DNA from: Chloroflexota bacterium
GTDB taxonomy: Bacteria > Chloroflexota > Anaerolineae > Promineifilales > Promineifilaceae
Length of the DNA: 36,723 bases
Assembly: GCA_018004935.1 (NCBI GenBank)
Contig: JAGNBF010000080.1
Location: forward strand, 1-36,723
Direction: 5' to 3'
Shown here: positions 1-36,723 of the stretch, in pieces
Numbering within the stretch: position 1 is the first letter of the stretch
How the letters are laid out: each line of letters begins with the position of its first letter
Translations under genes and position numbers: made by a program
The notes under the pieces: model-generated
What the model saw: the letters and a program-made list of their open reading frames with translations, nothing else
The model's database searches: none
What the model was told of the DNA's origin: nothing

Positions 1-74
1 GGCGGGGAGGGTGGAGCGTGCCTGGGGCGGCCGGGGGCGGGGCCGGCGGGGGGCTGAGCCGGGCGGGGGCGGGG

Positions 75-138
75 CCTGTCGGGGGCTGAGCTTGTCGGGG
101 GCTGAGCCTGTCGGGGGCTGAGCCTGTCGGGGGCTGAG
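75..138. repeat. Four tandem 16-bp GC-rich units
   Basis: Units with consensus CCTGTCGGGGGCTGAG lie at 75-90, 91-106, 107-122 and 123-138 with single-base differences. They are preceded by less regular G/C-rich DNA (1-74). No reading frame is evident. The block lies beyond the 3' end of the regulator gene. Confidence 0.9.
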
Positions 139-144
139 TTTGTT

Positions 145-200
145 AGGGCAATTGCATGCTTGGGCTTCCCCCACCCCTAACCCTCTCCCCAGGGAACCGG
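145..200 (+). repeat. C-rich dispersed intergenic element (partial copy)
   Basis: The stretch runs from GGGCAATTGC through a C-rich CCCACCCCTAACCC core to the CCCCAGGGAACC end. The same sequence occurs in reverse orientation around 24365-24412. Related C-rich hairpins occur at 12309-12355, 20720-20757, 25862-25904 and 30880-30911. This copy has no palindromic arm attached. Confidence 0.75.
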
Positions 201-206
201 GGGCCT

Positions 207-3200
207 TCACCCCAGGTTAGACAACACCCAATCACGTACAAACATTTCTAGATCAGCACCCACCGGCTCCGCGGCCGCAACCACACCTGGATAGTAGGTC
301 GCCAGTTCATTTTGTAACCGGGCCAGCCGGTTGGTCGGCACCAGATGGGGTTGGGAGAGGCGTGCGGCAAAATCCAGGCCTGTTTGGGCCTTTGCCGGTT
401 GTTTCGTCTTTAGCCACAATTCCACCATGCCCAGAATGCCCGCCACTAATACCGGTTCGGCGGCTATTGCCAGGGCCAATTCTATGCCCTCGCGCAAATG
501 GGACTCCGCGGCCGCGAACCGCCCCATCACTCCCAGCAATTCGCCTAACCGCAGTAGACAACGACTCCGCCCTAAACGATCCCCAATATTACGGTAGAGG
601 GCCAACGCCTTAGTCATCGCCTCTTGCGCCTCTACCATTTCTCCCAGATCCATGGCCACGTCACCCAGGTTTTGCCAGGCAATAGCTACCCCCCGCTGAT
701 CGCCGCTGGCCTGACTGATGTGCAAGGTTTCTTGGAACAGGCGTCGGGCTTCCCCATAATCCCCTTGGGCCTCAGCCACACGCCCCAGATACGTCAACGA
801 ATATATCATGCCGCGCCGGTCGCCTATCGCTCGTTTTAACCGTAATGCTTCCTGAACATATTGCCGGGCCAACGCATAATCGCCCTGAAACCAGGCAGTC
901 TGGCCCAGGGTGTTATAAGCAATGCTGGCTTGAAATAGATTGCCCGCCACCTGCGCCTGGATTAAGGCTTCCTGCAAATATTGGTTGGCTTCCTCATACT
1001 TACCCTGATGGCGCAGGACTGCTCCCAAATAGTTGAGGCAAAAGGAGACTTCAGAGGGGTGATTCTGTTCCCGCAAATAGGCGAGGCTTCGGTGTAACAG
1101 GCGCAGACTTTCTTTGTGTTGTCCCAGGTGAAAGGTAAACCAACCCTGGCGTGCCTGGAGTTTGGCCAATGTCAATACTTCTTCATGGTTTTGGGAATCC
1201 CAGGAAAGACGCAGGGTGGCCTCACGGAATAGTTTTTCCCCTTCCAGGAAACGGCTTCGGGTATCATACAGGTAGAAGAGGCTATTGAGCGCGGCCGCGA
1301 TCCACTCTACCTCCCGTTGAGCTACGGCCCATTGCCAGGCCAGCCGGATATTCTCCACATCTGCTTCTAGTTCGGCTAAGGCCTGCTCTTGCCCTTCACC
1401 GCGCAGGGCTATCTCATACCGGTGTAACAAGGTACAAAAATAACGGCAATGGCGTTGTGGCACCTGTAACTTCTCGACGGTTGTGTGGCCGGTTTTGCGG
1501 GCGGTAAAGCGGCGCAATAGTTCATGAATGGTATATCGTTCCCGGTTGGCATCCACCGTAAGCAAGGATTTGTGCACCAGGTTAGCCAACAGTTGGGGGG
1601 AAAGGTTGTGCCCGGTAACAGCCGATGCGGCCGCACGGGTAAAACCCCCCCGAAACACCGTCAGTCCGGTCAGGAGAGCCTGCTCCTCAGGGGTGAGATG
1701 TTGCCAGGCATAATCAAACACCTGGGCCAGACTACGATGCCGATCCGCTACATTGTTCAAATCGGTACTCAACAGCCCCAGATCTTGCTGTAATTCGGAC
1801 AGAATATCGGTCAGGCTCAGGCTCTCTACCCACGCGGCCGCAAGTTCTAACGCCAACGGCATGCCATTAAGCAGGGTACACAGTTCAATAAGCAAGGGCC
1901 ATTCGTCCGGACGGGGTTGGAAGGTGTGTCGTACTCGTTGCGCCGCCTGAATAAATAGTTGCACCGCTTCAGCCTGGGGCAAATCATCAAATTGACCAGA
2001 TGTTATGAAGGAATAATCCGTTCCATCCAGTTCCGGCAGGGCCAGACCGGCCAGGCGGAAGACCCGCTCTTCGTACAGGCTGAGTCGCTCCCGTGAGGTA
2101 ATGATAATGCGTACCTGGGGGGCGGCTTGCATAAGTTCCGCCAGAAGCAAGTGACCGTGTTGCAGGTGTTCGAAATTATCTAACAGTAGAAGCAAACAAC
2201 GCGGCCGCAAATAATCCAAGAGCTGTTGTTTGGGCAGACCAGCCCCTTGCACCCCCCGTTCTGAGGTCACACCCAATGCTTGCCCTATTGCCAAACTGAT
2301 CTGATCCGTAATGGGCAACTCGGTGGAGGGGATGAGGTTAGCGAGTCCCACAAAAAAGACGCCATCGGGATAACGTTCCACCGCTCCGGTTGTGACCCGT
2401 TCGGCAAAAGCCAGACTAAACCGTGTTTTGCCCATACCCCCTGGCCCAATAATGGTGATCAGGCGTGCCCCTTCCCGGTGGCACAGGGCGTCTAATTCCG
2501 CCAGTTCATGTTCCCGGCCAATAAAAGGGGTGGGTTGCGAGGGTAAATTGTGGGGCAAAATAGGGGGATAGGTAAGGGTACGCGGCCGCAACAGAGTTAC
2601 CTGCCCTTGTTTGATGGCTTCCCATAAGGCTACGGTTCCCGTAGAGGGGGGAGCACCCAATTCATCAGCCAGCAGTTGGCGGCATCGTTCAAATTGGGCC
2701 AGGGCGGCTCCAATTTGCCCATCGCTGGCCAACAGGCGCATCAGTTGTTGATGGGATTCTTCGCGCAAAGGTTCCAGGGCCAACAACCGCCGGGCATACA
2801 ACAGGCCAGACCCGACATCACCCTGGGCCGCATAATACTCAGTCAGTTGGTGAAAAGCCTGTAAGGCCAAAGCCCGCAACCGTTCTCGTTCTACCAAGAC
2901 CCATTCTTCAAAATCGGGCGCGTTGTCTAGAAAAAAGCCTGTAAGAAAATCACCCTGATAACGGTCTGCGGCCGCACGTAATTGATCTCCCCCGTCCTGC
3001 AAACCGGCCTGTACTTCAGCCTCAAAACGCCACACATCTACTGCCAAAGGGGCATCCGTTCTCAGGACAATCGTTTCACGGCTGGCCTCAATTATATTGG
3101 GGAGTGTCTGGCGCAACTGATAGAGGGCCTGGCGCAAATTCATTCGGGCTTCTGTATCCATCTTATCGGGCCAGAGTAAACCACTCAACGCCAGACGGGA

Positions 3201-3323
3201 CTGAACGCGGCCGCGGCAGGCCAGATAAAACAAAAGCGCCTGGCTTTTAGCCGCCGGTAGATCCCATATAGGTTGATCGTCTTGAGTGATTTGGGGCGTC
3301 CCCAAAAGGCGTAAGATATACAT
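207..3323 (-). CDS. BTAD-domain (SARP-like) transcriptional regulator with NB-ARC ATPase and TPR repeats
   Basis: A 1038-aa cytoplasmic signal-transduction ATPase. In order it has an OmpR-like winged helix and bacterial transcriptional activation domain (about 1-250, opening MYILRLLGTP), then an AAA/NB-ARC module. That module has Walker A GPGGMGKT near residues 288-300 and a Walker B-like LLLLLDNFEH near 380. The C-terminal third is helical TPR repeats (about 700-1000). I chose the ATG at 3323 because the BTAD fold begins there and an AGGGA motif lies 10 nt upstream. The frame stays open to 3575, but the extra 84 residues look non-homologous and run into intergenic repeat DNA. In this family the TPR/NB-ARC part is thought to switch DNA binding by the N-terminal domain; the target here is unknown. 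It carries nine GCGGCCGC octamers. It is transcribed divergently from the giant secreted protein, which could be a target, but this is inference only. Confidence 0.93.
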   Translation of the reverse strand: MYILRLLGTPQITQDDQPIWDLPAAKSQALLFYLACRGRVQSRLALSGLLWPDKMDTEARMNLRQALYQLRQTLPNIIEASRETIVLRTDAPLAVDVWRFEAEVQAGLQDGGDQLRAAADRYQGDFLTGFFLDNAPDFEEWVLVERERLRALALQAFHQLTEYYAAQGDVGSGLLYARRLLALEPLREESHQQLMRLLASDGQIGAALAQFERCRQLLADELGAPPSTGTVALWEAIKQGQVTLLRPRTLTYPPILPHNLPSQPTPFIGREHELAELDALCHREGARLITIIGPGGMGKTRFSLAFAERVTTGAVERYPDGVFFVGLANLIPSTELPITDQISLAIGQALGVTSERGVQGAGLPKQQLLDYLRPRCLLLLLDNFEHLQHGHLLLAELMQAAPQVRIIITSRERLSLYEERVFRLAGLALPELDGTDYSFITSGQFDDLPQAEAVQLFIQAAQRVRHTFQPRPDEWPLLIELCTLLNGMPLALELAAAWVESLSLTDILSELQQDLGLLSTDLNNVADRHRSLAQVFDYAWQHLTPEEQALLTGLTVFRGGFTRAAASAVTGHNLSPQLLANLVHKSLLTVDANRERYTIHELLRRFTARKTGHTTVEKLQVPQRHCRYFCTLLHRYEIALRGEGQEQALAELEADVENIRLAWQWAVAQREVEWIAAALNSLFYLYDTRSRFLEGEKLFREATLRLSWDSQNHEEVLTLAKLQARQGWFTFHLGQHKESLRLLHRSLAYLREQNHPSEVSFCLNYLGAVLRHQGKYEEANQYLQEALIQAQVAGNLFQASIAYNTLGQTAWFQGDYALARQYVQEALRLKRAIGDRRGMIYSLTYLGRVAEAQGDYGEARRLFQETLHISQASGDQRGVAIAWQNLGDVAMDLGEMVEAQEAMTKALALYRNIGDRLGRSRCLLRLGELLGVMGRFAAAESHLREGIELALAIAAEPVLVAGILGMVELWLKTKQPAKAQTGLDFAARLSQPHLVPTNRLARLQNELATYYPGVVAAAEPVGADLEMFVRDWVLSNLG

Positions 3324-3749
3324 GTCGGCTACTTCCCTGGCTCGATTGGTGTAATTATACCCAGCACACTCATAAAGTGACATTTCGTTCGGAGACGAGC
3401 GGCTCACAGGTCGTGTGCCAAACCACGCCCCCAACAAGTTCCTCACCCTTGGAGGCGGGATTAAGGGTGGGGAAAATCCTGAATAATAGGTATTTCTATG
3501 GCTCTTTCGGAATGCGTGGGGTGCGGCCAGATGTAGGGGCTGGCCTTGTGCCTGCCCCGCCGAGGGCAACCACAAGGGTTGCCCCTACAGAGGGTGTCAA
3601 CCCCCTGAAACCCCAAAGACCCATTTCTATTTATCGCTCCGTTCACAGTGCAATCACGTTTCGATCACGATCATCTGGTATCCTGGCACTAATTCCGGGA
3701 GAAGTGATTCATCATACTCAAGTCTATACCTTTTCCTTATCACAGCTAC
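3324..3749. other. Intergenic region between divergent genes
   Basis: No convincing gene. It should hold the promoters of the minus-strand regulator and the small plus-strand gene. The middle is occupied by a dispersed repeat (3497-3622). Short open frames here have compositions expected of repeat DNA and were not called. Confidence 0.6.
3497..3622 (+). repeat. Dispersed intergenic element R1, full-length copy
   Basis: The element runs from GGCTCTTTCGGAAT through GTTGCCCCTACAG to GTGTCAACCCCCTGAAA and AAAGACCC. The same order of blocks is present in reverse orientation at 24177-24280. Partial copies are at 24871-24925 and 25600-25672, and the core occurs in diverged form at 34163-34203. Confidence 0.8.
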
Positions 3750-3938
3750 ATGCTCCGCTTCTGGCCTGAACAACAAGAAAATGGGTCAGTTGTCTGGCGC
3801 TACACCCTTGTCGATCCACAATCCGGCAAGCGTTATGGCTTCCTTTCCCTCGATTCATTGGTCGCTTTCCTCTCCGCCCTAACCGATGAGCTTCCCATTT
3901 CATCGCCATTACCGCCAGATTCAATGACCAACCCCTAG
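3750..3938 (+). CDS. Small conserved-looking hypothetical protein, 62 aa
   Basis: A short protein opening MLRFWPEQQENGSVVWRY and containing a compact WRYTLVDPQSGKRYGFLSL segment followed by a hydrophobic helix (LVAFLSALTDEL). The pattern 'VWRY-L-DP-x-G-R-GF-SL-x-L-x-FL' resembles small uncharacterised proteins I recall from Chloroflexota and cyanobacteria; function is unknown. No clear Shine-Dalgarno precedes the ATG. It lies 190 bp upstream of the giant secreted protein and is separated from it by two hairpins, so the two are probably separate transcripts. It contains no GCGGCCGC. Confidence 0.62.
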   Translation: MLRFWPEQQENGSVVWRYTLVDPQSGKRYGFLSLDSLVAFLSALTDELPISSPLPPDSMTNP

Positions 3939-3982
3939 CAGGTAACGCACCATCAACTCTTGTTTCTTCGTGCCCGGGGAAT

Positions 3983-4031
3983 AAAATTGCCTTAATCAGA
4001 TTTCTGGGCGTATTCTGATTAAGGTAATTTT
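3983..4031. terminator. Long hairpin between the small gene and the giant gene
   Basis: An 18-bp stem pairs 3983-4000 with 4014-4031, with one G-T wobble and a 13-nt loop. The arms are A/T-rich at the base, so on the plus strand the 3' arm ends in TTTT. It could terminate transcription from the 62-aa gene or act in both directions. Confidence 0.6.
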
Positions 4032-4040
4032 CCCTTCTTC

Positions 4041-4079
4041 AAAATAGTAATGAGGAATTTAAGCCAATTTTACTATTTT
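4041..4079. other. Second leader hairpin before the giant gene
   Basis: A perfect 10-bp inverted repeat pairs 4041-4050 (AAAATAGTAA) with 4070-4079 (TTACTATTTT) across a 19-nt loop, and the right arm is followed by T. With the preceding hairpin it makes a structured region ending 38 nt before the ribosome-binding site. A terminator or a leader structure are both possible. Confidence 0.45.
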
Positions 4080-4116
4080 TAAGCTGAGGCACTATTGTCT
4101 TTTCGCTGTGTTTCTC

Positions 4117-4122
4117 AGGAGG
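4117..4122 (+). promoter_or_regulatory. Strong Shine-Dalgarno fixing the start of the giant gene
   Basis: AGGAGG lies 6 nt before the ATG at 4129. An in-frame ATG at 4108 lies upstream of this site and would add seven residues before an already complete signal peptide, so 4129 is preferred. Confidence 0.9.
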
Positions 4123-4128
4123 AAACCC

Positions 4129-7100
4129 ATGTCCAGTAAGTTTCGCCTTCTTTTGACCCCTTTTCTTGCCCTTACCCTTTTAACTTTTTTATTATTAAAC
4201 CCCTGGTCGCGGCCGCTACACGCCGCCACCTTCACCGTCAACAGCACAGGGGATGCCGTTGACGTTAATGCTGGCAACGGCGTATGTGAAACCGTCACCG
4301 CTGGAGAATGTACCTTACGCGCCGCCATTCAAGAGGTCAATGCGTTGGGGGGAACCGATACGATCAATTTCAGTATCCCTGGGGCGGGTGTTCACACCAT
4401 CACCCCGGCCACTGGTTTGCCCACCATTAGCGGCCCTATCGTCATGGATGGCACCACCCAGCCCGGAGCCAGTTGTGCCGCCTGGCCCCCCACCCTGCTC
4501 ATCGAATTGGATGGGAGTGGAACAGGTGGCGCGAGTGGGTTGGATTTATCCGCTTTTGCCGCTGATGGCAGTACGATTCGCGGTTTAGTGATCAATCGTT
4601 TTGGTAACGGTATTAACGGAGCTTATACCAGTAACACAACCATTGAGTGTAATTTTATTGGTACAGACCCAACCGGAACCATCGCCCTGGGCAACACCTC
4701 TTACGGCATCGAACTGCAACAGAATTCTGATAATAATGTCATTGGTGGCCCGGCAGAAACCCAGCGCAACCTGATTTCCGGCAATGGAACCTACCAGATG
4801 GGTTTTCCGAATTTCAGTAACAACACAACTTCTCCCTCTGGCAACCTCATCCAAAATAACTACATTGGCACAGATGTAACCGGGCTGAATGCCCTGGGGG
4901 GTGGTACGTTTGCCGCCGTTTATTTCGGCGGTGCCAATACCAATACCATCCGCGACAATTTGATTTCGGGAAACACGGGATATGGTATCTATATTTCCGG
5001 TGACGCTACTCGCCCTTCTGGCAACCATATCATCCAGGGTAACAGAATGGGAGTGGATAATACCGGCGTGGGCGCACTCGGCAATGGTTCCCCCGGAGTT
5101 CCGTTTGGTATTGTTATTGCCTCTAGCCAGAATGATCTCATCGGTGGTACTGGCCCCGGCGAGGCCAATATCATTGCCAACAGTTTTAGAGTCGGTGTGG
5201 GTATTTACACCGTGAGTGGTGCGGATCCCCAGAATGTTTCTGTTCGTGGTAACAGCATCTACAACAACGGCGAGGTGGGCATTGACCTGTTTGGTGTTTT
5301 AGGTCAGAACGCCAACGATGCCCTGGATGCCGATAGTGGCCCTAATAACCTGCAAAATTACCCGGTTCTGACAGCGGCGACTATCGCCGGGAACCTGACG
5401 ATTGATTACAGTCTGGATTCGGCCATCGCCAACTCAGCTTATCCGGTTACGGTAGATTTTTATGAAGCTGATAGTGCGGGCAGTGGGGAAGGGCAGGTTT
5501 ATCTGGGCAGTGATACCCTGGTGGGGCCGGGTTCAGATAGTGTGAATCTGGGCAACGCGGCCGCGCTCGGTATCATTCCCGGTGATCCCATTGTCGCTAC
5601 TGCTACCGATGCCAATGGCAATACCTCAGAGTTTAGTTCTGTCGTTGTGGCTGTAGGCGGTAGTCTCAATATTGTGGTAGATAAAATTGCGGATGGTACG
5701 GACGATACACCCGGCGATGGCATTTGCTCTTCTGGGGCGGTCGAGGGGTGTAGTTTGCGGGCGGCCATTCAAGAAGCCAATGCTTCCCCAGGGGTAGACA
5801 CGATTACCCTCCCGGCGGGCACATATACCTTATCTCTGGCGGGGGTGGGTGAGAACGCGGCCGCGACCGGCGACCTCGATATCAGTGATGACATCATCCT
5901 CAACGGGGCCGGGGCCGGAACCACCATCATTGACGCCAATGGGTTAGACCGGGCCTTCCAGGTTCTGGCTGGCGTCAATCTGGATCTGGCGGATGTGACC
6001 GTGCGCGGGGGTTCGGCCAGCCCTGGTGGGGCCGTGTTAGTGGAAGGTGATCTCCAGGCCACACAGGTGAGTTTGCACAATAACGAGGCACCGACCACAT
6101 CATCAGCCGGTCAAGGTGGAGCCATTTATGTCAGTACAGGAGGGGTAGCAACTATCACCTTCAGTCAGTTCAACAACAACTCTGCTTATTTTGGTGGCGG
6201 GGCGGTAGCCAACAGCTCTACCCTGGCCATTTCCATTCAGGATAGCACATTCACTTCTAACAGTAGTGTGCTGGGGGGTGGGGCCATTTATTTGAATGGC
6301 CTATCTGCCACCCTCAGCAACAACACCTTTGTCAGCAATAGTTCTGATGTGGGGGGGGCCATTCACAGCAATGCCACGGCCGTGTTTATCAACAACAGCA
6401 CCTTTGTCAACAATTCAGCGACAAATAGTGGGGCTGTAGATGCAAGAGAAGGCCTCATCACGATCAATAACAGTACCTTTAGTGATAATACGGCTTCATC
6501 TATAGGGGCTACTCTAGGCGATCAGCCGGGTATCGGTGGTGATTTGCAAGTACGCAACTCTATCATTGCCAGCGGTAATACCAATAACTGCGGAGGCTCG
6601 GTGGTAGACCTGGGCAACAATGTGAGCTGGCCCGCCGGGAATAACTGCCCCGGTACGCAAGCAAACCCCTTGCTAGATACGCTGGCTAACAACGGCGGCG
6701 CAACAGAGACAGTCGCCCTTCTGCTGGGTAGCCCGGCGATTGGTGCGGGCAACAATGCTACCTGTGAAGCTACGGATCAACGAGGTGTAGCGCGGCCGCA
6801 GGGCGCAAACTGTGATAGTGGGGCGTATGAATTCACCTCAATAGCGATTGACTTCAATGGCCTACTAGCAGAAAACGGCGTCTCGGCCATTAATACGCTC
6901 CATTCCAACTACAACACAGAAGGCGTCAACTTTGACTTCTACATTCCTAATTATTTAGCGGGAGATTCCCCCTATCTGGGCAGTGATCAGCTTCGTGTGG
7001 AAACCCATCCGGCTGGGGCTGATACACTGGTCAATTTTGCCGTAGCTGTTCAGTCTGTTAGTGTGAACTTCGTTAATATTGGAATTGCCCCGGCCGTACT

Positions 7101-10100
7101 GACCGCCTACAACGAACTGAACAATGCCGCAGACAATCTATTTGCAGGCATCGTTGTCGATCAGGCTACTAGCAATGCCAACGGCGTCTTAGCTGTCTCT
7201 GGCTCTTGTATCCGTTCCCTGCAAATTGAAGCCAGTGGCTTTGACTACATAATTGACGACCTGATCTTTACCCCCATGGTCGGGCCAGATTCAGACAGTG
7301 ATGGTCTGGTCGATCAATGCGACAACAGCACCCGTGAAACCAGCCAGACCTTACAACCGGGCGTTCCGGTTGAAGAAACGGCGCAGAGCAATCAGGATGC
7401 CCAATGGTTCCGCCTGGACGTAACCGTGCCGGGTTCCGTGATCAGCGCCACCCTGACCAGTGCCTTCGACTATGACCTGTACCTGTTTGCGCCACGCATT
7501 GATCAGGAATATGGGCAACTACGGGACATTGGCAATCTGGTCACAATCGCTCAACTGAGCGATATTGCCCAACTGAGTGACATCGCCCAACTAAGTGACA
7601 TCGCGCAACTGAGTGATATTGCCCGACTGTATGACCTGGCCCAACTGGCCGACATCGCCCAACTGAGCGACATTGCCCAACTGAGCGATATTGCCCAACT
7701 GAGCGATATTGCCCAACTGAGTGATATTGCCCAACTGAGTGATATTGCTCAACTAAGCGATATTGCCCAACTGAGTGATATTGCCCAACTAAGCGATATT
7801 GCCCAACTGAGCGACATTGCTCAACTAAGCGACATCGGTGAAGCCGGGGGTATCGAAACGTTGGCGGGCATCTCCGCCCATGCGTTGCCGCAAACCAGTG
7901 AACACATTGCGGTTAATGTACACGAGCTGGTGGGACCCTGGTTCCTGGTAGTAATGCCCCATGACGCGGCCGCAATCGGCCAGCCCTTCACCCTGAACAG
8001 CGAAGCCCTTGCCCCCAACGAACCCTTACCAATTGATACCAGTGTGGTGCCCACATTTGCGCCAGCCCCCGTCTCCCCGACGGTAGAAACCCTTATCCTG
8101 TTCAATCAATCCCGCCTGAACCAGTTCTATACCGGTACGGATACAGTAGCTTCAGCGGATCTGATTAACTGGCTCAATGTATTGGCGGCCGATTCTAACG
8201 TCAATGGCGAGGTCATTAACCTGGATAGTTATCCGGAAATCGTTGCCGCCTACCAGAATTGGGATGTCAATCAGGATAACCCCCAATCAGCTAATTATGT
8301 GGCGCGGACGATCAAGGCGTTGCTCTATAGTCTGTTACCGTCTTATCCCGACGTTAAATACATCGTAATTGTGGGTGGGGATCAGGTTATCCCGCAACGC
8401 CGGATTGTGGATATGACGTTGGTATCCAACGAGCGGACTTATTACTATTACGATAACCCGATGCTGGCCGCGGCCGCGAAGTATCGCTACTACCTCACAG
8501 ACGATTACTACGCCGCCAGCCTGCCCATTGCCGCCGATGGTCGCGAAATCTACATCCCGCAATATGGCCTGGGGCGTCTCGTTGAATCTCCCGGCGAAAT
8601 CGCCACCATGATTGACACCTTCCTGTCTGCACCTGTCCTAGCGCCACAAAATGCCCTCGTCACCGGCTACGACTTCCTGGTAGACCAGGCCAATGAGGTC
8701 AACACGACCCTGACAGGGCAAGGCGTGCCCGTAGATACGCTGATTGACAACGCCTGGACTGCTCAAGATTTCCGCGACCTGGCCTTTGATGCCACCGCCT
8801 ATGACCTGATCTCCCTCAACTCCCACTTCGATCACTTCCGCTTCTTCCCCAACGATCCCACCGATGTGATGGCCACGGAGTTCGACGAAACCAACAACTT
8901 CGACGGCCGACTCATCTTCTCCGTTGGGTGTCACGCCGGGCTAAACCTGTTCGATAACACCACCGTACTCGCCTTCACCGGAGCCGATTTTGCCCAGATA
9001 TTTGCCCGACATGGCGCAACCTTCATTGGTAACACTGGCTTTGGTTATGGAGATGGTGATCTGTTAGCCTATTCTGAACGGCTCTTGCTCAACTTTACCG
9101 AAAATCTGGGCTACAACCCCGTTCCGGGTCAAAACAGTACCCTGCCCACCACAGGTGAGGCATTGATGTTAGCCAAACAACGTTACCTGAACAGTCTGGG
9201 CAACGGTGGTCTGACCGTCTATGATGAGAAAGTGTTGGCCGAATTGACCCTGTATGGTCTGCCTATGCTCAAGGTCAACATGCCCACCCAGACCAGCGTG
9301 GTCCCTGGGGGCGACTCAGTCTTCACCACAACGCCCCCCATCGCCATCAGTGGCCCATCAGGAGCCAATGCCTGGGAACAGAACCTGACCTTCACCTATA
9401 CCCCTCACACCATCAGCGACCCGGTGCGGAACGGGACTTATTACACCGTCAATGGCGAAGAGAGTTTGCTGACCACTGGTAACCGGCCCATTCTGCCCCA
9501 GACCAGTGTGAACTTTAGCTCAGCCACAGAAATTGCTCGCGGGGTGCTGATGGAAGGTGGCTCCTTTACCGATAACTTCTACTTCGATCCGGTAATCACA
9601 CAGATTATCACTCAGGAAGTCAGCCTAAGTGGCGAAGGGGTCTACCTGGCGCAAACCCTGTACCCCCTTAGCCCGGTTAGCATCAACCGCTTCCTGACGG
9701 TGGACGGTGTTGCCCAACAGCGTCTGGTGGTGATGCCAGCGCAGTTCCAATCTACCGATGTCACCCTGGCCTCAACGGGTATCTTGCGCCTGTACGACAA
9801 TCTTGACCTGGTGGTTTACACCGCCTCCTTCACCGAGACGGACTTCATTTCACCTAATATCTGGGGCGTCCAGACGGTAGAAAATGCGGGAAACTTTGAA
9901 TTCACCGTTGACCTGAGTGACAACGATAGTGGGGTCCACCGTGTTCTGGTTCTCTACCGTGATATGACAGCCAATAGTTGGACGGGCGTTGATCTCACCT
10001 ACAATCCCAATAGCGGTCTCGCCACTGGTTCAGTCCCGGTCACTGGCGGCACCGTCGAATACTTTATCCAGGCCGTTGACCAGACAGGCAATGTCTCTCT

Positions 10101-12195
10101 CGTCCTGGATCATGGGGTTCCCTTCCGTGTCCTCTCTCCTGTGGCCGATACAGATAGTGACAGCATCAGTGATGCGTTTGACAACTGTCTATTGATAGCC
10201 AACAATGATCAGGCCGACTTCGATGGAGATGGTCTGGGTGATGCCTGTGACATCAACGCCGATAATGACCCGTTGGTGGATGTTTTTGATGCCTTCCTTC
10301 AGAACACCACTGAATGGTTTGACCTGGATAATGATGGGACAGGTGACAACGCGGACAGTGACGCGGACAACGACACGATTGCCGATGAGAATGACAACTG
10401 CGCTGTGGAGGCGAATCCGGATCAGGCGGATTTCGACAATGATGGTTTTGGGAATGTTTGTGATGTGGATGATGACAACGATACGATTCCGGATAGTGCT
10501 GATGCCTTCCCGTTTGATCCCTCACGGTGGTCAGACGTGGATGGGGATGGGGTAGATGATGCGGTTGACAATTGTGCCTTTGTGGCTAACCCCGATCAGG
10601 CTGATTCTAACAACAATGGGATTGGTGATGTTTGTGATAACACCACACCCATCAACCATCTGCCCGTATTAGCCCCTATTGGCGATCAGAGCACCGCGGC
10701 CGCGTCCCTCCTCACTTTCACCGCCCTTGCCACCGATATAGACACCCCCACCCAAATCCTGAGCTTCTACCTGACGGATGCGCCACTGGGGGCCACCATC
10801 ACCACCGAAGGTCTCTTCACCTGGACACCCACCCTGGCCCAAGGCCCGGCCAGCTACCCCTTTGCCGTCTGCGTCACCGATGGGGTTGACCCGGTTTGTG
10901 AAACCATTACCATTACCGTGACCGTCAATACGGCCCCGGTCTTGAACCCCATCGGCAACCAGAGTGTGAATGAAGAGAGTAGTCTGGAGTTCGCGGCCGC
11001 GGCCGCGGATAACGACATACCAGCTAATACCTTAACCTTCGCCCTGGCTGGCGTCGTGCCCGTAGGAGCAACCATCACCTCAAACGGTGTTTTCACCTGG
11101 ACACCCGCCGAAGGGCAAGGTCCCGATAGCTACCCCATCACCGTTCAGGTCTGCGACAATGGCATACCTATGTTATGCAGTGAAGAAACAATAACCGTCA
11201 TGGTTTATGAGGTGAATATCGCCCCCGTGGCTAATCCTCAAACTGTCACCACAACAGAAAACACCCCCATCAACATTACCTTGAGTGGTAGTGATATGGA
11301 TATTCCAGCCAATACCCTGACCTTCTCCGTTATGAACGGCCCCACAAATGGTACGCTGAGTGGCACTGCTCCCTACCTGGTCTACACACCAGCCACAGGC
11401 TACATAGGGAACGATAGCTTTACCTTCAGAATCAACGATGGCACGGCCAATTCACCCATAGTAACAGTCAATCTCATTGTCACAACAGCCCTCACCTGCA
11501 ATGACTTACCCGTCACGATCATGGGAACCAATGCTTCCGAAATCATCCACGGCACCAACGGCAACGACGTAATCCTGGGGTTAGGAGGAAATGATCTCAT
11601 TGATGGGGGTAATGGTAACGATGTCATCTGTGGGGGCAATGGCAATGATTTACTAGACGGCGGTAATGGGAGCGATACGCTGATTGGTAGTTACGGCAAT
11701 GACTTCTTATACGGGGGTAATGGCAATGACACCCTGGACGGTGGTAGCGGCTCCGATCTACTGGGTGGGGGTAATGGGGACGACACCCTCATTGGTGGAG
11801 CAGGACTTGACATACTCGGTGGCGAGAATGGCAACGATACACTCGATGCCGGGGATGGTGACGATTTCCTTGATGGGGGCACCGGCAACGACATCATGAC
11901 AGCAGGCCCAGGGGCGGACAAAATGTATGGGGAGAATGGCAATGACACCCTGGACGGTGGTGATGGCAATGACCTGATCATCGGAGCCAATGGCAACGAC
12001 ATCCTGATTGGTGGCCTGGGGGCTGATAAACTGTATGGTGAAAATGGCAATGACCAGTTCCATGCCAGTCAGGCCAATAGTTGTGCCAGCGATGGCGCGG
12101 TTGACATTGTTGACGGCGGTAGTGGCACGGATACAGCCAAAGGTGTTCTGGCTGGCCCAGACACTGTTACAGGCGTAGAAGTTAAAAACTGCTAA
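4129..12195 (+). CDS. Giant secreted multidomain protein with C25-type peptidase, beta-helix and RTX repeats (2688 aa)
   Basis: An N-terminal signal peptide (about 1-32) ends near PLHAATF. Modules in order: CSLREA domain (about 33-75, ECTLRAAIQE) and parallel beta-helix to about 430; second CSLREA (about 517-555, GCSLRAAIQEAN) and beta-helix, ending in a choice-of-anchor-Q-like block (about 844-904). Next comes a PPC-like domain interrupted by 16 IAQLSD hexapeptides (1140-1235), then a gingipain-type C25 peptidase. Its likely catalytic residues are His1566 (NSHFDHF) and Cys1601 (SVGCHAGLN). Thrombospondin-type-3 Asp-rich repeats follow (about 2007-2170), then two putative Ig-like domains, a cadherin/tandem-95-like domain, and RTX GGxGxDxxx repeats (about 2467-2645). 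The TSP3 and RTX parts should bind calcium outside the cell. There is no obvious C-terminal sorting tag after the RTX block. The substrate is unknown, and peptidase activity is inferred from the two motifs. Confidence 0.95.
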   Translation: MSSKFRLLLTPFLALTLLTFLLLNPWSRPLHAATFTVNSTGDAVDVNAGNGVCETVTAGECTLRAAIQEVNALGGTDTINFSIPGAGVHTITPATGLPTISGPIVMDGTTQPGASCAAWPPTLLIELDGSGTGGASGLDLSAFAADGSTIRGLVINRFGNGINGAYTSNTTIECNFIGTDPTGTIALGNTSYGIELQQNSDNNVIGGPAETQRNLISGNGTYQMGFPNFSNNTTSPSGNLIQNNYIGTDVTGLNALGGGTFAAVYFGGANTNTIRDNLISGNTGYGIYISGDATRPSGNHIIQGNRMGVDNTGVGALGNGSPGVPFGIVIASSQNDLIGGTGPGEANIIANSFRVGVGIYTVSGADPQNVSVRGNSIYNNGEVGIDLFGVLGQNANDALDADSGPNNLQNYPVLTAATIAGNLTIDYSLDSAIANSAYPVTVDFYEADSAGSGEGQVYLGSDTLVGPGSDSVNLGNAAALGIIPGDPIVATATDANGNTSEFSSVVVAVGGSLNIVVDKIADGTDDTPGDGICSSGAVEGCSLRAAIQEANASPGVDTITLPAGTYTLSLAGVGENAAATGDLDISDDIILNGAGAGTTIIDANGLDRAFQVLAGVNLDLADVTVRGGSASPGGAVLVEGDLQATQVSLHNNEAPTTSSAGQGGAIYVSTGGVATITFSQFNNNSAYFGGGAVANSSTLAISIQDSTFTSNSSVLGGGAIYLNGLSATLSNNTFVSNSSDVGGAIHSNATAVFINNSTFVNNSATNSGAVDAREGLITINNSTFSDNTASSIGATLGDQPGIGGDLQVRNSIIASGNTNNCGGSVVDLGNNVSWPAGNNCPGTQANPLLDTLANNGGATETVALLLGSPAIGAGNNATCEATDQRGVARPQGANCDSGAYEFTSIAIDFNGLLAENGVSAINTLHSNYNTEGVNFDFYIPNYLAGDSPYLGSDQLRVETHPAGADTLVNFAVAVQSVSVNFVNIGIAPAVLTAYNELNNAADNLFAGIVVDQATSNANGVLAVSGSCIRSLQIEASGFDYIIDDLIFTPMVGPDSDSDGLVDQCDNSTRETSQTLQPGVPVEETAQSNQDAQWFRLDVTVPGSVISATLTSAFDYDLYLFAPRIDQEYGQLRDIGNLVTIAQLSDIAQLSDIAQLSDIAQLSDIARLYDLAQLADIAQLSDIAQLSDIAQLSDIAQLSDIAQLSDIAQLSDIAQLSDIAQLSDIAQLSDIAQLSDIGEAGGIETLAGISAHALPQTSEHIAVNVHELVGPWFLVVMPHDAAAIGQPFTLNSEALAPNEPLPIDTSVVPTFAPAPVSPTVETLILFNQSRLNQFYTGTDTVASADLINWLNVLAADSNVNGEVINLDSYPEIVAAYQNWDVNQDNPQSANYVARTIKALLYSLLPSYPDVKYIVIVGGDQVIPQRRIVDMTLVSNERTYYYYDNPMLAAAAKYRYYLTDDYYAASLPIAADGREIYIPQYGLGRLVESPGEIATMIDTFLSAPVLAPQNALVTGYDFLVDQANEVNTTLTGQGVPVDTLIDNAWTAQDFRDLAFDATAYDLISLNSHFDHFRFFPNDPTDVMATEFDETNNFDGRLIFSVGCHAGLNLFDNTTVLAFTGADFAQIFARHGATFIGNTGFGYGDGDLLAYSERLLLNFTENLGYNPVPGQNSTLPTTGEALMLAKQRYLNSLGNGGLTVYDEKVLAELTLYGLPMLKVNMPTQTSVVPGGDSVFTTTPPIAISGPSGANAWEQNLTFTYTPHTISDPVRNGTYYTVNGEESLLTTGNRPILPQTSVNFSSATEIARGVLMEGGSFTDNFYFDPVITQIITQEVSLSGEGVYLAQTLYPLSPVSINRFLTVDGVAQQRLVVMPAQFQSTDVTLASTGILRLYDNLDLVVYTASFTETDFISPNIWGVQTVENAGNFEFTVDLSDNDSGVHRVLVLYRDMTANSWTGVDLTYNPNSGLATGSVPVTGGTVEYFIQAVDQTGNVSLVLDHGVPFRVLSPVADTDSDSISDAFDNCLLIANNDQADFDGDGLGDACDINADNDPLVDVFDAFLQNTTEWFDLDNDGTGDNADSDADNDTIADENDNCAVEANPDQADFDNDGFGNVCDVDDDNDTIPDSADAFPFDPSRWSDVDGDGVDDAVDNCAFVANPDQADSNNNGIGDVCDNTTPINHLPVLAPIGDQSTAAASLLTFTALATDIDTPTQILSFYLTDAPLGATITTEGLFTWTPTLAQGPASYPFAVCVTDGVDPVCETITITVTVNTAPVLNPIGNQSVNEESSLEFAAAAADNDIPANTLTFALAGVVPVGATITSNGVFTWTPAEGQGPDSYPITVQVCDNGIPMLCSEETITVMVYEVNIAPVANPQTVTTTENTPINITLSGSDMDIPANTLTFSVMNGPTNGTLSGTAPYLVYTPATGYIGNDSFTFRINDGTANSPIVTVNLIVTTALTCNDLPVTIMGTNASEIIHGTNGNDVILGLGGNDLIDGGNGNDVICGGNGNDLLDGGNGSDTLIGSYGNDFLYGGNGNDTLDGGSGSDLLGGGNGDDTLIGGAGLDILGGENGNDTLDAGDGDDFLDGGTGNDIMTAGPGADKMYGENGNDTLDGGDGNDLIIGANGNDILIGGLGADKLYGENGNDQFHASQANSCASDGAVDIVDGGSGTDTAKGVLAGPDTVTGVEVKNC
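7546..7833 (+). repeat. 16 in-frame 18-bp repeats encoding IAQLSD
   Basis: Exactly 288 bp make sixteen hexapeptide units. Units 1-4 and 7-16 read IAQLSD; units 5 and 6 are IARLYD and LAQLAD. Third positions vary (ATT/ATC, GCC/GCT/GCG, CTG/CTA, AGC/AGT, GAT/GAC) while the peptide is constant, which points to selection on the protein sequence. The block lies between YDLYLFAPR and the WFLVVMPHD strand typical of the second half of a PPC domain. Confidence 0.97.
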
Positions 12196-12225
12196 GGGTT
12201 CGTAAAAATATAACTTCCCGGTTTA

Positions 12226-12257
12226 GACCTGACAGGTATTCGGAAACCTGTCAGGTC
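12226..12257. terminator. Perfect 12-bp hairpin downstream of the giant gene
   Basis: GACCTGACAGGT (12226-12237) and ACCTGTCAGGTC (12246-12257) flank an 8-nt loop. It begins 31 nt after the stop codon. No strong T-tract follows, so it may be a dispersed palindrome that stabilises or ends the transcript rather than a classical intrinsic terminator. Confidence 0.55.
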
Positions 12258-12308
12258 TTGACGGAACTTAATCTTTTACAAGCCCGGAGGGTTCGCTCAC
12301 AATTAGGC

Positions 12309-12355
12309 AACCGTTTGGTTCCCTCTCCCTGGGGAGAGAGTTAGGGGGAGGGTTG
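12309..12355 (-). repeat. C-rich dispersed hairpin element (partial)
   Basis: On the minus strand this reads CCCTCCCCCTAACTC followed by CTCCCCAGGGAGAGGGAACC, matching the C-rich half of the composite elements at 24313-24412 and 30880-30960. No long palindrome is attached. Confidence 0.65.
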
Positions 12356-12400
12356 TATCGTTACAACTTTCGGAGGGCTGAACGGTTACACAATGAGATC

Positions 12401-12430
12401 GGGTGGCACGGTCAGGAGACCGGCTACCAC
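12401..12430 (+). repeat. Dispersed hairpin with CGGTCAGGAGACCG core
   Basis: GGTGGC and CGGTC pair with GACCG and GCTACC around an AGGA loop. A second copy lies in opposite orientation at 34111-34139. Confidence 0.7.
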
Positions 12431-12473
12431 AAATCGCCAACTTAAAAACAAACGAATACGAATCGTTTTGGGG

Positions 12474-12512
12474 CGCATTACCTGGAAACGCCAGAAGTTT
12501 CCAGGTGATGCG
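12474..12512 (+). promoter_or_regulatory. Stable leader hairpin just upstream of the cyclase gene
   Basis: A 16-bp stem pairs 12474-12489 (CGCATTACCTGGAAAC) with 12497-12512 (GTTTCCAGGTGATGCG), with one T-G wobble and a 7-nt loop. It ends 23 nt before the ATG. A smaller inverted repeat, AAACGA-N7-TCGTTT, lies just upstream (about 12450-12468). An operator or translation-control role is possible but unproven. Confidence 0.5.
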
Positions 12513-12535
12513 TTTCACCGGATTGCCTGACAAAA

Positions 12536-15500
12536 ATGGAAACTGCAACTGATTACATCCCCATAGACCGCCGTCTGGCCCTGGCCGAAGGGCGCAATTT
12601 GCCGGAACGGACGCATGGCTCTGCCCTCTTTGCTGATATTTCTGGCTTTACCCCCCTCACCGAAATGTTGGCCCGGCAACTCGGCCCCCGACGGGGCGCA
12701 GAAGAGTTAACCCGGCAGTTAAATCGTGTGTATGATGCCCTGATCAATGATTTACACCGTTATGGGGGGAGTGTCATTGGCTTTAGTGGTGATGCCATAA
12801 CTTGCTGGTTAGATGGCGATGATGGGCAAAAGGGCGCGGCCGCGGCCTTCGCCATGCAGACAGCCATGCAACAATTTACCCATATCCGTTTCGGCACAGA
12901 AACAGTTTCCCTCGCCCTCAAAATAGCCGTCGTTGTTGGCCCTGTGCGCCGGTTTGTCATTGGCGACCCCAACTACCTCCTTATGGATGTCCTCGCCGGG
13001 GCCACCCTCAGCCGCCTGGCCGGGGCCGAACATCAGGCCAACAAAGGCGACATCATCCTGGATGAACAAATCGCTACCACCCTGGGCAACAACGTACACA
13101 TTCAAGAATGGCGCACCGATCATGAAAGTCATGAACAATATGCCGTAGTGACAGACCTTCAGGCAATCGTTCCTGAAAAACCCTGGCCGCCTCTCCCCCC
13201 CACCAGTCTACCCGACGATCAGGCCCGTGCTTGGTTATTGCCAACCGTTTACCGCCGTTTACAGGCGGCTAAGGGGGCATTCCTGGCCGAACTACGTTCA
13301 TCCTCAGCCCTGTTTATGCGTTTTGGGGGCATTGATTACGACGATGACGAAGAAGCACCCCAAAAACTAGACACCTTCATCAAACAAGTAGAGAAAATAT
13401 TAGCCCGTTACGAAGGCAGTTTGTTACAACTCACCATTGGCGATAAAGGGAGTTATCTCTACGCCTCAATGGGTGCCCCCATTGCCCACGAAGACAATGT
13501 TGACCGCAATTTACGTGTGGCCTGGGAATTACAAACCCTACCCGATCAATTACCTTTTATCGAACCAATGCAAATTGGTATCACCTATGGGCGCATGTAT
13601 GCAGGTGCCTACGGGGGGCAAGCCCGGCGCACCTATGGCGTGTTAGGAGATGCCGTGAATCTCTCCGCCCGCCTGATGCAAGCCGCCAAACCCGGTCAAA
13701 TCCTCGTCAGCGAATCAGCCTTCAGCAAAGCCAGTGACATCTTCCTATGGGAGACACTCCCAGCCATTCAGGTTAAGGGCAAAAGCGAACCCGTTGTACT
13801 CAACCGGTTGGTGGGCCTTAAAGCCAATCGCGCCCTGCAATCTCTGGATACTCTTTACCCCCACCCCCCCATTGGCCGAGAAGAAATTCTGACCCTCTTG
13901 AACAAAAAACTGGACGTGATGACGCAAGGCACTGGGCAAGTTATCCGGTTAGTCGGTGAAGCAGGGATGGGCAAAACTCATGTCATGGCCGAATTCAGTC
14001 GGATGGCTCGCACCAGAGGGTTTCGTCAGGCAATTGGCACCTGTCACAACCTCACCCGAAACAGCTTGTACCAACCCTGGCGCAATATTTTTTATGCCTT
14101 ACTCGACCTGGATGATGCCAACGAAATCAACGCCCTCAGCCAATTAACAACTTATATCGAGCAGGTACACCCACAGTGGCAATTACGTTTACCGTTGTTA
14201 GGTGATTTACTCGGCTTGCCGATCCCTGACAATCCCACCACCACCGCTTTTACCAGTGATCTACGCCAAAAAGCCCTTTTCTCCCTGTGCGTGGAAATGC
14301 TCCAAACCTGGACCCAGGATAAACCCCTCATTCTGGTTCTAGAAAATTCCCATTGGATGGATGAAGCCTCGGAAGCGTTGACTCAGGTTGTGGCACACCA
14401 GGTATTAGGAACCTCGTCGTTGATGATCCTGCTTTTGCACCGACCAGAGTTAGTAGGCAGTTCCTTACATTTGCCCGAATTAATCCGGCTCCCCTATTTC
14501 ACAGCCCTGGTATTGGATGAGATGCGTGACAACGACATGAACGCCTTCTTGACCCATCAATTAGGGCATCAGGCTTCCTCTCTACTTCTCGCCATCGTAC
14601 AAACCCTTGCGCAGGGGAATCCATTTTTTGCTCACGAATTGGTAAATGCTATGCGCCAGGGCAAGAAAATCGTGTTTGAGGATGCTGAGTGGGAAATTGC
14701 CCCCGAATTGGTGCGACGATTACAAAGTGCCGGTTTTGTGACCCAAGTAGAAGGGAAATGGCGGTTGAAACCCAATGTAGATCTGTCTACCGTAAAATTG
14801 GGTTTGCCCGATTCCATTCATGACCTGGTTCTCGCCCATTTAGATCGCCTGCCAGAGAGCCATAAATTGACCTTAAAGGTCAGCAGTATTTTGGGTTATT
14901 ACATTGATTTAGGGCTGGTTAGTGATGTACACCCAGAGAAGAAAGGTGTTGATCAGATTGAAGCGGAAGCGGCCTATATGGAGGCGGAAGAGGTTGTGCA
15001 CCAGGAAACCCCAGAGCGGAAGATTTATGCCTTTCGGCAACAAACAACGCAAGAGGTGGCTTATCAAACTCTGCTCCATGCCCAACGACAACAACTCCAT
15101 CGGGCGGTAGCCGAAACGTTGGTTGAACAACAACCAGAGGCAACGGTAGCCATTGCACATCATGCGTTTCTGGCCGAGTTATGGCCGGTAGCGCTTGCCT
15201 ATAACTTGTTGGCGGGTGAACGGGCCAAGAAGTTATATGCCAACCAGCAGGCGATTGCTTTTATGCAGAAGGCGTTACAAAGTGCCCAAACCTTGCCTGA
15301 TATAGAGACGGCTGAACCGTTAAAACAGATTCATTTGGCATTGGGCGAGTTATTGATAACGACGGGGCAATATGATACGGCGCATCAACATCTGGGCGTG
15401 GCGTTAGCATTGGCTCAGGCGCAACAAGATTGGGAGGCCGAGGCTACTTGTTACCGTTGGTATGGGCGTTCACACGAGCGGCGTGGGGAATACAGTCTGG

Positions 15501-16558
15501 CTTTAAGTTGGCTAAATAAGGGGTCGGCGATTCTGCATGGGCATGTTTCTAGCCAAGAGGCGGAAATATTGCTCATTGCGGGGTTGGTCAATTATCGTTT
15601 GGGGCATTTTGATGAGGCTTTGCAGTTATGTCAGAAGAGCCTGGTTGTGGGTGAGGTTTTAGATGATGCCGCCATTCGTGCTCGTACTTATAACTTGATG
15701 GGCATTGTGGAATTGCGCCAGGATAGCAAAGTGGCTATTGAGCGGTTTCAGCAATCGTTGGCGCAATATGAACAGTTACAGAATATCTATGGGCAAGCTA
15801 TTTCTCACAATCTCATTGCCAATGGACAATTTGCTCAGGGGCAGTGGATAAACGCGGAGGCTCATTATCGTCGCTCGTTGGATTTATTTACCCAGATTGG
15901 TGAGCTTTATAGTCAGGTGTTGGGGAACAATAATCTGGGGGGCATTGCCCTGAAGCAGGGGCGGTTGGATGCGGCTCTGGGGTATTATCAGCGGGCGATA
16001 CGGGTGTTGGAGCAAACGGGTGGATCGTTGTGGGTTTTGGGGGCGCTTCATCTGAATATGGGGCATGTTCATATTCGTATGCATGGGCTAGACAAGGCCG
16101 CGAGTGAACTAAAATTGGCGCAGGCTTATTTTGAGCAGGTGCAGTTGCGGGATTTGTTACCGGAGTTGTATGGTTTGTTGGCGGAGTTGGCGTGGTTGCA
16201 AGGGGATCTGGCCGCGGCCGCGAACCAGGGCCAACAAGCCGTAGACCTGGCGCGAGAACTTTCTATGCCCCGTGAAGAAGGGCATAACTTGCGAGTTCTG
16301 GGGGAAATTACCCGCGCCAGGGCACAGTTAGCGCAGGCAGAACAGCTTTTTCAGGAAAGTTATACGATACTCCACCAGGCGGGTGATGAGTATGAAAGTG
16401 GGCGCACTCAGCTTTCATTGGCCCAGTTGTATGGCGCTCAACAAAAATATGAACAAGCTGAAGCATTGTTGGCGTTATGTGAGCCTGTTTTTGAACGGCT
16501 GGACGCTCAGTTAGATCTGGCTTTGGTACAGTCAATCCGGCAATCGCTCATACCATAA
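12536..16558 (+). CDS. Soluble-adenylyl-cyclase-like protein: tandem class III cyclase domains, AAA ATPase, TPR repeats (1340 aa)
   Basis: Predicted to make cAMP (possibly cGMP) from the nucleoside triphosphate in the cytoplasm. The first cyclase domain (about 25-190) has metal-binding Asp34 (FADISGF) and Asp86 (FSGDAIT) but lacks the Asn-x3-Arg pair. The second (about 250-425) has Asn375 and Arg379 (GDAVNLSAR), but the first metal Asp position is not Asp (LFMRFGG). The two halves therefore look like one composite active site, as in ADCY10-type soluble cyclases. Next come an ATPase with Walker A GEAGMGKT (about 475) and an LVLENSHWMDE Walker B-like motif, and TPR repeats from about 880 to the end. 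No convincing Shine-Dalgarno precedes the ATG. The CNB-domain gene starts 24 bp downstream, so the two are probably co-transcribed. Confidence 0.93.
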   Translation: METATDYIPIDRRLALAEGRNLPERTHGSALFADISGFTPLTEMLARQLGPRRGAEELTRQLNRVYDALINDLHRYGGSVIGFSGDAITCWLDGDDGQKGAAAAFAMQTAMQQFTHIRFGTETVSLALKIAVVVGPVRRFVIGDPNYLLMDVLAGATLSRLAGAEHQANKGDIILDEQIATTLGNNVHIQEWRTDHESHEQYAVVTDLQAIVPEKPWPPLPPTSLPDDQARAWLLPTVYRRLQAAKGAFLAELRSSSALFMRFGGIDYDDDEEAPQKLDTFIKQVEKILARYEGSLLQLTIGDKGSYLYASMGAPIAHEDNVDRNLRVAWELQTLPDQLPFIEPMQIGITYGRMYAGAYGGQARRTYGVLGDAVNLSARLMQAAKPGQILVSESAFSKASDIFLWETLPAIQVKGKSEPVVLNRLVGLKANRALQSLDTLYPHPPIGREEILTLLNKKLDVMTQGTGQVIRLVGEAGMGKTHVMAEFSRMARTRGFRQAIGTCHNLTRNSLYQPWRNIFYALLDLDDANEINALSQLTTYIEQVHPQWQLRLPLLGDLLGLPIPDNPTTTAFTSDLRQKALFSLCVEMLQTWTQDKPLILVLENSHWMDEASEALTQVVAHQVLGTSSLMILLLHRPELVGSSLHLPELIRLPYFTALVLDEMRDNDMNAFLTHQLGHQASSLLLAIVQTLAQGNPFFAHELVNAMRQGKKIVFEDAEWEIAPELVRRLQSAGFVTQVEGKWRLKPNVDLSTVKLGLPDSIHDLVLAHLDRLPESHKLTLKVSSILGYYIDLGLVSDVHPEKKGVDQIEAEAAYMEAEEVVHQETPERKIYAFRQQTTQEVAYQTLLHAQRQQLHRAVAETLVEQQPEATVAIAHHAFLAELWPVALAYNLLAGERAKKLYANQQAIAFMQKALQSAQTLPDIETAEPLKQIHLALGELLITTGQYDTAHQHLGVALALAQAQQDWEAEATCYRWYGRSHERRGEYSLALSWLNKGSAILHGHVSSQEAEILLIAGLVNYRLGHFDEALQLCQKSLVVGEVLDDAAIRARTYNLMGIVELRQDSKVAIERFQQSLAQYEQLQNIYGQAISHNLIANGQFAQGQWINAEAHYRRSLDLFTQIGELYSQVLGNNNLGGIALKQGRLDAALGYYQRAIRVLEQTGGSLWVLGALHLNMGHVHIRMHGLDKAASELKLAQAYFEQVQLRDLLPELYGLLAELAWLQGDLAAAANQGQQAVDLARELSMPREEGHNLRVLGEITRARAQLAQAEQLFQESYTILHQAGDEYESGRTQLSLAQLYGAQQKYEQAEALLALCEPVFERLDAQLDLALVQSIRQSLIP

Positions 16559-16582
16559 CCCTGCTCAAACGAAGAGAGAGAT

Positions 16583-17068
16583 ATGAGTTTTCAATCATTC
16601 TTTAATTACCCTTCACATTCTACGAGTAATCAGCCCGAGGATTTGCTCTTTTTGCCCTTTTGGAACGAAACCCAGTGGGGCAAACTGCTTGGCTACACGG
16701 CCAATCTCCGCTTTCGTCTTGGTGATACCATCATCAAATTAGGTGATACGGATAGCGCTATTTACATCATTACGGAGGGGCAGGTGGAAATCCTGGTACC
16801 GTACCAGGGAGGGCAACAGGTACGGCGCACACAACTCCGGGAGGCGGGTTCAGTTATTGGCGAACAGGCGTTTATTGACGGTAAACCCCGTTCTGCCACG
16901 GTGCGTGCAGTCGCTGATGGCTCAATGGTACGCCTTAATCGTAATGCGTTTGAAGTATTTGCCGCCCGCGAACCTGAATTAGCCCGTGATGTTTTATTCG
17001 ATTTAGCACGTCTTCTCTCGATTAAACTCCGTCAAGCTAATCAGTTTATCTCCAATTGGGTTAAATGA
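16583..17068 (+). CDS. Stand-alone cyclic-nucleotide-binding (CNB/CAP-fold) protein, 161 aa
   Basis: A single CNB domain of about 130 residues with no DNA-binding helix-turn-helix. The phosphate-binding cassette is intact: VIGEQAFIDGKPRSATV, with Glu94 for the ribose and Arg103 for the cyclic phosphate. A GAGAGAG Shine-Dalgarno-like stretch lies just before the ATG. It follows the cyclase by 24 bp and precedes the redox membrane protein by 137 bp, so a cAMP sensor acting on a neighbouring protein is the simplest reading. Without an output domain it must act through a partner. Confidence 0.92.
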   Translation: MSFQSFFNYPSHSTSNQPEDLLFLPFWNETQWGKLLGYTANLRFRLGDTIIKLGDTDSAIYIITEGQVEILVPYQGGQQVRRTQLREAGSVIGEQAFIDGKPRSATVRAVADGSMVRLNRNAFEVFAAREPELARDVLFDLARLLSIKLRQANQFISNWVK

Positions 17069-17072
17069 GATT

Positions 17073-17190
17073 GGTATATTGGTATATTGGTATATTGGTG
17101 TATTAGTGTATTGGTTGATGATAAATTGGTGCATTGGCGTACTGAATAATAACCAATACACCCATACACTAATCCACTAATCCACCAATC
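17073..17190. repeat. Imperfect ATTGGTGTATTGG repeat block with inverted halves
   Basis: The left half is tandem TATATTGG/TGTATTGG-type octamers (about 17073-17115). The right half is the inverted form, AACCAATACACC with ACTAATCC units (about 17150-17190), and a poly-C run follows. A second copy of this element type lies at 29876-29942. The block fills most of the gap before the redox gene, so it may set the leader structure of that transcript. Confidence 0.8.
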
Positions 17191-17205
17191 CCCCCCCCCT
17201 TGCCT

Positions 17206-19845
17206 ATGGAATCTTTGCCTGTTTTTCCTAACTATTTGCAATTGCGTGAACGGTCGCGGGTGTCGCCTAAGGTGTGGCAGGTGACACGAACCGGGAGTGT
17301 GGTGGTGGCTTTGGCGCTGGTGGTGACGTTGTGGGTGGAACCAGCGTTGGGGTTGAAGTTGTTTTGGGGGGTGCTGGTTCCGGTGTTGCCGGTGTTATTT
17401 CTGGTAGCCCCTGGTCTATGGCGAAATATATGCCCGCTCGCGGCCGCAAACCAGACGCCACGCCTCTTCAAATTTACCCGCGCCCTCACCCTACCAGCCT
17501 GGATGCAGGAGTATAGCTACGTCATCGGTATCAGCCTGTTTTTTGTGCTGGCCTCCAGCCGCAAATGGTTGTTTAACCAGAGTGGCCCCGCTACCGCCCT
17601 ACTGATCATGGGCCTGATCGCGGCCGCGTTCTTAGGGGGCATCTTCTTCAAAGGCAAAAGTGGCTGGTGTAGTAGCATCTGCCCTTTACTCCCCGTGCAA
17701 CGGATGTACAACCAGACCCCATTCATCCTCATCGGCAACGCACATTGTGCGCCGTGTGTTGGTTGCACCAAAAACTGTTACGACTTTAACCCCGGTGTGG
17801 CAAACCTGGCCGATATGTACGACAACGATCGGTACTACACAGGCTACCGCCAATTCTTCATCGGCGCCTTCCCCGGCTTTATCCTGGCCTTTTTTCTCAC
17901 ACCCAACCCACCAGAAATTTCGATTTTTGCGTTGTACCTGGCCTTTTTCAGCTATATGGCCGTCAGTTTGGGGTCGTTTTTGACCCTACGAACCTTTGTG
18001 AAGGTAACGGATACAAAACTGATTACGCTGTACGGCGCGGCCGCGCTCAACCTCTTCTACTGGTTTGTCATCCCGGTCTGGCTCAACAACGTATTTGGTT
18101 CGGCCCCACTGATGGTTATCTGGCCGGTGCGGGTATTCCTGCTGGGCATCACCCTGGCCTGGATTGTGCAAACCTACCGCAAAGAACCTAAGTTTGTGGC
18201 CCAGTTAATGCCCCATCAAGAGACAAAAGTATCGGGCGCGGCCGCACGTGCCCTTAAACAGGCCATCAGCCAGGAAGGCCGTCATGAGGTCACTTACCTG
18301 CCCGACGAGCTACGCCTCATGGTCGAAGAAGGGCGCACCCTTCTCGAAACCGCCGAACAAAACGATTTACGTATCGAGCCGGGTTGTCGCATGGGGGTTT
18401 GTGGTGCCGATCCCATCGTCATTGTGCAAGGCATGGATAACCTCTCCCATCAGCGCGATGATGAACACTCTACCCTGGATAGATTGGGTTTAGCCAATGG
18501 CAATGTACGGCTGGCCTGCATGGCCCGCGTCAATGGGCCTGTCTCTTTTTCTCTGGATTTATCTCTGGTCAAACAAGTCAATGCCGAATTAACGACCCAA
18601 CAGTTTGATGAAAACATCCGGCAGGTGGTTATTGTGGGCAATGGTATTGCCGGTGTCACCGCCGCCGACCATATTCGTCGCCGCCACCCGGCCTGTGAGA
18701 TTCACCTCATCGGCAAGGAAAGCCATCATCTGTATAACCGAATGGCTATCACCCGTCTCATTTATGGACGTTCCGCCATGAATGGGCTGTATCTACAACC
18801 CGATCAATGGTACGAAGAGAAAAAGATTACTCCCTGGCTCAATACGATGGTCTCTAAGGTGGATAGGAGTACCCGGCAGGTAAAACTGGCAACCGGGGAA
18901 ACCCTGCCCTACGACCGGCTCATTCTGGCGACCGGGAGCCGTAGTTTTGTGCCTACACTTCCTGGTTTTGGCCTGCCGGGAACCTATGTCTTGCGCGAAG
19001 CGGAAGATGCGATGCAGATTCGGGCGTTTGTGCAAAAACACCAGACACAGCACGCCGTGGTGGCTGGAGGTGGCCTGTTAGGGTTAGAAGCCGCTTATGC
19101 CCTGTACAAATTAGGGTTGAAAGTGACTGTGTTAGAACGAGGCCCGTGGCTATTGCGGCGACAGTTGGATGAACGCGGGGCCGACTTTTTGCACCAATAT
19201 TTGTTGGGGTTAGGGTTGGATATTGTGTTTGAAGCCGAGTGCGCGGCCGCGAACGGCACCGACCGCCTGGAACAAATCACGCTTAAAGATGGCCGTACCC
19301 TCAATAGTGATTTGTTACTCATTTGTGTGGGTATCAGTCCTAACATAGAACTGGCCCAAACGCTAGGCCTCACAACCAAACGCGGCATTGTGGTAGATGA
19401 TGGGATGCACACCGATGATCCCGACATTTTTGCCGTGGGTGATGCCTGCGAACATCAAGGGCAAGTGCCGGGGTTATGGCCCGTGGCTGTAGAGCAAGCC
19501 AAAATCGCCGCCATCAATGCCGTCGGCGGAAATGAATGTTACACAGGCACAATTCCCGTCACTCATCTGAAAGTGGTAGGAGTAGAATTGACATCCATTG
19601 GACAAATTGAAGCAAATTCCCCAGAGGATGTGACGATTGTGCAAGAAGATGTAGAATTGCACCATTATCGCAAACTCGTCATTGTCAAAGGTAAGGCAGT
19701 AGGGGCGATTCTTCTCGGTTATCCTTTGGATGCCTCAGTTGTCACCACAATTATTAAGGATGGGGTTGACATCGCACCTTATCTCGAAACACTGCAAGCC
19801 GGTCAGTGGGATCAATTACATCATCTGGGCATATCTTCTCAATAA
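17206..19845 (+). CDS. Three-module membrane redox protein: NapH/polyferredoxin-like, 2Fe-2S domain, FAD/NAD oxidoreductase (879 aa)
   Basis: The N-terminal part (about 1-330) is a multi-pass membrane region with polyferredoxin-like cysteines: NICPL near 74, WCSSICP near 152, and CAPCVGCTKNC near 180, a CxxCxxCxxxC 4Fe-4S motif. Next is a plant-type 2Fe-2S domain (about 345-455) with Cys394, Cys399 and Cys438, but Asp402 where the third Cys of CxxxxCxxC is expected (CRMGVCGAD). The C-terminal half is a NirB/NADH-rubredoxin-reductase-like flavoprotein, with FAD GNGIAG near 475, NAD GGGLLG near 617 and AVGDACEH near 742. NAD(P)H electrons could pass through FAD and 2Fe-2S to the membrane clusters. 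The acceptor is unknown. I chose the ATG at 17206; a TTG two codons upstream is also possible. No Shine-Dalgarno is seen. Confidence 0.9.
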   Translation: MESLPVFPNYLQLRERSRVSPKVWQVTRTGSVVVALALVVTLWVEPALGLKLFWGVLVPVLPVLFLVAPGLWRNICPLAAANQTPRLFKFTRALTLPAWMQEYSYVIGISLFFVLASSRKWLFNQSGPATALLIMGLIAAAFLGGIFFKGKSGWCSSICPLLPVQRMYNQTPFILIGNAHCAPCVGCTKNCYDFNPGVANLADMYDNDRYYTGYRQFFIGAFPGFILAFFLTPNPPEISIFALYLAFFSYMAVSLGSFLTLRTFVKVTDTKLITLYGAAALNLFYWFVIPVWLNNVFGSAPLMVIWPVRVFLLGITLAWIVQTYRKEPKFVAQLMPHQETKVSGAAARALKQAISQEGRHEVTYLPDELRLMVEEGRTLLETAEQNDLRIEPGCRMGVCGADPIVIVQGMDNLSHQRDDEHSTLDRLGLANGNVRLACMARVNGPVSFSLDLSLVKQVNAELTTQQFDENIRQVVIVGNGIAGVTAADHIRRRHPACEIHLIGKESHHLYNRMAITRLIYGRSAMNGLYLQPDQWYEEKKITPWLNTMVSKVDRSTRQVKLATGETLPYDRLILATGSRSFVPTLPGFGLPGTYVLREAEDAMQIRAFVQKHQTQHAVVAGGGLLGLEAAYALYKLGLKVTVLERGPWLLRRQLDERGADFLHQYLLGLGLDIVFEAECAAANGTDRLEQITLKDGRTLNSDLLLICVGISPNIELAQTLGLTTKRGIVVDDGMHTDDPDIFAVGDACEHQGQVPGLWPVAVEQAKIAAINAVGGNECYTGTIPVTHLKVVGVELTSIGQIEANSPEDVTIVQEDVELHHYRKLVIVKGKAVGAILLGYPLDASVVTTIIKDGVDIAPYLETLQAGQWDQLHHLGISSQ

Positions 19846-19968
19846 AGTGTGGTGACGTTGGTTGAACTTGTCGCAACCAACCCCCTTCGTCAGATTCAGG
19901 CTACGTTTCCCCCGAAATATTGAGAAGTCACGTCTGGGCGGACAATAGAAGTAACAGTAGATAGTGGG

Positions 19969-20004
19969 CAATTGTCTTGACAATTGTCTTTTTGTCGTTA
20001 TAAA
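19969..20004 (+). promoter_or_regulatory. Sigma-70-like promoter with overlapping palindrome before the HD-domain gene
   Basis: A perfect -35 TTGACA (19977-19982), a 16-nt spacer and -10 TATAAA (19999-20004) lie 75 nt upstream of the ATG at 20079. The -35 box sits inside the inverted repeat CAATTGTC-TT-GACAATTG (19969-19986), a plausible repressor site. This suggests the HD gene starts a new transcript separate from the cyclase block. Confidence 0.6.
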
Positions 20005-20078
20005 GTCATCATTGTTTATTGTCCTTTCTCCACATTCCCAACCATCCCCCTTCGGCCATTTACAAGGTCAAAAAACGT

Positions 20079-20684
20079 ATGTCTCAACCTGATTATGCCC
20101 AAGCGATTGCCCATGCGTTGTATCTGTTAGAAACGGCTTTAGCCCCACATCTTACCTATCATAGTTATTGGCATACCCAAGGGGATGTAATGCCCGGGGC
20201 GGTGCGGCTGGCGCAGATGAGTGGGATTAATGATGGTGAGATAAGTTTGTTGGAGGTCGCGGCCGCATACCATGACATCGGTTTTCTCTTCACAATTGAA
20301 GAACATGAAATGGTAGGGGCCAGTCTGGCGGCGCAGGTTTTGCCAGACTATGGGTTTAGCTGGCCTGAGATTGAGCGCATCATCAACGTGATTCTCGCCA
20401 CCCGTTTACCCCAATCCCCCGGCGACTTGCTGGAACAATGTATTGCCGATGCCGATCTGGACGCTTTGGGGCGTGAAGATTTTCTGGAACGTAGTGAGGC
20501 TTTGCGTCTGGAGACAGCCGCCCTGGGCCAGGAATTTGATCTGATTACCTGGGACAAGCGGCAATTACCATTTTTAGAAGGGCACAGCTATTTCACTGCG
20601 GCCGCACGTACCTTACGTGAGGCCAATAAACAAAAGCACATCTCTCTGCTTAAAGCCAGAATTTCTGAGGGCATCCCTTCTTAA
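20079..20684 (+). CDS. HD-domain phosphohydrolase, 201 aa
   Basis: A small all-helical HD-superfamily protein. The metal-binding set is visible: His28/His32 (YHSYWHT), His65-Asp66 (AYHDIG), His76 (EEHEM) and Asp124/Asp126 (ADADLD). HD proteins of this size hydrolyse nucleotides or phosphoesters; the substrate cannot be told from sequence. I chose the ATG at 20079 because the HD fold begins there. The frame is open 20 codons further upstream, but that extension begins with a non-ATG codon and looks unconserved. Lying between the redox and CNB genes, it could act on a nucleotide related to the cyclase pathway, but this is speculation. Confidence 0.85.
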   Translation: MSQPDYAQAIAHALYLLETALAPHLTYHSYWHTQGDVMPGAVRLAQMSGINDGEISLLEVAAAYHDIGFLFTIEEHEMVGASLAAQVLPDYGFSWPEIERIINVILATRLPQSPGDLLEQCIADADLDALGREDFLERSEALRLETAALGQEFDLITWDKRQLPFLEGHSYFTAAARTLREANKQKHISLLKARISEGIPS

Positions 20685-20719
20685 TCACCTTACCTTCTCC
20701 CTCACAGGTAATGGAATCC

Positions 20720-20801
20720 CCCCCACCCCTAACCCCGCCTCTGGGGGTAGGGTTTGGCTCATTTAACCATCGCTTCCAGAGAGACAGCGCCGGGTTTTTA
20801 A
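20720..20801. repeat. C-rich hairpin followed by a shared ATTTAACC-CGCTTCCAGA motif
   Basis: 20720-20757 carries CCCCCACCCCTAACCCCGCC pairing with GGGGGTAGGG, as in the other C-rich elements. 20760-20795 (ATTTAACCATCGCTTCCAGA, then GCCGGGTTTTT) closely resembles the loop and right arm of the nested hairpin at 28524-28568. No gene is present. Confidence 0.65.
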
Positions 20802-20811
20802 AGGATTTAGC

Positions 20812-21246
20812 ATGATCACCATCGAAAAAGTCGCCTTTCTGCGCACCGTACCCCTATTTGCCAGCATTCCTGATTATGTACTGGCCTCAGTGGCCCAAAT
20901 TGCCGAGGAAGTAGAATTACCTGCCGGGGAAATGTTTATCCGTGAAGGGGATGTGGAAGATTGTATGTACCTGGTTGTTGCGGGGCAGGTACGAGTGCAC
21001 CGGCAAGAGAAAACAATCATCACCCTGGGGGCTGGCAAAAGCGTGGGCGAACTGGCCGTATTGGATCCAGAACCGCGCGCGGCCGCGGTTTCCACCCTCG
21101 AACCGACCCACTTATTCCGTATCGCCAAACCCCCATTCGATGAAGTCATGGCCGACCGCCCCGAAATTGCCCAGGGCGTCATCCGCGCTTTATGTGAACG
21201 CGTGCGCGAACAAGGCCGACTGATGACCCAAAGAAAGGGCGAATAA
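20812..21246 (+). CDS. Stand-alone cyclic-nucleotide-binding (CNB/CAP-fold) protein, 144 aa
   Basis: A second single-domain CNB protein with no helix-turn-helix. The phosphate-binding cassette reads SVGELAVLDPEPRAAAV, with Glu80 and Arg89 as the expected ligand contacts. An AGGA ribosome-binding site lies 7 nt before the ATG. It sits 125 bp upstream of the NTT/HEAT transporter gene. In some free-living bacteria NTT-like transporters, HEAT repeats and a CNB domain occur in one polypeptide, so this gene may be the separately encoded sensor for the next protein. Confidence 0.9.
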   Translation: MITIEKVAFLRTVPLFASIPDYVLASVAQIAEEVELPAGEMFIREGDVEDCMYLVVAGQVRVHRQEKTIITLGAGKSVGELAVLDPEPRAAAVSTLEPTHLFRIAKPPFDEVMADRPEIAQGVIRALCERVREQGRLMTQRKGE

Positions 21247-21265
21247 GACGCCCTTCCCCCTTCCC

Positions 21266-21370
21266 CATTCACCATTCCCCACTCACCATTCCCCACTCCC
21301 CATTCACCATTCACCATTCACCATTCACCATTCACCATTCACCATTCACCATTCCCCATTCCCCATTGCC
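21266..21370. repeat. Array of fifteen 7-bp units abutting a start codon
   Basis: Fifteen consecutive heptamers (consensus CATTCAC, variants CATTCCC, CACTCAC, CACTCCC and final CATTGCC) run from 21266 to 21370. Seven identical CATTCAC units lie at 21301-21349. The array ends one base before the ATG at 21372. It leaves no room for a Shine-Dalgarno site and could vary in length by slippage. Confidence 0.95.
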
Positions 21371-21371
21371 T

Positions 21372-24137
21372 ATGACCACCTTCACCCCACTCCTTCCCGA
21401 TATTGGTCAGCCTGTGCGCACCCGTTTGGTGCTATTAATTGGGCAAGCGTTTGCCCTGGGACTGACTCTGGCCTTCCTGATTGTCATTGGTAATGCACTT
21501 TTTTTGTCTGACTACGGCGCGGCCGCGTTGCCCTACACCTACATAACCGTCGCCATTACCGGAACACTCCTCGCCTATGGTTTTGCCGCCTTACAAAGCC
21601 ACTATACCATCTCCCAACTCACCATCACCACCATCACCGGACTGGTAATCTTTTATCTACTCTGCTGGCTGGGATTAACTGCCATCCCTGTGCGCGGCAT
21701 CTCCTTCGCTCTGGTCGTCTCCTTTAGCCTATTGTTACAACTGGGATTTGTTTTCCTGGGGGGGCAAGCCGGACGATTATTCGATGTGCGCCAGATTCGG
21801 CAACTTTTCTCCTTTATTGTGGCCGGGTTTGTGATGGGATTTATTGTGGGAGCGTTAATTGTGCCCCCCCTGGTAATGTGGTTGGGCAGTACCGCCAACG
21901 CCTCCATTGGGCTGGTAGGCACATCATTACTCTGGCTCATTCTGTTAATCATCACCAGCAACCGTTATCAGCGAGAACTGAGTCAAATACAGGATCGCGG
22001 CCGCGCTCCATCCCGGCAATCTCTACCCCAGCTCCTAAAAAATCGCTTTGTCCTTTTCATTTTCCTCTACCAGATGCTGGCTATCACCGTCAACCAACTC
22101 ACCGACTTCATCATGATGACTCAGGTGGGAGCACGGTTCACAACCAGCGAAAGCACGGCTCAATTTTTCAGCCGCTTTACCGCCATCCTCAATGGCACCG
22201 ATCTCCTCTTCACCACCCTTATCGCCGGTTTTTTTCTCAGCCGGTTTGGACTAAATGCCGGTCTGTTAGCGAATCCCATCGTAACCACTCTCATTCTCCT
22301 GGCGATGGGCCTCAGCTACATTATTCTGGGGCCATCCAGTACCCTCTTCTTTCTCCTGGCCGTAGGCATCCGCATTACACTTATCACCCTCACCGATGGG
22401 ACCACCCGAACCTCTACCAACACCACCTATCAGGCCTTGTCCGCCCAAGATCGTAGCCCCGCCCAGGCAGGTGTCGAGGGAATCGGTGGCCCGGTGGCCC
22501 TGGGCATTACCGGGGTATTATTGCTCATTTTCAACAGAATAGAGGGGCTTAACAGTGCCCACCTCATCTTCCTGACTCTGGCATTGGCCGGGGGCTGGGC
22601 AATCATGGGGTTCATGGTCTATCGCCAATACGCCAGCACCCTGCTCAATACCTTGCGTCGCCGTGCCCTGGGCGAGGTTGAGCTATCTCTGGCCGATAGC
22701 TCCAGCATGGCGGTTGTCGAGCGGCTGGTGAAAAGTGAACGCCTCTCTGATATCCAGTTAGCTCTGGACGTGCTTGACCAATCGGATCGTCCGGCATTGG
22801 AACGGTGCCTGATGCGTCTGTTGAACCATACCGAAGAAGTGGTTCAGATAGAAGCATTGCGTCGCCTGGAAATCCGCCCCATCCCGATTGCCCGGTCGCT
22901 TATTGAATCACGTTGGCAAACACCTACCACATCAGCCGAGGTAAAAGGAGTTGCTCTGCGGGTTTTGTGTGCCTATGAGGGGGGAGAAGCCGTCGAGTGG
23001 GTTGCGCCTCTTATGGATGCCCCCACGCCGGAGATTCGTTTTAATGCCCTGGTGGGTTTACTGCGTTATGGAGGTATTGCCGGAGCGCTGTTAGCCGGGG
23101 AGCGGCTGATGACGTTGACTCATTCACCGCTGATGCAGGAACGTATGTTTGCCGCTCAGGTGATGGAAGCGGTGGGACAGATTAATTTTTATCAGCCGCT
23201 TTTGGCGTTGCTAGAAGATAAAGAACCCCAGGTGCGGCAAGCGGCTTTACTCGCGGCCGCGCACTGTCCTCATATCCATTTATTGCCCCTGGTAACTCAG
23301 GGTTTGAACGAACCAAACACCCGGTCTGCGGCCGCGACCGCCCTTCTCGCTTATGGTACGGCTGTATTACCCCTGGTAGAACAGGCTTTGCAGGGAACAA
23401 CACCCCTGGGTTCACGGCAACTCATCCGCCTGGTGCGCGTCTGTGGACAGATAAAAGGGGAATCCACGATCAACCTGCTTAAACAATTCCTCAACCATCC
23501 TGATCGGGAAATACGAGGCCAGATTCTCATCGCCTTGAACCAATGCGCTTATCACGCCACCCCTGAAGATATACCCCTGGTGCTAAAAACAATGCACCTC
23601 GAAGCCACCCAAGCCGCCTATGCCCTCACCGTGCAACAAGAAATGGGGAATGAGGAAGCCTTTGCCCCCTTGCAACGTGCGCTCGATGAAGAATGGCGCC
23701 ACGCCCAACAGCACCTGTTTTATCTGCTGGCCTGCCTGTATGATAGTCGGGCACTGCTCCGTGCCGGGGAGCAACTGGGCCGTGGGAGTGAGGGGGAAAA
23801 GGCGTTGGCGCTGGAATTGTTGGATGTCACCTTAAATTCAGAGCAGAAAGGCATTCTCTTTCCCCTGGTGCGGCCGCAACTCAGCCTCCATCAGCGGCAA
23901 CAACAACTCACCCAGCGGTTCCCCATCTCCTCACAAAACCGCGAAACCCGGTTACATGAATTGATAATGGGCGCAGAAACTAACCCGGTATTACCCTGGA
24001 CACGTGCCTGTGCCGTGTACGCGGCCGCGTTAGCCACCCTCCCCTCTCTCATCCCCCCCATTCAACACGCCCAAACATCCCCCGATACCACCCTTCAGGA
24101 AACCACCGCCTGGGCCTTAACCCAACTCACCGCCTGA
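21372..24137 (+). CDS. NTT/MFS-like membrane transporter fused to HEAT repeats, 921 aa
   Basis: The first 430 or so residues are highly hydrophobic with about 11-12 membrane segments, in the style of ATP/ADP-translocase (NTT) or related MFS proteins. The remainder is a soluble helical-repeat region with HEAT/PBS-lyase-like units (for example REIRGQILIALNQC, EPQVRQAALLAAAHC, PEIRFNALVGLLRYGG). The transported solute is unknown; nucleotide transport is a possibility from family resemblance only. I chose the ATG at 21372; a TTG two codons earlier is inside the repeat array. There is no Shine-Dalgarno. It follows the CNB gene, so cyclic-nucleotide control through the HEAT region is a reasonable hypothesis. 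Six GCGGCCGC octamers occur, three in the HEAT part. Confidence 0.85.
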   Translation: MTTFTPLLPDIGQPVRTRLVLLIGQAFALGLTLAFLIVIGNALFLSDYGAAALPYTYITVAITGTLLAYGFAALQSHYTISQLTITTITGLVIFYLLCWLGLTAIPVRGISFALVVSFSLLLQLGFVFLGGQAGRLFDVRQIRQLFSFIVAGFVMGFIVGALIVPPLVMWLGSTANASIGLVGTSLLWLILLIITSNRYQRELSQIQDRGRAPSRQSLPQLLKNRFVLFIFLYQMLAITVNQLTDFIMMTQVGARFTTSESTAQFFSRFTAILNGTDLLFTTLIAGFFLSRFGLNAGLLANPIVTTLILLAMGLSYIILGPSSTLFFLLAVGIRITLITLTDGTTRTSTNTTYQALSAQDRSPAQAGVEGIGGPVALGITGVLLLIFNRIEGLNSAHLIFLTLALAGGWAIMGFMVYRQYASTLLNTLRRRALGEVELSLADSSSMAVVERLVKSERLSDIQLALDVLDQSDRPALERCLMRLLNHTEEVVQIEALRRLEIRPIPIARSLIESRWQTPTTSAEVKGVALRVLCAYEGGEAVEWVAPLMDAPTPEIRFNALVGLLRYGGIAGALLAGERLMTLTHSPLMQERMFAAQVMEAVGQINFYQPLLALLEDKEPQVRQAALLAAAHCPHIHLLPLVTQGLNEPNTRSAAATALLAYGTAVLPLVEQALQGTTPLGSRQLIRLVRVCGQIKGESTINLLKQFLNHPDREIRGQILIALNQCAYHATPEDIPLVLKTMHLEATQAAYALTVQQEMGNEEAFAPLQRALDEEWRHAQQHLFYLLACLYDSRALLRAGEQLGRGSEGEKALALELLDVTLNSEQKGILFPLVRPQLSLHQRQQQLTQRFPISSQNRETRLHELIMGAETNPVLPWTRACAVYAAALATLPSLIPPIQHAQTSPDTTLQETTAWALTQLTA

Positions 24138-24176
24138 CCGATTTATTAGGGTGATTGCCTACTCCCAAAAATAAAC

Positions 24177-24280
24177 CGGGTCTTCGGGATTTCAGGGGGT
24201 TGACCCCAACTGTAGGGGCAACCCTCATTTAGCCCCACCCCGCAAATTCCGAAAGAACCAATAAACCCATCCCCCTCATA
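24177..24280 (-). repeat. Dispersed intergenic element R1, reverse copy
   Basis: On the minus strand the blocks appear in the same order as at 3497-3622: GGTTCTTTCGGAATT, GCGGGGTGGGGC, GGTTGCCCCTACAG, GTCAACCCCCTGAAAT and GAAGACCC. Confidence 0.8.
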
Positions 24281-24312
24281 ATCCCTGGTGGAGAAGGGAG
24301 AAAAAGCAATTG

Positions 24313-24412
24313 GAGTCATTTTTCGCAGGCATTTGCCCGCGAAAAACAACCCTTAAAAAGTACGCCTCCCCAGGGTTGGGGTTGGGGGAAGCCCAAGTAG
24401 GCAATTGCCCTA
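24313..24412 (-). repeat. Composite C-rich plus palindrome element, copy C
   Basis: On the minus strand a C-rich hairpin (about 24365-24412, ending CCCTGGGGAGGCG) is followed by an imperfect palindrome centred at 24332/24333. Its arms TTTTTCGC-x-GGC and GCC-x-GCGAAAAA surround an ATTT loop. The layout matches the copies at 25505-25589, 25814-25904 and 30880-30990. Confidence 0.75.
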
Positions 24413-24430
24413 TTTCCAAAATCAGAACAT

Positions 24431-24478
24431 TTGTTTTTATATTATCGTTATGCTAAAATGTGTAACCAATCAGTTACG
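24431..24478 (+). promoter_or_regulatory. Candidate promoter and operator before the AHSA1 remnant
   Basis: TTGTTT (24431-24436), a 17-nt spacer and TAAAAT (24454-24459) resemble a sigma-70 promoter. GTAAC-N6-GTTAC (24462-24477) just downstream is a symmetric candidate operator. AHSA1-type genes are often controlled by ArsR-like repressors, but no such gene is in the window. Confidence 0.4.
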
Positions 24479-24492
24479 CATCATGAGATGAG

Positions 24493-24739
24493 ATGTTTTC
24501 CAGGCCATTGCGGATCCGGGAATTTGAAGCCCCCCCGTGAGCTTGTTTTTAAAGCCATCACTACCCCAGAATTGTATACTCAATGGCTTGGCCCACGAAA
24601 ATACATCATAACGCTAGAGATAGTTGAACCCCGCAAAGGCGGCTCCTGGCGCTACACCCATGGCGATCCTGATGGTAACGTCTATACCTTTAACTGCGTC
24701 TTCCATGAAGTCACACTCCCCGAGAAAATAATTCAAACC
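24493..24739 (+). pseudogene. Broken AHSA1/SRPBCC-family gene (frameshift plus 3' truncation)
   Basis: From the ATG at 24493 the frame reads [14 protein letters not shown], the expected start of an AHSA1-like SRPBCC domain. It is then lost at a run of seven Cs (24530-24536). After a one-base shift it continues as [20 protein letters not shown] and later [18 protein letters not shown] and [13 protein letters not shown]. Removing one C would restore one frame. Homology stops at about 24739, where dispersed hairpin DNA begins, so roughly the last half of a normal 140-160-aa protein is missing. The intact VOC gene downstream is a common partner of AHSA1 genes. A long in-frame reading that joins this remnant to the VOC gene is an artefact. 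Confidence 0.75.
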
Positions 24740-24763
24740 CTGACAACATTGCACTTCTGCGAA

Positions 24764-24870
24764 AATGTAGGGCGATTTGGTAAATCGCCTGGTGGACAAT
24801 TTACCAAATTGTCCTACAGATTTTCATTCCACCTGGTGCGCTGTAGGCCCATGGGGAACTTCTGCGAAAA
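24764..24870 (+). repeat. Tandem-hairpin dispersed element that truncates the AHSA1 gene
   Basis: Two adjacent small hairpins, GGCGATTT-ggt-AAATCGCC (24771-24789) and GGACAATTT-acc-AAATTGTCC (24794-24814), are followed by TACAGATTTTCATTCC and a CCTGGTG...CCCATGGGGA tail. The tail recurs at 25938-25990, and related pieces are at 25697-25735 and 28615-28650. Confidence 0.75.
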
Positions 24871-24925
24871 TATAGGGGCGGCCCTGTGCCTGCCCCGCCA
24901 GAGGGACAACCCTTTGAAACCCAAA
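24871..24925 (+). repeat. Partial R1 element before the VOC gene
   Basis: TAGGGGCGGCCCTGTGCCTG, CCCCGCCAGAGGGACAACC and CTTTGAAACCC correspond to the middle and right part of R1 at 3497-3622. It lies directly upstream of the VOC ribosome-binding site. Confidence 0.7.
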
Positions 24926-24949
24926 AGAACCCAAAACAAGGAGCGTATA

Positions 24950-25396
24950 ATGCAAAAGATTACCCCATTCCTGTGGTTTGATAACCAGGCCGAAGAGGCA
25001 ATGAATTTCTACACCACCATCTTCCCCAATTCAAAAATCAGCCACATCAGCCGCTACGGCGAAAACGAAGCCCTCATGACCGCCACCTTTGAACTCAACG
25101 GCCAGGAATTCATGGTCTTAAATGGTGGCCCCCATTTCCATTTCACTGAAGCCATTTCCTTTTTTGTCAACTGCGATACGCAAGAAGAAGTAGATTACTT
25201 CTGGGCCAAATTAACCGAGGGTGGCGAAGAATCCCAGTGTGGCTGGCTCAAAGACAAATATGGTCTCTCCTGGCAAATTATCCCCACCGCTTTGAGCGAG
25301 TTACTCAGCGACCCAGACGCGGAAAAAGCCCGACGAGTTATGGATGCCATGCTACAAATGCAAAAAATAGATGTGAATATCCTACGGCAAGCATAA
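24950..25396 (+). CDS. PhnB-like VOC-superfamily protein (glyoxalase/3-demethylubiquinone methyltransferase-like), 148 aa
   Basis: The protein opens [20 protein letters not shown], the standard start of PhnB-type VOC proteins. It continues with [22 protein letters not shown], a [19 protein letters not shown] strand and a C-terminal [15 protein letters not shown] segment. AAGGAG lies 6 nt before the ATG at 24950, which fixes the start despite the frame being open far upstream. The fold is a paired beta-alpha-beta-beta-beta module; the substrate of this subfamily is not known. The AHSA1 remnant upstream suggests it once formed a two-gene unit. Confidence 0.92.
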
Positions 25397-25504
25397 GGTG
25401 TCCGCCAGTAACTGACCCTCACCCCCAGCCTTTCTCCCGAAAAAAGAGAGGGGAGTTGGTTCCCTCCACGGCTTTTCCAACGTTAATTGGATATGTCGCC
25501 AATT

Positions 25505-25589
25505 GGAAACGCTCATCCCCCTAACCCCCCGGCATGGAGGAACCTGTTTGTGGCGTTTTTTGAGGGCGTACGCCCTCAAAAAACGCCAC
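25505..25589 (+). repeat. Composite C-rich plus palindrome element, copy A
   Basis: A C-rich segment (CATCCCCCTAACCCCCCGGC) leads into GGAGGAACCTGTTT, then a perfect 40-bp palindrome at 25550-25589. The core of the palindrome is GAGGGCGTACGCCCTC and the arms begin GTGGCGTTTTTT. The region 25397-26002 has no credible gene and consists mostly of such elements. Confidence 0.9.
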
Positions 25590-25599
25590 TTTATCAAAT

Positions 25600-25672
25600 G
25601 CCCCGCCCAGGGCAACCACAAGGATTACCCCTACAGATGGTGTCAACCCCCTGAAATTCTGAAGACCCGGAG
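25600..25672 (+). repeat. Partial R1 element
   Basis: GCCCCGCCCAGGGCAACCAC, GATTACCCCTACAG, GTGTCAACCCCCTGAAATTC and GAAGACCCGG match the right part of R1. Confidence 0.8.
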
Positions 25673-25769
25673 AAATTACGATGACCGTCAGCCAAGATTC
25701 TAATTGGCAAATCGCCCAACGGACGATTTACTTGTTCATTAAATGATTAATCGGATAATGAGTTGATTC

Positions 25770-25904
25770 GCCCCTCCCCCGGCGATTTCCGGCGGGAAGG
25801 GGAAACACCAGGCGTGCGGGTTATCGAGCGCGGCCGCGCTCGATAACCCACACAGAAGAAAGTTCCCCGCCCCTGGGGGCGGGGTTAGGGGTGGGGGAAA
25901 CCCT
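25770..25904 (-). repeat. Composite C-rich plus palindrome element, copy D, centred on GCGGCCGC
   Basis: On the minus strand the C-rich hairpin (25862-25904) ends GGGGCGGGGAACTTTCTTCT. Next is a 40-nt palindrome (25814-25853) with a single mismatch; 25818-25849 is perfect. The centre is GCGGCCGC at 25830, flanked by TTATCGAGC and GCTCGATAA. Beyond it comes CCTGGTGTTTCCCCTTCC, like copy B. Confidence 0.9.
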
Positions 25905-25937
25905 ATTACCTGACTATTTTTTTAAACAACAACCAAA

Positions 25938-25990
25938 TCGTCCTACAAATTTTCATTCCTCTTGGTGAGTGCCCCACTCATGGGGAGCTT
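25938..25990 (+). repeat. 3' half of the tandem-hairpin element
   Basis: CGTCCTACAAATTTTCATTC and CTTGGTGAGTGCCCCACTC match the tail of the element at 24811-24860. It ends at the ribosome-binding site of the UvrA-like gene. Confidence 0.7.
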
Positions 25991-26002
25991 AAAGGAGAAT
26001 CC

Positions 26003-28270
26003 ATGCTTCAAGAATACATTGAAATTCGCGGTGCTCGTGAAAACAACCTCAAAAACGTATCACTGCGGATTCCTAAACGCAAAATCACCATTTTTACCGG
26101 TGTATCCGGTTCTGGTAAATCATCCATTGTGTTCGACACCATTGCCACCGAGGCACAACGTCTACTGAACGAAAACTTCAGCATGTTCGTGCGCAATTTC
26201 TTGCCACGTTATGCCCAGCCGGAAGCCGATGCCATTGAGAATCTGAGTATGGCGATTGTGGTGGACCAGAAACGTCTGGGGGGTGGTTCACACTCAACGA
26301 TGGGTACCATCACAGATATTTACACCGTCCTCCGGATGCTATTCTCGCGCATTGGTCAGCCTCATGTAGGCAATTACAACCTCTTTTCCTTTAACGACCC
26401 ACAGGGCATGTGCCCGGAATGCAACGGTTTAGGGCGCAAAATTGGTGTGGATATGGAGCGATTTTTGGATCCGAGCAAATCGCTCAACGAGGGCGCAATC
26501 CGGTATTCGGAGTATGGGGTGGGGAGTTGGGATTGGACGATTTGTACCAACTCTGGATTGTTCGACAATGACAAGAAATTAGAGGATTACACGGAAGAAG
26601 AGATGGACCTTTTGCTCCATAGTAAGCCATATAAGGTAAAAACCGACGTTGCTGGTAAACCTTTCAACCTTACCTTTGAGGGTGTGGTAGATAAGTTTAG
26701 CCGTAAGTACATCACGCGGGATCTGAAAACGATGTCTGAACGGACGCAAAAGGCGGTGGAACCTTTTTTAACTCTGGGACCTTGTACGCTTTGCAGAGGG
26801 GCACGCCTGAGTCAGTTGGCGTTGCAGTGCAAAATTAATGGTCACAATATTGCGGAACTATCGGCAATGGAAGTGAGTGCGTTAATTGAGGTTATTAAAG
26901 AGATAAAAGACCCGGTCGCGGCCGCGACGGTTAAAACCCTTACGGAACGGCTACAACACCTGGTAGACATCGGCCTCGAATATCTCAGCCTTGATCGGCC
27001 CACGGATACCCTTTCCGGTGGTGAATCCCAGCGCGTCAAAATCGTTAAACACCTCAGTAGTAGCCTGATGGATGTGATGTATATCTTTGACGAACCCAGT
27101 GTGGGATTACACCCCCGCGATGTCCACCGCATGAACGAATTGCTCCAGAAACTCCGGGATAAGGGCAACACTGTACTGGTGGTTGAACATGATCCAGATG
27201 TCATCAAGGTGGCGGATCACGTTGTGGATGTTGGCCCCTATGCGGGCAGTGGCGGGGGCACCATTGTCTACGAAGGCAATTACACAGGTTTACTCCAGGC
27301 AAAAACCCTGACCGGACAGCATATCAAACAATCACTCCCCCTCAAGGCCAGTTTCCGTTCGGCCAGAGGCACGCTCCCTGTTGTTCATGCCCGCATAAAC
27401 AACCTGCAAGATGTCAGTGTAGATATTCCCCAAGGCGTACTCACCGTCGTTACGGGCGTAGCTGGTTCGGGCAAAAGTTCCCTCATCAATCAGGTTTTTC
27501 TGCACCAACACCCCGAAACCATCGTGATTGACCAATCAGCCGTGGGCGTCTCCACCCGGTCCAACCCGGCCACATACACCGGTATCATGGACGATGTTCG
27601 TAAAGCCTTCGCCAAAACCAATAATGTCAGCGCCTCCCTTTTTAGCTTCAACTCCGAGGGAGCCTGCGAAAATTGCCAGGGCCTGGGTATCCTCTACACC
27701 GATCTGGCCTTCATGAGTGGCGTCAAAATTCCCTGCGAAACCTGTGCAGGCAAACGTTTCAAGGATGAAGTGCTGACGTACAAACTGAAGGGCAAATCTA
27801 TCACCGACATCCTGGCGATGACCGTGCAACAGGCCCTTGGCTTTTTTGAACTCAAAGAAGTTGTCCGCAAATTGCAAGCAATGAGCGATGTGGGTTTGGA
27901 TTATCTGACTCTGGGCCAACCTTTGAGCACCCTTTCCGGCGGTGAATGCCAGCGCATCAAACTCGCCAGCGAATTGCACAAAAAAGGCAGTATTTATATG
28001 ATGGACGAGCCGACAACCGGCCTACATATGTCTGATATTGAACATCTGCTGGTTGTGATAAACCGTCTGGTGGATACCGGAAATACGGTTATTGTTATCG
28101 AACACAATCTGAGCGTCATCAAAAATGCCGATTGGATCATTGATATGGGACCTGAAGGGGGGAGTAAGGGCGGCCGCGTCATGTTTGAAGGAACACCAAG
28201 ACAGCTTCTAGACGCAAAACATTCCCTCACCAGCACATATTTGGCCTCGCAGGCCCTCATCTTGGGGTAG
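26003..28270 (+). CDS. Short UvrA-like ABC ATPase (UvrA paralogue), 755 aa
   Basis: Duplicated ABC-type ATPase with two Walker A motifs (GVSGSGKSS near 33-41, GVAGSGKSS near 486) and two signatures (LSGGESQR near 338, LSGGECQR near 646). The Walker B sites are IFDEPSVGLHP and MMDEPTTGLH. Cys pairs for UvrA-type zinc modules are present: CPECNGLG, CTLCRG, CENCQGLG and CETCAGKR. At 755 aa it is about 200 residues shorter than canonical UvrA (about 940). The shortfall fits the class of paralogues that lack the UvrB-binding insertion and often serve in drug resistance or self-protection. AGGAG lies before the ATG. A true nucleotide-excision UvrA would be expected elsewhere in the genome. Confidence 0.93.
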   Translation: MLQEYIEIRGARENNLKNVSLRIPKRKITIFTGVSGSGKSSIVFDTIATEAQRLLNENFSMFVRNFLPRYAQPEADAIENLSMAIVVDQKRLGGGSHSTMGTITDIYTVLRMLFSRIGQPHVGNYNLFSFNDPQGMCPECNGLGRKIGVDMERFLDPSKSLNEGAIRYSEYGVGSWDWTICTNSGLFDNDKKLEDYTEEEMDLLLHSKPYKVKTDVAGKPFNLTFEGVVDKFSRKYITRDLKTMSERTQKAVEPFLTLGPCTLCRGARLSQLALQCKINGHNIAELSAMEVSALIEVIKEIKDPVAAATVKTLTERLQHLVDIGLEYLSLDRPTDTLSGGESQRVKIVKHLSSSLMDVMYIFDEPSVGLHPRDVHRMNELLQKLRDKGNTVLVVEHDPDVIKVADHVVDVGPYAGSGGGTIVYEGNYTGLLQAKTLTGQHIKQSLPLKASFRSARGTLPVVHARINNLQDVSVDIPQGVLTVVTGVAGSGKSSLINQVFLHQHPETIVIDQSAVGVSTRSNPATYTGIMDDVRKAFAKTNNVSASLFSFNSEGACENCQGLGILYTDLAFMSGVKIPCETCAGKRFKDEVLTYKLKGKSITDILAMTVQQALGFFELKEVVRKLQAMSDVGLDYLTLGQPLSTLSGGECQRIKLASELHKKGSIYMMDEPTTGLHMSDIEHLLVVINRLVDTGNTVIVIEHNLSVIKNADWIIDMGPEGGSKGGRVMFEGTPRQLLDAKHSLTSTYLASQALILG

Positions 28271-28746
28271 GGGCTTGCTCGCAAATACAGCAATTCTGGC
28301 TTGGTTCAAAAGTGGGCCAAGGATGCGTACCCCACGAAATCCTGAAGACCCTGTACCCATAGGTCGTTATCAGTTTTTACCATCAAAACCGGTAAAAAAG
28401 GGCGTGTACCTTCCTGTGGGGTGTACTGTTTATACCGATTTTGATTTTCAAAACGCATTACGACCGGGCGGGTCTGGTGGATAAATATATATGACTGAGT
28501 CTACTGCAAAAAGCCCGGTTTCTGACTAATTTAACCGTCGCTTCCAGAAAAAAAGAAACCGGGCTTTTAACTGTTTTGACCTTTTTTCAGTAGACTCATG
28601 ACTGAACGCTTACAACCGTCCACTGGACGATTTACAGAATTGTCTAACAAGTTTGTAACGTTGACCTGAACCATGCCCTCATTCCTAACTGAACATGACA
28701 TCCAGACACGCCGTCTTTATGACAAACGAAGGATTGGAGATAAACC
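28271..28746. other. Intergenic region with short hairpins
   Basis: No convincing gene. TTTTTACC (28374-28381) and GGTAAAAA (28391-28398) form a small hairpin about 100 nt after the UvrA-like stop. The 28497-28597 nested repeat and a fragment of the tandem-hairpin family (CTGGACGATTTACAGAATTG, about 28622-28641) fill the remainder. Confidence 0.55.
28497..28597. repeat. Nested inverted repeat (two concentric stems)
   Basis: The outer arms GAGTCTACTG (28497-28506) and CAGTAGACTC (28588-28597) enclose a perfect 15-bp inner stem: AAAAGCCCGGTTTCT (28509-28523) and AGAAACCGGGCTTTT (28554-28568). The loop contains AATTTAACC-CGCTTCCAGA, shared with 20760-20780. It looks like a small non-coding dispersed element, possibly a miniature transposon. 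Confidence 0.85.
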
Positions 28747-29187
28747 ATGAAAGCAACATTCACAACAACTGTTTTGAAAGATGATAAAGTGAACGCCACT
28801 GGTCTGCGGATACCAGTGGAAACGATGACTGCACTGGGAGCGGGTAAAAAGCCTAAAGTGAAGATAACTCTGAATGGGTACACCTATCGTAGTACCGTTG
28901 CGGCTTATGGCGATGTCTACATGCTACCTTTGAGCGCGGAGCATCGGGTAGCCGCAGGGGTACAGGCGGGTGATGTGGTAGAGGTCACGATTGAATTAGA
29001 CCTGGAGCCGCGTATTGTGGTTGTTCCCGATGATCTCGCGGCCGCGCTGGCAGAAAAACCAGGGGCCAGTTATGCTTTTGCGGCCCTAAACCATTCCACT
29101 CGTAAAGAGCATGTCCGGCAGGTTGAGTCAGCCAAAGCCCAAGAAACGCGTCAGCGACGGATTGCGGCCATCGTCGTCAAACTGTAA
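28747..29187 (+). CDS. DUF1905/YdeI (OmpD-associated)-like protein, 146 aa
   Basis: The N-terminal 90 residues match the DUF1905 beta-barrel style (TGLRIPVETMTALGAGKKPKV, then YRSTVAAYGDVYMLPLS and AAGVQAGDVVEVTIELD). The C-terminal part (PDDLAAALAEKPGASYAFAA, STRKEHVRQV) resembles the YdeI/bacteriocin-protection helix bundle, which ends EHVRQVESAKAQETRQRR. GGAG lies 7 nt before the ATG. Function is not established. Its last 60 bp overlap the end of the convergent esterase gene. Confidence 0.88.
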   Translation: MKATFTTTVLKDDKVNATGLRIPVETMTALGAGKKPKVKITLNGYTYRSTVAAYGDVYMLPLSAEHRVAAGVQAGDVVEVTIELDLEPRIVVVPDDLAAALAEKPGASYAFAALNHSTRKEHVRQVESAKAQETRQRRIAAIVVKL

Positions 29188-29859
29188 GCGTTCAGTTTTG
29201 AGGCTATGTTGTAAAAACCAGGTGTACAACTCGGAATTGTTGTAGGTTTCAGTCCAGGAGTCGTGATCGGCATCCGGGTAGATGGTTAATTGAGCCTTTC
29301 CCCCGACGGCTGTAAGCGTATTGATCAACAGTTGCGATGCTTCGAGGGGGACAACCGGGTCTAGTGCGCCATGAAACGCCCAAACGGGTACATTTTTTAA
29401 TCGTTCGACTCGTTGGGGGAAACCGTGGAACCAGTAGCCACCACCACAGATGGGGGCAATGGCGGCGAACCGCTGGGGCCATTTTGTGCCTAGATACCAG
29501 GTTCCATATCCCCCCATGCTCAGCCCGGTGAGGTAGAGACGGTGGGGATCAATGGGGTACGCGGCCGCGCACTCATCCAGTAACACATCTAGTGCATCCG
29601 CCAGCTCGGGCCACCAGGTTTGCCAGGGACATTGGGGGGCGATGACGATAAAGGGGAAATCCGGGTGGTCAGCGAGGTAGCGGGGGAGTCCCTGCGTCAT
29701 CACCACGTCCGAATTATCACCCGATTCACCAAAGCCATGCAGAAACAAAATCGTGGGCCACAATTCGCCCGGTTTATCGGCCATTTGTGGTGGCAGATGG
29801 AGTAAGTAGTTGAGTTTTACCGTTTTGGTAATGTGGAGAGTGGGGGAGTAGGGTTTCAT
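29128..29859 (-). CDS. Alpha/beta-hydrolase, esterase/PHB-depolymerase-like, 243 aa
   Basis: A compact hydrolase with oxyanion-hole segment FLHGFGESGDN, nucleophile Ser114 in GLSMGGYG, Asp167 in HGALDPVVP and His199 in DADHDSW. These form a complete catalytic triad. It has no signal peptide, so it is probably cytoplasmic; the ester substrate is unknown. The last 20 or so residues after YTWFLQHSL are encoded antisense to the end of the neighbouring gene, giving a 60-bp convergent overlap. Those residues look like an unconserved tail. No Shine-Dalgarno is visible before the ATG. Confidence 0.9.
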   Translation of the reverse strand: MKPYSPTLHITKTVKLNYLLHLPPQMADKPGELWPTILFLHGFGESGDNSDVVMTQGLPRYLADHPDFPFIVIAPQCPWQTWWPELADALDVLLDECAAAYPIDPHRLYLTGLSMGGYGTWYLGTKWPQRFAAIAPICGGGYWFHGFPQRVERLKNVPVWAFHGALDPVVPLEASQLLINTLTAVGGKAQLTIYPDADHDSWTETYNNSELYTWFLQHSLKTERLQFDDDGRNPSLTRFLGFG

Positions 29860-29875
29860 GGTTTTGGGGAGGTGT

Positions 29876-29942
29876 ATTGGTTATTGGTGTATTGGTCTAT
29901 TGATGCACTTACACCAATATACTAATAACTAATAACCAACAA
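29876..29942. repeat. ATTGGTGTATTGG inverted-repeat element, second copy
   Basis: The left half TATTGGTTATTGGTGTATTG and right half ACCAATATACTAATAAC with TAATAACC are inverted relatives, like the block at 17073-17190. Its right end supplies the stop codon and last codons of the minus-strand nucleotidyltransferase. Confidence 0.75.
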
Positions 29943-30624
29943 CCTGATTCATATATCGTCTAATCTGCGCGACGCGTTCACTGCGGCCGCGAACTTCATT
30001 TGATTTTAGTTGTAATTCAATCGGTGGCACCAAAATTGTTTCTCCTTGCCAGCTTATGGGTTCCAGGTGTGCCTGGGCATAAGGGCCAAAATCGGCTGGG
30101 CCGTGGCCATCAACCCATTCTTCCGGTTCAAAAGCTACGTCAATGCGATAGTTGTAATTGACGACGCCAAACCCTTTGACGACCCAACCGCTCACATGAT
30201 GAAACGGCTCGACGATATAAGGAGCAACAATCTGGCGAATGGCTTCAATTTCGCTCTTGAAGGTCATCACATCCAGGTCATGGGGTTTGACCGCCAGCCC
30301 CCGCACATACAAGGCCCCACTGCCGGTGAGCCACCAGCGGATATTCTGTTTTTTGAATTCGGTAATGATCCAGTGTAAAGCTACATCCAGGTGGGGCAGA
30401 GTACGCCTTTCCTGGTCTATCTCATCGAGTAGATAAACGTTGTAATTTATTTCCATTTGGGCCAGATCATGCGGGAACATCAAACAATCTTTAGGGTATC
30501 CCTTAAGGTAGCAACCATCCTGGAGGGTGTAATACATCCCTTGAAGGATTTCATCACTGACATCATTTTTTTCTAAAACCGTATATTCAATTGTTCCTGG
30601 AGTTGCGGCAATGGAAACTTTCAT
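29929..30624 (-). CDS. Nucleotidyltransferase-fold protein, 231 aa
   Basis: The core reads WWLTGSGALYVRGL followed by KPHDLDVM, with Gly101-Ser102, Asp116 and Asp118, and a third acidic residue Asp162 in YRIDVAF. This is the GS-x-DxD-x-D arrangement of the polymerase-beta-like nucleotidyltransferase fold. The N-terminal 90 residues have no motif I recognise. The target is unknown; similar stand-alone proteins are found in tRNA- or toxin-modifying contexts, but no antitoxin partner is visible. I chose the ATG at 30624; a TTG seven codons upstream is possible. A TATAAT ends only about 8 nt before the ATG, so a leaderless transcript is conceivable. Confidence 0.8.
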   Translation of the reverse strand: MKVSIAATPGTIEYTVLEKNDVSDEILQGMYYTLQDGCYLKGYPKDCLMFPHDLAQMEINYNVYLLDEIDQERRTLPHLDVALHWIITEFKKQNIRWWLTGSGALYVRGLAVKPHDLDVMTFKSEIEAIRQIVAPYIVEPFHHVSGWVVKGFGVVNYNYRIDVAFEPEEWVDGHGPADFGPYAQAHLEPISWQGETILVPPIELQLKSNEVRGRSERVAQIRRYMNQVVGY

Positions 30625-30686
30625 ACCATTATTATATCCTGCCAAAGGGCATAATCTGATATTTTCCCAGAGAGTGGTGGTTCCTG

Positions 30687-30775
30687 GAGTTTAGAGCGAG
30701 AGGAGAGAGCGAGAGGGAATTACTCTGGAAAACCCTCTAGCTCTAGCTCTAGCTCTAGCTCTGAACTCTAAACTC
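30687..30775. repeat. Large hairpin with AGCTCT hexamer arm
   Basis: GAGTTTAGAG (30687-30696) pairs with CTCTAAACTC (30766-30775). Between them purine-rich GAGAGGAGAGAGCGAGAGGG faces four to five TAGCTC/AGCTCT units. A related element occurs at 31875-31931. Confidence 0.8.
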
Positions 30776-30879
30776 AACTGGTTCAGGTCATGCAATAATC
30801 GCCACACGCCTGATCATCATGAAGGGAATGGGGCCATGGATTTGTGCTCGGTCTCATGATCGGTTTGTCCGAGGCGGCC

Positions 30880-31001
30880 CCCACCCCTAACCCCGCCCCC
30901 AGGGGCGGGGAACTATTTCTGGTGCGGTTTGGCGGGCGGATGCCCGCCAAACCGCACCATTGGTTTCCCCCCTTTCCTTTGGGAAGGGGTAGGGGGATGG
31001 G
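30880..31001 (+). repeat. Composite C-rich plus palindrome element, copy B
   Basis: A C-rich hairpin (CCCCCACCCCTAACCCCGCC to GGGGCGGGGAACTATTTC) is followed by a 40-nt palindrome at 30920-30959: two perfect 18-bp arms around a GGAT loop, core GGCGGGCGGATGCCCGCC. TTGGTTTCCCCCC and a second C/G-rich stretch follow. The left flank is identical over more than 30 nt to the minus strand of copy D. The region 30625-31087 has no gene. Confidence 0.9.
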
Positions 31002-31087
31002 TCTTCTGCCCAGGCTTACTCAGCAGTTGCCACCAACAAAATGTCATTTTATGACCGTGGTAAGTATATCTGCGAATAGCTGGATTG

Positions 31088-31507
31088 TTAGATAGCCCGC
31101 ATGCGGTTGTTTTTGGCGTTATGTTCAACTTCGACCAGGCCGAGAGCTTCCATGAGGGGGGGGATGTACATGCCAAAGCGGCCGCGTAATCCCTTTTTTA
31201 GCCCATACCAGCCACCAACCGGGTTATCTGGTGAGCGACCCCACGCTTCAACCGTATTTGCGGCCGCGGCCTTTTGCTCATCGGCACTTCCCAGCAACAT
31301 CCAGTCCCCATGTGCTTTCAACATCGCATGTAAATCCTCTAGACAGCGCAGATCATAACGGAGTTCCGTTTTGCCCACCATGCAAACAATAGCCGGTGGA
31401 TTCAATGTCTCATCCTTATACATCAGGTATTCCGAAGAGCCGCTAGGCGTCTTCAACTGCCAGGGGCGTTCACGGGTTCCATCACCTTGTACTTGTTCAC
31501 CACTCAT
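31088..31507 (-). CDS. Conserved protein of unknown function, 139 aa
   Basis: A soluble protein opening MSGEQVQGDGTRERPWQLKT, with a central LRYDLRCLEDLHAMLKAHGD segment and a C-terminal SPDNPVGGWYGLKKGLRGRF and PPLMEALGLVEVEHN block. I recall this pattern from a widespread uncharacterised bacterial family but am not certain of its DUF number. GGAG sits 6-7 nt before the ATG. It is transcribed away from the PEP carboxykinase gene. No catalytic motif is evident. Confidence 0.85.
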   Translation of the reverse strand: MSGEQVQGDGTRERPWQLKTPSGSSEYLMYKDETLNPPAIVCMVGKTELRYDLRCLEDLHAMLKAHGDWMLLGSADEQKAAAANTVEAWGRSPDNPVGGWYGLKKGLRGRFGMYIPPLMEALGLVEVEHNAKNNRMRAI

Positions 31508-32005
31508 TTTTTGCTCCTTTTGGGGTTACGGTGGGCAACGTGGTAGGGGACTGTATAGTAAAATCATAGCCGGACCAAAGGGGACGGTCAATGGGGAACT
31601 GATTTCTGAAGTTCTGGGCATACCCATCAATTTTACGGGTACAGGGCAACAGGGTCGGGATGCCATCTACACACTGCCCATGCCCGGTTTTTAGACCACC
31701 CGTTCAGGTTGATTAGTGACAAATGTCAGGTGTAAGAGGGGAGATCAAACATCGCCAGATGTGCTCTTTTGGCGTAGTATACTGTCGGGTCCATTGAGCC
31801 GCGTTTTATCACGCAACACGTTACGATTCACCCTTGCGGGAGATTAAACCAATTTTGTTATTCCACGTGCACCTGAAGTTTAGAACTTGAGGAGAGAACG
31901 AGAGGTAATTACTCTAGCTCCAAACTCTAAACCCCAGGGGCATACCTCATCGAAAATTGGTTTGATCTCGGATTATCACCTGAACCGTTGACGCAACACA
32001 ATCGA
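31508..32005. other. Intergenic region upstream of PEP carboxykinase
   Basis: No intact gene. 31593-31694 reads in frame as GELISEVLGIPINF, then TGQQGRDAIYTLPMPGF and a stop. This looks like protein sequence and may be the decayed 3' end of a lost gene. TGACA-AA-TGTCA (31717-31728) is a small symmetric site. The nested repeat at 31811-31999 occupies the rest. Confidence 0.45.
31811..31999. repeat. Nested inverted repeat flanked by 9-bp direct repeats
   Basis: The outer arms 31840-31856 and 31953-31969 (17 bp, one wobble, GAGATTAAACC / GGTTTGATCTC ends) enclose a GTTTAGAAC...TCTAAAC hairpin like that at 30687-30775. ACGCAACAC occurs at 31811-31819 and 31991-31999, 20 and 21 bp outside the arms. 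This would fit a small inserted element with a target duplication, or a structured pckG leader. Confidence 0.65.
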
Positions 32006-32009
32006 GGAG
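32006..32009 (+). promoter_or_regulatory. Shine-Dalgarno deciding the pckG start
   Basis: GGAG directly abuts an ATG at 32010, which is too close for initiation. It is 6 nt from the ATG at 32016, which is therefore taken as the start. Confidence 0.8.
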
Positions 32010-32015
32010 ATGAAT

Positions 32016-33851
32016 ATGCAAATTCCTGAGTATGTGACCAATACAAAATTACGCGATTGGGTACAGGAGATGGTGGCGTTATGTCAACCAGATAGTGTTC
32101 ACTGGTGTGATGGTTCTCAAGCAGAGAACGATGCGTTATGTGAGGAGATGGTACAAAGCGGGACGTTTATTCGTCTAAATCCGGAAAAACGCCCCAATAG
32201 CTACCTTTGCCGCTCTGATCCCAGTGACGTGGCCCGTGTCGAAGACCGTACCTTTATTTGCAGTCTTGGCAAAAATGATGCTGGCCCCACTAATAACTGG
32301 ACAGCGCCCAAGGAGATGAAGGAGACGTTGACGGGATTGTTCATGGGTTCAATGCGCGGCCGCACCATGTACATCATCCCCTTTAGCATGGGGCCAGTGG
32401 GGTCAAGTATTGCCCACATCGGTGTGGAAATTACTGACTCACCCTATGTAGTCGTCAGTATGCGGATTATGACCCGCATGGGCCGCCACGTGCTGGACAC
32501 CTTGGGCGACGAAGATTTTGTTCCCTGTCTACATTCTGTGGGCGCCCCACTCGAACCCGGCCAAAAAGATGTGGCCTGGCCGTCTAACAAAGAGCACAAA
32601 TATATTGTCCACTTCCCCGAAGAACGAAGCATCTGGAGCTACGGTTCTGGTTATGGCGGCAACGCCCTCTTGGGGAAAAAATGTTTTGCCCTGCGGATCG
32701 CTTCGGTGTTAGCCCGCGATGAAGGCTGGCTGGCCGAACACATGCTCATCCTGGGGGTGAAATCTCCCGATGGGCAAAAATCATATGTCGCGGCCGCGTT
32801 CCCCAGTGCTTGCGGCAAAACCAACTTCGCTATGCTCATTCCTCCCCAACCCTTCCAAGATGAAGGGTGGGAGATAACCACCGTTGGCGATGACATTGCC
32901 TGGATTAAACCGGGAAGCGATGGCAAACTATACGCCATTAACCCCGAAGCCGGTTTCTTCGGTGTGGCACCAGGAACCGGGTACGACACCAATCCCAACG
33001 CCATGTACTCGCTCGATGCCAACTGCATCTTCACCAATGTCGCCCTCACTGACGATGGTGATGTCTGGTGGGAAGGAATGACCAAAGAGAAACCAGCTCA
33101 CCTGATTGATTGGTTGGGTCAAGATTGGACGCCAGACAATGGCAAAAAAGCGGCTCATCCCAACGCCCGTTTCACCGCCCCGCTCAACCAATGCCCTTCG
33201 GTGGACCAAGAATATGATAACCCTAGCGGTGTGCCACTTTCGGCCTTCATCTTTGGCGGCCGCAGAAGTGAAACCGTACCTCTGGTATATCAGTCGTTTA
33301 ACTGGGCCTTTGGTGTATACGCGGCCGCCACAATGGGTAGCGAAATGACCGCCGCGGCCGCGGGTAAAATCGGTGAAGTGCGCCGTGACCCCTTTGCGAT
33401 GCTTCCCTTCTGTGGTTATCACATGGCCGACTACTTCAACCATTGGCTCCAGTTTGGCCGCAACATCCACAACCCACCCCGCATCTTCAACGTCAACTGG
33501 TTCCGTAAAGACAAAGATGGCAACTATATTTGGCCCGGTTATGGCGAAAACATGCGTATTCTCAAATGGATCGTCGAACGGGCACGAGGCCATGCCGCCA
33601 GCATCGAATGCCCCTTAGGCTGGGTTCCTCGCTATGAAGATTTGGATTGGCGGGGGATGGAGTTTGGCGAAGGTCGGTTTGATCAGTTGATGAGCATTGA
33701 CCGGGATGTATGGACCCGAGAAATCGCTTCCCACGAAGAACTTTTCGTTCGTCTATATGACCGCCTGCCCAAAGAAATGCAGAATATCCGTGAACTATTG
33801 CTCTCCGCCCTATGGCGCTCGCCCGAACATTGGGATATAGGGCACAGTTGA
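32016..33851 (+). CDS. pckG: Phosphoenolpyruvate carboxykinase (GTP), 611 aa
   Basis: Catalyses the reversible conversion of oxaloacetate and GTP to phosphoenolpyruvate, CO2 and GDP in the cytoplasm, linking the citric acid cycle to gluconeogenesis. The GTP-type signatures are clear: the P-loop FPSACGKTN, the metal-binding [41 protein letters not shown] and [15 protein letters not shown]. Length is normal for the family (about 590-640). Five GCGGCCGC octamers occur, giving YVAAAF, YAAAT and AAAAGK among others. It is monocistronic by position: a structured 5' region precedes it and a G/C hairpin follows the stop. Confidence 0.98.
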
Positions 33852-33883
33852 GCCTGTTAAAAATTTGTCCCCGCAATTCATAC

Positions 33884-33915
33884 CCCTAATCCCGCCCCCA
33901 GGGGCGGGATTAGGG
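33884..33915. terminator. Perfect 15-bp G/C hairpin after pckG
   Basis: CCCTAATCCCGCCCC (33884-33898) pairs with GGGGCGGGATTAGGG (33901-33915) around CA. It lies 32 nt after the stop. There is no T-tract, so it may be a member of the C-rich repeat family that also limits read-through. Confidence 0.5.
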
Positions 33916-34110
33916 TCGCCTCGCATAAACCCAATGTGGCGATAAAGCGATACGGTAATGTTCTCAGTTCCATTGGCTTAAATATATATCTTCGCAAAAT
34001 GATAGCCTGTACCCCGATCAAACGACAAGGTGCATGTCACTTTTGGCTGAATTGAGGCTCTAACAACAGTGAGTCTTTAGTAATCGTCCGTATTTAACTT
34101 AGCGATTTGC

Positions 34111-34139
34111 TGTGGCCGGTCTCCTGACCGCGCCACCTA
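34111..34139 (-). repeat. Dispersed hairpin with CGGTCAGGAGACCG core, second copy
   Basis: On the minus strand GGTGGCGCGGTCAGGAGACC then GGCCACA matches 12401-12430 with few changes. Confidence 0.7.
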
Positions 34140-34268
34140 TCTTATTTCCACACGATTACTTAGGAATTCAGGGGATTGACACCCTGAATTCCCAAAGAAC
34201 CACAAACTTTTTGAGACGTCTCAGACATAACATAGAAGAAGGACAACTCAACTGAAGGAGAAGAAACT

Positions 34269-34691
34269 ATGACAAAGCGACAGCTTGGATTTTGGTTGAT
34301 GGGTATTCTGTTAATTATCCTGACCGCGTGTGGCGGCGCGGCCGCGGATACCACCACCACCGATATTGACATCAACAACTTACCTGACACCGTCTCCGCC
34401 GACACCGTCGCCACGATTAAAGACGAACCAGGTGTATTGGTATTCGACGTTCGGGAACAATCAGAATACGATGAAGGGCATATCCCTGGTGTAATCCTCA
34501 TCCCTATGGGCGAAGTTCCTAACCGTCTCAGCGAAATCCCCACCGACCAAACCGTCATTCTGACCTGCCGCAGTGGTAATCGTAGTGGACAAGTAACAGA
34601 ATTCCTGCGTGAACAAGGGTATGACAATGTTCACAATATGGAAGGAGGCATTATTGCCTGGTCCGAAGCCGGTTTGCCTGTAGAACGTTAG
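34269..34691 (+). CDS. Rhodanese-domain lipoprotein, 140 aa
   Basis: A lipoprotein signal (LIILTACGG, lipidated Cys21) is followed by an Ala/Thr-rich linker and one rhodanese domain (about 40-140). The domain has FDVREQSEYDEGHIPG and the active-site loop CRSGNRSGQ, with Cys100. It is likely anchored on the outer face of the membrane and transfers sulfane sulfur; the acceptor is unknown. AAGGAG lies 8 nt before the ATG. A GCGGCCGC octamer at 34338 encodes the Ala run just after the lipobox. A strong terminator follows, so it is probably a single-gene transcript. Confidence 0.95.
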   Translation: MTKRQLGFWLMGILLIILTACGGAAADTTTTDIDINNLPDTVSADTVATIKDEPGVLVFDVREQSEYDEGHIPGVILIPMGEVPNRLSEIPTDQTVILTCRSGNRSGQVTEFLREQGYDNVHNMEGGIIAWSEAGLPVER

Positions 34692-34721
34692 TTGCCCCCT
34701 CAGCGACAAAACAGCCCAAAT

Positions 34722-34756
34722 AAAAAGGGACGAGCTAAGAAGCTCGCCCCTTTTTT
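34722..34756 (+). terminator. Rho-independent terminator
   Basis: AAAAAGGG-A-CGAGCT and AGCTCG-C-CCCTTTTTT surround an AAGA loop, with one A-C mismatch. The 3' arm ends in a six-T tract. It lies 31 nt after the rhodanese stop codon. Confidence 0.93.
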
Positions 34757-35304
34757 ATTTTCCCATGAGTGACATTATGTTGTGCGGCAACAACGGAGAT
34801 AGGTTTGGGCTGAAGACCCATGCCCCGGCGATCCCACAGAGAAGGGAAGAAATCCACTGGCGCGGTTGGGGGCGGGGCATCCCCAGATATACCCGACACG
34901 GCCCTAAAGCGATACAGCAACAGGGCGAAAAAATGTCAAGATTATGCCCTGGCAGTATATACAACAAGCATCACTGTAAGCTACACTGTAATACTAGTGT
35001 GTTACAGTTTATACTTCTCGTTTTGTAGGTGTTTGATTTATTGTTGTTGTATACGTATAAGAAGGGCAAACTGAGACATGGTACATTATCGGTTATTCTC
35101 ATCAGATAGCTATGGCAAAAAAGTCCTGATGCCAAATTCCTCGCTCTCCGCCCTTTCATACTCAACCTACTTCAATTAACAACAAATACATGATTGAGAA
35201 CCGACGTTTTGCCCGTCATTACTCTGACTTGCTTTTGGTCAGAACCAGTGGACAAAACAGAGTGGCTACAGGAAATTACATCTTAACACGCATCTCGTGC
35301 CCGC
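34757..35304. other. Intergenic region upstream of the vWFA gene
   Basis: No convincing gene. The base composition shifts to A/T-rich after about 34950. CTGTAA and TTACAG around 34986-35007 form a small inverted repeat, and TGTATACGTATAAG (about 35047-35060) could be part of a promoter, but neither is decisive. Confidence 0.5.
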
Positions 35305-35317
35305 AGGAGGAAGACTT

Positions 35318-36723
35318 ATGACAAAACGTCTGGGATTACAGAAATTGCTGTCCACATGGAAAGGCCGTGCCGCCACCATCCTTATTTTTGCTTTCTTAAC
35401 CATTACCATTGTCTATGCAGATAATCCGGCGACAGGCATAACCACAACCGGGCAAGAACTCAATATTTTGATTTCATCCCCTGCCGATAGCAATGTTGTC
35501 AATGTATGTGATCAGCCTCTGGTGGTTTCCGGGCAAACTGCCATTGGCGAACTAGATCAAAGCGCGAATGTTTCTTATATCATAGATGTTTCCGGCAGTA
35601 CCACCTTCGTTAGCGGTATGGACTGCAATGGGAATGGTGTAGCGGGTGAGGCTGGCGACAACTTCAATGGTGACCCCCGCAATGGTGATATTCTGGACTG
35701 CGAAATTAGTGGGGTTATAGCCCTTAACCAAAGCCTCTCCACCGCCAATGCCGAAGGCAGTATTGTCCCCTTTGGAAGCAATTCGGTGAATGCCGATGTG
35801 CAACCTACAACTGGTCAACAGTTCTTTACCGGCCCCCTATTAGCCGATCTCAATAGTAATTCCATTCCCGATCTGGCTGAAGTTGGCCGTTCAACATTCA
35901 CCCAATTTCCGAATGGCTCTTCCTTCGTAAATTTATTTACGCCCTTTTCTTTTGGTACGGGCACTAATTTTGATGCCGCGTTGAGTTCCATGAACACCGC
36001 TTTTAATTCACAACCAACCGGTGAAATCAACGTGGCTTTCTTCCTTTCTGATGGAGACACAACGCTGTTTTCAACGGGACCAGGTTCACCGGTACAGCAG
36101 GCCGCTAATGCGGGAACTGTGGTTAATACCTATTCTATTGGTAACGGGGCCTCTGGTTGTTCACCCAGTGATAGCCTGAGACGAATTGCCGATATTACCG
36201 GTGGTACTTGCACCGAAGTGTTGGATCCAACAGATCTCACCGGAGCGTTATCTGGTACAACACCTACGGATATTGAATGGGTGATCGTAAGTTTGAATGG
36301 GGAAGTGTTCCAGAACGCAACTGTCAATGCCCTGGGTGGTTGGACGGCGTCATTCCCGGAACTGGATCTGGATCAGGAGTATGTCATTGAATCCACGGTC
36401 AAAGCTGAAGATGGCACCCTTGTAACGGCTGATGTGATTATCCATACAGATGGTTTCTGCCCGACTCCCACACCCACGAGTACGCCAACTCCAATCTTCA
36501 CGCTGACACCAACACCCACAAACACTTCTACTCCAACCAATACCCCAACCAATACACCGACCTTTACGCCAACCAACACACCGACCAATACACCAACCTT
36601 CACGCCCACCAACACACCGACTGAAACACCAACCAGCACAGCAACTAACACACCCACCAACACACCGACTGAAACACCAACCAGTACAGCGACTAACACG
36701 CCTACCAACACACCAACTAACAC
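35318..36723 (+). CDS. Secreted vWFA-domain protein with Thr/Pro-rich repeat region (5' part; runs off the window)
   Basis: The open frame begins at the ATG at 35318, with AGGAGG 7 nt upstream, and has no stop before the window end (at least 468 aa). A signal anchor or signal peptide (about 15-34, ending VYADNP) precedes a von Willebrand factor A domain. The MIDAS motif IDVSGS has Asp90, Ser92 and Ser94, and a later FFLSDGDTT supplies an acidic residue. From 36461 the sequence is a Thr/Pro/Asn repeat (PTNTPT, PTETPTSTATN), typical of an extracellular linker or wall-spanning stalk. Partner and ligand are unknown. There is no GCGGCCGC in this gene, unlike most others. What lies after the linker cannot be seen. 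Confidence 0.92.
   Translation, partial: MTKRLGLQKLLSTWKGRAATILIFAFLTITIVYADNPATGITTTGQELNILISSPADSNVVNVCDQPLVVSGQTAIGELDQSANVSYIIDVSGSTTFVSGMDCNGNGVAGEAGDNFNGDPRNGDILDCEISGVIALNQSLSTANAEGSIVPFGSNSVNADVQPTTGQQFFTGPLLADLNSNSIPDLAEVGRSTFTQFPNGSSFVNLFTPFSFGTGTNFDAALSSMNTAFNSQPTGEINVAFFLSDGDTTLFSTGPGSPVQQAANAGTVVNTYSIGNGASGCSPSDSLRRIADITGGTCTEVLDPTDLTGALSGTTPTDIEWVIVSLNGEVFQNATVNALGGWTASFPELDLDQEYVIESTVKAEDGTLVTADVIIHTDGFCPTPTPTSTPTPIFTLTPTPTNTSTPTNTPTNTPTFTPTNTPTNTPTFTPTNTPTETPTSTATNTPTNTPTETPTSTATNTPTNTPTN
36461..36723 (+). repeat. Degenerate tandem repeats coding a Thr/Pro-rich linker
   Basis: Twelve-bp-phased ACCAACACACCG-like units are interspersed with GAAACACCAACCAGCACAGC. A 60-bp higher-order unit (PTNTPTETPTSTATNT) occurs twice near 36607-36710. 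The open frame on the opposite strand (VGVLVGV pattern) is its shadow. Confidence 0.85.

Follow-up and report, generated by a model that had tools for sequence, protein, structure and literature searches.

The window analysed here, a stretch of 36,723 nucleotides, is an entire contig of an 8-Mb genome. Six collinear genes were located on its + strand between positions 12536 and 24137, in the order CYC, CNB1, RDX, HD, CNB2 and TRP that had been claimed in the first-pass annotation. CYC (12536–16558, 1340 residues) combines a twin-domain class III cyclase of the soluble adenylyl cyclase (sAC) type with AAA_16 and TPR regions (Pfam Guanylate_cyc, AAA_16 and TPR; human sAC in the PDB). The start of CNB1 (16583–17068, 161 residues) follows at the reported spacing of 24 bp; the gene encodes a free cyclic-nucleotide-binding (CNB) protein (Pfam cNMP_binding; PKG/PKA-like CNB in the PDB). 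RDX (17206–19845) consists of a membrane Fe–S part of about eight helices, a 2Fe–2S domain and a ferredoxin-reductase-type FAD/NAD(P)H part (Pfam Fer2, Pyr_redox_2 and a weak Fer4_5). HD (20079–20684) is a small HD-domain hydrolase, as judged from Pfam HD, its conserved residues and its pairing with CYC. CNB2 (20812–21246, 144 residues) is a second free CNB protein (Pfam cNMP_binding, PKG/PKA-like) and is homologous to a transporter-fused CNB. TRP (21372–24137, 921 residues) joins an NTT-type transporter, recognized from its fold and its 12-helix N-terminal part, to HEAT repeats (Pfam HEAT). A giant secreted-looking protein of 2695 residues (4108–12195, + strand; assigned from Pfam and from homologues beside CYC in other loci) is encoded directly upstream of CYC. 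The domain identities given previously were thus borne out by Pfam for the cyclase, both free CNB proteins, the redox fusion, the HD hydrolase and the HEAT protein, and by fold for the NTT part. Neither CNB protein carries an output domain of its own and each adjoins a membrane-protein gene, also as proposed.

The better starts, read from the sequence, are ATG 17206 for RDX (first-listed start TTG 17200) and ATG 21372 for TRP (first-listed start TTG 21366). HD possibly starts at ATG 20079, with TTG 20019 as an alternative. The gaps between the later genes are 125–233 bp, so that co-transcription is no more than a possibility, and this counts against treating the six genes as one functional cluster. 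Low-complexity spacer repeats (ttggtatattggtata and attcaccattcacc) are present at 17070–17200 between CNB1 and RDX and at 21250–21365 between CNB2 and TRP. A promoter at 19977 had been read as a sign of at least two transcripts; this was not upheld, 11 promoter-like sites being found versus 10.9 in shuffled sequences. The 19977 site falls in a hairpin with a T run behind it and could as well be a terminator as a promoter. Beyond the six genes, an open reading frame at 24431–25396 (+) encodes a fusion of AHSA1-like and 3-demethylubiquinone methyltransferase-like (PhnB-type) parts, and the genes at 26003–28270 and 32010–33851 (+) encode a UvrA-like ABC ATPase and a GTP-type PEP carboxykinase, which are apparently unrelated.

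Residues 1–440 of CYC were matched to human sAC over both catalytic halves by comparison with the PDB (E = 3e-23). In the alignment to sAC the metal-binding residues D34 and D86 lie in the first half and K304, N375 and R379 in the second, i.e. the metal Asp pair in one domain and the Asn/Arg in the other, as in sAC-like class III cyclases. These residues are retained in the aligned CYC relatives that reach them, except for one outlier at the Asn position. From these residues CYC is probably an active cyclase. It would be a cytosolic pseudo-heterodimeric enzyme controlled by its AAA/TPR (STAND-like) sensory part, and would make a cyclic nucleotide, probably cAMP. Human sAC (ADCY10) and the bacterial cyclase-AAA-TPR proteins likewise have a tandem pair of class III domains that together build a single pseudo-heterodimeric site, followed by AAA and TPR regions, and this type of cyclase is already known. 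CYC differs from sAC in its HD protein partner and in a Gly, found in all CYC orthologues, at the position of sAC T405; although the Lys is kept, this Gly means that its ATP preference is not secure.

HD matches PF01966 above the Pfam cut-off. Residues Y27, H28, H32, H65, D66, H76, E77, D124 and D126 are invariant among the aligned relatives and include the H...HD...D metal ligands of the HD hydrolases (H28/H32, H65, D66 and D124/D126). Its closest relative of known structure (PDB entry 2pq7) is an HD hydrolase that is itself uncharacterised. Within the taxonomic order of the window's genome, HD was found directly behind CYC in G020, G009, G005, G027, G031 and G007, with gaps of −4 to ~230 bases. 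HD and CYC share a single reading frame in G073, G074 and G075 (HD C-terminal) and in G016 (HD N-terminal), which brings the cases of adjacency or fusion besides the window to ten. Across this order most CYC copies, and many of the HD copies, are solitary or stand with other genes, a point against the proposed cluster; the pairing is frequent, not obligatory. Its simplest reading is a synthase–hydrolase pair, in which HD would most likely hydrolyse the CYC product or a related nucleotide. The one line of evidence that points to this presumed substrate is the genomic pairing with a cyclase.

RDX was modelled as a single chain with about eight membrane helices (mean pLDDT 87.7). Seven invariant Cys residues (C76, C155, C159, C181, C184, C187 and C191) lie in the membrane part or flank it. 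In the 2Fe–2S domain C394, C399, D402 and C438 are invariant; three Cys and one Asp are also the ligand set of Escherichia coli SdhB. The FAD/NAD(P)H part is folded like toluene dioxygenase reductase (TMt 0.90 to PDB entry 4emi). The homologue alignment contains no invariant His, which argues against haem b. The helical N-terminal part matched Fer4_5 (PF12801) at 19.6 bits, and at 20.4 bits in the L118 homologue, relative to a cut-off of 22, and a sequence-profile search of the PDB gave no relative for the membrane part. NapH, NosR and CcoG resemble RDX in this weak Fer4_5 match and in a C-x3-C-P motif near the membrane helices; RDX is unlike them in remaining below the Pfam cut-off and in its C-terminal ferredoxin and FAD reductase parts. 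The ferredoxin reductases that serve dioxygenases and P450s, such as toluene dioxygenase reductase and putidaredoxin reductase, share the FAD/NAD(P)H fold feeding a 2Fe–2S domain. RDX differs from these in carrying the 2Fe–2S and membrane Fe–S parts in the same chain and in having a CNB or FHA partner.

Homologues of RDX were collected with an alignment-based scan using one genome per species (n = 80); a scan of the genome contigs with a single RDX sequence as the query had given no match. The regulatory neighbour was CNB1 upstream in 38 homologues, an N-terminal FHA domain in 28, both in five and neither in nine, so that a CNB1 orthologue lies just upstream of RDX in 43 of the 80. The FHA call was confirmed with Pfam on one example. 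The CNB1 and RDX genes mostly lie no more than 60 bases apart or overlap. Four of the nine homologues without either partner are at contig edges and three are short membrane-only proteins; only the remaining two of the nine (L095 and L136) lack both partners despite having room for them, and these count against the explanation favoured below. The lack of a CNB gene beside RDX in G022 was discarded as evidence, since the contig ends ~220 bases upstream of RDX. G001 contains only a truncated, internally deleted RDX copy (L031, 15259–16110, −) near the same kind of CopC-like and small secreted genes as the intact G022 copy (L030).

The CNB1–RDX pair recurs in records from Chloroflexota, Pseudomonadota, Actinomycetota and Verrucomicrobiota. 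RDX was found in isolates of Andreprevotia, Ramlibacter, Pleionea, Aliikangiella, Streptomyces, Nocardioides, Nocardia, Mycobacterium and Geodermatophilus. It is rare in the class of the window (one of 249 sampled genomes), which weighs against the proposed cluster; this rarity, together with the presence in isolates of these genera, suggests that RDX has spread horizontally. A search of plasmids for RDX returned only distant partial 4Fe–4S proteins. FHA-RDX is confined to Actinomycetota. The actinobacterial RDX proteins with an N-terminal FHA domain in place of a CNB partner are encoded in L107, L110, L111, L118, L124, L126 and others, at about 9400–12700; a further FHA-containing protein is encoded nearby in 18 loci and a Ser/Thr kinase in six. 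The CNB1 and RDX distances are correlated (Mantel r = 0.75 for 34 pairs, with none of 2000 permutations as high), and the CNB label requires three changes on the RDX tree versus 10.7 in shuffles; both results partly reflect the kinship of the genomes and therefore indicate that the two genes have long been inherited together, which is no evidence of binding.

Members of the CNB1 family have an N-terminal FF(D/N)Y motif in common. The two CNB proteins match PF00027 at 3e-16 and 8e-18, above the cut-off, and both have the Glu and Arg of the phosphate-binding cassette (E94 and R103 in CNB1, E80 and R89 in CNB2). Among 41 CNB1 sequences the Glu is conserved in 100% and the Arg in 97%, which fits what ligand binding in trans would require. 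We propose that CNB1 is a regulatory subunit of RDX and that ligand binding would either activate or inhibit electron flow from NAD(P)H through FAD, the [2Fe–2S] cluster and the membrane Fe–S centres to a putative acceptor. The closest solved relatives of CNB1 and CNB2 in the PDB are the regulatory CNB domains of PKG and PKA, and a separate regulator acting in trans is found in PKA as well. CNB1 and CNB2 differ from these in having one CNB domain per protein and a membrane redox protein or transporter as the presumed partner.

The CAP/CNB fold serves other ligands in the FNR and CprK proteins, and the two CNB proteins could accordingly respond to a different ligand in the manner of these CAP-type proteins, or could be constitutive structural subunits. 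That FHA replaces CNB in the actinobacterial RDX proteins would agree with this, as the regulatory slot need not be nucleotide-specific. Against it stand the almost invariant Gly-Glu and Arg of the cassette in the 41 CNB1 orthologues, the best PDB matches to PKG and PKA, and a class III cyclase encoded in 40 of the 41 CNB–RDX genomes, a count that is weak on its own because cyclases are common in such genomes. We regard another ligand or a purely structural role as improbable and retain a cyclic nucleotide as the likely ligand.

The membrane half of TRP resembles the ATP/ADP translocators in fold: it was superposed on AtNTT1 with Z = 38.0 and an r.m.s.d. of 2.6 over 419 residues, and on Chlamydia NTT1 with Z = 33.9. 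The best non-NTT structure gave Z = 27.7, ten Z units lower than the first of these. TRP residues 1–443 gave no Pfam match at E values up to 5, PF03219 (TLC) included, and TRP is therefore filed as an NTT protein by fold and architecture. No near-invariant charged residue was found in the membrane half in alignment A4, so that nucleotides are only a candidate substrate. Within the same taxonomic order, the CNB gene is free and upstream of TRP in five loci (G030, G073, G074, G075 and the window) and the CNB domain is fused to the C-terminus of TRP in at least 13 others; every complete TRP relative examined has one or the other. CNB2 and the fused domain are alike from the first residues (MLTIEKV...). 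CNB2 would be a regulatory subunit of the NTT-HEAT transporter acting in trans through a putative contact between the two proteins.

This third module is already known. An NTT transporter with HEAT repeats and an adjacent or fused cNBD was described by Major et al. (2017; PMC5381601), who also suggested that transport is tuned by cAMP from adenylate cyclase. The window shares the transporter, the HEAT repeats and the adjoining cNBD with that system. It differs in the gene order, the cNBD gene following the transporter there and preceding it in the window, in the cyclase–hydrolase pair within the same cluster and in the assignment to NTT by fold match only. In G030, where a stop codon breaks the TRP reading frame, the free CNB–TRP pair is followed by genes for a response-regulator/FAD oxidoreductase and for a CNB-histidine-kinase-ATPase protein (L063, 3345–4784 and 4867–6528, −). 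An HD gene that G019 and G033 have in the vicinity of a TRP-like gene was left out of the count, as it lies beyond a metal-transport-like gene set. Elsewhere in the genome of the window, L078 (9048–12320, −) encodes a 1090-residue membrane protein with two C-terminal CNB domains.

The first-pass annotation had offered the conservation of the gene order as a check on its proposal. When the neighbourhoods were compared, both CNB–membrane protein pairs and the cyclase–HD pair proved to be conserved; the six genes do not form one conserved set, the exact order being found in no relative examined, and three modules are joined in the window. These may therefore have become neighbours by chance through genome rearrangement, each CNB–membrane protein pair working as proposed but with the nucleotide supplied by any of the several cyclases of the cell and with no special link to CYC and HD. 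The genome of the window has eight matches to the N-terminal part of CYC and ~16 CNB domains elsewhere, and in 34 of the 41 CNB–RDX loci no cyclase is within reach. In G075 (C978) CNB1–RDX occurs without a cyclase on the 20 kb that were read, which also speaks against the cluster.

Cyclase genes are nevertheless enriched near CNB–RDX, which is contrary to chance. One lies within 6 kb of the pair in seven of the 41 loci (L119, L143, L162, L161, L142, L104 and L134), where 0.48 loci were expected from the per-genome cyclase density (P ~3e-7, or 9e-5 when the three Kangiella-like loci are counted as one, for five lineages in all). The nearby cyclases differ in architecture, being of the CHASE2, response-regulator, FHA or cyclase-AAA-TPR kind. 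A gene that shares one base with CNB1 in L084 is truncated at the contig end; the half that is left, the C-terminal one, is AAA/TPR-like. In the window, moreover, CNB1–RDX is placed between CYC and HD, a pair that is adjacent elsewhere, and CYC recurs near CNB–TRP in a related genus (G074:C206 and G073:C211) and near a SulP–CNB transporter in a third genus. In G074 a row of genes for a giant protein, another secreted-looking protein and a CYC–HD fusion runs divergently from a TRP–CNB fusion. G073 has a row of this kind too, which ends in CYC and is divergent from a free CNB–TRP pair. In G027 the giant protein, CYC and HD are followed by a sulfate-permease-type transporter (a SulP-STAS-CNB fusion), and this CYC is the only full-length match, with 58% identity in the N-terminal part. 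The SulP transporter, with its STAS and C-terminal CNB domains, lies directly behind CYC–HD (L210, 617–3055, −). A cyclase thus recurs beside CNB-gated membrane proteins, with the output swapped between genomes. Taking both sides together, we find a chance assembly of three modules doubtful and keep to a joint signalling cluster.

The giant protein contains a β-helix, 15 six-residue IAQLSD repeats, a conserved region of 750 residues and RTX repeats. A homologue is encoded immediately upstream of CYC in six other loci, and in a seventh one is divergent from CYC; the giant protein is likely to be part of a wider conserved CYC neighbourhood. Several homologues carry FTNPSA repeats at contig ends. 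The His and Cys motifs of the 750-residue region resemble those of the C25 (gingipain-type) peptidases, but it is not assigned to them, as it had no Pfam, NCBIfam or PDB match.

A cyclase beside CNB and membrane proteins also recalls the logic of Pycsar, in which a class III cyclase acts with CNB-containing effectors. The locus might in that case be an anti-phage system, with a cyclase triggered by infection and cell damage exerted through the CNB-linked membrane proteins. CYC matches the PycC models weakly and in part (40 bits to a 374-residue model), and both CNB proteins match the CNB part of the PycTIR effector models. The CNB effector fused to a TIR domain or a transmembrane toxin that would mark a Pycsar system was not found in the window: there is no TIR domain, and CNB1 and CNB2 are single-domain proteins. 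The outputs are instead of a metabolic kind, namely a complete NAD(P)H reductase chain together with an NTT transporter, their catalytic parts being conserved, and Pycsar systems include neither an HD partner nor a TPR sensor. We consider an anti-phage role very improbable.

The explanation that we favour, and hold to be somewhat better than even, is a signalling cluster based on a cyclic nucleotide, with RDX and TRP as its membrane outputs. The initial statement that no described system with this set of genes was known holds for the set as a whole, to which no match was found; it does not hold for the NTT-HEAT protein with a cNBD (Major et al., 2017). Pfam and NCBIfam contain no dedicated family for CNB-RDX, FHA-RDX or CYC-HD. 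No earlier description of these three was found in the open-access literature, and absence there is not proof of novelty. For the redox module considered by itself, the chances appear evenly balanced that CNB-RDX represents an undescribed but widespread family of membrane electron-transfer enzymes gated by cyclic nucleotides. In this family a free PKA-like regulatory subunit would control an NAD(P)H-driven membrane Fe–S protein, and in Actinomycetota the FHA domain would occupy the same regulatory slot and provide control by Ser/Thr phosphorylation.

Bacterial cAMP is known mostly for acting on transcription via CRP, and in addition on some gated channels, a GNAT acetyltransferase and Pycsar effectors. 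To our knowledge, the phosphodiesterase part is missing for most bacterial cyclase systems. The pairing of CYC with HD, with its fusions, makes a hydrolase family that is so far uncharacterised a candidate for a cNMP phosphodiesterase. The exchange of CNB for FHA on one redox core provides a clean, testable prediction for the function of the regulatory slot. If the proposed mechanism is correct, a conserved free CNB subunit beside an NAD(P)H-driven membrane Fe–S enzyme would place respiration-like electron flow under direct second-messenger control.

Follow-up and report, generated by a model that had tools for sequence, protein, structure and literature searches.

A conserved single-chain fusion of a NapH-like membrane domain, a 2Fe-2S domain and a ferredoxin reductase, paired with a cyclic-nucleotide-binding protein

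Oxidation of NADH by a membrane-anchored chain with both a [2Fe-2S] cluster and FAD is known from NqrF, subunit F of Na+-NQR, whose FAD domain is of the FNR type and which is part of an ion pump. FAD-dependent reductases of the TodA/BphA4 family reduce separate [2Fe-2S] proteins, and in NirB a reductase domain is fused to sirohaem domains. Another group of multi-helix membrane proteins, NapH and MauN together with NosR, CcoG/RdxA and RdhC, is marked by CxxxCP and CxxCxxCxxxC motifs that lie at the inner membrane face. Four helices and two CX3CP motifs are given as common to PceC, NosR and NapH in the accessible part of one paper (PMC5928378), and the available excerpts of this and of a second one (PMC5449189) describe NapH and MauN with four membrane helices, two CX3CP and two 4Fe-4S motifs. 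For NapH the role of a menaquinol dehydrogenase has been proposed (PMC5928378); a Tat/Sec-inserted NapH-NapG fusion polyferredoxin is reported, from Chloroflexota among others, in the excerpt of the second paper (PMC5449189).

The stretch of DNA analysed here, called the window, comprises 36,723 nucleotides of a contig from a Chloroflexota bacterium and encodes a protein in which modules of these kinds are joined. The fusion gene (17206..19845, forward strand) is an uninterrupted frame of 879 aa with an ATG start and whole-frame homologues; the longest frame, 17200-19845 (+), opens with a TTG and would give 881 aa, the in-frame ATG at 17206 being the likelier start. Residue numbers are counted from the TTG and are two higher than from the ATG. 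Pfam places on the protein, in this order, Fer4_5 (136-171, E 0.002, a weak match under the Pfam cut-off), Fer2 (PF00111; 368-444, E 3.9e-6, 27.1 bits, above the gathering cut-off of 21), Pyr_redox_2 (475-767, E 2.9e-61) and Rubredoxin_C (786-841); none of the scoring Pfam or NCBIfam models represents the whole protein. In the AlphaFold2 model eight long membrane helices come first and the soluble domains follow. The fusion is an eight-helix NapH-like membrane domain followed by a plant-type [2Fe-2S] domain and a TodA/BphA4-type FAD/NAD(P)H ferredoxin reductase; the single frame, the order of the Pfam domains and the AlphaFold2 model bear out the proposal of an earlier note on this DNA that membrane, 2Fe-2S and FAD/NAD parts are united in one chain.

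A motif scan of GTDB species retrieved 34 loci in four phyla, most of them with the whole fusion and at 40-63% identity; by record title 17 are actinobacterial, 10 proteobacterial, five from Chloroflexota and two from Verrucomicrobiota. The scan used a two-row alignment, the single window protein as query having found nothing, and the count of 34 is a minimum. Wherever the contig permits, the same three parts follow one another in one frame, and since this holds across 34 loci and four phyla these fusions form an old and rare family. The recurrence of the same order at similar length, one frame each, in many independent assemblies from four phyla also rules out that separate genes were joined by a frameshift or a misassembly; nothing was found in favour of such an artefact, whose probability we set at practically nil. 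The window genome holds only one complete copy, its other six matches being to the reductase part; among 59 related genomes a second full fusion occurs only in G022 (56% identity), and G001 keeps a remnant from which an inner stretch and the N-terminal part are missing. Across the class, in a sample of 396 genomes, the N-terminal half is well aligned in the window genome, G022 and G338 only, and a wider search of the actinobacterial phylum found the fusion only in the centre genome, among 296. On plasmids, 264 records match the reductase part only, none of them covering 80% of the query. In the fusion tree the Chloroflexota rows need at least three changes and the proteobacterial rows four, so that transfer between phyla, or else wrong binning of MAGs, is likely; most Chloroflexota and Verrucomicrobiota rows and several others are MAGs, for which the host named in the title may be wrong. 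The 37 rows compared below count one contig twice (L008 is the L056 contig, 9,338 bases with the same protein), and two of them are truncated before the 2Fe-2S residues; L032/L033 and L049/L051 are near-copies, the truncated L057 and L060 were left out of alignment A2, and at some G+C-rich loci overlapping frames make the gene calls rough.

The NapH/MauN-like membrane domain (17266..18207, +; residues 23-336) is assigned from the AlphaFold2 model, loop charge and NCBIfam NapH models. Its eight predicted helices span residues 23-46, 48-69, 100-125, 129-149, 211-233, 242-266, 271-299 and 304-336, and the domain modelled alone reaches pLDDT 88 and pTM 0.88. Lysine and arginine make up 10.8% of the inner loops, those on the side of C78, C157-193 and the C-terminus, against 2.7% of the outer ones, and the inner loops are the richer in 33/33 rows; the helix limits come from the AlphaFold2 model, the charge count being independent of it. 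Since the loops rich in Lys and Arg lie on the side of the Fe-S motifs and the C-terminus, the modelled topology is N-in/C-in, with both termini and all iron-sulfur parts on the cytoplasmic side. The NCBIfam NapH models NF007013 and TIGR02163 give weak matches to 29 and 27 of 33 members (E <= 0.1; best E 1.7e-6 and 8.7e-6, respectively), the window fusion itself having no match at E <= 0.1.

Seven cysteines of this domain are present in 37/37 rows: the lone C78 in WRNxCP between helices 2 and 3 (17431..17433, +), and six residues at 17668..17778 (+) that form C157xxxC161P and the 4Fe-4S motif C183xxC186xxC189xxxC193, the conservation of C189 and C193 being partly pre-selected because the CTKNCYD stretch of this motif served as a search pattern. 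The label of polyferredoxin given in the earlier note holds for the presence of 4Fe-4S, with one sure cluster, and fails for a many-cluster protein, the domain having one canonical motif, a CxxxCP and a lone CP. Compared with NapH and MauN as the excerpts describe them, the fusion has eight helices instead of four and one canonical 4Fe-4S motif instead of two; NosR, like NapH, has two motifs of either kind, and the two CX3CP motifs of NapH and NosR are here reduced to one and a half, the first CP lacking its first Cys, a difference that counts against a NapH-like link to quinone. A 2Fe-2S domain and an FAD reductase, moreover, stand behind the membrane domain, and neither napG/napA nor a mau operon is found at the window or among the scanned neighbours, which are cNMP, cyclase, kinase/FHA and unrelated genes. 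The NapH-NapG fusion resembles the present chain in joining a NapH-type domain to a further redox domain, but according to the excerpt (PMC5449189) that part is NapG-like, periplasmic and Tat-exported, whereas here it is a cytoplasmic 2Fe-2S/FAD unit. Also invariant in the membrane domain are R121 (helix 3), Y246 (helix 6) and Y287 (helix 7), and the buried R30, R217 and R324 (helices 1, 5 and 8) are at least 90% conserved. These six residues are a possible candidate quinone site, a guess because the domain lacks a relative among the solved structures searched: the sequence search gave none, and Foldseek with the domain alone returned nothing at E <= 0.001 (best VIA, Z 3.8), an absence that shows little.

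In the plant-type 2Fe-2S domain (18271..18573, +; Pfam Fer2) the ligand places are taken by C396, C401, D404 and C440 in 35/35 rows that reach them, with Asp at the third place even in the divergent L063; instead of the four Cys of plant-type ferredoxins there are three Cys and one Asp. The closest solved relative, Ferredoxin-4 (9i2a, E 8.9e-14), shares the Fer2 fold by sequence but has Cys as its third ligand. The same C-x4-C-x2-D spacing, with a further Cys, is found in E. coli SdhB, whose Asp helps to bind a functional cluster. To judge from these residues, the site of the fusion reads Cys3Asp like that of SdhB, whose partner and remaining clusters are different; with Asp as an invariant ligand, this plant-type ferredoxin domain would be a handy natural case of Cys3Asp coordination.

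The FAD/NAD(P)H ferredoxin-reductase domain (18622..19842, +; residues 475-881) is recognised by Pyr_redox_2 and by its fold, which matches toluene dioxygenase reductase (4emi) with a Z of 36.3, an rmsd of 2.1 over 395 residues and a Foldseek E of 5.8e-33, the FAD domain being closest to the reductases of ring-hydroxylating dioxygenases. The FAD motif GNGIAG (480-485) and the pyridine-nucleotide motif GGGLLG (623-628), followed by E646, are present, and together with the fold they are those of the TodA/BphA4-type family. E646 lies after the second strand of the nucleotide-binding fold and is more than 90% conserved; in BphA4 a Glu at this type of position favours NADH, and by analogy E646 would favour NADH over NADPH in the fusion. 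The same fold and the same NADH motifs are shared with TodA, BphA4, putidaredoxin reductase and the N-terminal domain of NirB, but in the fusion the [2Fe-2S] partner of the TodA/BphA4 family is fused in front and membrane-anchored, and the reductase stands behind [2Fe-2S] and membrane domains rather than with the sirohaem domains of NirB. The best NCBIfam match is NirB TIGR02374, which scores 300.5 bits where the cut-off is 578.35 and aligns over profile positions 1-389 of 794, the reductase part only; the identity as a NirB nitrite reductase was rejected, the sirohaem/4Fe-4S half being unmatched and the score far under the equivalog cut-off. NqrF is alike in oxidising NADH through membrane-anchored 2Fe-2S and FAD, but its FAD fold is of the FNR type, it has no NapH-like domain and it belongs to an ion pump.

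The order NAD(P)H-FAD, 2Fe-2S and membrane 4Fe-4S, proposed in the earlier note, makes a sensible electron path, the FAD domain having the ferredoxin-reductase fold of enzymes that act on 2Fe-2S proteins; to call the path complete, as that note does, says too much. Tentatively, at somewhat less than an even chance, we take the fusion to be a single-chain, cytoplasm-facing membrane NADH dehydrogenase that delivers electrons to quinone under the control of its cNMP-binding partner. NADH would reduce FAD in the TodA/BphA4-like domain, from which single electrons would pass to the fused Cys3Asp [2Fe-2S] domain and then to the [4Fe-4S] cluster and CP motifs at the inner face of the NapH-like eight-helix domain; this domain would most likely exchange electrons with the quinone pool. 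Quinone is probably the acceptor, since the resemblance of the membrane domain to NapH/MauN points to it, and a stand-alone relative provides a further indication. Besides its fusion, the L058 genome encodes a 375-aa protein made of the membrane domain only (profile E 2.1e-59), with 30% identity over 273 residues and all seven Cys. Its gene lies downstream of genes for molybdopterin alpha, iron-sulfur beta and haem b gamma subunits and a delta-type chaperone, in an operon of the type II DMSO-reductase family. The membrane module can thus, as this gene order suggests, serve independently of NADH together with a molybdenum enzyme of respiratory type, and this would favour quinone as the other contact of the module.

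The earlier note named no acceptor and advised a look at the neighbours: a conserved acceptor gene was looked for by clustering them over the 34 loci and none was found, no cluster besides the fusion and the cNMP family being common to more than 4/34 loci, an absence that agrees with the quinone reading. Twenty chosen neighbours proved, by Pfam, to be a mixed set of enzymes (glycosidase, aminotransferase, tRNA synthetase, helicases, transporters and others). The fusion might instead be an NADH-driven reductase for one particular acceptor and not for quinone, by analogy with oxygenases, with CcoG in copper or metal-site maturation, or with the Rsx/SoxR redox regulator. The FAD domain, nearest to the reductases of ring-hydroxylating dioxygenases, and the frequent service of NosR/NapH/CcoG-type proteins to a single partner enzyme speak for such a role; we nevertheless consider it unlikely, because no such gene recurs and the clusters of neighbours other than cNMP are common to at most 4/34 loci. 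Electrons could also run in reverse, from quinol through the membrane clusters to NAD+ or a soluble ferredoxin, as NapH-type modules are proposed to oxidise menaquinol (PMC5928378); yet the flow to NAD+ would be uphill at a protein with no visible coupling site, no extra ion-translocating subunit was seen, and this direction appears highly improbable. Domain order, cofactor motifs, topology, conservation and the adjacency of the partner are observed; for the NADH dehydrogenase reading, we infer the direction of electron flow, quinone as the acceptor, the binding between partner and enzyme and the control by cyclic nucleotide.

The partner proposed as regulatory is a protein of 161 aa with a cyclic-nucleotide-binding domain (16583..17068, +; Pfam cNMP_binding, E 3.1e-16), in which Pfam detects no HTH or other DNA-binding domain. 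It contains GEQAFIDGKPRSA, a stretch like a phosphate-binding cassette, and both the cNMP_binding profile and the Glu and Arg of the cassette are found in it. A gene of the cNMP family adjoins the fusion at 28/34 loci, upstream at 27 and downstream at one (L030), and in 8 of the 19 pairs measured the two genes overlap by 1 to 11 bp, counted from nominal start codons. An N-terminal FFxY signature is common to the partners, and most of the 27 aligned, the window's included, have a GE...RSA cassette. The cNMP-binding neighbour is a conserved partner of the fusion. Thus the position beside a cyclic-nucleotide sensor, to which the earlier note drew attention, is real, and with 28/34 loci and cyclases nearby the tie to cyclic-nucleotide signalling is much stronger than the one neighbour alone would show. 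At L029 the cNMP gene is present as a fragment only. Six loci are without it: L037 and L056 have less than 300 bases of upstream sequence, while the actinobacterial L038, L042, L043 and L048 have room for the gene and none is present. The cassette Arg or Glu is lost in the partners of L030, L046, L047, L052 and L060, and universal control by cyclic nucleotides is ruled out because of these several partners and the four roomy loci. In the NADH dehydrogenase reading, the cNMP-binding protein, usually co-translated with the fusion, would be a regulatory subunit devoted to the enzyme, whose activity it would switch in response to cAMP (or cGMP). The nucleotide would come from a cyclase, in the window from the soluble-adenylyl-cyclase-like protein whose gene lies just upstream.

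This protein is a class III nucleotide cyclase of 1340 aa (12536..16558, +) with two cyclase halves, an AAA_16 NTPase and TPR (Pfam Guanylate_cyc, AAA_16, TPR_12), whose gene ends 24 bp upstream of the cNMP gene. Its best PDB relative is human ADCY10 (4oya, E 3.5e-23), to which both halves align in order, and its two halves, NTPase and TPR have the layout of that soluble adenylyl cyclase; as far as sequence can tell, it is likely the source of the cyclic nucleotide for the partner. Flanks with cyclase genes are found at the window, L037, L039, L049, L051, L054 and L059: the Nocardioides locus L054 has, downstream of the fusion, a cyclase laid out like that of the window, and the others are FHA-cyclases (L037, L049, L051), a receiver-cyclase (L039) and a CHASE2-cyclase (L059). 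At L028 a TPR protein locally similar to the window cyclase lies upstream of the cNMP gene. Clear class III cyclases are those of L039, L054 and L059, with L037 as a fourth (E 1.4e-6), and these four, observed where chance would give 0.49 for the flanks of 33 loci (L047, in the genome of L027, was left out of the 34), correspond to a Poisson P of 0.0016; the weaker domains of L049 (E 3.1e-5) and L051 are not among the four, and the genome-wide counts also miss weak domains. The neighbouring cyclases belong to several unrelated types, and for many fusions no cyclase lies within reach.

Signalling genes dominate the neighbourhood, other kinds among them. An FHA-domain protein stands beside the fusion at seven actinobacterial loci (L037, L038, L042, L043, L048, L049 and L051), all within one actinobacterial branch (support 89/65) and four of them without a cNMP gene; Ser/Thr kinases lie near six loci (L030, L038, L042, L043, L048 and L052), and downstream of L095, a divergent fusion from Chloroflexota, come two kinase genes, of which the closer one also encodes an FHA domain. 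Such surroundings, and the rarity and patchy distribution of a family unlike a core respiratory enzyme, speak for the main rival, in which the fusion is a redox sensor: the NADH/quinone balance would set the state of the chain, which would be reported to the cNMP partner, cyclases, Ser/Thr kinases and FHA proteins, the cNMP protein serving as scaffold or output. However, reductase and cluster motifs are fully retained, as in an enzyme that turns over; kinases are common in Actinobacteria, so that their proximity is not relied on alone; and the seven FHA loci, lying within one branch, may be one event. A sensor role is, in our estimate, rather doubtful.

The modules of the fusion are known, while their combination is conserved and the 2Fe-2S site and the partner are unusual; within the portions of the literature accessible to a search for the architecture, for its family of membrane proteins or for the link with a cyclic-nucleotide partner, neither the chain nor the pair is described. 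In its fullest form the dehydrogenase reading makes this a respiratory-type NADH dehydrogenase gated directly by a second messenger, in which the product of the sAC-like cyclase would bind the co-translated subunit and open or close the flow from FAD through Cys3Asp 2Fe-2S and 4Fe-4S to quinone, with neither kinase nor transcription factor in between, and in which one actinobacterial branch would have switched to Ser/Thr-kinase/FHA control; we offer it as a speculation, rather unlikely to hold in every part. The sure tie of the fusion is to a cyclic-nucleotide-binding protein and not to a metabolic pathway, and the two-gene pair would suffice to test cyclic-nucleotide gating. If such gating is true, a second messenger would in bacteria directly control how electrons enter the membrane.

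In G001, a related genome, the locus L017 is a decayed remnant of the fusion that lacks the N-terminal half and has an inner gap of about 200 residues; a methyltransferase-like frame adjoins it. The fusion at L046:7572-11096 is extended by about 150 residues at the C terminus, an addition for which no relative was found among the other loci.

A further cyclic-nucleotide gene pair lies near the cNMP-fusion pair: a second short cNMP-binding protein (20812-21246) is encoded upstream of a 923-aa protein (21366-24137), which has HEAT repeats and, by eye, hydrophobic helices at the N terminus. The window also encodes a 2695-aa protein (4108-12195), exported-looking on inspection by eye, in which about twenty near-identical IAQLSD units in one run, Asp repeats of a thrombospondin-type-3-like kind and RTX-like GGxGxD repeats were likewise recognized by eye.

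The cNMP gene is separated from the fusion by a spacer (17069-17199) that forms a long hairpin with an energy of -43.3 kcal/mol (z -3.7) and is one of many repeat copies in this genome, where 109 matches were found; the orthologous pairs have no comparable hairpin spacer and their genes are mostly touching.

Another repeated element is the palindrome GCGGCCGC: a motif count gave 48 copies in the window, for example at 17440, 17620, 18037, 18238 and 19243, against 0.81 expected. The whole genome (G000, 8 Mb) contains 12,040 copies, while the reversed control sequence occurs only 2 times. PMC4390886 describes HIP1, a highly iterated palindrome of cyanobacteria, and GCGGCCGC looks like a highly iterated palindrome resembling it. 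Across 38 related genomes the count ranges from 27 to 1,959; the highly iterated palindrome is apparently peculiar to G000.
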